A DNA stretch of 47,118 bases from Candidatus Rokuibacteriota bacterium (GTDB lineage: Bacteria > Methylomirabilota > Methylomirabilia > Rokubacteriales > CSP1-6): NCBI GenBank assembly GCA_003221515.1, contig QHSI01000009.1, positions 1-47,118 on the forward strand. The letters are read 5' to 3'. The notes under the pieces were generated by a model. It searched no databases and had not been told where the DNA came from. It worked only from the letters and a program-made list of their open reading frames with translations. This document shows, piece by piece, positions 1 through 47,118 of the stretch (position 1 is the stretch's first letter; every line of letters starts with the position of its first letter). Both the position numbers and the translations under genes were made by a program.

Positions 1-279
1 GTTGCTCCCTTCAGGGTCGTGGGCACTGACGGAGAACACGCAGTCCCGATGATAGCGGTACGACGATACTCGGGCCGAGGTTTACCTAGGGTGCTCCCAC
101 CGGTAAGACGAACGCCCTGGCCAGGACTGCACGGGGGCATCGTCTAACGCCAACGGGCCGGAGGCGCGCTACGCGATGGCTCGCGCTCTCCGCGCCTGCC
201 TGGGACGTGCTACCCTCCGGGCCGGGACGTGGCCCTTGAACTCGACCGTGAAGACCCCGGTCAACATGGGGGTCACTAC
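1..279. other. Unassigned left edge
   Basis: No gene is recognised here on either strand. Open frames exist, but their composition is that of GC-rich noise and none shows a familiar motif. No tRNA-like cloverleaf was found by eye. The right end leads into the hairpin that follows the TonB receptor gene. The region may hold the end of a gene cut by the window edge. Confidence 0.4.
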
Positions 280-297
280 GGGGCCCTTCGAGGCCCC
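280..297 (-). terminator. 3'-end hairpin after the TonB receptor gene
   Basis: A 6-bp perfect stem (GGGGCC at 280-285 with GGCCCC at 292-297) and loop CTTCGA lie 3 bp beyond the TGA stop at 301-303. No T-tract follows. It is related to the hairpins at 12190-12216 and 18798-18820, which occupy the same place after two other minus-strand stop codons. Terminator or mRNA 3'-end stabiliser is an inference from position and structure. Confidence 0.5.
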
Positions 298-300
298 CAA

Positions 301-2394
301 TCAAAAACGTACGGCGAGGCCGCCGAGGACGGTGCGGGGGGTGCCGGGGGTGTAGTGGATGTCGGGGACGCCTTGGGCCGGCTCACCCGCGAGGCGTGAG
401 GTGAAGAAGAGTTGGGCTTCGCGCCAGTCGACGTCGGCGAGGTTCTCGATGCTGACGAAGGCCTCCATCGACTTGTAGCGATAGCGCGCGGTCCAGTCGA
501 AGAGCATGTAGCCGCGCGCCGTCTGCTGGCGCGCTTCGTCGGCCCAGCGGTCGGCGAGATAGCGCATCTCGACGCTCGTCGAGAGTCCCCATGGCAGGCG
601 TGCCGTCAGCTCGGCCCGCGCCGTCACCTTCGGCGCCAGGGCCACGGCCTTGCCCGTGTCGAACGCCGCGTTGCTGAAGGTCGTGTCGCCCGAGAACTCC
701 AGCCAGTCGAGCAGCTTCGCGCGCAACGCCAGCTCCCAGCCGTCGCGGCGGCTCGGCCCGCGCGCCTCGGTGGTGCCGTCGTCGCCGACGAACACCAGCT
801 CGCTGGCGAGGTCGAGGACCCAATACGTCGCCGAGAACTCGACGCGCGGGATCGCCCGCGTCTTGACGCCGAACTCGTAGCCGCGCGCGGTCGGCAGCGC
901 CGTCTGCCGCGGATCGCTGATCACCGCGCGCGCGTCGTTGCTGTGATAGCCCGTGCCGAAGTTCGCGAAGAATTCGGTCCGGTACCAGGGGCCCAGGACG
1001 AGGTTGGCCTTCACGTTCGCGCGGGCCTGCGTGGCCTCGCCGTCCAGGCGCTGGCCGGTGGCGTTGACGCGCGAGCGCACGTCGTAGCTGAAGATGTCGC
1101 CGCGCGCGCCGGTGACCAGACGCAGCCAGTCGAGCGGGACGAGGTCGAGCTTGACGTAGGGCGCATACGACTGCTCGACGACGTCGACGTCCTGGACCCG
1201 CTCGAGCTGGTGGCGCTGTATCGAGCGAGCGAGGACGACCCGCGGCGCGTCGATGCGGTACTGGAAGCCGGCGGTGCTGGTGAGGGTCGCCCCGAACGGC
1301 TGGCTCTGATGCTCGTACCGGGCGTCGAGGCCGGCCAGGATGCGACGGTCGCGCTGGTTGATCTCGTCGCCGTTCTGCGCGTCGTTTAAAAAGAACGTGA
1401 AGTTGTTGAACAGGTCGAGCGCGTAGTAGCTGCCGTACGCGCGCACCGCCACGAGCTGCTGCTCGTCGAGGCGCCAGCTCCAGTCGACGTTGAGGTTGCT
1501 GCGCTGCGTGTACCCACCCTCGTTGGGGTCGATCGAGCCGAAGCGTGCGATGAGCCCGGCGCGGACGGCGCGCGTGGGGATCTCGCCCGAGCCATGCCAC
1601 TCGGCCTGGTAGTGGGAGAACCACGCCGCGAGGTTCATCCCCTCGCTCACGGTGGCGCGCGCCTTGGCCAGGAGGTTGAAGCGCTGGTAGCCGTTCGGAT
1701 GCTCGAACGCGCCGTCGTTGCGGTAGTACTCGAGCGCGACGAGGGTCTTGAGGGCGTCGCGCGTCGGCGAGAAGAGTGTGAGGTACCGCTGGGTGTTGAA
1801 CATCCCACCGGCCGCCTCGGCGACGTTCTCGTCGACCACGTCGCGGAGCACGAAGTTCATCGCGCCCGCGGTGGCGAAGTCTCCGTACTCCACGAAGTAG
1901 GGTCCCTTGAACCCCTCGAGCCGCTGGACCGTCTCGGGGATCAGGAAGTGAAGGTCGGCGTATCCCTGGCCGTGCGCGTGGCTCCGGAGGTTGACGGGGA
2001 GCCCATCGACGAAGAGCGCGACGTCGGTGCCGTGATCGGCGTCGAAGCCGCGCAGGAAGTATTGCTCGGCCTTGCCGCCGCCCTGATGCTGGCTGATCAC
2101 GAATCCGGGAATGAGACGCACGACGTCGGCCGGGCGGCCCTGGGGACGCAGCTCGAAGTCGCGGCCGGGCACCAGCGTCTCGGACGATGCGGAAACGGGC
2201 GCCGGCGCGGTCACCGTGACCGGCGGCAGCGTCTGCTCGTCGGTGCGAGGCGGCGGCGCCGGAGTCGGCGGTGCCTGCGCGACGGCGCTGGAAGCCACCA
2301 GCAGGGCGCCGATCAGTATCGAGCCGGCGGCGATTCCACACCGACGCGGGGGCCGGGCGCCTCGCGCGACTACTTCATCGTGTTGGGGAGCCAC
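301..2394 (-). CDS. TonB-dependent outer-membrane receptor
   Basis: Outer-membrane gated porin for energised uptake, about 697 aa if the GTG at 2394 is the start. That start overlaps the dctM 3' end by 25 bp and puts an Arg-rich n-region before a hydrophobic stretch ending in ASSAVAQ, a good signal peptide. A TonB-box-like PVTVTA follows. The plug domain is seen in RPADVVRLIPGF, FLRGFDADHGTD and VFVDGLPVN-type stretches, and the rest reads as alternating beta-strands ending in aromatic LGGLAVRF, as expected for a 22-strand barrel. No ATG is available near the start and no strong ribosome binding site is visible, so translation may be coupled to dctM. Position after a TRAP transporter suggests both layers of the envelope serve the same substrate; the substrate is unknown. 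Confidence 0.88.
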   Translation of the reverse strand: MAPQHDEVVARGARPPRRCGIAAGSILIGALLVASSAVAQAPPTPAPPPRTDEQTLPPVTVTAPAPVSASSETLVPGRDFELRPQGRPADVVRLIPGFVISQHQGGGKAEQYFLRGFDADHGTDVALFVDGLPVNLRSHAHGQGYADLHFLIPETVQRLEGFKGPYFVEYGDFATAGAMNFVLRDVVDENVAEAAGGMFNTQRYLTLFSPTRDALKTLVALEYYRNDGAFEHPNGYQRFNLLAKARATVSEGMNLAAWFSHYQAEWHGSGEIPTRAVRAGLIARFGSIDPNEGGYTQRSNLNVDWSWRLDEQQLVAVRAYGSYYALDLFNNFTFFLNDAQNGDEINQRDRRILAGLDARYEHQSQPFGATLTSTAGFQYRIDAPRVVLARSIQRHQLERVQDVDVVEQSYAPYVKLDLVPLDWLRLVTGARGDIFSYDVRSRVNATGQRLDGEATQARANVKANLVLGPWYRTEFFANFGTGYHSNDARAVISDPRQTALPTARGYEFGVKTRAIPRVEFSATYWVLDLASELVFVGDDGTTEARGPSRRDGWELALRAKLLDWLEFSGDTTFSNAAFDTGKAVALAPKVTARAELTARLPWGLSTSVEMRYLADRWADEARQQTARGYMLFDWTARYRYKSMEAFVSIENLADVDWREAQLFFTSRLAGEPAQGVPDIHYTPGTPRTVLGGLAVRF

Positions 2395-3656
2395 AGGACG
2401 ATGCCCGGAAAGACCATGATCAGGATCGTCGTGAGGACGAGCGCGATCATGAGGATGCTGGTGCCGGTGTACACCTTGACCAGGCTCACGTTGGCGCTCG
2501 AGCTGACCACGAAGGCGATCATGCCCACCGGCGGGAACACGAGCCCCATCGACACCATCAGCATCGACATCACGCCGAACCAGATCGGGTCGAAGCCGAG
2601 CGAGGTGATCAGCGGGAAGGTGAGCTGGAGCGTCAGGAGCAGCAGCGGCAGCTCGTCCATGAACATCGACACGACGAAGTAGGCGACGACGATGCCGCTC
2701 ATGACGACCCAGCGGTTGAGGTCCATCTCGGTCACGACGCTCACGACCTGCTGCGGGACCTTGCTCATCGCCATGTAGTAGCCGAAGACGGTGGCGCCGA
2801 TGAGGATCGTGAAGATCAGGGCCGAGGTCTTGACGGTCTGTCGGATCGCTTCGAGCGCGCCCGCCCGGGTCAGGCGGCCGAACGCGACGCCGATGCCCGC
2901 GGCCAGGAAGGCGCCGATCGCGCCGACCTCGGTCGGCGTGGCCGCGCCCGTGTAGAGCAGCGCCACCACCAGAGCGATCAGCAGCAGACTCGACCAGATG
3001 CGCCGCAGGCTCGCCCAGCGCTCGCCGGCCGAGGCGGCGTAGACCTCCGGGGCGTGGTCGGGCTTGACTCGCACCCAGACGAGGATGGCGAGCACGAGGA
3101 AGATCGCCACGATGATCCCGGGGATCACGCCCGCGATGAGCAGCTTGCCGATCGAGGTCTGCGTGCTGATGCCGTAGATCACCATGCCCACGCTCGGCGG
3201 GATCAAGATGTCGAGGGTTGCGCCGATCCCGATCGCGCCCGCCGCCAGCTCGTCCGAGTAGCCGTGCCGCCGCATCTCGGGCATGGCGATGCTCGACATG
3301 ACGGCCGCCGCGGCGAGGCTCGCGCCCGACATCGCGCCGAAGATCCCGCACGCGAAGACGGTGGCGATGGCCAGGCCACCCTTCACGCGCGAGAGCCAGT
3401 GGGCGCCGGCGATGTAGAGGTCACGCGCCAGGCCGCCCGACGCGGAGAAGTACGCCATGAGGATGAACATCGGGATCGTGGTCAGCACGTACTCCGCCGA
3501 GACCCCGAACGGCGTCGTCCCGAGAATGCGGAAGACCACGTTCCAGTCGCCGCCGAGCAGGTAGATCCCGACGATGCCGGAGACCGCGAGCGAGAAGGCG
3601 ATCGGCAGCCCGAGAAGCAGCGTGCCTACCATGATCACGAACGGAACGTAGACCAT
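2370..3656 (-). CDS. dctM: TRAP transporter large permease (DctM family)
   Basis: Inner-membrane transport subunit of a tripartite ATP-independent periplasmic transporter, 428 aa, the usual length. It is hydrophobic throughout with about a dozen membrane spans. Family signatures include an N-terminal GLPIAFSLAVSGIVG stretch, PMFILMAYFSASGG, the SGASLAAAAVMSSIAMPEM segment and SVGMVIYGI. It starts 3 bp after the dctQ stop and its 3' end overlaps the TonB receptor start, so dctP-dctQ-dctM-receptor look like one transcript. It couples ion flow to uptake of a carboxylate or similar anion; the substrate cannot be read from sequence. Confidence 0.95.
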   Translation of the reverse strand: MVYVPFVIMVGTLLLGLPIAFSLAVSGIVGIYLLGGDWNVVFRILGTTPFGVSAEYVLTTIPMFILMAYFSASGGLARDLYIAGAHWLSRVKGGLAIATVFACGIFGAMSGASLAAAAVMSSIAMPEMRRHGYSDELAAGAIGIGATLDILIPPSVGMVIYGISTQTSIGKLLIAGVIPGIIVAIFLVLAILVWVRVKPDHAPEVYAASAGERWASLRRIWSSLLLIALVVALLYTGAATPTEVGAIGAFLAAGIGVAFGRLTRAGALEAIRQTVKTSALIFTILIGATVFGYYMAMSKVPQQVVSVVTEMDLNRWVVMSGIVVAYFVVSMFMDELPLLLLTLQLTFPLITSLGFDPIWFGVMSMLMVSMGLVFPPVGMIAFVVSSSANVSLVKVYTGTSILMIALVLTTILIMVFPGIVLWLPNTMK

Positions 3657-3659
3657 CGG

Positions 3660-4172
3660 CTAGCCGCCGCCCCCGCCCTCCAGGAAGAGGCTCGACCGTC
3701 CCTTCCGCACCTGGCGGAGGTCGAGCAGCATCATGAGCGTCGTGAGGAACAGGCCGATCGAGACAAGCAGGTACGCCGGCCACAGCGCGATCTCGATCGT
3801 GACGAAGGTCGTGTTCGTGGACCTCATGTGGCGAGCTTGCTGGAACGTGGCGACGACGAGCACGGCGCAGTAGAGGATCGAGACGATCTGAACGACGTGG
3901 TCGATGACGAGCCGCGTCGGGCGACCGAGCCGCTCGACCAGGAAGGTCACGCGGATGTTCGCCCCCTGGCGGTAGGCGTACGGCATCGCCAGAAAAATCG
4001 CGGCGATCATCAGGTAATTGGTCGTGAGCTCGTACGCGACGAGGATCGGTCGGTTGAGGAGATACCGCCCGGCCGCGTCCGCCGTCGTGAGGAGCATCAT
4101 GCACAAGGTGGCGATGGCGGCCACGAGCGTCAGCGCCCACTCGCAGCCGTCCAGCCACCGTTGCAAGTGCAT
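3660..4172 (-). CDS. dctQ: TRAP transporter small permease (DctQ family)
   Basis: Small membrane subunit of the TRAP transporter, 170 aa with four hydrophobic segments, as is typical. The N-terminal region has the WLDGCEWALTLVAAIATLCMM-type first helix, followed by a NRPILVAYELTTNYLM segment and FLAMPYAYRQGANIRV, the best conserved part of DctQ proteins. It lies 21 bp downstream of dctP and 3 bp upstream of dctM. DctQ assists DctM, and the two together receive the ligand from DctP. Confidence 0.92.
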   Translation of the reverse strand: MHLQRWLDGCEWALTLVAAIATLCMMLLTTADAAGRYLLNRPILVAYELTTNYLMIAAIFLAMPYAYRQGANIRVTFLVERLGRPTRLVIDHVVQIVSILYCAVLVVATFQQARHMRSTNTTFVTIEIALWPAYLLVSIGLFLTTLMMLLDLRQVRKGRSSLFLEGGGGG

Positions 4173-4193
4173 CGCGCCGGTCGGGCCGGGGGC

Positions 4194-5219
4194 CTAGGGA
4201 TCGTACTTCTTGATGGCTTCGCGAAGGTCGTTGAGGAGCTGGCGGCCGGGGAGCCCCTTGGCCTCCATGCTCTTCACCCACTCTTCCTCGATCGGCTTCA
4301 GCTTGGCCGCCCAGCGCTGGCGCTCCTCGGCGGGTAACGTATAGATGGTCGCGCCCGCCTTCTTGATCGCGTCGATCCCGACGAACTCGTTCTGGTCCCA
4401 GACCTTGCCGTTGAACTCGGCGCCCCACGGGCCGGACAGCTCGTCGATGATCTTTCGCAGATCGGCCGGGAGGCCGTCGTACTTCTTCTGGTTCATGAAC
4501 GTGAACAGCGGCGAGACGTAGAGACCGGACGACACGTGGTGCTTGAGGACGTCGGCGAGCTTGAAGGACGAGATCGCTTCCCACGGGAAGATCGTGCCGT
4601 CGACGGTGCCGCGCTCGAGCGCGGTGTAGGTGTCGGGCGCGGGGATACTGACCGGGGTGGCGCCGAGCATCTTCACCATCGTGGTCAGCGTCGGCGTCGC
4701 CGCGCGGATCTTGAGCCCGGCCAGGTCTTCGAGCACCTTGACCTGCTTCTTGGCCAGGTGGAAGTGCCCCGGCGGGTGGACCCAGATCCACAGCACCTTC
4801 ACGTCCTTGAATTCGTTCTTGAAGTACTTGTCGAAGATCGACATGACGGCGAGGCTGCCGCCCCGGGACGACTTGAAGAGCCCGAGTGGCAGCTCGGCGG
4901 CCGTGATGAGCGGGAACCGGCCCGGAGTGTAGCCGGGCGAGGTGAACGCCATGTCGGCGATGCCGTCCTTGACCATGTCGTAGTGGTCGGCGGGCTTGCC
5001 GAGCGTGCTCCCGGGATAGACGGTGATCTTGAGGCGCCCGCCGCTCTTCTCTTCGATCATCTTGACCCACGGAACGATCACGCCGGTGTGATGGCCGTGA
5101 ACGGCGCTCACCCAGCTCGCGAACCGCAGCTCGATCGGCTTGTCCTGAGCGCCGACCGAGTTGAACGACAGGCACAGCAGCGCCAGCGTCAGCGCGACGA
5201 CCATCCCGCGGTTCCTCAT
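4194..5219 (-). CDS. dctP: TRAP transporter periplasmic binding protein (DctP family)
   Basis: Periplasmic solute receptor, 341 aa. I chose the ATG at 5219 because GGAGGGG lies 6 nt upstream and the protein then begins with a classical signal peptide (MRNRG, hydrophobic core, cleavage near SVGAQ). Typical DctP features follow: ELRFASWV at the mature N terminus, GRLKITVYPGSTLG, GIADMAFTSPGYTPGRFP, and LKIRAATPT around residue 165-175, which carries the arginine that usually pairs with a ligand carboxylate. It is the first gene of the TRAP-TonB group, 67 bp after the MTHFR-like gene, so it could also be read from that upstream operon. Confidence 0.94.
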   Translation of the reverse strand: MRNRGMVVALTLALLCLSFNSVGAQDKPIELRFASWVSAVHGHHTGVIVPWVKMIEEKSGGRLKITVYPGSTLGKPADHYDMVKDGIADMAFTSPGYTPGRFPLITAAELPLGLFKSSRGGSLAVMSIFDKYFKNEFKDVKVLWIWVHPPGHFHLAKKQVKVLEDLAGLKIRAATPTLTTMVKMLGATPVSIPAPDTYTALERGTVDGTIFPWEAISSFKLADVLKHHVSSGLYVSPLFTFMNQKKYDGLPADLRKIIDELSGPWGAEFNGKVWDQNEFVGIDAIKKAGATIYTLPAEERQRWAAKLKPIEEEWVKSMEAKGLPGRQLLNDLREAIKKYDP

Positions 5220-5286
5220 CTCGATCCCCTCCGGGGTTGAATGCGGCGCCTGAGAGTACCAGAAGTCCGGACGATCGGTGGGCGAC

Positions 5287-6699
5287 TTATGGACGGCTGT
5301 CGCGATCCAGGAAGTAATTGATCCACGAGCTCGTGTCTCGCAGCTGGCGGTGCGGCGGCGGGAGGTACGTCTTGAGGCCCTCGAGCGAGCCCGAGGCCTT
5401 CGCGCGATCGTGGACCGCGACCCAGATGCAGGGCTTGTTCGGAACGACCTCGCAGCGACCGTTGTCGGTGCCGCCGCAGGGGCCGTTGCGCATCTGCTTG
5501 GGACACGTCTGCGGGCACACGTACTCGAGGTGGCCGAGCACGCAGTTGCCGCAGGCCTGGCATCCGAACATCGGCTTCTTGATCGCGAGCTCGATGCGCT
5601 CGAGCAGCGCCGCCGCCGGAGGCCGGCGGTCGATCCAGGCGAGCAGGCGCGTGAGCGCGCGCCGGAGCGGTGTGTCTCGCGTGACCGGCAGCAGGCGCCC
5701 GAGCCGGTCCAGCGCGCGCGGCAACGCATCTCGTCGGCCGCGCCGGGCGCGCGGCCGCGCCGCCGCCAGATAGAAGCCGCCGGGGGCGCCGTAGCGGAGC
5801 TCGGCGGCAAGCGGTTCCCAGCTCGACGCCAGCTCGCCCGCTCGCCGGATGATCCAGGCGATCTGCGCCGGGTCGTGGGTGCCGCCGATGTACGCCCCGG
5901 CGTAGCCCAGGCCGCGCAGCACCGCCACCGTCCGGGCCGCCCGCTCGAGCCGGGCCAGGCGCCCACCGTCCTTCGCCTCACTCTCGGCCCGCACCGCCGC
6001 GAGCAGCTCGGGCGAGACCCAGCATCCGGCCGGGCGGCCCGTCGCCATCCGCTCGGCGGTTTTCGGGCCGAGCACGTAGACGTTGCCGAGCAGCGGAGTG
6101 CGGAGCCCACGCTCGTCGAGGTAGCGCTTGAGCTCCTCGAACTTCCGCGCGTCCCAGCCCACCTGGGTGACGGCGGCGTCGGCGCCGGCCGCGATCTTCT
6201 TCTCGAGCTTGACGTACTGGTACACGCAGTCCGCTTCGGTGTACTTGAACGGGGAGACCGCCACCATCGTGTGGAACACCATCCCGCCCCGGCGCAGCTC
6301 GTCGATGAGATGCACCAGCTGCACCGAGTCCAGATCGAACACGGGCGGCTGGTCGCCGGCGCTCGGGTAGTCGCCGGTGAGCGCGAAGACGTTCTCGAGC
6401 GAAAGCGCGTGCATGTCCGCGAGGGTCTTGCCCAGATCGTTACGGTCCTGGCTCACGCACGTCAGGTGGATGTTGGGGGTCAACCCGCGAGCGCGCGCCG
6501 CGGCGGCGACCCGCAGCGGATCGTGACCCATCGCGCCGCCCGCGTAGCTCGTGACGCTGCCGGCGACCACTTGCGGCAACCGCGCCAGCCCCGACGCCGT
6601 CTCCAGCAGCCGCGCCTCGCGCGTGAGCGCGGAGGCGACCAGCTCGACGACGTAGCAGAAGCGCCCCGCCCCCAGCGCTGCGCGGAGCGGGTTCGTCAT
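5287..6699 (-). CDS. MTHFR-like protein with C-terminal Cys-rich domain
   Basis: 470 aa. Residues 1-300 resemble the flavin TIM barrel of 5,10-methylenetetrahydrofolate reductase: IHLTCVSQDRNDL, NVFALTGDYP near 103-112 and GADAAVTQVGWD near 172-183. Residues 372-420 form the domain known as MTHFR_C, with Cys at 380, 383, 386, 395, 399, 408 and 416 and the signature CPKQMRNGPCGG; this domain is thought to bind a metal or Fe-S centre. Its ATG overlaps the stop of the MetE-like gene by 4 bp (ATGA), so the two are translationally coupled. Expected role is producing or handling methyl-tetrahydrofolate for the partner methyltransferase. Exact substrate is not proven. Confidence 0.88.
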   Translation of the reverse strand: MTNPLRAALGAGRFCYVVELVASALTREARLLETASGLARLPQVVAGSVTSYAGGAMGHDPLRVAAAARARGLTPNIHLTCVSQDRNDLGKTLADMHALSLENVFALTGDYPSAGDQPPVFDLDSVQLVHLIDELRRGGMVFHTMVAVSPFKYTEADCVYQYVKLEKKIAAGADAAVTQVGWDARKFEELKRYLDERGLRTPLLGNVYVLGPKTAERMATGRPAGCWVSPELLAAVRAESEAKDGGRLARLERAARTVAVLRGLGYAGAYIGGTHDPAQIAWIIRRAGELASSWEPLAAELRYGAPGGFYLAAARPRARRGRRDALPRALDRLGRLLPVTRDTPLRRALTRLLAWIDRRPPAAALLERIELAIKKPMFGCQACGNCVLGHLEYVCPQTCPKQMRNGPCGGTDNGRCEVVPNKPCIWVAVHDRAKASGSLEGLKTYLPPPHRQLRDTSSWINYFLDRDSRP

Positions 6700-7697
6700 C
6701 CAGACATCTCGCGACGCACGAGCTGCGTGCCCTCCACCATCGCGCAGAGCTTGCCGAAGGCGATCTCGCGCGGCAAGTGCAGCAGGCCGCAGTCCGGGTT
6801 GACGGAGAGGCGCTCGGCCGGGAGGATCGCGAGGGCCTCCCGGATGCGCTCAGCCACGACGGCGGGCGTCTCGACGCCGTGGGTTTTCACGTCGACGACG
6901 CCGAGGCCCAGCGTGAACGGCGCGTCGAACTCCTTGAAGAGCCGGAGGTCCTCGCTCCCGCGCCGCGCGAACTCGAGCGTGACCTGGTCGATGCGCGCCT
7001 GGAGGATCGAGGGGAAGAGGTAGCGATAGCTGCCCTCCCACGAGGGCTTGCCGTAGCGGTTGCCGTAGCAGACGTGCAGGCTCAGCCGCGCGTCGACACC
7101 GTCGACGAGCGCGTTGATCGCGCGCACGCCCCACGCCAGGTCCTCGGGGAACCCGGAATAGTAGGGCTCGTCGATCTGGATCTGCTCGGCGCCGGCGCGC
7201 ACCAGCTCGCGCAGCTCGAGGTTCATGATGCGCGCGATCTCCATCGCGAAGGCTTCCTCGCTCGGGTAGTGCTCGTTGCGGATGCGCTTGACCAGCGAGT
7301 GGGGGCCGGTGACCGAGACCTTCGTGCGGCGATCCGTGAAGCGGCGCAGGAACCGGTAGTGCTCGACGAGGCCGAGCGGCGCCATCGGCATGCGCGCCCG
7401 CACGACGGATTCGTAGAAGTCGTAGTACGACGTCTTGGACGCGCGGTCGATCTCGACGCCGGGCAGCCGCATGGCGAAATAGTCGATCATGTTGTCGCGG
7501 CGGAGCTCGCCGTCCGAGACGGTGTCGAGGCCGGCGACCTCCTGGTCCTTGATGGCGGCCTTCACGGCGGCATCGTGCATCTCGTCGAGATCGTGCGCGG
7601 TGATGCGCCGGCGCAGGTAGTCGTTCTTGGCGCGCTCGAGCCAGCCCGGCATCGAGTAGCTGCCGACGACGGCGGTGGACAGGTGCTGACCGGCCAT
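6696..7697 (-). CDS. Core MetE-like cobalamin-independent methyltransferase
   Basis: 333 aa from the ATG at 7697. It matches only the C-terminal catalytic barrel of cobalamin-independent methionine synthase; the N-terminal half of classical MetE is absent. The zinc ligands are all visible: His208 and Cys210 in LHVCYG, Glu242 in VTLEFARR and Cys303 in VNPDCGLL. QIQIDEPYYSGFP (173-185) is the expected substrate-pocket segment. Stand-alone core enzymes of this kind often do not use methyl-tetrahydrofolate triglutamate like MetE, and may use another methyl donor. It lies 8 bp after the methyltransferase-like gene and overlaps the MTHFR-like gene, making a three-gene methyl-transfer operon. Confidence 0.88.
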   Translation of the reverse strand: MAGQHLSTAVVGSYSMPGWLERAKNDYLRRRITAHDLDEMHDAAVKAAIKDQEVAGLDTVSDGELRRDNMIDYFAMRLPGVEIDRASKTSYYDFYESVVRARMPMAPLGLVEHYRFLRRFTDRRTKVSVTGPHSLVKRIRNEHYPSEEAFAMEIARIMNLELRELVRAGAEQIQIDEPYYSGFPEDLAWGVRAINALVDGVDARLSLHVCYGNRYGKPSWEGSYRYLFPSILQARIDQVTLEFARRGSEDLRLFKEFDAPFTLGLGVVDVKTHGVETPAVVAERIREALAILPAERLSVNPDCGLLHLPREIAFGKLCAMVEGTQLVRREMSG

Positions 7698-7705
7698 GAT
7701 CTTCC

Positions 7706-9154
7706 TCACTCCCGGAGCGTCGTGTAGAGGATGGTCGTGCGCGAGCCCGGGCGATACCGGAACGGCGCGAAGTGCACGTCGTAGCCGGCCCGCGCGCCGA
7801 CCACGCGCAGGAGCGCGCCGTTGACCCAGTTTACGACCGAGCCGTCGAGCTTGCCCGGTCCCCGGAATCCCTGGCGATACTCGTCCATCGTGGCGACGAA
7901 GATGTCCTGCACCTGGAGGTAGCCGCGCGGGTGCAGCAGCGGGACGGTGTTGACGAAGCTCTCCACCGCGCCCCCCGACAGGTGAAAGCGGACATCGGCC
8001 GGCGCGGTCCCGAGTAGCTCCTCCAAGTCGTTTGCGTCGAGCCCCGGCGGCAGCGGCACGTCGGCGATACCCTCGAGGCGGCGGAGGCGCTCCTCCAGGC
8101 ACACAGCGGCCCACACCGCGCGCCAGAAGCCCACGCCTCGCTCCCGGTCGCCGAAGAGGTCGGGGCCCGTGTCGAGCAGGCGAGCGACTGCGGCGCGCTG
8201 TTCGGACGGGACAACGCCGGAGGTGCTCGCGATCGCGGTCGCGGCGGGCTCGGGCAAGTACGCGCGGGTCTCGACCAGGTACAGCTGCCCGTCGCGGCGG
8301 ACGAGCTCGTCCACCGGCAGGTTGTCGTAGACGTTGGTGAGGTGGACGTAGAGGATCTTGTAGCGGAGGAACGAGAGCGCGCGCATCGGGTTGAGCGCGT
8401 CGGTGGCGATCGTGCTGACGACGTCCCGGTGCGCCTCGACGGCACGGTGGGCACGGTCGAGCGTCGGCATCGAGTAATCCGCCAGCAGGAAGCGCAGGCG
8501 AGGGTAGTAGCCCGTCGCGCGCGCTTCGTCGAGGGCCTTGAATCGATCGAGCCAGAGCCCGGCCCGCGTGCCCGAGCCCACGCCGATCTCGAGCGCGAAG
8601 ATCTCTGGCGGCAGCTGGCCGCGCTTGTCGAGCTCGACCAGTAGCGTCCAGAAGTCGGCGACCGCGTCGGCCACCGCCGCCGGATGGTTCGCATCCGATC
8701 GGCCGCTCGGCAGCGCTGCCTCGAACCCGCGGCCCGACTGATGCTCCCAGTCGCCCAGACGCTGCCAGAAGAGTCGGTTGAACCGCCAGATCGCGCTCCG
8801 GCTCAGCGGCGCCCAATCTTCTAGAACGGCGCGGCCCGCGACCTCGCGAGTCGCGGCGCCGACCGACGCGATCGCGCGCGCGAGCTCGTCGGCCAGCCGC
8901 TCGGGCCGCGCGCGGCGCACGTCGATCGCGAGCTCCGCGAGCGCGGTCGGCTCGCCACGGGCGCCGCTGGCGTGACGCACGGTAATCGGCTCGCGGAAGT
9001 TCGCCTTGTACTGGAGCCAGTCCAGATGCAGACGCAGCCGTGAGAGCACGTCGCCGTCGAGCCGACCCTGGTCCAGCAGACCGGCCAGCGACGCGATCAC
9101 CTCGCTGGCTCCGGTGTCCCCGGGCTTCGGCAGGAAGTTGACGTGGATGATCAT
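7706..9154 (-). CDS. SAM-dependent methyltransferase-like protein
   Basis: 482 aa. I place the start at the ATG at 9154 because AAGGGGAG sits 4-5 nt upstream; a longer frame starting 12 codons earlier lacks this. Residues about 187-198 read FALEIGVGSGTRA, a class I methyltransferase motif I, followed by PRLRFLLADYSMPTLDRA (motif II-like acidic end) and YDNLPVDELV near the place of the post-motif region. The fold resembles MidA/DUF185-type or related enzymes, but I do not recognise a named family. First gene of the operon with the MetE-like and MTHFR-like proteins, which suggests a common methyl-transfer pathway. Confidence 0.72.
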   Translation of the reverse strand: MIIHVNFLPKPGDTGASEVIASLAGLLDQGRLDGDVLSRLRLHLDWLQYKANFREPITVRHASGARGEPTALAELAIDVRRARPERLADELARAIASVGAATREVAGRAVLEDWAPLSRSAIWRFNRLFWQRLGDWEHQSGRGFEAALPSGRSDANHPAAVADAVADFWTLLVELDKRGQLPPEIFALEIGVGSGTRAGLWLDRFKALDEARATGYYPRLRFLLADYSMPTLDRAHRAVEAHRDVVSTIATDALNPMRALSFLRYKILYVHLTNVYDNLPVDELVRRDGQLYLVETRAYLPEPAATAIASTSGVVPSEQRAAVARLLDTGPDLFGDRERGVGFWRAVWAAVCLEERLRRLEGIADVPLPPGLDANDLEELLGTAPADVRFHLSGGAVESFVNTVPLLHPRGYLQVQDIFVATMDEYRQGFRGPGKLDGSVVNWVNGALLRVVGARAGYDVHFAPFRYRPGSRTTILYTTLRE

Positions 9155-9204
9155 CCGGCTCCCCTTAACATGCCCATCCTGTATTGTCATCGAAAATACG
9201 CCCG

Positions 9205-9345
9205 CGCGCTGTCGAGGCGGAGCATGCCAGGCTCGCGCAGGCGGCGCTCGATCGCGACGCGGACGCCGCGGTGCGGGCGCTCAGCGAGCATCTGGCAGTC
9301 ACCGCCGAGATCATCGTCGAGAGCCGCTGGGGGTTCGACGAGTGA
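9205..9345 (+). pseudogene. Remnant of a GntR-family regulator (FCD domain C terminus)
   Basis: Codons ending at the TGA at 9343-9345 read AVEAEHARLAQAALDRD followed by ADAAVRALSEHLAVTAEII. This is the last-helices pattern of an FCD ligand-binding domain of GntR regulators (EH...A...D...A...A...H...). Upstream in the same frame the sequence turns to unrelated codons and there is no HTH domain, so only about 46 codons survive. It lies divergent from the methyltransferase-like operon, where a regulator gene would normally sit. The loss may have freed that operon from its local control. Confidence 0.7.
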
Positions 9346-9457
9346 CCACGACGATCGTGGTGACGCGGCTCGCGTTCACGTGACGTGTTCCGCCGGGGTG
9401 TAAGGTGGAAATGAACCCCGTGAGTGCTCGTCACGTCCGCGTCATATGGAGGTCATC

Positions 9458-9925
9458 ATGAGCAAAGTGAAGCCGGTTCCCCAGGGATATCGCACTGCCA
9501 CGCCATACCTGATCATCGACGGCGCGGCCAAGGCCCTCGATTTCTACCGGAGGATCTTCGGCGCCGTCGAGAAGATGCGTATGCCGTCGCCCGGCGGCAA
9601 GGTAGGCCACGCCGAGATCACCATCGGCGACTCGATGATCATGCTCGCCGACGAGCACCTGGAGATCGGGGCGCGGAGCCCGCGGGCCTTCGGCGGCTCC
9701 GGCGTCGGCATCATGCTCTACGTCGACGACGTCGACGCGACGGTGAAGAACGCCGTGGCCGAGGGCGCCAAGCTCGTCCATCCGGTCGAGGACAAGTTCT
9801 ACGGCGATCGGACGGGGACGCTCGAGGATCCGTTCGGCCATATCTGGCACGTCGGCACCCACAAGGAGGACGTCTCGGAAGACGAGATGAGGCGTCGCAT
9901 GGCCAGCATGGCCAAGGCGGGTTGA
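9458..9925 (+). CDS. VOC-superfamily (PhnB/glyoxalase-like) protein
   Basis: 155 aa with start at the ATG at 9458, since GGAGG at 9448-9452 is 5 nt upstream; an in-frame ATG at 9446 has no site. It has the single vicinal-oxygen-chelate unit: TPYLIIDGAAKALDFYRRIFG at the front, GKVGHAEITIGDSMIMLADE, and a C-terminal TLEDPFGHIWHVGTH that carries the usual His. PhnB-type members are common in soil bacteria, and most have no assigned substrate; metal-dependent lyase, isomerase or resistance roles are possible. It converges with the zinc alcohol dehydrogenase gene 18 bp away. Confidence 0.88.
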   Translation: MSKVKPVPQGYRTATPYLIIDGAAKALDFYRRIFGAVEKMRMPSPGGKVGHAEITIGDSMIMLADEHLEIGARSPRAFGGSGVGIMLYVDDVDATVKNAVAEGAKLVHPVEDKFYGDRTGTLEDPFGHIWHVGTHKEDVSEDEMRRRMASMAKAG

Positions 9926-9943
9926 TCGCCCGCCGACGGCCGC

Positions 9944-11041
9944 TCAGTCGTAGACGATCACGCTGCGCTTGACTTCACCGCGCACCATGAGATCGAAGGC
10001 ATGGTTCAGCTCGGTGAGGGGCAAGCGCCGGCTGATGAGCTCGTCGAGCTTGTACTTCCCGCTCATGTAGAGGTCGATGAGCATCGGCACGTCGGTCCGC
10101 TGGTGGCCCGCCCCGAACGAGCTCCCGGTGAGCACGCGCTGCTGCAGGAGCATTCCCGGATCGACGGACACGCGCGTGCCGGCCGGTGACACGCCGACGA
10201 CCACGCAGGTGCCGCCGCGATGGGTGGCGTTGAGCGCCTGCTCGATCGTCTTCTGTGTCCCGACGACCTCGAAAGCGAAGTCGACGCCGCCGCGGCCGCT
10301 GAGCGCCTGAACGCGGGCCACCGGATCCTCGGCCGACGCGTCGACGACGTGGGTCGCGCCGAACTCTTCGGCCCAGGCGAGCTTCTGCTTCACGGTGTCG
10401 ACGGCGATGATCTTCGCCGCGCCCACCAGGCGCGCGGCCTGGATCGTGTTCAGGCCGACGCCGCCGCAGCCCCACACCGCGACGCTCGCCCCGAGCGGCA
10501 CCTTGGCGCGGTTGAAGACCGGTCCGGCGCCGGCGAGGACGCCGCAGCTCACCAGGCACACGACCTCGAGCGGCGCGTCCTTGCGGATCGGGATCACGCT
10601 CTCTTCGGGCAGTACCGAGTGCGTCGCGTAGCCCGAGACCTGCAGGAAGTGGTGCAGACCGCGACCGTCCTTGCGAAAGCGCGGGGTGCCGTCGAGCATG
10701 AACCAGCGCGGCTTGTCCCGGAGCGCGCACATGGTGGGCTGACCGCCGATGCAGTACCAGCACTTCCCGCACGACGGGATGTAGCTCGAGCAGACGTGGT
10801 CGCCCGGCGTCACCGTCACGACGCCCGGGCCGACCTTCTCGATCACCCCCGCTGCTTCGTGGCCGAGCACGACCGGCAGGGGATGGGGATAGTCACCCGT
10901 GATCACGTGCAGGTCGCTGTGGCAGACGCCGTTGGCCTTCCACCGCACCAGCACTTCGCCGGGGCCGGGCTCGAGCAGCTCGACATCCTCCACCACCACC
11001 GGCTTCTTCGTGTCGTACAGCACCGCCGCGGTCACTCGCAT
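9944..11041 (-). CDS. Zinc-dependent alcohol dehydrogenase
   Basis: 365 aa medium-chain dehydrogenase of the class III-like group. Catalytic zinc ligands are seen at Cys40 (NGVCHSD) and His61 ([12 protein letters not shown]); structural zinc ligands are Cys91, 94, 97 and 105 in [16 protein letters not shown]. The Rossmann motif [14 protein letters not shown] follows near 212-225. The ATG at 11041 is preceded by AGGAGG at a good distance. Likely oxidises an alcohol or aldehyde adduct with NAD or a bound mycofactocin/NDMA-type acceptor. It is divergent from the UbiE-like gene, with about 200 bp between them that include the structured leader at 11182-11211. Confidence 0.92.
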
Positions 11042-11181
11042 GGCCAGCCTCCTGGTGACGTCGCCCGTAGTCTGCTGGAGGGTCGATCGGTGTGCAACCG
11101 CGTACCACGGCCGGCCCGCCGCCGTCTGGATTTGCCAGGATTTTGCCGCTCGCTTATTGTCTGTCGAGCGCGCGTACCGCA

Positions 11182-11211
11182 GGCCGTCGCGGGGCTGGGG
11201 CCCCGCCGGCC
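11182..11211 (+). ncRNA. Bulged 5'-leader hairpin, copy 1
   Basis: GGCCG (11182-11186), a TC bulge (11187-11188), GCGGGGC (11189-11195), loop TGGG, GCCCCGC (11200-11206) and CGGCC (11207-11211) form a 12-bp stem with a 2-nt bulge. GAGGCGCGGC-like sequence follows directly. The same element stands upstream of the dioxygenase gene on the other strand (37705-37733). There one stem pair is C-G instead of G-C and the loop is one nt shorter, so the pairing is kept while the bases change. It lies in the 5' leader of the UbiE-like methyltransferase, about 35 nt before its ATG. Confidence 0.55.
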
Positions 11212-11245
11212 GAGGCGCGGCTATAGAAAGAGGTACGTGACACAG

Positions 11246-12010
11246 ATGAGCGACAAGACTGACCGGACGGCGGCGACCGCGCCGCATCCGGTACTCAAGA
11301 AATACTACGAGAGCGAGAGCGGGCGGCGACCCTTCGTCAGCGCGCTCTTCGACAACGCGGCCCAGCACTACGACTGGGTCTGCGCGATGGGCTCGCTGGG
11401 GTCGGGACGGTTCTATCGGAGCTGGGTGCTGACCCAGTCCGGGCTCCGCGGCGGCATGAAGTTCCTCGACATCGCAACCGGCACCGGTCAGGTGGCCCGC
11501 GCGGCGACGCGATTGCTGCGGGAGCCGCGGGCGGTGGTCGGGCTCGATCCGAGCGCCGGCATGCTCAGGGAGGCGCGCAAGACGCTGGCGATCCCGCTGG
11601 TGCAGGGGATCGTGGAGGATCTCCCGTTCACGACCGACCGTTTCGATTTCCTGTGTATGGGCTACGCGTTGCGCCACGTCACCGATCTCGGCGTGGCCTT
11701 CCGCGAGTGCCGGCGGGTGCTGAAGCCTGGTGGGCGGCTCCTAGTCCTCGAGATCTCGCTGCCGAGCTCGGCCGCCGGCCAGCGCGTCTTCCGGCTCTAC
11801 TTCGAACGCGTGTTGCCGCTGCTCACCCGGATCAGCACCGGGAGCGCCCAGGCCGAGCTGCTCATGAAGTACTACTGGGACACGATCGCCCAGTGCGTGC
11901 CGTCGGAGCAGATCATTGACGTGCTGGGGGCGAGCGGCTTCACCGGCGTCGCGCGGCGCGTACGCGGCGGCATGCTCAACGAGTACGTCGCGCTGAAGCC
12001 CGCGGGCTGA
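11246..12010 (+). CDS. UbiE-like class I SAM-dependent methyltransferase
   Basis: 254 aa from the ATG at 11246 (a GTG at 11237 is the alternative; AAAGAGG at 11227-11233 is a little far from the first and close to the second). FLDIATGTGQVARAA is motif I, VVGLDPSAGMLREAR motif II, and IVEDLPFTTDRFDFLCMGYALRHV matches the UbiE/COQ5 signature. RVLKPGGRLLVLEISLP is the post-motif. Such enzymes C-methylate quinone precursors or other rings. It converges with the halogenase-like operon and might tailor that product; the plus-strand orientation and own leader make this a guess. Confidence 0.88.
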   Translation: MSDKTDRTAATAPHPVLKKYYESESGRRPFVSALFDNAAQHYDWVCAMGSLGSGRFYRSWVLTQSGLRGGMKFLDIATGTGQVARAATRLLREPRAVVGLDPSAGMLREARKTLAIPLVQGIVEDLPFTTDRFDFLCMGYALRHVTDLGVAFRECRRVLKPGGRLLVLEISLPSSAAGQRVFRLYFERVLPLLTRISTGSAQAELLMKYYWDTIAQCVPSEQIIDVLGASGFTGVARRVRGGMLNEYVALKPAG

Positions 12011-12045
12011 CGCGCCGGGGCCATGTCGGGGCCCGCACCGCCACG

Positions 12046-12216
12046 CTGGGAGGCAGAGGAGCGTCACGGCTACGCCGGGACGCTGCGAACGTGCGGGGGG
12101 CATGGGGGGCCCTTTCGAGGCCCCATCGCCACCCTGGGAGGCAGAGGAGCGTCACGGCTACGCCGGGACGCTGCGAACGTGCGGGGGGCATGGGGGGCCC
12201 TTTCGAGGCCCCCCAT
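12046..12216. repeat. 88-bp tandem duplication, two copies
   Basis: The block starting CTGGGAGGCAGAGGAGCGTC at 12046 is repeated from 12134, a period of 88 bp, with about 79 identical bases. The copies differ at the end: copy 1 has two fewer C residues and lacks the full hairpin arm. Each copy contains the GGGGGGCCCTTTCGAGGCCCC hairpin motif's core. It fills the space between the converging UbiE-like and halogenase-like genes. No coding content is apparent. Confidence 0.9.
12190..12216 (-). terminator. 3'-end hairpin after the halogenase-like gene
   Basis: On the minus strand ATGGGGGGCC (12216-12207), loop TCGAAAG and GGCCCCCCAT (12199-12190) give a perfect 10-bp stem with a 7-nt loop, 4 bp after the TGA stop at 12221-12223. 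No T-tract follows. It is the strongest of three related hairpins found after minus-strand stop codons in this window. It probably ends or stabilises the four-gene biosynthetic transcript; this is inferred. Confidence 0.6.
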
Positions 12217-12220
12217 CTAA

Positions 12221-13501
12221 TCAATGAATCGCCATCTCCGCGGACGTGACGCCGCGCATGCCGTAGCGCGCGAGGATCCGGAGCAGAGCGCGGCTGTAGC
12301 GAGACGTGGTGCCGACGCCGGAGGCCTGCAGGGCGATGTGGCGCTCGATGTGGTTCTGCGCGGCGCTCTTGAAGGCGCTCGGGCCTTCGTCGATCCAGTT
12401 GCGCCCCGACCGCATGAGCGCCAGCATGCGCCCGTCGTAGAAGTGGGCGACGAGGTCCAGCCACGCGGCCAGCATGCGCTGTTGCATCGCCGCGTACGGG
12501 CGCAGCGCCGCGTAGAGCTCGTCGGGTGAGGGCGTCGCCCGACGGCGCAAGAACGGGGCAACCGCGTCGGCCACGACCTCCGCCGAGCGGAGCGCCAGGA
12601 ACACGCCGGGCGACAGCATTGGATCCACGAAGCCGAACGCGTCGCCGATTGCCACCCAGCCCGGGCCGGCACCGCGCTCGGAGATCAGCTGGTAGTTCGA
12701 GTAGGTCGCCACCGACGTCACGCGCTTGGCGGCGCCGACCATCGAGGTGAGCCAGGGGTCGATTGCGATCGCCCGCTCGAGGCGCTCCAGCGGTGTCGCG
12801 CCGAGTCCAGCCGCGTCGTCGCGGCCCAGCACGATGCCCACCGAGAGCCGCTCCTTGAGCGGAATGCCCCAGCTCCAACCTGCCTTGAGACGTGAGATGA
12901 GCACCTGGCCCGGGACGTCGTCCCACTTGAAGTCTTCGAAGTGAGCGAAGTGCGCCACGTCGTTGCGCGGTCCGACCCGCGCGGGAATCCTCAGCGCGCC
13001 GGCCGCGAGCCGGCCGCGTCCGGTCGCGTCGACGATGAAATCGGGCTGACGGTCTCCGAGCGTCGGCGCGGCGGCGAGCGTCTCGGCGTCGAGCGCCAGC
13101 TCGGCCGATCCGGTGCCCGCTGGCCCGAGGCGCGCCCGTGCGATCACGTGTTGGACGCCGGCGGCCACCGCTCGCGCCCGCACCGCCTCATCGAACTGCG
13201 GGCGCGCGATGTTGTAGGCATAGGGGGGCACGGCCGGAGCGAACCGCGCGAACGTGAAGCTGAAGCGCTCGGACTCCGACCACACGAACGAGACGCCGGG
13301 CTTCAGCCTTCCGCAGGTCGCCATCGTGTCCTCGATGCCGAGGCGCTTGAAGATCGGGATGACGGCGGGGATCAGCGACTCGCCGACCAGCAGCTCCGGA
13401 CGCCGCCCGTCGTCGAAGAGCGTCACCTGCGCGCCCTCGCGGACGAGCAGGATGGCTAGCGCCGATCCCGCCGGGCCCGCCCCGATGATCGCGACCCTCA
13501 T
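12221..13501 (-). CDS. FAD-dependent halogenase-like oxidoreductase
   Basis: 426 aa flavoprotein. The FAD Rossmann motif is GAGPAG (7-12). VGESLIPAVIPIFKRLGI (39-56), with Lys67 in RLKPGVSFVW, matches the region holding the catalytic lysine of flavin-dependent halogenases. GWSWGIPL contains W209-x-W211-x-I213-P214, the WxWxIP hallmark that excludes monooxygenase chemistry in that family. AIGDAFGFVDPMLSPGV (285-300) is the second flavin-binding motif. It lies 7 bp after the ligase gene in a four-gene operon with a carrier protein, so halogenation of a carrier-bound acyl group is the natural hypothesis. A geranylgeranyl-reductase-like or plain hydroxylase role remains possible. Confidence 0.78.
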   Translation of the reverse strand: MRVAIIGAGPAGSALAILLVREGAQVTLFDDGRRPELLVGESLIPAVIPIFKRLGIEDTMATCGRLKPGVSFVWSESERFSFTFARFAPAVPPYAYNIARPQFDEAVRARAVAAGVQHVIARARLGPAGTGSAELALDAETLAAAPTLGDRQPDFIVDATGRGRLAAGALRIPARVGPRNDVAHFAHFEDFKWDDVPGQVLISRLKAGWSWGIPLKERLSVGIVLGRDDAAGLGATPLERLERAIAIDPWLTSMVGAAKRVTSVATYSNYQLISERGAGPGWVAIGDAFGFVDPMLSPGVFLALRSAEVVADAVAPFLRRRATPSPDELYAALRPYAAMQQRMLAAWLDLVAHFYDGRMLALMRSGRNWIDEGPSAFKSAAQNHIERHIALQASGVGTTSRYSRALLRILARYGMRGVTSAEMAIH

Positions 13502-13508
13502 GGCTCTG

Positions 13509-14996
13509 TCATCCTCGCTCGACCGAGACCGGAGCGGCGTCGTCGTCCCGGGCCGGCCGCCGGGAGATTTTTCCGCCCGGCGTCCGCGGCACGGCGTCGA
13601 CGATCTTGAACTCGAGCGGCACCTTGTAGGAGGACAGGACGCGGGCGCAGTGCGTCTTCAGCCCGTCGAGGTCGCACCCGGCCGGATCCACGACGACCTC
13701 GGCGCAAGGCACCTCGCCGATGCGAGCGTGCGGCCGACCGTACACGCGCGACTCCTTGATGCCCGGGAACTGGTTGATGCAGTCTTCGACTTCTTCGGGG
13801 AAGAACTTCAGGCCCGCGACGAAGATCACCGCCTTCTTCCGGCCCTTAAGGTGCAGCGCGCCGGCCGCATCGAGCCGACCGAGGTCGCCCGTCAGGAACC
13901 AGCCGTCGCGGGCGACCTGCTCGCGCAGCTGCCACGGCGCGTAGTACGCCGAGAAGAGCCCGCGGCCCCGCACCGCGATCTCGCCGATCGCGTCGGTGGC
14001 GAGCGGCGCCCCCTCGTCGGAGAGGACGGCGATCTCGTAGCCAGGCACGGGTCGGCCCACGGCGGTGGCCGGGACACCGTCGGTTCGTAGGTTGATGCAC
14101 GGCAGCCCACACTCGATGATCCCGTAAGCCTGACCGACCGGCACGCCGTAGACGGATTCGAAGCGGTCCATCACCGCCTGCGTGATCGGCGCGCTGGTCG
14201 AGAGCACGAGACGAAGGCTTGCCAGCCGCTCGCTCGGCCCGAGGTGGCCCATGCGCTCGAAGTGGAGCGGCGAGGCGTACAGCACGCTCGGGCGCCGCCG
14301 TCGGGTCGCGTCGACCAGCGCGCGGGGCAGCGTGTCGGGGGACAACAGGATGTGCGAGCCGGCGCGCACGTACGCGACGATCGTCACCGCGAAGTGATAG
14401 GCGAGTGGGAGCATCCAGAGGATGCGGTCTTCTTCCGTGAAAGCGAGCACCCGGTCGGCGGCCTCGACGCGCGCGGCCGTCGCCTCGTGCGAGAGCACGA
14501 CGCCCTTGCTGCGGGCGGTCGTCCCCGACGTGAATCTGATGAACGCGGCGTTCAGGCGATAGAACTCCGCCGGAGCTCGGGCGGCGCGATCGATCCAGCC
14601 GAACGTGAACCCGTCGCATTCGCCGCCCTGCAGACGCGCGGCGCCGTCGGGCACGGCGGTCGCGTCGGCCCCCGACCAGGCGAGGCAGCCGTTGAGCTGA
14701 ACGTCCCGGACGATCTCGGCGATCTCGGCTTGCGCCAGGTTGCTGGCCAGCGGCACCAGGCACGCGCCCGCCTCGAGGAGGCCGAACGCCGCCGGCAGGT
14801 ACGCGACGCCGTTCGGCGCGAGGAGCCCGACGCGCTGGCCGGGCTCCACGCCGCGCGCTTTCAAGAACGCGGCCACCGAGCGCGACTCGCGCGCGAGCTG
14901 TCCGTAGCTCATCGAGCGGGCCGAGCGCACGTCGGTGGCGACGGGTCGCTCGGGCCATCGATCGGCCGATGCGTGGAGCAGATTCGCGAGATTCAT
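13509..14996 (-). CDS. Stand-alone adenylate-forming ligase (A-domain/acyl-CoA synthetase)
   Basis: 495 aa member of the AMP-dependent synthetase superfamily, starting at the ATG at 14996. Core motifs are complete: RFTSGTTARSKGVV (154-167, the P-loop), YGIIECG (A5), WFLTGDLGR (A7), GRKKAVIFVAGLKFFPEEVE (A8 hinge) and PRTPGGKISRR with the catalytic C-terminal lysine. It should activate a carboxylic acid as adenylate and load it on CoA or, given the context, on the carrier protein two genes upstream. Its ATG is 2 bp after the condensation-gene stop, and its stop is 7 bp before the halogenase-like gene. Substrate specificity is not readable by eye. Confidence 0.9.
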   Translation of the reverse strand: MNLANLLHASADRWPERPVATDVRSARSMSYGQLARESRSVAAFLKARGVEPGQRVGLLAPNGVAYLPAAFGLLEAGACLVPLASNLAQAEIAEIVRDVQLNGCLAWSGADATAVPDGAARLQGGECDGFTFGWIDRAARAPAEFYRLNAAFIRFTSGTTARSKGVVLSHEATAARVEAADRVLAFTEEDRILWMLPLAYHFAVTIVAYVRAGSHILLSPDTLPRALVDATRRRRPSVLYASPLHFERMGHLGPSERLASLRLVLSTSAPITQAVMDRFESVYGVPVGQAYGIIECGLPCINLRTDGVPATAVGRPVPGYEIAVLSDEGAPLATDAIGEIAVRGRGLFSAYYAPWQLREQVARDGWFLTGDLGRLDAAGALHLKGRKKAVIFVAGLKFFPEEVEDCINQFPGIKESRVYGRPHARIGEVPCAEVVVDPAGCDLDGLKTHCARVLSSYKVPLEFKIVDAVPRTPGGKISRRPARDDDAAPVSVERG

Positions 14997-14998
14997 CG

Positions 14999-16315
14999 TC
15001 AGTGGGCCTCGATCCAGTCCATCTCGGCGCGTATGACCTCCACGATGCGCGTGACTTCGTCCTCGGAGACCGCCCCGTCGATCCACGATACGACGAGGTT
15101 GTTCTCCTTCCCACACCGGTTGAAGAATACCCCGATCCCGGGCCGCGGCAGCACGGACGGCGCGTGGTACGCGTCGATGACGCGCGCGCCGAAGAGCTGC
15201 TCGAGGGACCCCGGGAAATCTCCGAGGTCGGCGCAGTTGAACGAGAAGGTCTCGCGGGCGGCGGTGCCCGGTAGGTCGTTCAACATGAGCGAGAGCGGCC
15301 GGTAGGTCAGAAACTCCATCGCGACCGCGTTCGCGTCGATCTGGCCGTCGCGGAGCGCCTCCACCATCTGCCGGCGCAGCGTGAGCGTGAGCCCGGCGAG
15401 GTCCGCCGTCTCGGAGGGACGGAACCGGGCGAAGTGGAACGCCAGCATGTTGCCGAAGGTCGGTCCCGGATCGCCCTTGGGCCGCAGGTCGACCGAGATC
15501 GGCAGCAGGAACGGCTCGTCGGGAAACCCGCGACGGCTCCAGAGCTCGGCCATGGCCTTGCCGACCAGCGCCAGCCGCCAGCAGATCTCGCGCTTGGCGC
15601 GTCCACCGGCCGGATCGCGGTAGACGAAGCTCGCCTGAAGAAATCGAGCTCGTCCCGGCGTGGTCACGCCGGACCCGGGTGACACCGGCGGCGTCGGCGC
15701 GAGCGCACGCATGTACGCACGGCTTCGCCGACCCATCCGCCCGCGCACGCTGAGCGGCCGGGGATCGGGCTCCGGCACGAACGCCGGCGGCGCCCCGTCC
15801 CACGGCGCGCGGCCGTCGGCCTGATCGATGTGGGCCAGATGCGCCAGGAGATTCTGCGCGCCGCGCGGGTCCATCAACGGGTGGAACCACGTGAACACGA
15901 GAAAGGTCCGCACGGCGTCGCGGCCGCCGGGCGAGTAGAGAATCGACACCCGGAGCGGCGGCTCCCGGCGCGGATCGATCGCCGCGTTCAGCTCGGCCTC
16001 GAGCATCGTGTGCAGCAGCTTCGGTGAATCGACGCGCTGGTGGAGCAGCGGAAGCGAGCCGGGCACGGCGCGGCGGCCGGCGGCCCAGTGCAGCTTGCCC
16101 CACGGGAACGGACGCCTGAGACGCGCGACCGGCCAGGGGCAGATTTCCAGGAAGCCATCGAGCGCGCGGCGGATCCGCGCGGGGTCGAGCGGGCCGTCGC
16201 ACTCGACGACCATGAGCGTGTTGTTGCTGATCTTCTCGCGGCGCCAGAGCGCCTGCATCGCGACCAGAACGAGATCGGCGCCGCGCAAAGGCAGCCGGCG
16301 AGCGTGTGCGCTCAC
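14999..16315 (-). CDS. Free-standing condensation-domain-like acyltransferase
   Basis: 438 aa protein of the CoA-dependent acyltransferase fold (NRPS condensation, Pap and wax ester synthase relatives). TWFHPLMDPRG at 142-152 aligns with HHxxxDG: the catalytic second His (145) and the Asp (149) are present, while the first His is Phe and the Gly is Pro. ISVDLRPKGDPGPTFGNMLAF is the conserved C-terminal-half segment (the DLR...GN motif of Pap/WS enzymes). The likely reaction is transfer of a carrier-bound acyl group to an amine or alcohol. It starts 4 bp after the carrier-protein gene and ends 2 bp before the ligase gene. Confidence 0.78.
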   Translation of the reverse strand: MSAHARRLPLRGADLVLVAMQALWRREKISNNTLMVVECDGPLDPARIRRALDGFLEICPWPVARLRRPFPWGKLHWAAGRRAVPGSLPLLHQRVDSPKLLHTMLEAELNAAIDPRREPPLRVSILYSPGGRDAVRTFLVFTWFHPLMDPRGAQNLLAHLAHIDQADGRAPWDGAPPAFVPEPDPRPLSVRGRMGRRSRAYMRALAPTPPVSPGSGVTTPGRARFLQASFVYRDPAGGRAKREICWRLALVGKAMAELWSRRGFPDEPFLLPISVDLRPKGDPGPTFGNMLAFHFARFRPSETADLAGLTLTLRRQMVEALRDGQIDANAVAMEFLTYRPLSLMLNDLPGTAARETFSFNCADLGDFPGSLEQLFGARVIDAYHAPSVLPRPGIGVFFNRCGKENNLVVSWIDGAVSEDEVTRIVEVIRAEMDWIEAH

Positions 16316-16319
16316 GACG

Positions 16320-16625
16320 CTACGACTCGCTCCGCCGCCGGGAGATGTAGGTCGCCAGGGCGCGCACCGTCCGGATGTTCTCCTCGACGAGGTCCTCGTC
16401 GGGCATCCAGAAGCCGTACTCAGCCTCGATGAAGAGCAGGATCTTCAAGAGCGCCATCGAGTCGAGGCCGGCGAGCTCGAGATCGTCGTCGGGCTGCACC
16501 GGATGGCTGCGGGCCATGATGGTGGCGTCGATGAACGTGGTGAGGACTTTGATGATCGCGTCGGGTGCAAGCCTGATGACGGTTAGGCTCTCGCCGGCAT
16601 TTCGCCTAGACACTACCGTCGCCAC
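16320..16625 (-). CDS. Discrete acyl/peptidyl carrier protein
   Basis: 101 aa if the GTG at 16625 is the start; a second in-frame GTG four codons later, or a later start near the first helix, is equally possible as no clear ribosome binding site is seen. DDDLELAGLDSMALLKIL has the phosphopantetheine serine (Ser56) in the DSM context and the usual helix II, followed by FIEAEYGFWMPDEDL. It is a free carrier rather than a domain in a megasynthase. First gene of the four-gene operon (carrier, condensation, ligase, halogenase-like). It would need a phosphopantetheinyl transferase encoded elsewhere. Confidence 0.88.
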   Translation of the reverse strand: MATVVSRRNAGESLTVIRLAPDAIIKVLTTFIDATIMARSHPVQPDDDLELAGLDSMALLKILLFIEAEYGFWMPDEDLVEENIRTVRALATYISRRRSES

Positions 16626-16711
16626 CGCGGGAGGTCAAGGAGTGGCCGGGACGAAATGGCGCGGGGGGTGTGCTCGTCTAATCGGCAGGAGATGAAAGGA
16701 GGTTCGAGACC

Positions 16712-16846
16712 ATGTCACGATCGAAAACGCTGCGCCGTCTCGGCGCTATGTTGCTGCTTGTGTGCTTCGTGTCGCTCGGAACCTCGGCCTGCATTCTCGT
16801 GCCCGTGCCCGTTCCGGTGCGCGGTGGCCACCATCACCGCTGGTAG
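16712..16846 (+). CDS. 44-aa exported lipoprotein-like peptide
   Basis: ATG at 16712 with AAAGGAGG at 16696-16703, 8 nt upstream. The protein begins MSRSKTLRRLGAMLLLVCFV, a positively charged then hydrophobic signal sequence, with Cys27 in SLGTSAC as a loose lipobox. After it come VPVPVPV and a His-rich end GGHHHRW. A mature peptide of only 18 residues would remain, anchored by lipid or released. The His cluster suggests metal contact, but no family is recognised. It lies between the carrier-protein gene (divergent) and the Rieske gene (same strand, 60 bp). Confidence 0.62.
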   Translation: MSRSKTLRRLGAMLLLVCFVSLGTSACILVPVPVPVRGGHHHRW

Positions 16847-16906
16847 CAGAGCTGGATAGCGCGCGGCTTGACTCGGCTCGCTTCTCGGCGCTAAGCAATA
16901 AGTGCC

Positions 16907-18178
16907 GTGAAGCGAGCCCGCGCGCGCGCCGCGAAGCCCCAGGCCGGTCCATTCGACGGCTACCATCGACGGCACGTCCCCGCGCCGGATCCTGAGCTGA
17001 CGCAGGTCGGCCCGGGGACGCCCTGCGGCGAGTATCTCCGCCGTTTCTGGCAACCCGTAGCGTTCGCGCGTGATCTCACCGCCACGCCCCGCCGCGTGCG
17101 CATCCTGGGCGAGGACCTGGTGGTGTTCCGTGATCGCGGCGGGCAAATCGGCGTGCTGCACCTGCACTGCGCGCACCGGGGGACGTCGCTCGAATTCGGG
17201 ATCCCAGTCGAGCGCGGGATCCGCTGCTGCTATCACGGCTGGGTGTATGACGTCGACGGGCGGTGTCTCGAGACGCCCGGCGAGCCTCACGGTAGCCGGC
17301 TCCGGGAGCGCGTTCGCCAGGGCGCCTATCCGACTCACGAGTTCGCGGGGCTGGTGTTCGCCTACCTCGGGCCGCCGGACTGTCGGCCCGCGTTCCCGCG
17401 CTACGACAGCTACGAGCTCCCGGGCTATCAGCTGAAGCCCGCCGCGCAGTTCGTGCTCCCGTGCAACTGGCTCCAGGTGAAAGACAACAGCATGGACCCG
17501 GTCCACACCGCGTTCCTGCACGCGCTGAGCAGCGGCTATCAGTTCACCGAGGCGTTCGGCGTCGTCCCCGAGCTCGACTGGCTGACGACCGAGGCGGGCA
17601 TGGTGTACGTGGCGACGCGCCGCGTCGGCGATCTGGTGTGGGTCCGCGTGTGCGATTTCATGCCGCCGAACATCCATCAGTTCACGCGCGAGATCGAGGA
17701 GGCGAGCGAGCCCAAGCCGGCGAGCCGGCCCGTCGTCATCCGCTGGGCCGTGCCCAACGACGACACGTGCACGACCAACTTCGAGCTCGCGCAGGTCGAT
17801 CCGGCGTGGGGACTCACCGACGAGCAGATGGCCCGGCCCGGCTTCGGGCAGGCCGACGAGCGGTCGTACACCGATCGGCAGCGCCAGCCGGCGGACTTCG
17901 ACGCGCAATCGAGCCAGCGCACCATCGCGGTCCACGCGCTCGAGCACCTGGCCTCGACCGACCGCGGCGTGATCATGCTCCGTCGCACCGTCCGCGCCGG
18001 CATCCACGCGGTCGCGCGCGGCGGCGATCCCCACGGGACGCGCTGGCCTGCGGGCAAGATCATCCGCACGTTCGCGCAAGACCTCGTGCTGCGCGTGCCG
18101 CCGGCGGCGAGCCCGGAAGCCGACCGGCGCCTCCTGCGGGCCACCGGCCGGAGCGTGATCACGAACGGCAGAGACTAG
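16907..18178 (+). CDS. Rieske non-heme iron oxygenase, terminal component
   Basis: 423 aa from a GTG at 16907. The Rieske cluster is Cys88-x-His90 (CAHRG) and Cys107-x2-His110 (CCYHGW), spaced by 16 residues. The mononuclear iron site is seen in DNSMDPVHTAFLH (193-205) with His200 and His205. Single-component-type oxygenases like this demethylate or hydroxylate aromatic ethers, or act on carnitine-like or steroid substrates; a separate reductase is needed and none is nearby. The N terminus is Arg/Ala-rich and may start later than annotated. It ends next to a strong hairpin shared with the convergent small gene. Confidence 0.9.
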   Translation: MKRARARAAKPQAGPFDGYHRRHVPAPDPELTQVGPGTPCGEYLRRFWQPVAFARDLTATPRRVRILGEDLVVFRDRGGQIGVLHLHCAHRGTSLEFGIPVERGIRCCYHGWVYDVDGRCLETPGEPHGSRLRERVRQGAYPTHEFAGLVFAYLGPPDCRPAFPRYDSYELPGYQLKPAAQFVLPCNWLQVKDNSMDPVHTAFLHALSSGYQFTEAFGVVPELDWLTTEAGMVYVATRRVGDLVWVRVCDFMPPNIHQFTREIEEASEPKPASRPVVIRWAVPNDDTCTTNFELAQVDPAWGLTDEQMARPGFGQADERSYTDRQRQPADFDAQSSQRTIAVHALEHLASTDRGVIMLRRTVRAGIHAVARGGDPHGTRWPAGKIIRTFAQDLVLRVPPAASPEADRRLLRATGRSVITNGRD

Positions 18179-18203
18179 GCGTCGGGCCCAGCCTCACGAA
18201 ACA

Positions 18204-18236
18204 CCACGAGCGCCGAGGGTGGCTCGACGCTCGTGG
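18204..18236. terminator. Bidirectional terminator-like hairpin
   Basis: CCACGAGCG (18204-18212) pairs with CGCTCGTGG (18228-18236). After one C-A mismatch, CGAG (18214-18217) pairs with CTCG (18223-18226) around a GGTGG loop. It is 26 bp after the Rieske stop and 21 bp after the stop of the convergent small gene. There is no clear T-tract on either side. Placement between two converging genes supports a shared terminator. Confidence 0.6.
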
Positions 18237-18256
18237 GGGGTGATCAGTCCAACGCC

Positions 18257-18400
18257 TTACTGGTCGTCGTTGTCCTCACCCTGGTCGTCGTCGTCGTCGT
18301 CCTGCGCGTAAGCGGTGGCTAGTCCGAGCCCAGGCAGGACGCTCCCGAAGATCGGCGTGACGAATGCGCCCAGGAGCAGGATCAATAGCAGCTTCTTCAT
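18257..18400 (-). CDS. 47-aa exported acidic peptide
   Basis: ATG at 18400 with GGGAGGTGA centred about 9 nt upstream. The protein begins MKKLLLILLLGAFVTPIFGS, a signal sequence likely cleaved after ATAYA. The mature tail is QDDDDDDQGEDNDDQ, almost only Asp, Glu, Asn and Gln, encoded in part by six GAC codons in a row. No family is recognised; polyacidic exported peptides can bind calcium or other cations, which is inference. A good sigma-70-type promoter lies upstream (18520-18548). It pairs in size and neighbourhood with the His-rich peptide at 16712. Confidence 0.7.
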   Translation of the reverse strand: MKKLLLILLLGAFVTPIFGSVLPGLGLATAYAQDDDDDDQGEDNDDQ

Positions 18401-18519
18401 GGTTGTCACCTCCCTTCTTTCTCGCCCGCCCCCCTGACGGCCGAACCCCTCGGGCCAGACGCTGCCCAGAGGTAGAGTGACGGACTCTTCGGCATGTCAC
18501 GGCGGGACGGGTCTCATCA

Positions 18520-18548
18520 GGTATAACGAGTGCCGGAAGCCGCGTCAA
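18520..18548 (-). promoter_or_regulatory. Sigma-70-type promoter of the acidic peptide gene
   Basis: On the minus strand TTGACG (18548-18543), a 17-bp spacer and TATACC (18525-18520) precede the gene at 18400 by about 120 bp. The leader between them is long for a 47-codon gene and contains GC-rich inverted repeats, so control in the leader is possible. Confidence 0.6.
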
Positions 18549-18797
18549 TGACCACTTTTGGATAAGCGATGATCCGCCACGCGATCGTCGCGGCCGAGAT
18601 CGGCGAGTTCGGCGCCCGCGTGTTGTGCGTTTGCGGCGCCGCGATCACGCGGGCTGGGATCGGCGGGACCGACCGCCGTGCGATGCCCTGGGGCGGCGCC
18701 CCGTGCTACCTTGCCCGGCGTGGAGCTACCGGCGGCGCCGGCTCACCTGCCCGCGAGAACGAGATCCAGCGCGGATCGGCCGCTGTTTCCACCGTGC
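18549..18797. other. Intergenic stretch without a recognised gene
   Basis: Open frames on the plus strand from 18569 show no familiar motif. A GTG at 18720 has a -10-like TACCTT 7 nt before it and a frame beginning MELPAAPAHL, which runs into the 3' hairpin repeat; it may be the broken head of a lost gene. Nothing else could be identified. Confidence 0.3.
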
Positions 18798-18820
18798 GGC
18801 CCATCTCGAGGCCCCCCATG
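18798..18820 (-). terminator. Degenerate 3'-end hairpin after the acyl-CoA dehydrogenase gene
   Basis: The minus-strand sequence after the TGA at 18824-18826 reads TTACATGGGGGGCCTCGA, the same as at 12207-12220 apart from one base, but the second arm is shortened and only GGCC/GGCC still pairs. Third member of the 3'-end repeat family. Confidence 0.4.
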
Positions 18821-18823
18821 TAA

Positions 18824-19867
18824 TCAAAGCCGAGCTTCGTCGATCTTGAGACCGAGCCAGTACCGGCCGATCAGCTCGTAGTGGGCGAGACGCCCCTGCA
18901 GGTGCTGCGTGATCACGTGGATGTCCTGGAAGTGGCGCTGGAGCAGATGATCCTCGTAGGCGGCGGTGGCGCCCGAGGCGTTGTAGATGCTGTCGATGAT
19001 CTGCGCCGCGAGCCGGATCCCATGCGTCGCGGCCAGCCGAAGATTCGCGCGCTGCTCGAGGGCGAGCGTGCCGCTCGTGCTGGCCGCCCAGATCTCGCGC
19101 ACCGCTTCGAGGAGAAACGCCCTCCCCGAGCGTAGCGCGGCTTCCGCCTGGCCGACGGTCATCTGGACCATCGCCTGGTCGCGGAGCAGCCCTTGCATGG
19201 CCCGCGGGGTCTTGGCGCCGGCGAGCTCGCCGAACGTCTCCAGGCACGTCCGCGCCATCCCGAACGCGACGGCGGCGTCGCCCGAGGCGAACAGCAGCGT
19301 GCGCGGAATTCTAAATAACGGCGCGTTCTCGAGCAGCGGCGCGGTCTGCGAGAGCACGGTGCGCTCGGTCGGCACGAAGACGTCGTTCACCGCGAAGTGG
19401 TGGGTGCCGGTGCCGCGCATGCCCCGCGTGTGCCAGGTGTCGAGCAGCTCCGCCTCGGCGACCGGCACGAAGAAATAGCGCGCCTCCGGCTGCTCGCCCT
19501 CGAGCCGCACCTGGCCGTTCTCGATGATCTGCGCGTGGGCCGCGACCCACGACGCGTGGCGGCAGCCGGTGCTGAAGCCCTGGCGGCCGGTGACGCGGTA
19601 GCCGCCCGGAACCACGATGGCCTTGGCGCTGGGAGCAGGTGTATTCGCGACGACCGCGCGCGGCACGTCGATCCAGATCTTCCGCGCGACCGCGCGCGGC
19701 ATCCGCGCGGCGTAGGTTCCGAAGATCGCGCCCTGGTTGAGGCACCAGCCCGTGCTCGCATCGGCCTTGCCGATCTCCTCGATCACCTGGACGTACGTCG
19801 GCAGGTCGATCTCGCCGCCGCCGATCGCGCGTGGGATCGCCATGTGGAACAGGCCAGCGTCCGCCAT
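18824..19867 (-). CDS. Acyl-CoA dehydrogenase-family flavoprotein, start probably lost
   Basis: From the first ATG the protein is 347 aa: GEIDLPTYVQVIEEIGKADASTGWC, GYRVTGRQGFSTGCRHASW (flavin-binding beta domain), WHTRGMRGTGTHHFAVNDVFVP and a C-terminal helical bundle. This is the HpaH/group D-like branch of the family. However, 44 codons before this ATG are still in frame and still homologous (ALLDAARKLVPQIRSAADEI), reaching a TAG at 20000-20002 without any ATG, GTG or TTG. Family members are near 385 aa. Either translation starts at a CTG or the gene lost its head when it was joined to the TauD remnant. Function is doubtful. Confidence 0.72.
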   Translation of the reverse strand: MADAGLFHMAIPRAIGGGEIDLPTYVQVIEEIGKADASTGWCLNQGAIFGTYAARMPRAVARKIWIDVPRAVVANTPAPSAKAIVVPGGYRVTGRQGFSTGCRHASWVAAHAQIIENGQVRLEGEQPEARYFFVPVAEAELLDTWHTRGMRGTGTHHFAVNDVFVPTERTVLSQTAPLLENAPLFRIPRTLLFASGDAAVAFGMARTCLETFGELAGAKTPRAMQGLLRDQAMVQMTVGQAEAALRSGRAFLLEAVREIWAASTSGTLALEQRANLRLAATHGIRLAAQIIDSIYNASGATAAYEDHLLQRHFQDIHVITQHLQGRLAHYELIGRYWLGLKIDEARL

Positions 19868-19999
19868 CGCCTCGAACAGCGGCCGCGGCAGCTCCCGCTG
19901 CTTCTCGATCTCGTCGGCGGCGGAGCGAATCTGCGGGACGAGCTTCCGTGCGGCGTCCAGCAGCGCGCGGCCGTTGGTGTCCAGGGCGGGAGCTCGGGG

Positions 20000-20134
20000 C
20001 TAGGAGCCGCTCGCGACGAGCGCGGGCTGCTCGATGTCGAGGTGCAGGCAGCCGTCGAGTCGCTGAGCGAACGCGAGCTGCTCGGCGTCGTTGAACGGCT
20101 GATCGCGGAAGACGAGCACGGCGTACTCGTCCAT
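20000..20134 (-). pseudogene. TauD/TfdA dioxygenase fragment
   Basis: 44 codons from an ATG at 20134: MDEYAVLVFRDQPFNDAEQL then AFAQRLDG. This is the conserved early segment of TauD/TfdA 2-oxoglutarate-dependent dioxygenases (normally about 280 aa). An in-frame stop closes the upstream side, and TAG at 20000-20002 ends it right before the acyl-CoA dehydrogenase frame. The iron-binding HxD and His are missing, so no activity is possible. It is a deletion remnant. Confidence 0.65.
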
Positions 20135-20166
20135 GCCGGCGGCGAGTCAAGGCCGTTGCCCTGTCG

Positions 20167-20294
20167 TCAGTTCGCCGCTACCTTGCGACCTTCCCTCGGT
20201 TCACCGCCCAGCATTCCGGAGTGAACGGTTCGGATTTCCGCGTCCGCGCCTTCGGCGAGGGCGAGCATCCGCAGCGCGAGGGGCGCGAGCTCGG
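20167..20294 (-). pseudogene. Unidentified coding remnant
   Basis: One minus-strand frame reads ATPVAELAPLALRMLALAEG and then EIRTVHSGMLGGEPREGRKV up to TGA at 20167-20169. It has normal protein composition and follows on directly from the stop of the hydantoinase fragment in a different frame. I do not recognise the family. It is probably the tail of another deleted gene. Confidence 0.3.
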
Positions 20295-20516
20295 CTACCG
20301 GTGTCGCGCTGTCGCGATGGTGCCGACGGTCGTGCCGTGAACGAGCCGCCGCACGTCGCGGCCCGCGATGCCGCGCGCCTGCAGCCCCGCCAGGACGGCG
20401 GCGGCCTCGTTGCGTGGCTGCGACGGGACCTTGGTGACGACGACGCGGCCCGTCGCCTCGTCTACCGCGGTGAGGTCGGTGAACGTGCCGCCGACATCGA
20501 TCCCGACGATGAACAT
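20295..20516 (-). pseudogene. Hydantoinase A/5-oxoprolinase N-terminal fragment
   Basis: 73 codons from ATG at 20516. GIDVGGTFTDLTAVDEATGR is the ATP-binding start of HyuA/oxoprolinase proteins, and VRRLVHGTTVGT near residue 58-69 is their next conserved block. Full proteins are near 680 aa; here a TAG at 20295-20297 follows at once. The -10-like TATCAT lies 6 nt before the ATG, so the original promoter seems to remain. Divergent from the aminotransferase gene with 40 bp between starts. Confidence 0.72.
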
Positions 20517-20556
20517 GCGCGGATGATAGCATCGGGGCGACAGGGGAGGCGTACCC

Positions 20557-21900
20557 ATGACCACCAGCGGCGAGGCCATCCGGCACCTCTGGACCCACAA
20601 GACCCAGGATCATCCGTGGCTCCCGGACGAGGAGCTCGTGATCGATCGGGCCGAGGGAGTGTGGGTGTGGACCGAGCGCGGCAAGAAGCTGCTCGACGGC
20701 TTCGCCGGCCTCGCGGTGGTGAACGTCGGCCACGGGCGGCGAGAGATCGCCGAGGCCATCGCCGAGCAGACCGTGCGCCTCGCCTACTATCCGACGACGC
20801 GGCAATTCTCGAACCGGCCGGCCGCCGAGCTGGCGGCCAAGCTCGCGGCGCTGGCACCCGGCGACCTCGACTACTCGATGTTCGCGGTCAGCGGCGCCGA
20901 GGCCAACGAGCGCGCCATGCAGATCGCTCGCCACTACTGGCTCGCCTCGGGCAAGCCCGGCAAGCACAAGGTGCTCTCACTCCAGGGCGGCTACCACGGC
21001 GGGACGACGGGCACCTTCGCGGTCTGCGGGCTGCCCCACATGGTGGAGCCGTACACCGCGCTGCACGTTCCGGGCTTCACCAAGATCACGCCGCCGTACC
21101 CGTACCGCGACCGCGGCACCGGCACCGACGAGGAGCTGGTCCGGCGCCGGGCGGGCGACTTGCGGGCGGCCATCGGCGCCGAGGGACCGGACACGGTCTC
21201 GGCGGTGATCATGGAGCCGGTGATCTCGTCGGGCGGCTTCATCATGCCGCCGATCGGCTGGCTGCGCGCGGTCCGCGCGATCTGCGACGAGCTCGACGTG
21301 CTGATGATTGCCGACGAGGTCATCACCGGCTTCGGCCGGACCGGCCGCTGGTTCGCCGTCGAGCACGACGGCGTCGTCCCCGACCTCATGACGGTCGCCA
21401 AGGGCATCACGTCCGGCTACGTGCCGCTCTCGGCCGCCATCGCGCGAGGCCGGCTCGCCGACGCGTTCGCCGACGATGCCACGCAGGAGAACGTGCATCC
21501 CGGCACCTACGCGGCGCACCCGGTCGCGTGCGCGGCCGCGCTCGCCAACATCAAGATCATCGAGCAGGACAACCTCGTCGCGAACGCCGCCACGATGGGC
21601 GCCCGGCTCCTCGATGGCCTGCAGCACGCGGTGGGCAAGAGGCGGATCGTGGGCGAGGTGCGCGGCCGCGGGCTCATGGTGTGCGTCGAGCTCGTCGAGC
21701 CCGACGGCTCCGGCCGCCCACTCGACAAAGAGCGCGTGGCCCGGCTCGACCGCAAGGCGTGGGACCGCGGCGCGATCGTCTACGCGCGCGGCCAGGTCGT
21801 GCGGCTGGCGCCGCCGCTCTGCATCACCCGCGAGGAGGTCGATACGCTCGTGGACGTCGTCGCGGCGTCCATCGAGGAGCTGGATGCCGAGCTGAGCTGA
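20557..21900 (+). CDS. Class III PLP-dependent aminotransferase
   Basis: 447 aa; ATG at 20557 preceded by GGGGAGG at a good distance. It belongs to the omega-amino acid:pyruvate/adenosylmethionine-type group: VSGAEANERAMQIAR (111-125) for cofactor phosphate, GGYHGGTTGT near 144-153, ADEVITGFGRTG (252-263) with Asp253 that contacts the pyridine nitrogen, and Lys282 in MTVAKGITSGYVPLSA as the Schiff-base lysine. It transfers an amino group from an omega-amine, beta-alanine or similar compound to pyruvate or another keto acid. The fragments around it (hydantoinase, TauD) hint that a nitrogen-compound degradation cluster once stood here. Confidence 0.92.
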   Translation: MTTSGEAIRHLWTHKTQDHPWLPDEELVIDRAEGVWVWTERGKKLLDGFAGLAVVNVGHGRREIAEAIAEQTVRLAYYPTTRQFSNRPAAELAAKLAALAPGDLDYSMFAVSGAEANERAMQIARHYWLASGKPGKHKVLSLQGGYHGGTTGTFAVCGLPHMVEPYTALHVPGFTKITPPYPYRDRGTGTDEELVRRRAGDLRAAIGAEGPDTVSAVIMEPVISSGGFIMPPIGWLRAVRAICDELDVLMIADEVITGFGRTGRWFAVEHDGVVPDLMTVAKGITSGYVPLSAAIARGRLADAFADDATQENVHPGTYAAHPVACAAALANIKIIEQDNLVANAATMGARLLDGLQHAVGKRRIVGEVRGRGLMVCVELVEPDGSGRPLDKERVARLDRKAWDRGAIVYARGQVVRLAPPLCITREEVDTLVDVVAASIEELDAELS

Positions 21901-21912
21901 GCGACGCGCTGC

Positions 21913-22269
21913 CTACGTCTTGGCTTTCGCGAGCTCCTCGGCGCACGCGTTCGCCAGGCCTGAATTGGGCGACTTGCCTCCGCGTGGCGTGGCCCAGCCG
22001 CCCTCTTCGACGAGCTGGCGTTGCTTCCACGATTCGATCTTCCGGAACTCGGTGAGCTTCGCGGTCACGTTGGGTTGCTGCATGTAGGCCGCGACGCAGG
22101 CCGGGGTGAGCGCGACGACGACGGCCGAGTCGACACGCTCCGCCGCGATCCGCTCGGCCGTGCTGCCGAGGACCCAGCCCATCCACGAAAAGCCGACGAT
22201 CACAGTGGCGACGGCGCCGCCGATCGCTCCCCAGACCGCCGGTTTGATCCAAGAGACTTGCACTGCCAT
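21913..22269 (-). CDS. Small membrane-anchored conserved protein
   Basis: 118 aa from ATG at 22269, with AGGAGGTG upstream. One N-terminal membrane helix (KPAVWGAIGGAVATVIVGFS) is followed by WMGWVLGSTAERIAAERVDS and a helical periplasmic or cytoplasmic part with a single Cys in LTPACVAAYMQQPN and a C-terminal NACAEELAKAKT. I recall similar uncharacterised proteins in soil proteobacteria. No function is assigned. It is the second gene after the RRM protein on the minus strand and is convergent with the aminotransferase gene. Confidence 0.75.
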   Translation of the reverse strand: MAVQVSWIKPAVWGAIGGAVATVIVGFSWMGWVLGSTAERIAAERVDSAVVVALTPACVAAYMQQPNVTAKLTEFRKIESWKQRQLVEEGGWATPRGGKSPNSGLANACAEELAKAKT

Positions 22270-22318
22270 GAAGCACCTCCTGATCCTGCTCGAGAAAGGG
22301 TTCCCACCGAGGTCGAGG

Positions 22319-22645
22319 CTACCAGCGGCCGCCGCCGCGTGAGGATCCGCCAAAGCCCCGCGAGTATCCGCCGCCGGCGCCACCACTACGCGTGCCGCCG
22401 CCAGCCGAGGCCTTCTCCACCCGGACCTGACGCCCGTCGACGTCCTTGCCGTTGAACTGGAGGATCGCCTTGTCGGCTTCCTCCGTGGTGGCCATCTCCA
22501 CGAAGCCGAAGCCCCGAGAGCGACCGGTTTCGCGATCGGTCACGACGGCGGCCGATTCGACCTGGCCGGCTGCCGTGAACACCTCTCGAAGCCGTTCGGT
22601 CGAGGTCGTGAATGCGAGACCGCCGATGAAAAGTTTCTGCGCCAT
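22319..22645 (-). CDS. RRM-type glycine-rich RNA-binding protein
   Basis: 108 aa. One RNA recognition motif fills residues 3-79 with RNP2 KLFIGGL (4-10) and RNP1 RGFGFVEM (44-51), including the aromatic residues that stack on RNA bases. The tail from 83 is glycine- and arginine-rich. Bacterial proteins of this form are linked to cold or stress response and bind single-stranded RNA. GAAGGAGG stands before the ATG at 22645. Located in an island of small genes. Confidence 0.93.
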   Translation of the reverse strand: MAQKLFIGGLAFTTSTERLREVFTAAGQVESAAVVTDRETGRSRGFGFVEMATTEEADKAILQFNGKDVDGRQVRVEKASAGGGTRSGGAGGGYSRGFGGSSRGGGRW

Positions 22646-22780
22646 GGGGCGCCTCCTTCAGCTGCCTTCAGCTGCTTCCACGCTGTGAGTTCATACGCGC
22701 TCCAGAGAACGCGGACCGCCGCTGGAGTCGTGGCCTGATGCCGGAGGAGCTCCCGTGAGCCACACCGGACCAGGAGTGGG

Positions 22781-22810
22781 TTATAACACGTATTATATAT
22801 GAGATAAATG
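22781..22810. promoter_or_regulatory. AT-rich promoter region
   Basis: A stretch of about 40 bp, mostly A and T, contains TATAAC, TATTAT and, on the minus strand, TATAAT (22797-22792). It separates the divergent RRM and MuF-like genes and is a sharp contrast with the GC-rich surroundings. Exact promoter boxes cannot be fixed because no good -35 hexamer is at the right distance. Confidence 0.4.
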
Positions 22811-23434
22811 GTATATATTTACCCGAGGCCTCGACAGGACGTGATCTCCAGATCGCAGACGCCGCGGACGCTGAGCGGCATTCAGGGCTTGTCCGTCACC
22901 GAGCGAGAGGCCGTCGCCGAGCGTCTCAAGAACGGCCGCGCCTGCGCGGCGGCCGCCCGAGACGAATCGGCGCCGACCTCGGCCGTGCCCGTGGACCGCG
23001 CCTTCACCTGGCCCGAGTTCGATCGCTGGCAGCGTTTCTTCGACGCGTGCGGTAGGTTTCCCGCCCGTTGGGACGGGCTGGAAGCGGCGCCGGCAGCCCG
23101 GGCGCTGCCGGCCGAGGCGGCGATCTACCGGACGCGCAAACTGGATCTCCTCTTCGAGTGGCTCGATACGCTCGTGCACGGCGCCGTGTCGTTCGGCCAC
23201 TACCGGAGGCAGGGAGTGCGAGCGCGGATCGTCCTGCAAGGCGACGGAGGGCGGTGCCCGGCGTGCGAGTCCTTCAACGGACACGAGGTGAGACTGGGAG
23301 GCGCTCCCATGCCGCCGATTCATCCCGGCTGCCGCTGTGTTCTGGTGGCGATGACGGAGGTGCCGGACCAGGAGCGCCCCGGGACCCGGCATCGCTCGCC
23401 GCGGGTCCCCGACCGGAAGAGACGGACGCCCTAG
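22808..23434 (+). CDS. Protein with phage MuF/gp7-like C-terminal Cys-His motif
   Basis: 208 aa. The C-terminal part reads RCPACESFNGHEVRLGG and then PPIHPGCRCVLVAM, giving Cys150, Cys153, His172, Cys175 and Cys177. This is the C..C...G...HP.CRC pattern at the end of phage head-morphogenesis proteins (Mu F, SPP1 gp7 families), presumably a small zinc site. The preceding 100 residues are mainly helical with WPEFDRWQRFFDA and LDLLFEWLDTLVHG. No other phage gene is near. The start is uncertain: the ATG at 22808 has no ribosome binding site, and in-frame GTG codons downstream are possible. A domesticated phage protein or toxin-like module is conceivable. Confidence 0.6.
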   Translation: MVYIYPRPRQDVISRSQTPRTLSGIQGLSVTEREAVAERLKNGRACAAAARDESAPTSAVPVDRAFTWPEFDRWQRFFDACGRFPARWDGLEAAPAARALPAEAAIYRTRKLDLLFEWLDTLVHGAVSFGHYRRQGVRARIVLQGDGGRCPACESFNGHEVRLGGAPMPPIHPGCRCVLVAMTEVPDQERPGTRHRSPRVPDRKRRTP

Positions 23435-23781
23435 AAGCCCTTTCGTCGCATGCAGCTGCGATAGGCGGCTTGATAGGTGGCGTCCTTCGCACCCTCTCCG
23501 TTCATCCCGTGAATTTGCGGATCGGACGACTCGACGAGGGGAAGCTTGAAGTCCCCGGCGCCCGTCGCCGGCGAGCCGTCGCGCGCGCCCTTGGCCCGCG
23601 CGTGGTCGTTCGTGGTTGGTGAGGCGGCTCCGATCTTGACCACCGCGGGTGCTTCGTCGTTGCAAGCGGCGACGTCCGTGGCGGTGGGGACCTGGCCATA
23701 CGCGGTCCGCACCGCTGCGATCGAGACGAGAAACATCACGCCGAGGGCCCTCACGAGCGAGCTCCGCGGGCCACCGGTCAT
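23431..23781 (-). CDS. Small exported protein with C-terminal Cys
   Basis: 116 aa from ATG at 23781, which overlaps the stop of the preceding small gene by ATGA. The N-terminal part MTGGPRSSLVRALGVMFLVS is a signal sequence with cleavage expected near AYG-QV. The mature part has one Cys in DVAACNDEAP and ends YQAAYRSCMRRKGF, so a disulfide is possible. I recall the AYR.CM...GF ending from uncharacterised exported proteins of soil bacteria. Third gene of a minus-strand group of three small genes. Confidence 0.65.
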   Translation of the reverse strand: MTGGPRSSLVRALGVMFLVSIAAVRTAYGQVPTATDVAACNDEAPAVVKIGAASPTTNDHARAKGARDGSPATGAGDFKLPLVESSDPQIHGMNGEGAKDATYQAAYRSCMRRKGF

Positions 23782-23945
23782 CCAGGGATCTTCAATTCCG
23801 CGATTCGAGTGCGGCCCTGGAGCTCGGCGGCCTCCGCCGAGCGAAACTGCGTCCGCGACTCCTCGAGGAGAACGCCCGCGCTGTCGCGAATCATCCACGT
23901 CCACCACATCGCGCGCCCACGGATCTCGACGATATGCAATGTCAT
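23778..23945 (-). CDS. Small conserved protein, 55 aa
   Basis: Start at ATG 23945 with GGAGG upstream. The sequence MTLHIVEIRGRAMWWTWMIR continues with DSAGVLLEESRTQFRSAEAAE and looks like a short beta-sheet with an amphipathic helix (WxWxIRD...SxxxFxSxxEAxxxG), a layout known from small single-domain proteins of unknown function. Overlaps the exported-protein gene by 4 bp and follows the 95-aa gene by 32 bp. Confidence 0.6.
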   Translation of the reverse strand: MTLHIVEIRGRAMWWTWMIRDSAGVLLEESRTQFRSAEAAELQGRTRIAELKIPG

Positions 23946-23977
23946 GCTCGCCTCCGTCCCCCCGGGTTTCCCGGAGC

Positions 23978-24265
23978 CTACGCCCATGTCGCCGGCGCCT
24001 CGCGATCACAGCGGATTGCGTACGCCCGCGCCACATTGTTCGCGTCCTCATATTCGACGACGACTTCGAGGTACGAGCCCCGCTCGGGCTCGGCGCGCCG
24101 GATCTGGAAGTGGGCGCCATGGGGCTCGGGACCGATCACGTCCCGCAGGAGCGCGACGTAGCGCCGGCACTCCGAGAGAGCGCGTTGCCCGTCTCCGGCG
24201 TCGCCGTCCGGTGTAAAGCTCTCGCGTGCCGGAACGGCTCCGAGCGAGATGACGTCCCGTGCCAT
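23978..24265 (-). CDS. Small conserved protein, 95 aa
   Basis: I chose ATG 24265 (MARDVISLGAVPARESFTPD) because an upstream ATG at 24358 would overlap the divergent promoter at 24352-24381. A poly-G/GA stretch lies before 24265. The middle reads CRRYVALLRDVIGPEPHGAHF and the end YLEVVVEYEDANNVARAYAI, so helix then beta-hairpin. I recognise it only as a conserved hypothetical protein. First gene of the three small minus-strand genes. Confidence 0.6.
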   Translation of the reverse strand: MARDVISLGAVPARESFTPDGDAGDGQRALSECRRYVALLRDVIGPEPHGAHFQIRRAEPERGSYLEVVVEYEDANNVARAYAIRCDREAPATWA

Positions 24266-24351
24266 CGTTCGCGTACTCCCCCCCGCCTCGTATTTCTCCG
24301 AATCGGCGGCTCCGGCAACAGTGACTCCGAGCGTTCGACCCACGTCCAGAC

Positions 24352-24381
24352 TTGACATGTTAGCAGAATATAACTTATATA
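24352..24381 (+). promoter_or_regulatory. Strong sigma-70-type promoter
   Basis: Perfect -35 TTGACA (24352-24357), 18 bp, then TATATA (24376-24381; TTATAT at spacing 17 is the alternative). The GGAGGGAGG ribosome binding site starts only about 7 bp downstream, so the transcript leader is very short. It serves the gene at 24402. Confidence 0.65.
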
Positions 24382-24401
24382 ACAATAGGAGGGAGGTGTC
24401 G

Positions 24402-24686
24402 ATGAACGAAGATCGCACCAGGGTGCTTCTCATTCTGTCCCGCGAGATCTTGGACAAGGCCCGGGTCATCGCGGGAAAGGCGACGATCGCTCTCAAGCTC
24501 CCGGTGAGCCTTCAGATCGTGCTTCGGGCTCTCCTCGAGGAAGGACTGAAGCGCGACGGTCAGCCGGTCTTCCTGGCCAGGGTCGAGAGCCAGGCCAGGG
24601 CGGTTCGAGACAGGCGCGTCATGGCGCGTCGGGCGGTCGCGGGCGCGCGTACGAATTCACGGCCAGGAAACTCGGGGAGGCGATGA
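24402..24686 (+). CDS. Small basic helical protein
   Basis: 94 aa; ATG at 24402 with GGAGGGAGG upstream. The first half, LLILSREILDKARVIAGKAT then LPVSLQIVLRALLEEGLKRD, looks like helices with the spacing of a ribbon-helix-helix or similar DNA-binding fold. The second half is Arg-rich and probably disordered. A regulator role is a guess from size and charge. It leads the plus-strand pair with the desaturase gene. Confidence 0.6.
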   Translation: MNEDRTRVLLILSREILDKARVIAGKATIALKLPVSLQIVLRALLEEGLKRDGQPVFLARVESQARAVRDRRVMARRAVAGARTNSRPGNSGRR

Positions 24687-24722
24687 GAATGAGGACGAGC
24701 GCGACAACGGCGGAGAGCATCG

Positions 24723-25472
24723 GTGACTGACCTCTGGCTGGTCCCCTTGATCGCCATCGCACTGACGCAAGCAGCGGTGGTCGCGACGTCGGTGTACCTG
24801 CACCGCGCGTTGGCTCATCGAGCGCTGGTCGTGCACCCGGTTGCGGACGTATTGTTCCGGGCGGCCCTCTGGCTCACGACCGGGATGCGCCGTCAGGCCT
24901 GGGTCGCCGTCCATCGCAAGCATCACGCCTTCACCGATCGTGAAGGCGATCCCCATAGCCCTCGCCTGCTCGGTCTGTGGTGTGTCCAGCTTCTGAACGC
25001 CTACTACTATCAGCGAGAGGCGCGGAACCCCCACACGATCCGGACGTTCGCCCCGGACCTCCCCGAGGACCGGCTGGATCGGTTGATCTTTTCAAGAGGG
25101 GTGGTCGGGCTCGCTCTCGGCACCGCCCTGCTCTGTGTCCCGCTCGGCGTGGTCCCGGGGCTCATCGCGGCGCTGACTCATGCCGTCCTCTACGTCGGCG
25201 TGCTGGCGCCACTGATCAACGGCGTCGGGCACTGGCGAGGCGCCCAAAACTTCGAGAACACGGCGTACAACTCGACGGTGCTGGCGTGGCTGACCGGCGG
25301 CGAGAGCCTGCACAACAACCACCATGCCGCCCCGCGCGCCCCGAAGTTCAGCGTGCGACCAGCGGAATTCGATCCGTCGTGGCTGGTGATTCGCGCGCTG
25401 GCGGCGCTCAGGCTCGTGGTGGTCGTCGGCCCGCCTCTTAGCCTGTCCGCTGGCGGTCGAGCCGCCCGCTGA
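24723..25472 (+). CDS. Membrane fatty acid desaturase (delta-9 type)
   Basis: 249 aa from GTG at 24723. The three histidine boxes that hold the di-iron centre are complete: HRALAH (27-32), HRKHH (64-68) and HNNHH (197-201), with four hydrophobic segments between them. It introduces a cis double bond in acyl-CoA or lipid-bound chains. It is shorter than eukaryotic enzymes and normal for bacterial acyl-CoA desaturases. Electron donor is not encoded nearby. Together with the RRM protein it suggests that this island helps with cold or membrane stress. Confidence 0.93.
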   Translation: MTDLWLVPLIAIALTQAAVVATSVYLHRALAHRALVVHPVADVLFRAALWLTTGMRRQAWVAVHRKHHAFTDREGDPHSPRLLGLWCVQLLNAYYYQREARNPHTIRTFAPDLPEDRLDRLIFSRGVVGLALGTALLCVPLGVVPGLIAALTHAVLYVGVLAPLINGVGHWRGAQNFENTAYNSTVLAWLTGGESLHNNHHAAPRAPKFSVRPAEFDPSWLVIRALAALRLVVVVGPPLSLSAGGRAAR

Positions 25473-25495
25473 ACGGCGAAGAGCGGAGGACGATC

Positions 25496-25648
25496 ATGGT
25501 CAAGTGTCCCACCTGCAAGCGAGAGCTCAAGGATGAAACGCAGAAATTCTGCAATGAGTGCAACCGTGGCTACGGTAAGCCGGGGCAGGGTACGCGGCGA
25601 TCGCCGGGAAGAACCGCCGCACGAAGGCGCCGCCGGCGCGGCCACTGA
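25496..25648 (+). CDS. 50-aa zinc-ribbon protein
   Basis: ATG at 25496 with GCGGAGGA upstream. MVKCPTCKRELKDETQKFCN then ECNRGYG gives two pairs of Cys (CPTC, CNEC), a rubredoxin-knuckle zinc ribbon, followed by an Arg-rich basic tail that likely binds nucleic acid. No family name can be given. It follows the desaturase gene by 23 bp on the same strand and is probably cotranscribed. Confidence 0.75.
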   Translation: MVKCPTCKRELKDETQKFCNECNRGYGKPGQGTRRSPGRTAARRRRRRGH

Positions 25649-25682
25649 CGTCTGAAGGGTTCCCGGGCGCTCGACCCTCAGC

Positions 25683-26657
25683 TCACCGCACCAGCTTCGG
25701 CAGTCGGCCCTTCAGCACCGCCCCGGCCTCCGCCACGATGCGCTCGACCAGCTCGCCGGCCGGCGGAATGTCGCGGATCAACCCGGCGTCCTGGCCGATG
25801 AGCAGCGAGGCATTCTTGGCGTCGCCGCTCTCCTGGGCCTTCTGAAGCGCGGCGGCGGCCTCGGGTTGCCGGGCGCGCAGCTCCCACTCGCGGCCGGCCC
25901 AGCGTTCGATGAACTCGTTGCGCAGGGCGCGCGCCATCGCGCCGGGCCACACGTTGTCGCGCGCGACGTCGGGGATCTCCGTCAACACCGTGTCGTGCCC
26001 GTCGCTGTCGAGCACCGCCTGCTTGAAGTTGGGGTGCAGCGGCGATTCCTTCGTGGCCAGGAAGCGCGTGCCGAGCAGGGCCCCCTGGGCGCCGAGCGCC
26101 AGCGCCGCCGCGAGCCCACGTCCGTCGGCGATACCGCCGGCGGCCACCACCGGCGTCGAGCCGACCGCGTCGACGATCATCGGGAGCAAGGTCATGCTCG
26201 CCATCCAGCCGACGTGCCCGCCGCCCTCCGTCCCCTGGGCCACGATCACGTCCGCGCCCGCCGCCTTCGCGCGCAGCGCCTCCGGCACGGTGCCGACCAT
26301 GTACATCACCTTGCTGCCCGCGTCGTGCGCACGGCCGAAGAGCGACGTCAGATCCTGATCGGCGCGCGCCCACGCCGCCGAGAACACGGGCGGGCGCGTC
26401 TTGAGGGCCGCGTCGAGAGCGGGCTCGCGCGCCAGAAACAGCAGGAAGTTGACGCCGAAGGGATGCTTGGTCCCCTCGCGGATCGCGCCGATTTGTGGCT
26501 GGATCTGCTCGGCCGGTGTCCGTGCGATGCCGAGCGTGCCGAGCCCGCCGGCGTTGCTGACCGCCGCCACCAGGGGGACCGAGGTGCTGCCCGCCATACC
26601 GCCCAGCATGATGGGGTGCCGGATCTGGAACAGGTCACAAACCGGTGTGTGGATCAT
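25683..26657 (-). CDS. Nitronate monooxygenase-like FMN enzyme
   Basis: 324 aa TIM-barrel flavoprotein. IRHPIMLGGMAGSTSVPLVA at the N terminus, NAGGLGTLGIA, GVNFLLF, ADVIVAQGTEGGGHVGWMAS (the FMN phosphate and active-site His region), TPVVAAGGIADGRG and ALLGTRFLATKES are all typical. It oxidises alkyl nitronates or reduces enoyl substrates (some relatives are FabK). It starts 2 bp after the DUF1326 stop, so it belongs to the DUF2182-DUF1326 transcript. Confidence 0.93.
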   Translation of the reverse strand: MIHTPVCDLFQIRHPIMLGGMAGSTSVPLVAAVSNAGGLGTLGIARTPAEQIQPQIGAIREGTKHPFGVNFLLFLAREPALDAALKTRPPVFSAAWARADQDLTSLFGRAHDAGSKVMYMVGTVPEALRAKAAGADVIVAQGTEGGGHVGWMASMTLLPMIVDAVGSTPVVAAGGIADGRGLAAALALGAQGALLGTRFLATKESPLHPNFKQAVLDSDGHDTVLTEIPDVARDNVWPGAMARALRNEFIERWAGREWELRARQPEAAAALQKAQESGDAKNASLLIGQDAGLIRDIPPAGELVERIVAEAGAVLKGRLPKLVR

Positions 26658-26659
26658 GG

Positions 26660-27280
26660 CTAGCTCGAGCTCCAGGCGAACGGCGCGAAGTGGCCGTTGT
26701 TGCGGCCCGACGTGTCGTCCCAGTCGATGCCGAACGCGTGCATGTGACCGCGCGCGGCCTTGGCCAGCGCGAGTCGCGACGCGGCCGGATGGCCGACGTT
26801 GTCGAAGTAGATCGGCTCGCCCTTCTTGGCGCCGGAGACGCCCTCGATGGCGATGTCGAGTACGCGCGGGATCGAGACCGAGCGGCGCAGTCCGCTCTTC
26901 TCGATCTTGATCGGCTTCGCCTCGGCGCCGCCGAAGCGGCCCACCAGGGGACCGAGCGCGGCCATCGGCCCACCGCCCTGGCCGCTCGCGATCGCGGTCA
27001 GCGCCTCGCGCTGGGTCGTGGTGGCGCGCTCGTCCAGGATCACACCGACCGTCCAGTTGCCCTGGGCCATGGGACCGGGCGTGTGGAGCAGGACCGCGAA
27101 GCTCAGGCCGTCGAGCCTGGTGCCCGCGTACTCGCCGCGCTCGACGGTGAAGACGAGCCCGGCGTCGCAGTAGCCCTTGGTGGGCGGCGCCGTCATCGCC
27201 GACGTCGGGCAGGGGCACACGAAGTCGCAGCTGCACGCTTCGAAGTACTCGCCGTTGATCTTCCACTGAGCGTTCGCCAT
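26660..27280 (-). CDS. DUF1326 domain protein
   Basis: 206 aa. The family signature is at the front: WKINGEYFEACSCDFVCPCP with three Cys (CSCDFVC plus CPC) that may bind a metal, then a beta-rich body with GYCDAGLVF and HFAPFAWSSS at the end. Function is unknown. DUF1326 genes are regularly found next to DUF2182 genes, as here (27 bp between), which suggests a shared membrane complex or metal-linked task. Confidence 0.92.
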   Translation of the reverse strand: MANAQWKINGEYFEACSCDFVCPCPTSAMTAPPTKGYCDAGLVFTVERGEYAGTRLDGLSFAVLLHTPGPMAQGNWTVGVILDERATTTQREALTAIASGQGGGPMAALGPLVGRFGGAEAKPIKIEKSGLRRSVSIPRVLDIAIEGVSGAKKGEPIYFDNVGHPAASRLALAKAARGHMHAFGIDWDDTSGRNNGHFAPFAWSSS

Positions 27281-27307
27281 GTGGTCCTCCGTCGATCGTG
27301 ACGCACG

Positions 27308-28120
27308 CTACATCGAGGAGCCGCCGCCACGCAGTGCGACCGCGAGATCCGGCCTGACGGCCACCGCCGCGCCGAGAAGCACGAGCGCGACACCGATCGC
27401 CCGCGCGATCCACTCGCCGCGGGGCAAGAGCTTCTCCGCGGCCACCGCCAACCCGATCAGTAGGACCCACGGCAGGCCCATCGCGCCGGCCACGACCAGG
27501 ACGGCCATGAGCGCCCAGCAGCAGCCCAGGCAGTGCGCCGCGTGGGCCCAGCCCATCGCGAGGCCGCCGCGCCAGCCCGAGCGCCAGCGACCGAGAAGGA
27601 ATCCGACGGGGCTCCGGCAGCCCCGCAGGCACATGCGCTTGAGCGGCGAGAGCTGGAAGAGCCCGGCCGCCACCAACAGGCCGGCGACGATGTACGCGAG
27701 CGCCTGCGCGGTAATGGCGCCCAGCACGACGCTCGCAAGATAGGTCGGCACACCCGTCACCGCCCAGAGCGAGAGATAGGTGAGCGCAAACAGGGCGACC
27801 CGCCCGAGCCGTCCGACCGCGCTCCCGGCGGTCCGCTGGGTCGCGGCGTAGAGCGCGATCATCGGCGCGGCGCTCGGCAGCATCATGGCCGCCATCATGA
27901 CGGTCCACCCCGCCACGTACAGAGCGCCCTCGGCGATGGTCGGGGCTAACGGCATGCTCATACCCGCCATGTCGTCGGCCTGCATGTCCGACCATAGGAT
28001 GTGGATCCACGCCGCCGCGGTGATCAGCAACAGGGCGACGTAGGTCACGAGGCTCACGCGGTCGCGGCCCGTGACGGTGGCCGGAGTCGGAGGCGCGTCA
28101 GGTGGGTTACCGGCGAGCAT
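27308..28120 (-). CDS. DUF2182 integral membrane protein
   Basis: 270 aa with about seven membrane helices. The family pattern is visible: WTVMMAAMMLPSAAPMIALY, SPLKRMCLRGCRSPVGFLLG and GWAHAAHCLGCCWALMAVLV, with the Cys and His residues that led it to be called a predicted metal-binding membrane protein. ATG at 28120 is chosen; a GTG three codons upstream is possible and neither has a strong ribosome binding site. First gene of the operon with DUF1326 and nitronate monooxygenase. Confidence 0.9.
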   Translation of the reverse strand: MLAGNPPDAPPTPATVTGRDRVSLVTYVALLLITAAAWIHILWSDMQADDMAGMSMPLAPTIAEGALYVAGWTVMMAAMMLPSAAPMIALYAATQRTAGSAVGRLGRVALFALTYLSLWAVTGVPTYLASVVLGAITAQALAYIVAGLLVAAGLFQLSPLKRMCLRGCRSPVGFLLGRWRSGWRGGLAMGWAHAAHCLGCCWALMAVLVVAGAMGLPWVLLIGLAVAAEKLLPRGEWIARAIGVALVLLGAAVAVRPDLAVALRGGGSSM

Positions 28121-28208
28121 CGCAGGCACTCTATCCCGCGTCCTGGAACGTGTCCAGCGCTCGGCCGATGCGATACAGTGGAGACGTAGCCCACCGGAGG
28201 AGGATCGC

Positions 28209-28238
28209 ATGCACATGGCCGCCTGGCTCGAGCGCTGA
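28209..28238 (+). CDS. 9-codon leader ORF before the S1-domain gene
   Basis: The best ribosome binding site in this region (GGAGGAGG) precedes the ATG at 28209, not the S1 gene. It opens MHMAAWLER-stop. The TGA at 28236-28238 lies 1 nt before the S1 ATG at 28240. Ribosomes ending here could restart on the S1 start codon, so S1 synthesis may depend on this leader. No protein evidence exists; the call rests on spacing only. Confidence 0.45.
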   Translation: MHMAAWLER

Positions 28239-28239
28239 C

Positions 28240-29661
28240 ATGAGCGATAGCGAAGATTTCGCCACGCTGTTCGCGCGCGAATCGGCGCGGCGCGCGCTGG
28301 AAGTCGGCCAGGTCGTGAAGGGCCGCGTCATCCACATCGACGCCGAGAACGTCTTCGTCGACGTCGGGGGCAAGGGCGAAGCGTGGATCGAGCGCGCCGA
28401 GCTGACCGACCCGGAGGGCAAGCTGCGCGTCGCCGTCGGCGACGAGGTCGAGGCGACCGTCGTGGCGACCGGCGACGAGATACGCCTCTCGCACAAGCTG
28501 CGGCAGGGGGCGCAGGCGCGGCAGGCGCTCGCGGTCGCGGCGCAGACCGGCATCCCGGTCGAAGGCAAAGTGGCGGCCGTGATCAAGGGCGGCTACGAGG
28601 TGACGGTCGCTGGTCTGCGCGCCTTCTGCCCGCTGTCGCAGATGGACATTCGTCGCGTGGACGCCGCGGCCGCCGAAGAGTACGTGGGCCGCGTCCTCGA
28701 GTTCCGGATCACGACGTTCAGCGACAACGGGCGCAACCTCGTGCTCTCCCGCCGCCGCCTGCTCGAGGAGCGCGCCGCCGAGGCCGCCGAGGAGACGCGC
28801 AAGAAAATCATTCCCGGCGCCGTGCTGAGCGGGACGGTCGCGTCGCTCGCCGACTTCGGCGCGTTCGTCGACCTCGGGGGCATCCAGGGGCTGGTGCCCG
28901 CCTCCGAGATCTCGCACTCGCGCGTCGGTCGCCCGGCCGATCGGCTGAGCGTGGGCGAGGCGGTGACGGTCAAGGTGCTGAGGATCGATACCGAGAAGGG
29001 CCGGATCTCGCTCAGCCTCAAGGCGCTCGAGGGCGACCCGTGGGCCGCGGTGCCGGGTCGCCTCCGTGAGCGCCAGGTGATCCGCGGGCGAGCGGCCCGC
29101 GCCACCGAGTTCGGGATCTTCGTGGAGCTCCTGCCGGGCGTCGACGGCCTGCTGCATATCACGGAGATCCCCCGCAACCGTCAGGGCGCGTTGCGTGAGG
29201 CCGCCGCGAGCGGCGCCGAGATCATCGTGCTGATCGTGAGCGTCGATACCGACAAGCGCCGTGTCGCGCTCGCCCTGGCGCCCGAGGGCGCGGCGCCTGG
29301 CCAGCAGATGGAGTCGAGCGTCGAGGTCGGCGCGCTGCTGACCGGCACCGTCGAGCGGCTCGAGAACTTCGGCGTCTTCGTCCGACTCGGACCGGGGCAG
29401 ACTGGGCTCGTGCCGGTATCCGAGCTGGCCACGGCGCGCGGCACCGATCTGCGCCGCGCGTTTCCGGTGGGGAGCGAGCTCAAGGTGGTGGTGGTCGCCA
29501 TCGAGGAGGGTGGACGGCGCGTTCGGCTTTCGCACTCTCAGGCGCTCGCTCAGGAGGAGCGCGCGGAGACTCAGGCGTATCTCGGACAGGGGGGAAAGCG
29601 CGGTGACGGCTTTGGGCTCACGCTCGGTGAGCGGATCAAGCAGAACCCGAAGAGACTGTGA
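28240..29661 (+). CDS. S1-domain RNA-binding protein (ribosomal protein S1-like)
   Basis: 473 aa with five S1/OB domains by eye: residues about 22-90, 105-170, 190-262, 275-345 and 362-440. The third (SGTVASLADFGAFVDLGGIQG, then LVPASEIS) and fifth (TGTVERLENFGVFVRLGPGQ) are the most canonical. It is shorter than E. coli S1 (six domains), and two of the domains lack the aromatic residues typical for RNA contact, so it may be a second S1-type protein rather than the ribosomal one. Its start is coupled to a 9-codon leader ORF. Confidence 0.9.
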   Translation: MSDSEDFATLFARESARRALEVGQVVKGRVIHIDAENVFVDVGGKGEAWIERAELTDPEGKLRVAVGDEVEATVVATGDEIRLSHKLRQGAQARQALAVAAQTGIPVEGKVAAVIKGGYEVTVAGLRAFCPLSQMDIRRVDAAAAEEYVGRVLEFRITTFSDNGRNLVLSRRRLLEERAAEAAEETRKKIIPGAVLSGTVASLADFGAFVDLGGIQGLVPASEISHSRVGRPADRLSVGEAVTVKVLRIDTEKGRISLSLKALEGDPWAAVPGRLRERQVIRGRAARATEFGIFVELLPGVDGLLHITEIPRNRQGALREAAASGAEIIVLIVSVDTDKRRVALALAPEGAAPGQQMESSVEVGALLTGTVERLENFGVFVRLGPGQTGLVPVSELATARGTDLRRAFPVGSELKVVVVAIEEGGRRVRLSHSQALAQEERAETQAYLGQGGKRGDGFGLTLGERIKQNPKRL

Positions 29662-29712
29662 CTCTGACGCGCGACGAAGCGCGACGCGCCCAAAACGAGG
29701 AGATCCCATATC

Positions 29713-29904
29713 GTGAGTGAGTGCAAGCACGGCATGAAGAGCGGGTGCGTCTACTGCCATGGCCACGTGAAGCCGACGCCGGAGGCAGGGCGGGCGCCGA
29801 AGAAGCGCGGCAAGCCGCCGCGGCTCTCGGAGCAGATGAACGATCGCATGACCGACCTGAAGCGGCGACTGAAGAAGCTCCGCGATCAGCCGTCCGACGC
29901 GTAG
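29713..29904 (+). CDS. Small Cys/His protein, 63 aa
   Basis: GTG start at 29713 (a second GTG four nt later is out of frame). VSECKHGMKSGCVYCHGHVK gives a C-H-...-C-x2-C-H cluster that could hold zinc, followed by a basic helical tail LSEQMNDRMTDLKRRLKKL. Translation of a similar short Cys-His head with a basic tail suggests nucleic-acid binding. It sits 51 bp after the S1-domain gene and may be cotranscribed. Confidence 0.6.
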   Translation: MSECKHGMKSGCVYCHGHVKPTPEAGRAPKKRGKPPRLSEQMNDRMTDLKRRLKKLRDQPSDA

Positions 29905-29974
29905 GGAGAATATCGAACTGGTCCGTCCGCGCGACCCTACGCGCCGGGAAACTCACTCGATTAGGAGAGAGCTC

Positions 29975-30517
29975 ATGGCCAAGCTGCCCGATCCGCTCAA
30001 GACGCTGACGCCCGAAGCCAAGGCCGTCTATGACAAGATCACCGCCAAGCGCGGCCAGATGCGCGGCGGCCCGTTCGCCTCGCTCATGCACCACCCGCCG
30101 CTCGCGGAGAAGGTCGGCGACCTCGGCGAATATCTCCGCTTCGGCGGCACGCTGCCGGGCGACATTCGCGAGCTCGCGATCTTGATCACGGCACGGTCGG
30201 TCAACCAGGCGTACGAGTGGGTGGCCCACGCACGCATCGCGAGGACCGAGAAGCTTCCCGACGACGTCGTCGAGCGCGTGCGGACCAAGGGCGATCTCGC
30301 ATCGCTGCCGGCGCGCTACGCCGGGCCGGCCAAGGTCGTCCAGCACGTGCTCGCGTACCAGTCGATCCCGCAAGCGCTCCAAGATAAGGTGCAGGCCGAG
30401 CTCGGCGTCACCGGGCTCATGGAGCTGGTGACGCTGGCCGGGCAGTACCGGACGATCGCCGGCGTGCTCTTCGCGTTCGACACGCCGCTGGCGGAGGGTA
30501 CGTCCGCTCCCTTCTGA
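29975..30517 (+). CDS. Carboxymuconolactone decarboxylase family protein
   Basis: 180 aa all-helical protein. LGEYLRFGGTLPGDIRELAI followed by ITARSVNQAYEWVAHARIA is the CMD/AhpD-like core, with the Glu and His (EW..H) but no CxxC pair, so peroxidase activity of the AhpD type is unlikely. GAGAGAGC-type ribosome binding site stands before ATG 29975. Members act in ring-cleavage pathways or have unknown roles. No protocatechuate pathway genes are near. Confidence 0.9.
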   Translation: MAKLPDPLKTLTPEAKAVYDKITAKRGQMRGGPFASLMHHPPLAEKVGDLGEYLRFGGTLPGDIRELAILITARSVNQAYEWVAHARIARTEKLPDDVVERVRTKGDLASLPARYAGPAKVVQHVLAYQSIPQALQDKVQAELGVTGLMELVTLAGQYRTIAGVLFAFDTPLAEGTSAPF

Positions 30518-30555
30518 GAGGGGAGCCAAGCTGACTCGCCTGGTTTTCGTCTGGG

Positions 30556-30586
30556 TTGACTAATCCGGCGGTCGGGGCGTTCAATT
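30556..30586 (+). promoter_or_regulatory. Possible promoter of the universal stress protein gene
   Basis: TTGACT (30556-30561), spacer 18-19 bp and TTCAAT/TCAATT (30580-30586) lie about 100 bp before the ATG at 30688. The -35 box is good and the -10 box weak. Confidence 0.35.
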
Positions 30587-30687
30587 ACCCGCGGAGAAGA
30601 CCCGTTCGGGGGTGATCGGGCAGCGGTCGAGCGTGAGCTAAAGGATCAATGGCAGACATCCATCCTTTCATCAGCGGGAGGGACGCC

Positions 30688-31158
30688 ATGTACAAGAGCA
30701 TCCTGTTGGCCGCCGCTCTTCAACAGTGGGAACGCTACAGTGTCCACGCGCTCGCCGCCCGAGAGGTGGCGGCGGCTCTCGCCCCTCACGCCAAGCAACT
30801 GCACGTCCTCAGTGTCTACGAGAATGACTCTGCGCGACTGCCTAGCTCGGGTCTTCCTGCCGAAATGGCGGCGAAGCTGCGGGAGCAATTGATCCAGGAG
30901 ACCGATCGGTTGATGACCGAGAAGCTGAGCGAGTATGTCGCGCCCCTCGTGAGTCAGGGAGTGCCCGTCTCGAAGATCCTTCGTCTCGGCAGCCCCCGAC
31001 ACGTCATCGTCGAGGTCGCATCCGAACTCGAGGCCGATCTGCTGGTCATCGGAAGCCACAGCAAGCGCGGGCTGTTCGACATCGCGCTGGGCGATACGGC
31101 GCGACACGTGAGCGCGCACGCCCCCTGCATGGTGTTGATGGTTGCGCCGAAGAAGTAG
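30688..31158 (+). CDS. Universal stress protein (UspA family)
   Basis: 156 aa from the ATG at 30688, which has GGGAGGGA upstream; an earlier ATG at 30649 has none. YKSILLAAALQQW opens the fold, and the C-terminal DLLVIGSHSKRGLFDIALGD followed by HAPCMVLMVAP is the nucleotide-binding G-x2-G-x9-G type segment, slightly divergent. The His/Cys-poor, single-domain form is usual. Such proteins bind ATP or act in stress signalling. Stands alone between the CMD gene and the convergent liv operon. Confidence 0.9.
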   Translation: MYKSILLAAALQQWERYSVHALAAREVAAALAPHAKQLHVLSVYENDSARLPSSGLPAEMAAKLREQLIQETDRLMTEKLSEYVAPLVSQGVPVSKILRLGSPRHVIVEVASELEADLLVIGSHSKRGLFDIALGDTARHVSAHAPCMVLMVAPKK

Positions 31159-31196
31159 CCTCGGCTAGTCGGCTCGACGAAGGTGTACATGAACCC

Positions 31197-31901
31197 TCAG
31201 AGCCCGAGGTACGCCTTTTTCACTCCGTCGTCCTGCAAGAGCTCCTGCGCGTCGCCCTGCAACACCAGGGCGCCCGTCTGCAGCACGTAGCCGTAACGGG
31301 CCAGCGTGAGCGCCAGCATGGCGTTCTGCTCCACCAGGATGATGGAAACGTCGAGCGCGTTGATCTGCCTGATGATCTTGCCGATCTCGGCCGTCATGAT
31401 CGGCGACAGGCCCATCGACGGCTCGTCGAGCAGGAGCAGCTTCGGGCGGCTCATGAGGGCTCGCGCGATCGCGAGCATCTGCTGCTCGCCTCCGCTCAGC
31501 GAGCCGGCCAGCTGGCGTCCGCGCTCCTCGAGGATCGGGAAGTGCTCGTAGATCATCGCCAGGGTGGACGCCATCTGCGCCTTGCTGGTTCGAAGATAGG
31601 CGCCCATCTTGAGGTTTTCGAAGACGGTCATCTTGGGGAACAGCCGGCGGCCCTCGGGCACGTGCGCAATGCCGAGCCGCACGATTTCGTGCGGGGCGAG
31701 GCCGACCAGGGATGTGTTCTCGAAGCGCACCTCACCGCCGCTCGGTTGGACCAGGCCCGTCAGCGCCCGCAGGCTCGTGGTCTTGCCCGCCCCGTTGGCC
31801 CCGATGAGGCTCACGATCGACCGCTCGGAGACCCGGAAAGACAGGCCCTTGAGCGCCTCGACGGCGCCATAGCGGACTTTCAGATCCCGGACCTCAAGCA
31901 T
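31197..31901 (-). CDS. livF: Branched-chain amino acid type ABC transporter ATPase LivF
   Basis: 234 aa ATP-binding subunit. Walker A GANGAGKTT (34-42), signature LSGGEQQ (135-141) and Walker B LLLLDEP (155-161) are intact; the ISLIGANG start, VPEGRRLFPKMTVFENL and C-terminal LVLQGDAQELL are typical of LivF. Its start overlaps livG by 8 bp. It is the last gene of livKHMGF. Confidence 0.96.
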   Translation of the reverse strand: MLEVRDLKVRYGAVEALKGLSFRVSERSIVSLIGANGAGKTTSLRALTGLVQPSGGEVRFENTSLVGLAPHEIVRLGIAHVPEGRRLFPKMTVFENLKMGAYLRTSKAQMASTLAMIYEHFPILEERGRQLAGSLSGGEQQMLAIARALMSRPKLLLLDEPSMGLSPIMTAEIGKIIRQINALDVSIILVEQNAMLALTLARYGYVLQTGALVLQGDAQELLQDDGVKKAYLGL

Positions 31902-32655
31902 GCTGGAGCCCGGCCCCCAGATAGGCTTCGATCACCGCGGCGCTCGTGCTCACCTCCGCCGGCGTGCCCTCCGCGAGCTTCAGCCCGAAGTTCAGCACCA
32001 CGACGCGCTCGCAGGTGCCCATCACCGCCTTCATATTGTGTTCGACGAGCAGGATGGTCGTGCCTCGGTCCCGAATGGTCTTGACCAGAGCCATGACGTG
32101 GCCGCTTTCCTCCAGGTTCATCCCGGTGACCGGCTCGTCCAGCAGCAGGAGCCGTGGCCGAGCGGCCAGGGCCATCGCGATGCTCAGGATACGCTGGTGG
32201 CCGTGCGGCAGATTCTTCGCCAGCTGATCGGCCTGCGGCGCCAATCCGGTGAATTCGAGCACCTCGTCGCTGCCCGTGACCTCGTCCGGCGGAAAGATCT
32301 GGCGACCGAACAGGAGCCGGCGCAGGCCCTGGCGACTGTGCAGGTGCATGCCGAGCAGGACGTTCTCACGCACCGTCATGTCCTGGAAGAGCGTGGTGAG
32401 CTGGAACGTGCGCACGAGCCCGCGTCCCGCGACCTGGTGCGGTCTGAAGCCAGTGATGTCCTCGCCCCCGAAGACGATCGTGCCGCCCGTCGGCCGCAGG
32501 AATCCGGACAGGAGATTGAAGCAGGTCGTCTTGCCGGCGCCGTTCGGGCCGATGAGCCCGACGATCTCTCCCTCCTCGACGGAGAGGTCGACCGCGCTGA
32601 CGGCGGCGAGGCCGCCGAAATGCCTGGTGAGGCTACGCGCTTGCAGGAGGGGCAT
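31894..32655 (-). CDS. livG: Branched-chain amino acid type ABC transporter ATPase LivG
   Basis: 253 aa. Walker A GPNGAGKTT (36-44), Walker B LLLLDEP near 169-175, and VVRTFQ-like VRTFQLTTLFQDMTV. The ABC signature reads LPHGHQR (149-155) in place of the more usual LPYGQQR or LSGGQ, a substitution to note but within LivG variation. Overlaps livM by 23 bp and livF by 8 bp. It pairs with LivF to drive the LivH/LivM channel. Confidence 0.95.
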   Translation of the reverse strand: MPLLQARSLTRHFGGLAAVSAVDLSVEEGEIVGLIGPNGAGKTTCFNLLSGFLRPTGGTIVFGGEDITGFRPHQVAGRGLVRTFQLTTLFQDMTVRENVLLGMHLHSRQGLRRLLFGRQIFPPDEVTGSDEVLEFTGLAPQADQLAKNLPHGHQRILSIAMALAARPRLLLLDEPVTGMNLEESGHVMALVKTIRDRGTTILLVEHNMKAVMGTCERVVVLNFGLKLAEGTPAEVSTSAAVIEAYLGAGLQHA

Positions 32656-33604
32656 ACGTCCCTGAGGTGGGCCGCCACCGCCTGAGTCCCGCCAGCTTCC
32701 CGGGCAACGTGATGAGCCCCCCGGGGAGAAACAGGATGGTCAGGAGCATCACGATCGAGAAGAAGATCGTCTCGTACGGGCTGCCCCGGAACGGCTCGGA
32801 GAGCAACGACAAGAAGACGGCTCCGACGACCGGGCCCGCAAAATGCCCGCGCCCGCCGACGAAGTTGTACACGAGGATGTTCGTCGCCAGCAGGAAGCCG
32901 AACTCCGGGGGGAAGAGGAAGCGAATGAAGTGCGCGTAGAACGCCCCGGCCACGCCGGCGAAGAAGCAGCCGAGCGTGAATGCCAGCAGCTTGTGATTGG
33001 CGATGTCGACGCCGAGCGACTGCGCGAGGTTCTCGGCCATGCCGATGCTCTTCCACACGAGCCCGAGACGACTTCTCTCGAGCTTGTAGAGGATGACGAG
33101 AACGATCAGCATCAGGACGAGTGCCAGGTAGTACTGGCTCGTCCGCGTCGCCAGCGACATCCCCAGGAGGCTGGGCTTGGGGACGCTCAGACCGGCATTG
33201 CCACGGGTCAGCGGCACCCAGATCGAGGCGATGAGGCGGATCGCTTCGACGAAGGCCACCGTGACCATTGCGAAGTAGACGCCCCGGAGCCTCAGCGAGG
33301 GATAGCCGATCGCCAGCCCGACGACGGCGGCCAGGAGCGCCCCACACAGAAGCGAGACCTCGAACGGGACGCCGAGGTTCTTCGCCAGGAGCGCCGAAGT
33401 GTACGCGCCGATGCACATGAACGCCGAGTGTCCGATGTTGAGCTGACCGCAGGTGAGCGATGGACGCAGGCTGGCCGCGAGGATGACGTTGATGAACACC
33501 AGGGCGAACAGATAGATGTAATAGTCCCCGCCGACGAACGGTAGCGCGATCAGGAGCGCCACGACGGCGACGAAGACGGTCGCGGCGCGCGCGTTAGAGG
33601 GCAT
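32633..33604 (-). CDS. livM: Branched-chain amino acid type ABC transporter permease LivM
   Basis: 323 aa membrane protein with about eight to nine spans. NIGHSAFMCIGAYTSALLAK, GYPSLRLRGVYFAMVTVAFVEA and the coupling region LGRSRLGLVWKSIGMAENLA-like segment (here KLERSRLGLVWKSIGMAENL) mark LivM. VYNFVGGRGHFAGPVVGAVF is the late loop. It starts inside the livH end (11-bp overlap). Confidence 0.95.
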   Translation of the reverse strand: MPSNARAATVFVAVVALLIALPFVGGDYYIYLFALVFINVILAASLRPSLTCGQLNIGHSAFMCIGAYTSALLAKNLGVPFEVSLLCGALLAAVVGLAIGYPSLRLRGVYFAMVTVAFVEAIRLIASIWVPLTRGNAGLSVPKPSLLGMSLATRTSQYYLALVLMLIVLVILYKLERSRLGLVWKSIGMAENLAQSLGVDIANHKLLAFTLGCFFAGVAGAFYAHFIRFLFPPEFGFLLATNILVYNFVGGRGHFAGPVVGAVFLSLLSEPFRGSPYETIFFSIVMLLTILFLPGGLITLPGKLAGLRRWRPTSGTYAPPASA

Positions 33605-34457
33605 GGCCGAAGAGTCCGGTCGGTCGCCAGAGCAGTAAGAGGATGATGAAGACGAAGCTCAGGAGAAACGCCGGCTCGGCGCCGAGCGCCGTGGCGACGA
33701 TGGAATCGATGAGGCCCAGGATGAGCCCGCCCAGGATGGCTCCCGGGATGCTCCCAAGGCCGCCCAGGATGATGATGATGAACGCCTTGAGCAGCGGTTG
33801 TTCCCCCATCATCGGGTCGAGCTTGAAGATCGGCGCCATCAGCGCGCCGGCCGCCGCCGCGAGCGCGAAGCCGACGGCGAAGGCGAGGCCGTTGATCACG
33901 TTGACGTTGACGCCTTGCAGAGCGGCGGCCTCCTTGTCCTGTTCGATCGCGCGCATGGCGGCGCCCATCCGGGTCTTGTTGATGAACAGGTAGAGGCCCA
34001 CGACGAGGGCGCCGGCGATCGGAATGATCATGAGGCGCTCGACGGAGATCATCACGCCCAGCACGTTGCGCGTGCCCGAGAAGACCGGCGGCACGTGCTT
34101 GTCGAGGGTGCCGAAGACCGGATAGCCGGCAGCCTGCAGCAGCGTCGTGAGCGCCAGCAGCGCCACGAGCGTGGGCTCGACCCCTCCCTTGATGGGCCGA
34201 TAGATCGAGCGCTCGACCAGATACCCGAACGCTCCCAGGAGCAGCATGGCGAGCACGAAGGCCGCGAAGTACGGTGCCCCCCACTGGAAGTAGACATAGT
34301 AGATGGCGAAGGCGCCCAGCATGTAGACCGCCCCGTGGGCGAAATTGATGATGTGCATCATGCCGAACATGAGCGTGAGCCCGAGCGCCATCAGGATGTA
34401 GATGGAGCCGATGCTGAGACCGATCACGGCGCTCTGGACCAGAAGGGCCGCGGTCAT
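33594..34457 (-). CDS. livH: Branched-chain amino acid type ABC transporter permease LivH
   Basis: 287 aa membrane protein, with SIGSIYILMALGLTLMFGMM, INFAHGAVYMLGAFA and the coupling helix RMGAAMRAIEQDKEAAALQG, all typical of LivH. GAILGGLILGLIDSIVATAL near the end is also conserved. It lies 73 bp after livK with a strong hairpin between them. With LivM it forms the membrane channel. Confidence 0.95.
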   Translation of the reverse strand: MTAALLVQSAVIGLSIGSIYILMALGLTLMFGMMHIINFAHGAVYMLGAFAIYYVYFQWGAPYFAAFVLAMLLLGAFGYLVERSIYRPIKGGVEPTLVALLALTTLLQAAGYPVFGTLDKHVPPVFSGTRNVLGVMISVERLMIIPIAGALVVGLYLFINKTRMGAAMRAIEQDKEAAALQGVNVNVINGLAFAVGFALAAAAGALMAPIFKLDPMMGEQPLLKAFIIIILGGLGSIPGAILGGLILGLIDSIVATALGAEPAFLLSFVFIILLLLWRPTGLFGHAL

Positions 34458-34489
34458 GGGCCGGAAGGCGCTCGGAGCATGGAGGGAAG

Positions 34490-34518
34490 CCGGGGGGCCG
34501 AGTCGCGCGGCCCCCCGG
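34490..34518 (-). terminator. livK-livH intergenic hairpin
   Basis: CCGGGGGGCC (34490-34499) and GGCCCCCCGG (34509-34518) form a perfect 10-bp stem around a 9-nt loop, 12 bp after the livK stop. There is no T-tract. In binding-protein operons such a hairpin usually protects the upstream message and reduces read-through, so that the receptor is made in excess over the membrane parts. That role is inferred here. Confidence 0.6.
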
Positions 34519-34530
34519 TGGGCTCAGTTC

Positions 34531-35697
34531 CTAATTGTGGGGTGGCGAGAGCTGCGCCACGAGGTGGGCGACCCCGTCCTTCACCTCGGAGAACGGCATG
34601 GGATAGATGATCTGATTGCCGATACCGTAGTAGTCCTTGCCGCCGAAGTGCGCCTTGCCCCAGAGATTCTCGAACTCGACCGTGCTGAGCGCCTCGGCGA
34701 TCCTCTTTGGGTCCAGGCTCTGGGCCTTTTTCACCGCGGCCACGAAGGCGAAGGCCGGATTGGCGAAGTCGATGCTCGTCGCGTTCCACTCGCCGTGCTT
34801 CTTGGTGTAGCGCGCCTGCCAGTTCTTGACCTTCTCCGGGAGCGGGGTCTGCACGTAGCCGTGGACCCACGTGCCCTCGACGTTCTCCTTCCCGGCGATG
34901 CCCGCTACCACCGAGGTATCCATCTGGCCGATGTGGATGAACCGGCCCTTGTAGCCGAGCACGCGGGCCTGCTTGATGATCAGGCCGACGCTGCCGGCCG
35001 GTGCCGCGAGGACGCTGATGATGTCCGGTTTCTGCGCCAGGACACGCAGCAGCAGCGGGTTGAAATCCGTCACGACGCGCTCGAAGAACTCCCGCGCTAC
35101 CACCTCATAGCCCAGCGTCGCGACGTACTTCGTCTCCACCTTGAGCGACCACCATCCGGTGTCGTCGTTCGGCGTGATGGAGGCCACGCGCTTGATGTTC
35201 GGATGGTGCTGCTTGATCCAGTTCCAGAAGGTCACGGTCTCCGGCGGGGACGGGAAGCTGTGGAACGTGTACGGATTTCGCGGGCTCACCAGCCCATCGG
35301 CATATGCGAGCGGCAAGTTCAGAACGCGCGACTCGTTGACCGTTTCCTCTACGGCCTTGACCACGGTTCCGCCCAGGATGGAGATGAACTTGACGCTGTC
35401 CTTGGCGATGAGCCGATTGACCGTGGCCGCGCCCTCGGCGATCACGTACTTGTGGTCGTAGGCGACGACCTCAAGCTTGTACTTCTTGCCACCCACCTCG
35501 AGCCCCCCCTGGCTGTTGATCTCGTCGAAGATCAACTCGGTCGCGCCCTTGTGGGGAATGCCCCAGGGCGCCGCCGGGCCCGAGAGAGGCGTCGAGACGC
35601 CGAACTTGATGACGTCCGCGGCCTCCGCGCCCGGACTCGATCCCAGCAACACCGCGGCGAGAAGCCCGACCAGCGTGAACGGAGTCGACTGTTTCAT
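34531..35697 (-). CDS. livK: Branched-chain amino acid type periplasmic binding protein LivK
   Basis: 388 aa. Signal peptide MKQSTPFTLVGLLAAVLLGS, cleaved near AEAADVI. The type I receptor fold shows FGVSTPLSGPAAPWGIPHKG, NSQGGLEVGGKKYKLEVVAY and GYVQTPLPEKVKNWQARY. AGGAGGGG stands before the ATG. Family members bind amino acids, amides, urea or aromatic acids. The next genes upstream encode a ring-hydroxylating dioxygenase and CoA transferase, so an aromatic or other carboxylate is a fair guess, not shown. Confidence 0.94.
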   Translation of the reverse strand: MKQSTPFTLVGLLAAVLLGSSPGAEAADVIKFGVSTPLSGPAAPWGIPHKGATELIFDEINSQGGLEVGGKKYKLEVVAYDHKYVIAEGAATVNRLIAKDSVKFISILGGTVVKAVEETVNESRVLNLPLAYADGLVSPRNPYTFHSFPSPPETVTFWNWIKQHHPNIKRVASITPNDDTGWWSLKVETKYVATLGYEVVAREFFERVVTDFNPLLLRVLAQKPDIISVLAAPAGSVGLIIKQARVLGYKGRFIHIGQMDTSVVAGIAGKENVEGTWVHGYVQTPLPEKVKNWQARYTKKHGEWNATSIDFANPAFAFVAAVKKAQSLDPKRIAEALSTVEFENLWGKAHFGGKDYYGIGNQIIYPMPFSEVKDGVAHLVAQLSPPHN

Positions 35698-35737
35698 CGT
35701 CGTCCCCTCCTGCGCCCCCGCGACGACAAGTGGCGCG

Positions 35738-35767
35738 ACTATAGGTGACGCCGAACGGCCTTGTCAA
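35738..35767 (-). promoter_or_regulatory. Promoter of the liv operon
   Basis: On the minus strand a perfect TTGACA (35767-35762), 18 bp and TATAGT (35743-35738) stand about 41 bp before the livK ATG. This is one of the clearest sigma-70-type promoters in the window. It begins just behind the stop of the dioxygenase small subunit, so liv has its own promoter. Confidence 0.72.
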
Positions 35768-35781
35768 TCGCACGGCCCCGT

Positions 35782-36327
35782 CTAGATGAAGAACGTAAGG
35801 TTCTTCGCGAGCAGGACGTTCTGGTCGAGGACGATCATGCGCCGGGCGATCTTCCAGCTCCCGTTCACCCGCCGCAGCACGTCCTCACGCTTGCCGACGA
35901 GCACGTCGGTTTCCGTCTCGACGCGATTGCGGTAGACGAGGAACCGGCACCGGACGGCGACCTCGGACGGCGCCGGTCCCGGCGGCGAGGCGCGGAGGAC
36001 CTGGACGTTCGAGACCACGTGACAGATGCGCGAGGGCGGCTCCTCCGCCCAGTGGATGCCGGTGCGGATCTGGGCGACACGGCGCGCGAGCGTGTCCTTG
36101 CCCTCGTCGAACCAGTTCACGTCCGCGCCCTCGCGCGTGTTCTCCCGCTCGAGCTCGCCGTGGGGGACGTTGCGGCGCATCGGCATCCAGTAGCGCGCGT
36201 CGTCGGCGAGGAGGTCGAGCCACTCCTCGTAGCGTCGCGTGTCCAGCAGCTCGGCCTCGCCGTACAGGAACTCCTCGACCTCCTGCTTGAGCAGGAGTCG
36301 GGCCAGCGCGGCGCGCTCGTCGCTCAC
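35782..36327 (-). CDS. Ring-hydroxylating dioxygenase small (beta) subunit
   Basis: 181 aa from a GTG at 36327 that overlaps the alpha-subunit stop (GTGA). The SnoaL/NTF2-like cone fold of beta subunits is seen in VEEFLYGEAELLDTRRYEEW then LDLLADDARYWMPMRRN, plus RVETETDVLVGKREDVLRR and the C-terminal RRMIVLDQNVLLAKNLTFFI. The subunit has a structural role in the alpha3-beta3 enzyme. Confidence 0.93.
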   Translation of the reverse strand: MSDERAALARLLLKQEVEEFLYGEAELLDTRRYEEWLDLLADDARYWMPMRRNVPHGELERENTREGADVNWFDEGKDTLARRVAQIRTGIHWAEEPPSRICHVVSNVQVLRASPPGPAPSEVAVRCRFLVYRNRVETETDVLVGKREDVLRRVNGSWKIARRMIVLDQNVLLAKNLTFFI

Positions 36328-37676
36328 GGCGCGTTCAGCTCCGCCCAGCTCTCGGCGCCCATGAACTGGCGCCAGCGCCCGTAGAAGCCGCGCTGATTGC
36401 TCTCGCTCGCGTTGGCCTCCGTCACGTCGCAGATCGTGCCCGGGAGCGTGAGCCCGTGGTCCTCGAACGAGCGCGTGGCGCGCCCGAGCCCCATCTCGTA
36501 GTTGTAGGGATACTGCCGGGCGATGGTCCCGCGGCTCGCCTTGTGGGCGTAGTTCCAGTTCTCCATGTCGTCCTGCTCGGTGAGCCCGGCCGGACCGGAA
36601 TAGCGGATGTAGTAGTGGCGCAGGACGTCCTTCACCTCGACGGGCGCGTCGGCGTCGACCAGGTACCAGCGCCAGACCTCGGTCTGGTGCGGCCCGCGCG
36701 GGTGCCACACCGCGAGCGTGCGCGGCTGGCGCGCGAGCGGCGAGGCGTTGGGGAACATCGTGCCGGGGCCACCGAAGAGCCGCCAGTACTCGCCGCGACG
36801 GCGCTTGCGCTCCTCCTCGCAGTGGCGGAAGTACTCCGCGACGATCGGCGTGTCCTGGTAGGCGGGAGCCAGCGGCGAGTCGTGCTTGCGGAGAAACGCG
36901 ATCATCGAGTGGCCGAGCTCGGGGAACGAGACGTCGAGCCAGCGCGCCTCGTTCCGCTCCTGCATGTCGCGCCGCCCCTTACCGCTCGGGCCGATGCCGA
37001 CCATGTCCACCGAGCGGTGGCTCACGCCGTGATAGCGATCGCCCGAGAAATTCTCGGCGGGGAACTTCCAGTTACAGGGGATGAGCCACTTGTGGTTGCC
37101 GCCGATGACCTCGGTGCCGCCCTCGCGCCCGTCCCACGAGTCGAGGAGCAGGTCGAGGTAGAGCTTGTAGCCCCCGATGTATTCGAGGAACGTCGGCGCC
37201 GAGCGGTCCCAGGTGGCCCAGATCGTCCCCTTGTAGTTCTCCATCCGCGCGACCTCGATGAGCCCCCACTGGCTCCGGTCGAGCTGCGCGCCGTAGGCAT
37301 CCTTGCCGAACGGCACGCCGACCAACGCGCCGTCGGTCCCGTAGGTCCAGCCGTGGTACGGGCACATGAACTCGACGGTGTTGCCCTCGTCGTACCGGCA
37401 CACCTTCATGCCGCGGTGCCGGCACGAATTCAGGAAGACGCGCACGCGCCCGGCGCGGTCGCGGCACAGGATGACCGACTCCTCGCCCATGCTGGATGTG
37501 ACGAAGTCGCCCGGGCGCGGGATCTGGCTCGCATGGCCGATGAAGAGCCAGGCGCGCGCGAAGATCCGCTCGAGCTCCTGCCGGTAGATCTCCTCGTTGA
37601 CGAAGATCTCGCGGCTGACGATCCCGCGCTCGACATCGACCAGCGCCTTGAGCCCCCCGGGTTCCGTGATGGCCAT
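36324..37676 (-). CDS. Ring-hydroxylating dioxygenase large (alpha) subunit
   Basis: 450 aa, ATG at 37676 with GGAGG upstream. Rieske centre: Cys85, His87 (CRHRG), Cys105, His108 (CPYHGW). The catalytic iron segment is AENFSGDRYHGVSHRS, with Asp213 bridging and His216 and His220; the two His are three residues apart, where most relatives have four. It should place two oxygens on an aromatic ring, with electrons from a reductase and ferredoxin that are not encoded here. The leader carries the bulged hairpin 37705-37733. Divergent from a CoA transferase, and upstream of the liv operon. Confidence 0.93.
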   Translation of the reverse strand: MAITEPGGLKALVDVERGIVSREIFVNEEIYRQELERIFARAWLFIGHASQIPRPGDFVTSSMGEESVILCRDRAGRVRVFLNSCRHRGMKVCRYDEGNTVEFMCPYHGWTYGTDGALVGVPFGKDAYGAQLDRSQWGLIEVARMENYKGTIWATWDRSAPTFLEYIGGYKLYLDLLLDSWDGREGGTEVIGGNHKWLIPCNWKFPAENFSGDRYHGVSHRSVDMVGIGPSGKGRRDMQERNEARWLDVSFPELGHSMIAFLRKHDSPLAPAYQDTPIVAEYFRHCEEERKRRRGEYWRLFGGPGTMFPNASPLARQPRTLAVWHPRGPHQTEVWRWYLVDADAPVEVKDVLRHYYIRYSGPAGLTEQDDMENWNYAHKASRGTIARQYPYNYEMGLGRATRSFEDHGLTLPGTICDVTEANASESNQRGFYGRWRQFMGAESWAELNAP

Positions 37677-37704
37677 GCTCGTCCTCCTTCGATCGCCGCG
37701 CCTC

Positions 37705-37733
37705 GGCCGGCGGGCCCCAGGCCCGCGACGGCC
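37705..37733 (-). ncRNA. Bulged 5'-leader hairpin, copy 2
   Basis: On the minus strand: GGCCG, TC bulge, GCGGGCC, loop TGG, GGCCCGC, CGGCC, followed by GAGGCGCGGC. It repeats the leader at 11182-11211 with a G-C pair turned to C-G in the upper stem and one loop base less. It ends 28 nt before the dioxygenase ATG, with the ribosome binding site in between. Similarity extends some 15 nt upstream of the stem as well. Confidence 0.55.
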
Positions 37734-37824
37734 GGCAGCGCGCATCTCGCCCGGCCATGGTAGGGCAAGATACGCCGATTCGCGAGCATCGCGCGTGACA
37801 CGGAGCGTCCGCCCCGCACGATGA

Positions 37825-37830
37825 TAGACT
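37825..37830 (+). promoter_or_regulatory. -10-like box of the CoA transferase gene
   Basis: TAGACT ends 8 nt before the ATG at 37839, so a transcript would begin at or near the start codon. The identical hexamer is in the same place before the gene at 40687. No convincing -35 box at normal spacing was seen. Confidence 0.4.
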
Positions 37831-37838
37831 CCTGCTCC

Positions 37839-39035
37839 ATGACCGAGCCCCGCCTGCCCCTCCAGGGAATCCGGGTCCTCGAGCTCGCCCAGGTGGTCGC
37901 CGGCCCGTTCTGCGGCACACTCATGGCCGAGTTCGGCGCCGAGGTGATCAAGACCGAGATGCCCGGGCGGGGCGACGACCTCCGGCGTCTCGGGCCCTCC
38001 GAGGACGGCTGCTCGTACTGGTTCGCCGTCGACAACCGCAACAAGAAGCTCATGACGCTCGATCTCCACGTCGCGAAGGGCCAGGACATCGTCCGGAGGC
38101 TCGTCGCGAAGTGCGACGTCGTCCTCGAGAATTTCCGGCCGGGCGTGCTCGAGCGCTGGGGGCTCGGCTGGGAGGCGCTTCACGCGATCAACCCGCGGCT
38201 GGTGATGGCGCGCATCACCGCCTTCGGCCAGACCGGACCGCTCAATCAGGGACCCGGCTACGCCGCGATCGGCTCCGCGTTCGGCGGCACCTGGTACGTC
38301 AACGGCTCGGCCGATCGGCCGCCGGCCCGCCCGACGCCGGTGTATCCCGACTACATGACCGGGCTCTTCACCGCGTTCGGCGTGATGGCCGCGCTCCGCC
38401 ACCGCGACCTCACCGGCGAAGGACAGTGGATCGACGCCGCGCTCTACGAATCGGCCTTCCGCGTGATGGAGTTCACGACCACGATGTACGGCCGGCAGGG
38501 GATCGTCCGCGAGCGCGGCGGCCTGCAGCACGCCGGCTGGCCGGGCGGCGCCTTCGAGACGCAGGACGGCAAGTGGATCGTCTTCACCGCGCCGGCGCAG
38601 CATCTCTTCGAGCGGCTCTGCGCGATGATCGGGCAGCCCGATCTCCCGCGCGATCCGCGATTCGCCGGCGCCGCCGAGCGGCCGAAGAACATCGACGCGA
38701 TCCTGGAGCTCATGACGCAATGGTTCTCCGCGCGGCGCTTCGACAAGGCGGTGGCGGAGCTGAAGGCGTCCGACATCCCGCACTCGCCGATCATGAGCAT
38801 GGCCGACATCTTCGTGGATCCGCACTACCGCGCGCGCCAGATGCTCATCGACGTCCCGGCTGAAGGTCTGGGCAGCTTGCCTCAGCCCGGCGTCGTACCC
38901 AAGCTCTCGCTGACTCCCGGCCGCGTCACCCATGCCGGCGCAGCACTCGGCCGCCACACCGACGAAATCCTCTCCGGCGTCCTCGGCCTCACCGCTGACG
39001 AAATCGTGTCGCTCCGCGCCGAGCGCGTCGTCTAG
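37839..39035 (+). CDS. CaiB/BaiF-type CoA transferase
   Basis: 398 aa from ATG 37839 (an in-frame ATG at 37821 is less likely since it overlaps the -10 box). Family III signatures: GIRVLELAQVVAGPFCGTLM, LGAEVIK-like FGAEVIKTEMPG, RNKKLMTLDLHVAKGQDIV and Asp171 in TPVYPDYMTG, the residue that forms the acyl-CoA-aspartyl anhydride. It moves CoA between carboxylic acids. Divergent from the dioxygenase genes, it may activate the substrate or product of that enzyme. Specificity is unknown. Confidence 0.95.
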   Translation: MTEPRLPLQGIRVLELAQVVAGPFCGTLMAEFGAEVIKTEMPGRGDDLRRLGPSEDGCSYWFAVDNRNKKLMTLDLHVAKGQDIVRRLVAKCDVVLENFRPGVLERWGLGWEALHAINPRLVMARITAFGQTGPLNQGPGYAAIGSAFGGTWYVNGSADRPPARPTPVYPDYMTGLFTAFGVMAALRHRDLTGEGQWIDAALYESAFRVMEFTTTMYGRQGIVRERGGLQHAGWPGGAFETQDGKWIVFTAPAQHLFERLCAMIGQPDLPRDPRFAGAAERPKNIDAILELMTQWFSARRFDKAVAELKASDIPHSPIMSMADIFVDPHYRARQMLIDVPAEGLGSLPQPGVVPKLSLTPGRVTHAGAALGRHTDEILSGVLGLTADEIVSLRAERVV

Positions 39036-39055
39036 CCGCGGTCGGTCACGACCAT

Positions 39056-39232
39056 CGCGCCTCGTCACGAAGACTTCGACCCCTCGTTCCTGACCCAGGA
39101 CGAAGAATCTTCCGGGATCATCGACGCCGCCCACGTCCTCGAAGTAGCCAGCTCCTCGCCATGTTCGTCGATCCGAGCGTCGGCGCACCGCCGGACGCCG
39201 ACGATGACGAGGACGACGAGGACGAGGACTGA
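39056..39232 (+). pseudogene. Remnant of a PhoX/DUF839-like protein C terminus
   Basis: FLTQDEESSGIIDAAHVL reads in one frame and QLLAMFVDPSVGAPPDADDD plus EDDEDED-stop in another. In PhoX/DUF839 proteins (alkaline phosphatase-like, choice-of-anchor type) the first motif is followed by about 25 residues and then GGQLLAMFVD near the C terminus. Here that part is deleted and the frame shifts. Everything upstream is missing. It follows the CoA transferase gene directly. Confidence 0.6.
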
Positions 39233-39280
39233 AACTCGGCCGGCGGTGAGCCAGCGCTCGCCGCGGCCGCCGTCTGGGGC

Positions 39281-40546
39281 CTAGCTCTCCCGGGCTGAGA
39301 GCGCGGCGAGGGCCGGCCAGCGCAGCAAGCTGATCGCGAGCGGCGTGAGCACGAGCAGGGCGCCGAGCGTGTTGAGGATGGCGAATCCCCACACGCCGAG
39401 GATCATGCCGCCGGTGGCGGAGCCGAGCGCGCCCATCATGCCCATGAAGAGGTCGGCGAGCCCTTGCGTCGACGCGCGCTCGGCCGGCGACAGCGCGTCC
39501 GTCAGCAGAGCGCTGGCCGCCACGAAGGCGAGATTCCAGCCGATGCCGTTGAGGAACAGACCGCCGATCACCAGGACGCCGTTGTTGCCGGACGCGAAGC
39601 CCGCCAGCATCACGGCGCCGATGAGCACCACCGCGCCGGCGGCTATGCTCGGCACGCGCCCGAAGCGATCGCTGAGCCAGCCCGAGAGCGGCGAGGTCAC
39701 GTACATGCCGCCGAGGTGAAGCGAGACGGCCAGCCCGATCGCCCCGACGGAGTACCCGTGATCGTGCAAATAGACGGGCGACGTCGACGTCGTGCTGATC
39801 ATCACGAACTGGCTGATCGTCAGCGTCGCCAGCGCGACCTGCACGCGCAGATCTCCAAGGATCACCCCGAGCGACCGCGCACGACCGATGGCACCGCCGC
39901 CCTCCGCGCTCTCCTGGAGTCGACGCGCGATCGCGAGCGGATCCGGTCGCAGGAAGATCTCGATGAGGATTGCCGCCAGCCCGTAGCCGACGAGGCTGAT
40001 GAGAAACGCGCTCGCCGCCCGCGAGACACCGATCTGCGCGCCGGCGCGGACCGCCGGCGCCATCAGATTGGGCCCGATCAGCGAGCCGAGCGCCGAGCCC
40101 CATACGATCAATCCCATGGCGCGCCCACGCTGGCTCCCCGGGCTCACGTCGGCCGCGGCGTAACGGCTGAGCAGGTTGGAGGTCTGCGCGATCCCGAAGA
40201 GCGCCATCCCGACGAGCAGCAGCGGGAAGCTCTGGACCAGGACACCGACCATGCCGAACACGGCGCCGCCGAGCGAGAGCGCGTAGCCGAGGACCAGTCC
40301 GGGCCGACGTCCGGAGCGGTCCATCAGGCGCGCCAGCGGCCAGCTCGCGAGCGCGGTGCCGAGCGCGCCGATGGCCACCGGCAGACCAGACCACGTGTTC
40401 GTGCCGGTGATGCCGGCCGCCATGATGCTGCCGACCGCCATGCCGATCGAATGGCCGGTGCTCCCGCAGACCTGCGCGGTGAACAGCGCGGCCATCAGCT
40501 TGCCGCGGCTCTCCATCTGTTGCGGCGACGTTGCCGCTCGATTCAT
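39281..40546 (-). CDS. MFS transporter
   Basis: 421 aa with 12 hydrophobic segments. The loop 2-3 motif is RLMDRSGRRPGLVLGYAL and the matching loop 8-9 motif is GWLSDRFGRVPSIAAG, both diagnostic for the major facilitator superfamily. The substrate is unknown. A -10-like TACACT lies 9 nt before the ATG with TTTACT 18 bp further up, so the message may be leaderless. Divergent from the HAD-like gene. Confidence 0.94.
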   Translation of the reverse strand: MNRAATSPQQMESRGKLMAALFTAQVCGSTGHSIGMAVGSIMAAGITGTNTWSGLPVAIGALGTALASWPLARLMDRSGRRPGLVLGYALSLGGAVFGMVGVLVQSFPLLLVGMALFGIAQTSNLLSRYAAADVSPGSQRGRAMGLIVWGSALGSLIGPNLMAPAVRAGAQIGVSRAASAFLISLVGYGLAAILIEIFLRPDPLAIARRLQESAEGGGAIGRARSLGVILGDLRVQVALATLTISQFVMISTTSTSPVYLHDHGYSVGAIGLAVSLHLGGMYVTSPLSGWLSDRFGRVPSIAAGAVVLIGAVMLAGFASGNNGVLVIGGLFLNGIGWNLAFVAASALLTDALSPAERASTQGLADLFMGMMGALGSATGGMILGVWGFAILNTLGALLVLTPLAISLLRWPALAALSARES

Positions 40547-40651
40547 CGCGGAGTCAGTGTAGGGGGGCGAGTGCGGCTCAGTAAACGACCATTGGGGCGA
40601 GAATCAGCGATTCATTGGCCGGGCGGTCAGCCGCAGCGCGGCTATAAGCGT

Positions 40652-40679
40652 TTGACCCCCGGGCCGTCGCGGCTAGACT
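40652..40679 (+). promoter_or_regulatory. Promoter giving a leaderless transcript
   Basis: TTGACC (40652-40657), 16 bp and TAGACT (40674-40679) end 7 nt before the ATG at 40687. There is no ribosome binding site. The expected transcription start coincides with the ATG. Confidence 0.55.
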
Positions 40680-40686
40680 GTGCGGA

Positions 40687-41079
40687 ATGCCCGGGGTGAA
40701 GCTCGTCAGCTTCGACATCGACGGCACGCTCGAGGTGGGCGATCCGCCCGGCGTCGTCTCCATCGCACTGGTCCGGCTGGCCAAGCGCCGGGGCTATCTG
40801 GTGGGGAGCTGCTCGGATCGGCCTGTCGCTTACCAGCAGGAGCTGTGGCGGCGGCTCGAGATCGCCGCGGACTTCACGGTGCTCAAGCACCGGCTCGCCG
40901 ACGTCAAGGCGCTCTTCGCGGCGGCGGCGTACTTCCACGTCGGCGACACCGACGTCGACGCCTTCTACGCGATCGAGGCGGGCTTCAGCTTCCTCCGCGC
41001 GCGCGCGCCGCGGCTAGACGGCCTCCCGTTTTCGCTTCAGCTCGGGGATGACGTGCTTGCCGAACATCTCGATAGATGA
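40687..41079 (+). CDS. HAD-superfamily hydrolase-like small protein
   Basis: 130 aa. VSFDIDGTLEVG has the nucleophile Asp10 and acid Asp12 of motif I; HVGDTDVDAFYAIEAGFSFL has the motif IV acids Asp87 and Asp91. The middle is too short for a cap domain, so it is a minimal HAD phosphatase. The last 22 codons overlap the end of the convergent LLM gene by 66 bp, and this tail may not be conserved. Leaderless promoter upstream. Confidence 0.8.
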   Translation: MPGVKLVSFDIDGTLEVGDPPGVVSIALVRLAKRRGYLVGSCSDRPVAYQQELWRRLEIAADFTVLKHRLADVKALFAAAAYFHVGDTDVDAFYAIEAGFSFLRARAPRLDGLPFSLQLGDDVLAEHLDR

Positions 41080-42177
41080 CATCACCTTCTCGTGCGGCAC
41101 CGTCTCGGTCGCCATGAGGAACTGCAGCTCGTCCACGCCCGCTTCCTCGTGGATCGCGATGCCGCGCAAGCAGCTGCCTGGATCGCCGGCCACGAGCACG
41201 CCGCGGTCGACCAGCGTGTCGGCGTCGATCTGATTCCACAGCGCGGACGCGATCTGCCCCGAGCCGCCTGACAGATCGACTTCGGGCGCGCCGGTCGCGC
41301 CCTTCTCGTCCTTCACGTAGCGCGCGAAGTTCGCCTTCAGGTGCTCGGGCACGCCGCCCCAGGACGAGACGAGCTGCTCGTAGAGGTGCGTCTGGTCCTT
41401 GAGATACGGGCGGTCGGGGCCGAAGAATGTGCGGAGCGACTTCGCGGCGAGCTCTCGCGCTCCCTCGTTGTCCCAGTCGCAGACGGCCATGGTCGAGCTG
41501 AGCCACTGATCGTTGATGAACTTGCCCACCGGCTTGGCGTGCCGCACGCGCTCCTTGTACTCCTTGATGTGGGGCGCCAGGTACGACGGCGCCGCCACGC
41601 TGAGCGCCATCACGCCGATGCCCACCTCGGCCGCCAACTGATACGTCGCCGGCTGCAGCGCGGCCACCCAGATGCGCGGATGGGGTTTCTGCAGGGGCTT
41701 CGGGCGGACGTCGCGCGGCGGCACCTTCCAGAACTGGCCCTCGTGCGAGAACGGCCCGTCTTCCCAGATCCGCGGGATCATCCGGAGCGACTCTTCCCAC
41801 ATGGCGCGCGTGTTGCGCGGATCGATCCCCATCCCGATCTGCTCGTACGGCGCCGAGCGCCCGGTGCCGAACTCGACGCGTCCGCCCGACATGTGATCGA
41901 CCATCGCGACGCGCTCGGCGACCCGCACCGGGTGGTGATAGGGCAGGATCACGACGCCGAAGCCCAGGCGGATACGCTTGGTCAGCCGGCTCAGCGCGCC
42001 GAAGATCACTTCCGGGCACGGCGACATCGAGAAGCTCGTCAGGAAGTGATGCTCCACGAACCAGATCGCATCGAAGCCCATCTGGTCGGCGAGCACGCAC
42101 TGCTGGATCGTCTCCTCGATCACCGCGTGGTCGTCGACCACCGGGCGCTGCATCTCGAAGGCGAGACTCAGTCTCAC
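41014..42177 (-). CDS. LLM-class flavin-dependent oxidoreductase
   Basis: 387 aa luciferase-like monooxygenase. DQMGFDAIWFVEHHFLTSFS and RLTKRIRLGFGVVILPYHHPV, then VAMVDHMSGGRVEFGTGRSA, are the family core with the flavin-contact histidines. PHPRIWVAALQPATYQLAAE follows. It starts at a GTG overlapping the stop of the zinc dehydrogenase (GTGA). Members use FMNH2 or F420H2 to oxygenate or cleave organic substrates. Its partner dehydrogenase suggests a short oxidation pathway. Confidence 0.95.
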   Translation of the reverse strand: MRLSLAFEMQRPVVDDHAVIEETIQQCVLADQMGFDAIWFVEHHFLTSFSMSPCPEVIFGALSRLTKRIRLGFGVVILPYHHPVRVAERVAMVDHMSGGRVEFGTGRSAPYEQIGMGIDPRNTRAMWEESLRMIPRIWEDGPFSHEGQFWKVPPRDVRPKPLQKPHPRIWVAALQPATYQLAAEVGIGVMALSVAAPSYLAPHIKEYKERVRHAKPVGKFINDQWLSSTMAVCDWDNEGARELAAKSLRTFFGPDRPYLKDQTHLYEQLVSSWGGVPEHLKANFARYVKDEKGATGAPEVDLSGGSGQIASALWNQIDADTLVDRGVLVAGDPGSCLRGIAIHEEAGVDELQFLMATETVPHEKVMSSIEMFGKHVIPELKRKREAV

Positions 42178-43304
42178 GTGTTCCTCCAGTCGACTCGCGG
42201 CGCGCCGGGCACGATGGCCAGATGAATCGGATTCACGCCGGGGATCTTGCCGGCCAGCATGTGGATGGCGTCCTCGGCCTGCTCGAGCGGGAGCGAGGAG
42301 GTGTGCATCTTCTCGAACGGATAGCGGCCGGCCTCGATGAGCTCGATGGCCTGGAACGTCACGTCGACCGGCATGCTGAGCACGCCGCGGATTGTCAGCT
42401 CCTTGTAGATGACGTCGTCGACCGGCAGCTCCTTCGCGGGCTGCATGCCCTTGAGCCCGGCCACGACGATGCGGCCCTTGCGGACCGCGATGGCGATCGC
42501 GTGGTTGAGCGACTGCGGCGCGTAGGGCGTGGTGTCGACGACCACCTCGGCGCCGCCGCCGGTGGCCTCGCGGACCTGGGCCACGACGTCGCCGGCCTCG
42601 GCGTTCACGGTCGCGTCGGCGCCGAGCTCGCGCGCCAGCGCGAGCTTGGCGGCGTCGCGCCCGAGCCCGGTGATCACGACCTGGCGCGCGCCCGCCGCGC
42701 GCGCGCCGATCACCGCGCAGAGTCCGCGCTGGCCCGCGCCCAGGATGACGACGCGGTCACCGGGGCCCGTGCGTGGCACCGCGGCCGCCCACGAGAGCCC
42801 GGCGGCCAGCGGGTTGAACAGCACCGCGACGCCGGCCGGAATCTTCGGGTCCATCTTCTTGAGCACGGTGTGGGGCGAGAGGTACATCTGCTCGGCGTAC
42901 CCGCCCCAGAGATAGGGCGGCTTGCCGACGTCGGTGTAGCCGTAGGTGCCCCCGCGCCTGGGACAGGCCATCGGCTCCCCGCGGGCGCAGGCCTCGCACT
43001 TCCCGCAGCCGTAGCCCGAGCGGACGGCGACCCGGTCGCCCTCCTTGACGCCCCAGCGCTGACGGGCGCGGGTCCCGAGCTCCTCGATCACGCCGAGCGG
43101 CTCGTGCCCCGGGATCACGGGGTACGGCGTGTAGTCCTGGTGCGCTGGCTGGGCGCCTTCGTACTGCTCGTAGTCGCTGCCACAGATGCCGCACGCTTCG
43201 ATGCGGAGCAGTCCGTCGTCGCGCCCGATCGTCGGTCGCGCGAACTCCCGCGCCTCCAGCGTTCGCGGCTTGACGAGCACTCTCGCGCGCACGGTCGGGG
43301 CCAT
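42174..43304 (-). CDS. Zinc-dependent medium-chain dehydrogenase
   Basis: 376 aa. Catalytic zinc: Cys41 (GICGSD) and His67 (PGHEPLG). Structural zinc: Cys100, 103, 106 and 114 in GYGCGKCEACARGEPMAC. NAD-binding motif GAGQRGLCAVIGARAAGARQ. The threonine/sorbitol dehydrogenase-like branch is likely. Coupled to the LLM gene by a 4-bp overlap. ATG 43304 has GAGGAC upstream. Confidence 0.94.
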   Translation of the reverse strand: MAPTVRARVLVKPRTLEAREFARPTIGRDDGLLRIEACGICGSDYEQYEGAQPAHQDYTPYPVIPGHEPLGVIEELGTRARQRWGVKEGDRVAVRSGYGCGKCEACARGEPMACPRRGGTYGYTDVGKPPYLWGGYAEQMYLSPHTVLKKMDPKIPAGVAVLFNPLAAGLSWAAAVPRTGPGDRVVILGAGQRGLCAVIGARAAGARQVVITGLGRDAAKLALARELGADATVNAEAGDVVAQVREATGGGAEVVVDTTPYAPQSLNHAIAIAVRKGRIVVAGLKGMQPAKELPVDDVIYKELTIRGVLSMPVDVTFQAIELIEAGRYPFEKMHTSSLPLEQAEDAIHMLAGKIPGVNPIHLAIVPGAPRVDWRNT

Positions 43305-43429
43305 GGTCTGTCGTCCTCACCTGTCGTCGAGATCCAGGAGGGCGCCCTCCCGTTGGAATATCCTGGTGGCCGAGATAGTGCGCTCCCCGGCGCTGGAAGA
43401 CAAGACGCCCACGGCTCAAGGCCGAGTCC

Positions 43430-43770
43430 GTGAGCTTCACGTGGCGGAACCTCGTCCACGGCAACGGGTCGTACGCCATCTTCAGCCGGCCGCCGAGCGC
43501 CAACGGGGCCGAGAGCGCGACCGCCTGCGTCACCGGTGAGCGCCGGTGTCGCCGCCGCCACCGTTCGCCCCAGGTTCGTCGCCGATGCGGCGACCTCGCG
43601 CTCGTGGTTCTCGACGATCGCCATCACCCACGCCTGCCGGGTCGCACGTCCATCTGCGAGAGCAGCCGACGCATGAAGCTCGAGTGTCAGGGTCAGGCCG
43701 TGCCGACGCTCAGACCGAGATCCGCCAGGTAGACGGGAAAGAGGATGCCGAGGGAGCCCATCTGACGGAA
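43430..43770 (-). pseudogene. Heavily decayed MFS transporter gene
   Basis: Pieces of one permease are still in order on the minus strand but in different frames. MGSLGILFPVYLADLGLS (starting at 43761) is an N-terminal helix. Then come LLSQMDV and, after a 1-nt shift, TRQAWVMAIVENHEREVAAS with ATNLGRTVAAATPALTG, the LLSQMDVPTRQ..V region of helix 10. After another shift, QAVALSAPLALGGRLKMAYD and TRFRHVKL give the C terminus. Most of the middle is deleted. Only about 110 codons of some 400 remain. Confidence 0.75.
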
Positions 43771-43790
43771 TGTGGCGCCTTTTGTGGGTC

Positions 43791-43819
43791 TTGACACAAT
43801 ATCAACATCTGTATAGTAT
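43791..43819 (+). promoter_or_regulatory. Strong promoter of the gene at 43847
   Basis: Perfect TTGACA (43791-43796), 17 bp, TAGTAT (43814-43819). The ribosome binding site GGGGGAGG follows before the ATG. The AT-rich patch contrasts with the surroundings, like those at 22781 and 24352. Confidence 0.7.
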
Positions 43820-43846
43820 CAGGGAACGAAGGGGGAGGTATCTCCG

Positions 43847-44137
43847 ATGAATCCGGTAGAGCGTGTGCTGCACCAGGAGTTGATAGGCCTTCTCGATCGC
43901 CTGGCGACGACCGTGCCCGACGGCGCGCTCGAGGCGATCCGCGCCACGAACCCCAACTTGAAAGCGCGCCTGGACGATACCGAGGCGAAGCTGGCGGCCC
44001 TGCGCGCGACCATGCTCGACGACTACGGCCGATGGCGCCGGGGGCTCGAGGATCTGGAGAATCTCTGGGCGCTGGGCGCCTGGCGGTCAGCCGCGGCCGA
44101 AGAGCCGGCCGAGCATTCCGCGGCGCTCGCCGCCTGA
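43847..44137 (+). CDS. Small helical protein, 96 aa
   Basis: MNPVERVLHQELIGLLDRLA opens a mostly helical, charged protein, with a probable coiled coil in NLKARLDDTEAKLAALRATM and then LDDYGRWRRGLEDLENLWAL. I do not recognise it. It has the strongest promoter nearby and a good ribosome binding site. Its last 51 bp overlap the end of the convergent gene, so the two 3' ends interfere; the final Ala/Glu-rich codons may be unimportant. Confidence 0.7.
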   Translation: MNPVERVLHQELIGLLDRLATTVPDGALEAIRATNPNLKARLDDTEAKLAALRATMLDDYGRWRRGLEDLENLWALGAWRSAAAEEPAEHSAALAA

Positions 44138-44557
44138 GGCGACTTGCTCGGCGGTGTACGCGGCGCGCGCCGTCTCGAAGCGCTGCCAGTAGTCTGGTAA
44201 CTCTCGCGCCAGCACCACGTGCACGCCGAGCAGCCGTGCGTCCTCGTCGCCGGGCGCGGCTTCCGCCGCTGCCACTTTGGCGCGCGGCTCCGCGCCCAGG
44301 TCAGGCACCAGCTCGGCCTTCATGCGTTCCAGAAACGTGCGGACGCTCCGCAGGAACTCCTCGCGGTCACGCGGGTTGTCGGCGCTGGGTGGCGGCAAGG
44401 CGAGCGCACGGCGTCGCTGCACCAGGACATCGAGGCACACGAAGTCCACCGCTTCCTCGAGGCGCTCCCGCAGCTGGGCGTCGATGCGCGCCGCGAGACC
44501 CCCCGATTGACTCGGGTCGCGGCGCAGCGAGGTGCCGAAATGCGGATCGTGCGTCAT
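44087..44557 (-). CDS. Conserved helical protein, 156 aa
   Basis: MTHDPHFGTSLRRDPSQSGG then a helical body with LRERLEEAVDFVCLDVLVQR, FLRSVRTFLERMKAEL and VVLARELPDYWQRFETARAA. No motif names a family. A short Gly/Arg end GRLFGRG overlaps the small convergent gene. It is divergent from the NamZ fusion gene with 32 bp between starts. The two overlapping small genes might act together. Confidence 0.6.
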   Translation of the reverse strand: MTHDPHFGTSLRRDPSQSGGLAARIDAQLRERLEEAVDFVCLDVLVQRRRALALPPPSADNPRDREEFLRSVRTFLERMKAELVPDLGAEPRAKVAAAEAAPGDEDARLLGVHVVLARELPDYWQRFETARAAYTAEQVASGGERRGMLGRLFGRG

Positions 44558-44589
44558 GATCTCACTCTCGCAATGCTAAGATCGTAAGC

Positions 44590-46974
44590 GTGGTCGTCGC
44601 TCGTGTCTCTCTCGTCGTGCTGATCGCGTTCCTCACGCTCCCCGCCACAGTTCTCGCACCGCCACCCGTGGTTGGAACGTCCGTCGTTTCCGGAACGCAC
44701 AACTTCCCCGGAATCGACGAGGGCGCCGCGGACGCCGTCGCCAGCGGGGAGATTCCCGGCGTCGTGGTTCTGGTCGGCCGCGGCGACGATATTCTGTTCC
44801 AGGGCGCGTACGGGTCGCGGCGGTTCCTCCCGAAGTCCTCGCCCATGACCGTCGACACGATCTTCGACATCGCCTCCCTCACCAAGCCGGTCGGCACGGC
44901 GATCGCGGTGATGGCGCTCGTCGAGAAGGGCACGATCAAGCTCGACGCGCCCCTCGGCCAGTACCTGAAGGAGTTTCGCGGCAAGCAGTTCGACGAGATC
45001 ACGATCAGGCGGCTCATGACCCACACCGCCGGACTGATCGCGTATCCGCCGAACGGCGCCGTCACCGCGGGATTTCCGTCGGCGGTGACCGAGATCGCGA
45101 AGATTCCTCTCGAGTATCCCCCGGGCTCGGCGTTCCAGTACAGCGACACCGGCTTCATCCTCCTCGGCGAGGTCGTCCGTCGCGTCAGCGGCGCGCGTCT
45201 CGATCGGTACCTCGAGCGGATCCTCTTCCGGCCGCTCGATCTCCAGGACACGAGCTTTCATCCCAAGGCCAGCCTGATGAGCCGCGTGGCACCGACGGAG
45301 TTCGTCGGCGGCCGCGTCCTGAGCGGTGAGGTGCACGACCCTCGCGCCCGGCTGCTCGGCGGCGTCGCGGGCCACGCCGGGATGTTCTCGACCGCGGCCG
45401 ACCTGGCGCGCATTTGTCGTATGTTGCTGAACGGTGGCATCCTCGGCGGACACCGCGTCCTCGACGCGGCGACCGTGCGCATGATGTGGGACGCCGCTCC
45501 CGAGGGGCGCGGCATGCGGACGCTCGGCTGGGACCTCTCCTCGCCCTACTCACGGCCGATGGCGCCGTTCTTTCCCGAGGGCTCCGTGGGCCACACCGGC
45601 TTCACCGGCACGTCGATATGGATCGACCCGCCGACCCGGAGCTACATGATCATCCTGACGAATCGGGTCCACCCCTACGGAGGCGGCGTCGCGAAGATCC
45701 GCGAGCTACGGGCGCGGCTCACCGCGGCGGTGGGCGCCCAGCTCTTCCAGCCGACGCTCGCGAGCAATGTGACGGTCGCGAGCGGACCCGCGGCCGACGC
45801 GCCCGCGCCCGAGAGCCCGCCGGAGCACCTGGTGCTGCCGTCCGAGCGCATCCTGACCGGGCTCGACCTGCTGGTCGAGCAGAAGTTCGTGATGCTCGGA
45901 GGCCACTCGGTCGGGCTCGTCACCAACCAGACGGGCATCGACTCCCGCGGCCGGCGCACGATCGACCTGATCGCCAACGCGCCGGGGGTGCGCCTGCACG
46001 CGATCTTTTCACCGGAGCACGGGCTCACCGGCGACGTTGACGCCGACGTGCCGAACAGCCGCGACGTCGTCACCGGACGCCCGATCTGGAGCCTGTACGG
46101 TCCCACCCGACGGCCGTCGTCCGCCATGCTCAAGGATGTTTCGCTCGTGGTCTTCGACATCCAGGACGTCGGCGTCCGCTACTACACGTACCTCACGACG
46201 CTCGTCTACGTGATGGAGGAGGCCGCGAAGCAGCGCATTCCGGTCCTCGTGCTGGACCGGCCCAATCCGATCAACGGCCGCGTCGTCGAGGGGCCGCTGA
46301 TGGATTCCGATCTCCAGTCGTTCACGGCGCCTCATCCGATTCCCGTGCGGACCGGGCTGACGATCGGCGAATTCGCCCGGCTCGCCGCGGCCGAGCGCAA
46401 GATTCCGGTCGCGCTCACCGTGGTGCCGCTCGTCGGCTGGGACCGCGGGCGCTGGTTCGACGAGACGGGACTGCCGTGGGTGAACCCGTCGCCGAACATC
46501 CGGTCGGTGACCCAGGCGCTGCTCTATTCCGGCGTGGGGCTCCTGGAGGCCACCAATCTCTCGGTCGGACGCGGGACCGACTCACCCTTCGAAGTGGTGG
46601 GCGCGCCGTGGATCGAGCCTCAGGGGCTGGCGGCGGCGCTCAACCAGCAGGGCTTGCGCGGGGTCACCTTCCAGCCGATCTGGTTCACGCCGACGGCGGA
46701 TGTGTACGCGAACGTTTTGTGCGGGGGCGTGCGCCTCATCGTCACCGATCGCGAGGCGATCCGACCTGTCACCGTCGGCCTCGCGCTGGGCCGGACGCTA
46801 CGGACCCGTCACCGCGACCAGTTCAGGCCCGAGAACATCCAGAACCTCCTCGTGAACCGGTCGACCATGTGGGCCTTTCTCCGCGGCGAAGCTTTTGAGC
46901 GCGTCACCGCCTGGGCCGAGATCGATCGCAGCGCTTTCCTGAATCGCCGCGCGTCGTATCTCATCTACCGGTAG
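44590..46974 (+). CDS. Beta-lactamase-fold serine hydrolase fused to NamZ-like (DUF1343) domain
   Basis: 794 aa from GTG 44590, with a signal sequence (VVVARVSLVVLIAFLTL). Residues about 38-385 are a class C/penicillin-binding-type serine hydrolase: Ser96-x-x-Lys99 (ASLTKP), Tyr184-Ser-Asp186 (YSD) and His335-Thr-Gly (GHTGF). A Pro/Ala-rich linker (400-412) leads to DUF1343 from about 418 to the end, with GLVTNQTG, FSPEHGLTGD (473-482) and VLDRPNPINGRVVEG. DUF1343 proteins include the exo-muramidase NamZ (GH171). The fusion points to peptidoglycan recovery: one domain acts on peptide or ester bonds and the other on the sugar chain. TAAGAT lies 7 nt before the GTG. Confidence 0.93.
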   Translation: MVVARVSLVVLIAFLTLPATVLAPPPVVGTSVVSGTHNFPGIDEGAADAVASGEIPGVVVLVGRGDDILFQGAYGSRRFLPKSSPMTVDTIFDIASLTKPVGTAIAVMALVEKGTIKLDAPLGQYLKEFRGKQFDEITIRRLMTHTAGLIAYPPNGAVTAGFPSAVTEIAKIPLEYPPGSAFQYSDTGFILLGEVVRRVSGARLDRYLERILFRPLDLQDTSFHPKASLMSRVAPTEFVGGRVLSGEVHDPRARLLGGVAGHAGMFSTAADLARICRMLLNGGILGGHRVLDAATVRMMWDAAPEGRGMRTLGWDLSSPYSRPMAPFFPEGSVGHTGFTGTSIWIDPPTRSYMIILTNRVHPYGGGVAKIRELRARLTAAVGAQLFQPTLASNVTVASGPAADAPAPESPPEHLVLPSERILTGLDLLVEQKFVMLGGHSVGLVTNQTGIDSRGRRTIDLIANAPGVRLHAIFSPEHGLTGDVDADVPNSRDVVTGRPIWSLYGPTRRPSSAMLKDVSLVVFDIQDVGVRYYTYLTTLVYVMEEAAKQRIPVLVLDRPNPINGRVVEGPLMDSDLQSFTAPHPIPVRTGLTIGEFARLAAAERKIPVALTVVPLVGWDRGRWFDETGLPWVNPSPNIRSVTQALLYSGVGLLEATNLSVGRGTDSPFEVVGAPWIEPQGLAAALNQQGLRGVTFQPIWFTPTADVYANVLCGGVRLIVTDREAIRPVTVGLALGRTLRTRHRDQFRPENIQNLLVNRSTMWAFLRGEAFERVTAWAEIDRSAFLNRRASYLIYR

Positions 46975-47118
46975 CGGAGCGCCATCTCCCGGGCGCCAGG
47001 CGGGCGGGAGAGCGCGGTGGGGGAGGGGTCCCCGGACCACGCGGCACGCGTGCGCTGCTCCGGCTCGGCTGGGCTCCATCCAGGCGCGTGACTTCCGACG
47101 ACACTTTGTAGGGAACGG
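46975..47118. other. Right edge without a recognised gene
   Basis: GC-rich sequence after the NamZ fusion gene. No gene, hairpin or repeat of note was seen; too short to judge. Confidence 0.4.

Follow-up and report, generated by a model that had tools for sequence, protein, structure and literature searches.

A dispersed palindromic repeat of Rokubacteria, probably a miniature mobile element, often lying in sense orientation next to ribosome-binding sites

Introduction

ERIC/RU, NEMIS/Correia, and BOX/RUP are short non-autonomous intergenic elements, which fold when transcribed. REPs are described as palindromes of 20–40 bp that occur mostly 3′ of genes and among which head-to-head dimers predominate (PMC3733652). 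MIRUs, by their description, are mobile and oriented elements inserted at the translation starts of host genes (PMC12548453); their units are given as tens of nucleotides in length and as variable in tandem number (PMC3635867).

This study concerns a 47,118-nt stretch of DNA (the window; contig QHSI01000009.1, assembly GCA_003221515.1, Candidatus Rokuibacteriota bacterium). A preliminary description of the window had noted a bulged hairpin in the leaders of two unrelated genes and offered three readings of it, namely a cis-regulatory RNA, a protein-binding leader, and a mobile REP-like element. Of these, the evidence supported the last, and not a regulator or leader specific to these two genes. 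No account of this repeat in Rokubacteria was found in the literature searched, subscription papers lying outside that search, and the Rokubacteria genome paper makes no mention of repeats or palindromes.

Results

Structure of the element

Both hairpins are present in the window as described (Table 1). They read GGCCG-TC-GCGGGGC-TGGG-GCCCCGC-CGGCC in copy 1 and GGCCG-TC-GCGGGCC-TGG-GGCCCGC-CGGCC in copy 2, each being followed on its 3′ side by GAGGCGCGGC and then by a Shine-Dalgarno (SD)-like sequence. The pair is also listed first among the inverted repeats of the window (42 nt, 86%). The reported hairpins are real, but they are only the tips of a bigger palindrome, in which a lower stem, CGCGCC/GGCGCG, and a weak outer stem, TAGT/GCTA, enclose the reported part (model R1). 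The unit is a palindrome of ~59–63 nt that is dispersed through the genome. Its consensus, TAGTGCGCGCCGCAGGCCGTCGCGGGGCTGGGGCCCCGCCGGCCGAGGCGCGGCTATAA, folds with an outer stem of 4 bp and a lower stem of 6 bp, followed beyond a GCA/GA internal loop by a stem of 5 bp; a TC bulge separates the latter from a 7-bp stem, which is closed by a 4-nt loop. Relative to dinucleotide shuffles, the single copies fold only slightly better (z −1.1 and −1.3), and the consensus has a z of −3.3.

The compensatory G-C to C-G swap between the two copies is weak covariation if taken alone, because it can also be expressed as one substitution combined with the deletion of a single base. Paired changes do, however, occur across the 134 distinct copies: both-sided changes were seen in 14 of 22 pairs, with 96 cells versus 32.2 in shuffles, in an alignment that was fitted to the model and therefore leans towards pairing.

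Table 1. Coordinates of the two copies in the window and of the neighbouring features.
Feature	Position	Strand	Basis
Copy 1, full unit (outer, lower, and upper stems)	11168..11226	+	R1 match, 71.1 bits; tip = 11182-11211
Copy 1, upper bulged hairpin as reported	11182..11211	+	Sequence; fold
Copy 2, full unit	37690..37747	-	R1 match, 59.5 bits; tip = 37705-37733
Copy 2, upper bulged hairpin as reported	37705..37733	-	Sequence; fold
UbiE/COQ5-type methyltransferase gene, downstream of copy 1	11246..12010	+	Pfam; start codon by alignment to G013 ortholog
Rieske ring-hydroxylating dioxygenase alpha-subunit-like gene, downstream of copy 2	36324..37676	-	Pfam match
GAGG, probable Shine-Dalgarno directly 3′ of copy 1	11230..11233	+	Sequence; GAGG also in empty site of G013
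AAGGAGG, Shine-Dalgarno directly 3′ of copy 2	37683..37689	-	Sequence
Sigma-70-like promoter TTGCCA-N17-TATTGT just 5′ of copy 1	11132..11160	+	0/200 shuffles reach its score

Genes and leaders at the two copies

The identities given earlier for the two genes hold, with matches to Ubie_methyltran (E 4e-32) at copy 1 and to Rieske (E 1.9e-17) together with Ring_hydroxyl_A at copy 2. The stated distance of about 30 nt between hairpin and start codon was also confirmed (34 nt for copy 1, ATG 11246; 28 nt for copy 2, ATG 37676). The promoter-like sequence ends 7 nt before copy 1, so that the mRNA would begin with the hairpin itself; initiation 7 nt past this promoter would fall at the 5′ edge of the element. 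Similar TTGCC..TAYTGT sequences were recognized by eye in the orthologous leaders. Over 18 copies with long upstream gaps, promoter scores were only mildly raised (5/18 at p ≤ 0.06).

Just downstream of the methyltransferase gene, the window contains an 88-nt perfect-register tandem duplication (12033–12208; 97% identical). A further hairpin motif, dispersed as well, reads GGGGCC-(C)TTTCGA-GGCCCC with A/T-rich sequence after it and occurs at four places in the window, including 268–309, 12095–12224, and 18798–18827. These hairpins are perhaps terminators or another repeat family.

Copy number, arrays, and distribution

The repeat model, built from 20 copies, has at least 133 matches in the genome of origin at E ≤ 1 among the best 150 candidates scored. 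In 95 sources from this genome covering ~1.03 Mb, all of them stretches picked around copies, 139 matches were found, of which 137 are non-redundant. These 137 copies group into 123 clusters: 111 single, 10 double, and 2 triple. All 12 multi-copy clusters are same-orientation, head-to-tail arrays with a period of 63–65 nt. Unit lengths range from 54 to 63 in the 44 copies examined for reading frames.

A model search of related genomes, as proposed in the preliminary description, revealed copies in 9/9 genomes of the genus (from 22 to at least 97 matches each). Within the family, the repeat is present in 41/57 genomes at E ≤ 0.01. At E ≤ 1e-4, 39 of 95 genomes of the phylum were positive; these include 38/57 of the family and 1/3 of the other genomes of the order, with 0/35 in the rest of the class, so that positives are confined to the order. 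An exact 24-mer scan of the genome collection returned Rokubacteria records only, among the matches listed.

Composites of ~122 nt were also observed, in which a second hairpin, of the related GTGCGAGCC...GGCGAGC subfamily, occupies the apical loop of the repeat. They occur at L146:4971–5092 and L186:1705–1826 and, in relatives, at L072, L064, L032, L045, L096, L087, L106, L053, and L042. The second hairpin sits at the same place and in the same orientation across composites at many unlinked loci, which indicates that the composites spread as units.

Placement and orientation

Gene calls were made with a purpose-made Markov gene finder, the start positions of which may be off. By these calls, 111 of the 123 clusters lie between genes with both neighbours present, and the other 12 overlap with called genes; cluster L191:4998–5056, an antisense double-hit of another copy, was kept in the intergenic and start-distance counts. 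A same-strand start is faced by 82 of the 111 intergenic clusters. The enrichment before start codons that had been suggested as a check is pronounced: 49/111 clusters lie 8–22 nt before a sense start codon, whereas 5000 simulations with random position and orientation gave 13.7 on average and never more than 26. Antisense starts at this distance are no more frequent than by chance (9/111 clusters vs 13.6 in the null). The sense bias recurs in the named relatives (39/86; null 13.7, maximum 26) and in the relative G013 (34/72; null 10.5, maximum 21), although these two sets overlap (~31/80 named loci) and are not independent replications.

A test independent of gene calls asked whether an SD-like motif with ATG or GTG after it is present no more than 35 nt from the 3′ end of the element, or from its 5′ end for the antisense direction. 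Sense counts were 59/122 in the genome of origin, 51/97 in the named relatives, and 44/82 in G013, versus antisense counts of 14/122, 7/97, and 11/82, respectively; random windows gave ~5%. Roughly half of the clusters are located away from any ribosome-binding site. It had been argued that random orientation, or a position at 3′ ends, would mark a dispersed repeat rather than a leader regulator. The repeat is dispersed indeed, but its placement is not random, being sense-biased just 5′ of ribosome-binding sites. The initial impression of a leader feature was thus correct with respect to position and orientation, both in the genome of origin and in its relatives.

In same-strand gene pairs, the element often begins 0–8 nt from the upstream stop codon, which means that in operons it fills the gap between this stop and the SD. 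At L137:4374, L183:5001, L220:3067, and other loci, the upstream gene appears to end on the TAG or TAA at the 5′ edge of the element.

Oriented insertion at translation starts, seen here in the genome of origin, in relatives, and without gene calls, is a trait of MIRUs. An element of MIRU type, in which a mini-ORF inside the unit links translation of the two flanking genes, would also account for the sense orientation in intercistronic gaps, for the proximity of the upstream stop to the 5′ end, and for a GTG-like start at columns 3–5 in 33/44 copies. However, a stop before or overlapping the downstream start is present in 19, 12, and 18 of the 44 copies in the three frames, none of which stands out, and the range of unit lengths breaks any frame. 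Mini-ORF coupling was therefore rejected, and we regard a MIRU-like element of this kind as very improbable.

Orthologous leaders in the genus

The methyltransferase leader lacks the element in all eight orthologs from the genus (0/8 in sense). In the closest of these (~90% identical protein), the conserved −10-like TTATTGTC leads to GAGG with no element in between. The Rieske leader likewise carries the element in sense in 0/8 orthologs. In relative G015, the Rieske leader contains a weak, antisense-looking relative of the element (L253:3643–3705; 26.9 bits), hinting that the same leader was entered repeatedly.

The position right before the SD and the structure maintained by paired changes are what one would expect of a conserved RNA that regulates the two genes in cis, as a riboswitch-like or a protein-binding leader. 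Its absence from the orthologous leaders refutes a conserved leader element of these genes. Furthermore, the genes downstream of 49 copies have no common function, the commonest Pfam family accounting for 3/49, and Rfam families gave 0 matches in the window at gathering score. We consider such a regulator extremely unlikely; its recent co-option at these two genes is conceivable.

Empty sites and mobility

The comparison with G013 was made through a 1.59-Mb sample, and a cluster was taken as comparable when both of its flanks were found there. This applied to 51/123 clusters, of which 31 are empty in G013 and 20 are shared. Reciprocally, 37/82 clusters of G013 were comparable, 18 being empty in the stretches from the genome of origin and 19 shared. 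Since 31 of 51 comparable sites are empty in a close relative, the element is mobile, though some of the empty sites may be losses in G013. The cleanest ones display a 60–63-nt insertion directly before the ribosome-binding site. No clear target-site duplication was seen by eye at the 31 empty sites. Arrays have grown as well: at shared sites, L149 and L152 hold one unit in the genome of origin and two in G013, and L198 holds two and one, respectively. At L190, a plain unit in the genome of origin corresponds to a 122-nt composite in G013.

Survey for a mobilizing enzyme

Several traits of the repeat would suit a REP family of the classical kind, moved by a RAYT (TnpA_REP) transposase. It occurs in high copy number as dispersed intergenic palindromes. 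The 5′ tag may be of the REP kind: the first base and the third column are both G in 106/137 copies, with GTAG as the commonest tag (20/137), and this tag can pair weakly with the 3′ end. The bulged imperfect palindrome with CT near its 3′ end resembles what is described for REP recognition in E. coli (PMC8266576), and the tag can supply an upstream stop codon, as is reported for GTAG REPs (PMC3733652). Yet the Y1 transposase family PF01797 was detected in 0/9 genomes of the genus, which are drafts, any one of which could miss one gene; controls of this search were positive in 5/14. In the family, PF01797 is present in 11/57 genomes, mostly element-poor ones. The arrangement differs too: units of ~60 nt lie 5′ of genes and form head-to-tail arrays, and the REP-type location 3′ of genes with head-to-head dimers was not observed. 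A RAYT/Y1 enzyme was accordingly rejected as the mobilizer in this genus, and a RAYT-driven REP family is improbable. The reverse transcriptase family searched for was found in 2/9 genomes of the genus but not in the genome of origin, and was rejected as the mobilizer as well.

Origin of the sense bias before the SD

Two explanations were considered for the placement bias. The insertion machinery may recognize active translation-initiation regions, or transcripts or open DNA there, so that copies land in sense just before the SD; the enzyme would then belong to some family other than RAYT and the reverse transcriptases searched for. This proposal is tentative. Alternatively, insertion may be unbiased and the pattern a product of selection only, because a sense hairpin aids expression or does the least harm. 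Selection would fit the fact that the bias goes with real ribosome-binding sites. Beside copies located away from starts, no enrichment of SD-like motifs was seen (6/29 vs 4, 3, and 4/29 in control windows), so a plain DNA motif does not explain the bias. A hairpin at the transcript end before the SD could protect the mRNA.

Three observations speak against selection as the sole cause. Firstly, the bias is no weaker in unshared copies than in shared ones: a sense ribosome-site position is occupied by 16/31 unshared and 4/20 shared copies (Fisher p 0.039, in a small comparison), and reciprocally by 8/18 unshared and 6/19 shared copies of G013, which is little difference. Secondly, predicted accessibility of the SD-start region is alike for natural (0.447), flipped (0.442), excised (0.462), and shuffled (0.468) elements (n = 43), for which reason it was rejected as the cause of the orientation bias. 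Thirdly, the excess of G-U over A-C wobble pairs is similar in all contexts, being no stronger at ribosome sites, and is absent in G013. The first count gave 97 G-U vs 32 A-C, with 27/97 from one column; with the outermost helix omitted and that column set apart, the ratios were 60:25 in the genome of origin, 30:19 in the named relatives, and 23:23 in G013. This asymmetry was set aside as proof of a folded RNA strand.

The bias is already present in young (unshared) copies, which weakly favours an insertion preference over slow selection. We therefore rank insertion preference first and selection second, if only weakly; selection as the sole cause is possible but doubtful.

Discussion

The feature is, with good probability, a miniature, non-autonomous mobile element of Rokubacteria with oriented insertion adjacent to ribosome sites. 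The proposed element would be an imperfect three-tier palindrome of ~59–63 nt, tagged 5′ with GYRG and ending 3′ in a GCTAYAAA-like sequence, spreading as single units, growing into head-to-tail arrays, and optionally accepting a second hairpin in its loop. New copies would prefer, in sense orientation, the gap between a promoter or upstream stop codon and the SD of a gene. The transcript would thereby acquire a stable hairpin immediately in front of the ribosome-binding site, at its 5′ end or close to it. The mobilizing enzyme probably acts in trans on the single-stranded hairpin, as for REP/IS200-IS605 elements, and would not be of the known RAYT/Y1 family. At these sites the hairpin is presumably transcribed, and the cell would tolerate it or draw a mild benefit from it as a 5′ leader structure, for instance through mRNA protection; as judged from sequence, a protecting or insulating role is plausible.

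If so, the abundant and uncultured Rokubacteria of soils harbour a self-spreading repeat by which dozens of unrelated genes are provided with a ready-made 5′ leader hairpin. As the repeat differs between close relatives, it would represent a natural experiment on mobile elements rewiring bacterial translation. It would also pose the question of how a REP-like element moves with such precision to ribosome sites when the genus lacks a REP transposase.

Among known systems, the repeat resembles the GTAG/CGTC-tagged REPs as described by Di Nocera et al. (2013; PMC3733652) in its many copies, imperfect palindrome, possibly GTAG-like 5′ tag, intergenic location, and stop-supplying tag. The CGTC class is reported there to be likewise without a dedicated transposase. 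Unlike the REPs of that description, the element is about twice as long, has three stem tiers, lies in sense 5′ of ribosome sites, and forms head-to-tail arrays. The genus also lacks a Y1 transposase, and the host order is absent from the phyla given for GTAG/CGTC repeats in the description consulted. With MIRUs, compared by description only (PMC12548453), it shares mobility, orientation, location at translation starts, and variable tandem number; it differs from them as described in lying before the SD and not at the start codon, in its strong palindrome, and in the lack of support for a coupled ORF. ERIC/RU, NEMIS/Correia, and BOX/RUP, also compared by description only, are similar in being short, non-autonomous, intergenic, and folding, but their lengths differ, RU elements being described as 103–168 bp. 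The defining features of REPs fail and the coupling ORF of MIRUs is unsupported; the repeat therefore belongs to neither family, being set apart from MIRUs by description, and is placed, as a new variant, among the miniature palindromic mobile repeats of bacteria.

Follow-up and report, generated by a model that had tools for sequence, protein, structure and literature searches.

A four-gene operon of Rokubacteria combining a halogenase-type flavoprotein with a carrier, a ligase and a stand-alone condensation-fold protein

The plasmid record of C-1027 holds discrete condensation, phosphopantetheine and AMP-binding proteins (51564-57573) and a halogenase (25352-26830), which we take, from established knowledge of this cluster, to be SgcC5, SgcC2, SgcC1 and SgcC3, respectively. 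SgcC3 chlorinates carrier-bound β-tyrosine, according to the title of Lin et al. 2007 as cited in PMC8795117, and SgcC5 is a condensation enzyme of the free-standing kind that makes both ester and amide bonds (PMC10212144). Among other flavin-dependent halogenases (FDHs), carrier-bound substrates are known or postulated for PltA, ChlB4, Bmp2 and Mpy16, and by proposal for CndH (PMC8407142 and general knowledge). The motif FxxPxxSxG or variants of it are stated for all active FDHs in the same review, which also describes that these enzymes can use reductases encoded elsewhere (PMC8407142), while a second motif, WxWxIP, has been proposed to prevent hydroxylation (PMC10696468). An earlier survey of Rokubacteria counted condensation domains by means of PF00668 and found few (PMC7298704).

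The locus described here lies on contig 17 of a Candidatus Rokubacteria MAG and was analysed within a window of 47,118 nucleotides, meaning the whole stretch of DNA under study. Records near-identical to the window are Rokuibacteriota soil MAGs. The original prediction of a compact one-strand operon with a converging UbiE-like methyltransferase is borne out by the coordinates (Table 1): read 5′ to 3′ on the minus strand, the genes encode the carrier, the condensation protein, the ligase and the flavoprotein, separated by intergenic gaps of 4, 2, and 7 bp. The residues it had named were likewise found in place, namely the DSM serine of the carrier, the core motifs of the adenylation (A) domain in the ligase, the catalytic His and Asp of the condensation protein, and WxWxIP together with a lysine in the flavoprotein. 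No flavin reductase gene is present within the operon. The convergent methyltransferase gene adjoins the operon, or its condensation protein-flavoprotein pair, in most relatives. This four-gene arrangement is more than chance, since it recurs in seven genera with 55-93% identity kept across the four proteins, the exception being one distant carrier (51%).

Table 1. Genes of the operon and the convergent flanking gene in the window.
Feature	Length	Coordinates	Strand	Evidence
Carrier protein, discrete acyl/peptidyl	101 aa	16320..16625	(-)	PF00550, 34.1 bits (cut-off 20.8); serine 56 in GLDSM
Condensation-fold protein, stand-alone	438 aa	14999..16315	(-)	Fold of predicted model; H145xxxD149; without Pfam/NCBIfam family
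AMP ligase, ANL-type	495 aa	13509..14996	(-)	PF00501, 222 bits; PF13193 (AMP-binding_C), 49 bits
Flavoprotein, flavin-dependent-halogenase-type	426 aa	12221..13501	(-)	PF04820 Trp_halogenase, 78.6 bits (cut-off 21)
UbiE-like methyltransferase	254 aa	11246..12010	(+)	PF01209 Ubie_methyltran, 111.8 bits

Comparison of 17 flavoprotein orthologues revealed that K67, W209xW211xI213P214, and F291xxP294xxS297xG299 are invariant. The last of these, the tunnel motif, reads FVDPMLSPG and fits FxxPxxSxG / Fx[DE]Px[EFL]; the protein also carries GxGxxG. In the alignment, the lysine and both tryptophan and tunnel motifs coincide with those of FasV, CndH, CmlS, PltA, SgcC3, and paralogues from aryl-polyene-like clusters, and all three are missing in UbiI, UbiH, and FixC. 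The tree joins the flavoprotein, on a long branch, to the FDH clade with support of 82/89 versus FixC and 100/100 versus UbiI/UbiH. When solved structures were searched with the family profile, FasV was the top match (E 3.3e-47), followed by CndH, CmlS, Mpy16, and PltA. The predicted model (mean pLDDT 70, falling below 50 around K67) gave Z-scores of 31.8 for FasV, 31.7 for PltA, 31.5 for ChlB4, 31.0 for Bmp2, 30.7 for CndH, and 30.2 for Mpy16, versus at most 27.5 for hydroxylases. Motifs, tree, and fold ranking together rule out a geranylgeranyl reductase or a UbiH-type hydroxylase, the groupings against which the original prediction had wanted the protein checked, and set it apart from FixC as well. 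True QhpG identity was also rejected: QhpG is the best NCBIfam match, yet at 126.7 bits it stays below the 240-bit cut-off. The evidence from motifs and modelled fold that the flavoprotein is of the halogenase type is good, and halogenating activity is predicted.

The ligase contains the A3 P-loop, YGxxE, TGD, and the A10 lysine, with the A3, A7, and A10 motifs and this lysine invariant in 11 ligases. Its A4 motif reads LAYHFAV, where His203, also invariant in the 11, stands in the place of Asp235 of the established A-domain numbering. In A domains for amino acids, Asp235 in A4 binds the α-amine. Because this Asp is replaced by His in the ligase, an α-amino acid appears unlikely as its substrate. 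The best solved relative, malonyl-CoA synthetase (165 bits), is too distant to name the acid. In the carrier, DSM is invariant in 12 orthologues, the serine lying within an invariant GxDSM.

No Pfam or NCBIfam family recognises the condensation protein. With E values of up to 1 allowed, PF00668 still matched none of 17 members of its family, and PapA_C gave weak matches in 12 of the 17 (best E 0.0013). Since a profile search of PDB sequences returned chance matches only, the fold was taken from a predicted model (mean pLDDT 66.5, pTM 0.73). This model displays a clear two-lobed condensation fold over its whole length, the top matches reaching Z 23-28 over 362-381 residues. AzeD (PDB 8s6l) ranks first with Z 27.7 over 381 residues and condensation (C) domains of NRPSs come next with up to 23.7, followed by heterocyclisation domains (about 22), PapA5 (20.5), wax synthase (about 20), and SgcC5 (18.8). 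H145 and D149 are invariant in the 17 members within the motif [FC]HPLMD[PA]RG; the full HHxxxDG is absent, the catalytic His and Asp being kept while the first His and the DG are replaced. Relatives of this protein were absent from 72,556 plasmids and from 201 genomes of one other phylum (a search without a positive control), and within its own phylum they were not found outside one Rokubacteria family. Of the two readings of its function, acyl transfer to an amine or alcohol and dehydration, transfer is the likelier.

When the condensation protein and the flavoprotein were used to search 99 related genomes and genes were called in the neighbourhoods, three arrangements emerged. In type A, which is that of the window, the carrier and the condensation protein are followed in some loci by an FAD oxidoreductase and then by the ligase and the flavoprotein, in most cases accompanied by the convergent methyltransferase. 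The oxidoreductase, a 407-aa PF12831 protein encoded by a fifth operon gene, occurs in eight type A loci, the copy in L056 being seen as a piece only, and is absent from those of the window, L029, L031, and L046. Type B (L039-L045) consists of only the condensation protein, the flavoprotein, and the convergent methyltransferase at a second place, with no carrier adjoining. Type C, whose surroundings match those of type A loci in the same genus, retains the carrier, oxidoreductase, and ligase but lacks the condensation protein as well as the flavoprotein (G004, G008, and, in two contigs, G001). Three genomes thus lack the pair at their home locus; G001 and G008 possess type B elsewhere while retaining ligase and carrier at the home locus, and in G004 both proteins are absent. 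In each of the two protein trees, one for the condensation protein and one for the flavoprotein, the type B copies fall together in one clade, so that a single joint duplication of the pair is the simplest account of type B. The relatives display two modules, carrier-(FAD oxidoreductase)-ligase and the separable pair of condensation protein and flavoprotein. Neighbouring genes for a Rieske oxygenase, an acyl-CoA-dehydrogenase-like protein, and an alcohol dehydrogenase are syntenic within the genus. These three and the hydantoinases were considered and dropped, as they do not stand beside the core in other genera.

Co-occurrence of the gene families, which had been suggested as a check on the predicted pathway, was confirmed in related genomes. 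Of 57 genomes belonging to the family, 16 contain the ligase; 15 of the 16 also contain the flavoprotein, and 14 of the 15 the condensation protein as well; in G009 the ligase lies at a contig end, where the condensation gene may be cut off. Neither the flavoprotein nor the condensation protein was found in any of the 41 family genomes that lack the ligase. Fisher tests of the flavoprotein and the condensation protein against the ligase gave 7e-13 and 2e-11, values to be read in the light of relatives not being independent. Of 20000 within-genus shuffles, the observed overlap was reached in 189 for flavoprotein and ligase, 24 for condensation protein and flavoprotein, and 183 for condensation protein and ligase, and in the four genera with mixed members the core is all-or-none. 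From this overlap, the shuffles, and the all-or-none genera, it follows that the condensation protein and the flavoprotein each need the other as well as the ligase, while ligase and carrier can dispense with them, as in G004.

The reading we favour, albeit tentatively and with the chance of error well in mind, is that the operon codes for a small tailoring pathway that depends on a carrier and comprises ligation, carrier loading, halogenation, acyl transfer, and methylation. Briefly, the ligase would adenylate a carboxylic acid without an α-amino group, probably aryl or short alkyl, and load it on the discrete carrier. The flavoprotein would then halogenate the tethered acyl group using FADH2 from a reductase encoded elsewhere; C4a-hydroperoxyflavin and halide would form HOX, which would travel to K67 via a tunnel shielded by WxWxIP. 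Next, the acyl group, now modified, would be moved by the condensation-fold enzyme off the carrier and onto an acceptor, either an amine or an alcohol, and methylation of the substrate or the product would probably fall to the UbiE-like methyltransferase. Computation supplies the gene content, the family assignments, the invariant catalytic residues, the folds, and the co-inheritance of the flavoprotein and the condensation protein with the ligase; what we infer is the tethering of the substrate to the carrier, the insertion of halogen and not oxygen, and a role of the condensation protein in transfer and not in dehydration. With regard to the carrier-bound substrate, a carrier is encoded within the operon and the flavoprotein never occurs without the ligase; the second-locus copies have no adjoining carrier. 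Points against halogenation and transfer are the best NCBIfam match to QhpG, which shows that FDH-like proteins of this fold can be monooxygenases, the lack of a flavin reductase in the operon, the carrier-less type B loci, the altered HHxxxDG, the AzeD fold, the long branch and 82/89 support of the grouping with FDHs, and the low model confidence around K67.

In the main rival explanation, which draws on QhpG and AzeD, the flavoprotein would instead hydroxylate the carrier-bound acyl group in the manner of QhpG and the condensation-fold protein would dehydrate it in the manner of AzeD, so that the product would carry an unsaturation rather than a halogen and an ester or amide. The best NCBIfam model is indeed QhpG, a dihydroxylase with a CmlS-like fold, AzeD, named a 'dehydratase', heads the fold matches of the condensation protein by Z 27.7 versus 23.7, dehydrating C domains exist (PMC10880069), and the two genes are gained and lost as a pair. 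However, K67, WxWxIP, and FxxPxxSxG are all retained, the second of these being thought to block oxygenation, FDH structures rank above hydroxylases for the flavoprotein, and the function of AzeD is taken from a PDB title only, which leaves hydroxylation followed by dehydration an unlikely explanation. The strict pairing of the condensation protein with the flavoprotein and the AzeD-like fold of the former would also suit a cryptic halogenation, in which HX is eliminated again, either by the condensation-fold protein or by the FAD oxidoreductase found in relatives, to leave a halogen-free product. This is less probable again: the oxidoreductase is dispensable, being absent from the window and three further type A loci, and the cryptic halogenations of which we know are carried out by non-haem iron enzymes.

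It may also be asked whether the four genes form one pathway at all, or whether their order simply reflects synteny inherited within Rokubacteria, as the Rieske, acyl-CoA-dehydrogenase-like, and alcohol dehydrogenase neighbours are likewise syntenic in the genus. The core, however, is kept in seven genera while those neighbours change, it is all-or-none in the four mixed genera, and the condensation protein-flavoprotein pair occupies a second locus only in genomes that retain the ligase, so that mere inherited order is very improbable. At the other extreme, the tailoring pathway favoured above could be framed more ambitiously, as self-contained carrier-bound halogenation in an uncultured phylum, with a new stand-alone condensation family, invisible to Pfam, that goes obligately together with a halogenase clade of its own, an unprecedented coupling of halogenation to transfer or elimination; in this strong form we regard it as doubtful.

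The operon suggests that Rokubacteria, a soil phylum known chiefly from metagenomes, are likely to make a halogenated metabolite, and it includes a condensation enzyme that PF00668-based counts of condensation domains miss. The set of five proteins is small enough to be expressed in full and would provide a compact means of carrier-bound halogenation. With no carrier domain beside it and a halogenase as its constant partner, the condensation enzyme would, moreover, test how far this fold can drift from HHxxxDG while still working.

Compared with described systems, the flavoprotein shares its fold, lysine, WxWxIP, and FxxPxxSxG with the Variant B FDHs PltA, Mpy16, Bmp2, ChlB4, and CndH as well as with FasV and CmlS, but its identity to these enzymes is about 20-24% on structural alignment and it forms a separate, long-branched clade. 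QhpG, a monooxygenase of CmlS-like fold that hydroxylates peptidyl Trp, provides the best NCBIfam profile at about half of its cut-off score, and the solved QhpG chain matches the flavoprotein family profile with E 2.2e-7, as against the far stronger value of FasV given above. AzeD, the closest solved fold to the condensation protein, is called a dehydratase by its PDB title only. AzeD and the condensation domains of NRPSs have the HxxxD catalytic spacing in common with the condensation protein, at 16% identity, although PF00668 does not recognise the latter. The nearest counterpart of the whole set is the β-tyrosine arm of C-1027 in Streptomyces globisporus C-1027, where the same four discrete protein kinds occur as SgcC1 (adenylation), SgcC2 (carrier), SgcC3 (halogenase), and SgcC5 (condensation). 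SgcC3 shares its motifs with the flavoprotein and has 30% identity to it over 379 columns, and SgcC1 is distant from the ligase (25% identity). SgcC5 is without sequence similarity to the condensation protein (BLASTP E 0.39) despite the fold common to both, and SgcC2 is without sequence similarity to the carrier (E 0.083). The C-1027 genes lie dispersed across a large enediyne cluster that also has an aminomutase and a hydroxylase, whereas those of Rokubacteria form one operon, which, unlike C-1027, has no obvious acceptor pathway. Of the overall reading in the original prediction, the halogenase type of the flavoprotein, its association with carrier and ligase, and the co-occurrence of the genes hold, while its remark that it knew of no named cluster with just these four discrete parts gives way to C-1027. 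The four-part logic is thus already known from C-1027, and the Rokubacteria operon, which has no visible acceptor pathway, varies it with a halogenase clade of its own and a condensation family of its own that sequence searches do not recognise.

Comparison of neighbourhoods showed that the Rieske-type oxygenase and acyl-CoA-dehydrogenase-like genes accompany the operon throughout the genus, and that both are kept even at loci of this genus from which the condensation protein and the flavoprotein have been lost. Further along the window, a hydantoinase-A-like gene is reduced to a remnant of 73 aa; its counterpart in the sister genome (locus L029) encodes 682 aa and is followed by two more genes, and relative to that genome several kilobases seem to have been lost here. 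The gap separating the convergent flavoprotein and methyltransferase genes is occupied by an 88-bp sequence present twice in tandem, the copies being 97% identical.

At the second place, where the condensation protein, flavoprotein and convergent methyltransferase occur alone (type B loci), the flanking genes encode a conserved amidase (484 aa) and a luciferase-like oxidoreductase (332 aa); this holds for L039, L041, L042, L044 and L045. The type B flavoprotein gene of the related genome G008 is interrupted by a frame change or stop, which could reflect either decay or an assembly error.

Positions of the features described
Feature	Location	Remark
Tandem 88-bp pair	window 12033-12208	
Divergent Rieske-type oxygenase gene and acyl-CoA-dehydrogenase-like gene	window 17096-18178 and 18824-19867	adjoin operon
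Hydantoinase-A-like remnant	window 20295-20516	
Interrupted type B flavoprotein	L043 (G008:C173), 10374-11598	
Aryl-polyene-like cluster	L058 (G000:C105), 1561-10348 and downstream	same genome as the operon
Second halogenase-type flavoprotein, 422 aa	L058 (G000:C105), 7216-8484	lysine and WxWxIP present

The second halogenase-type flavoprotein belongs to the aryl-polyene-like cluster, together with ketosynthases, a carrier and a glycosyltransferase-like gene.
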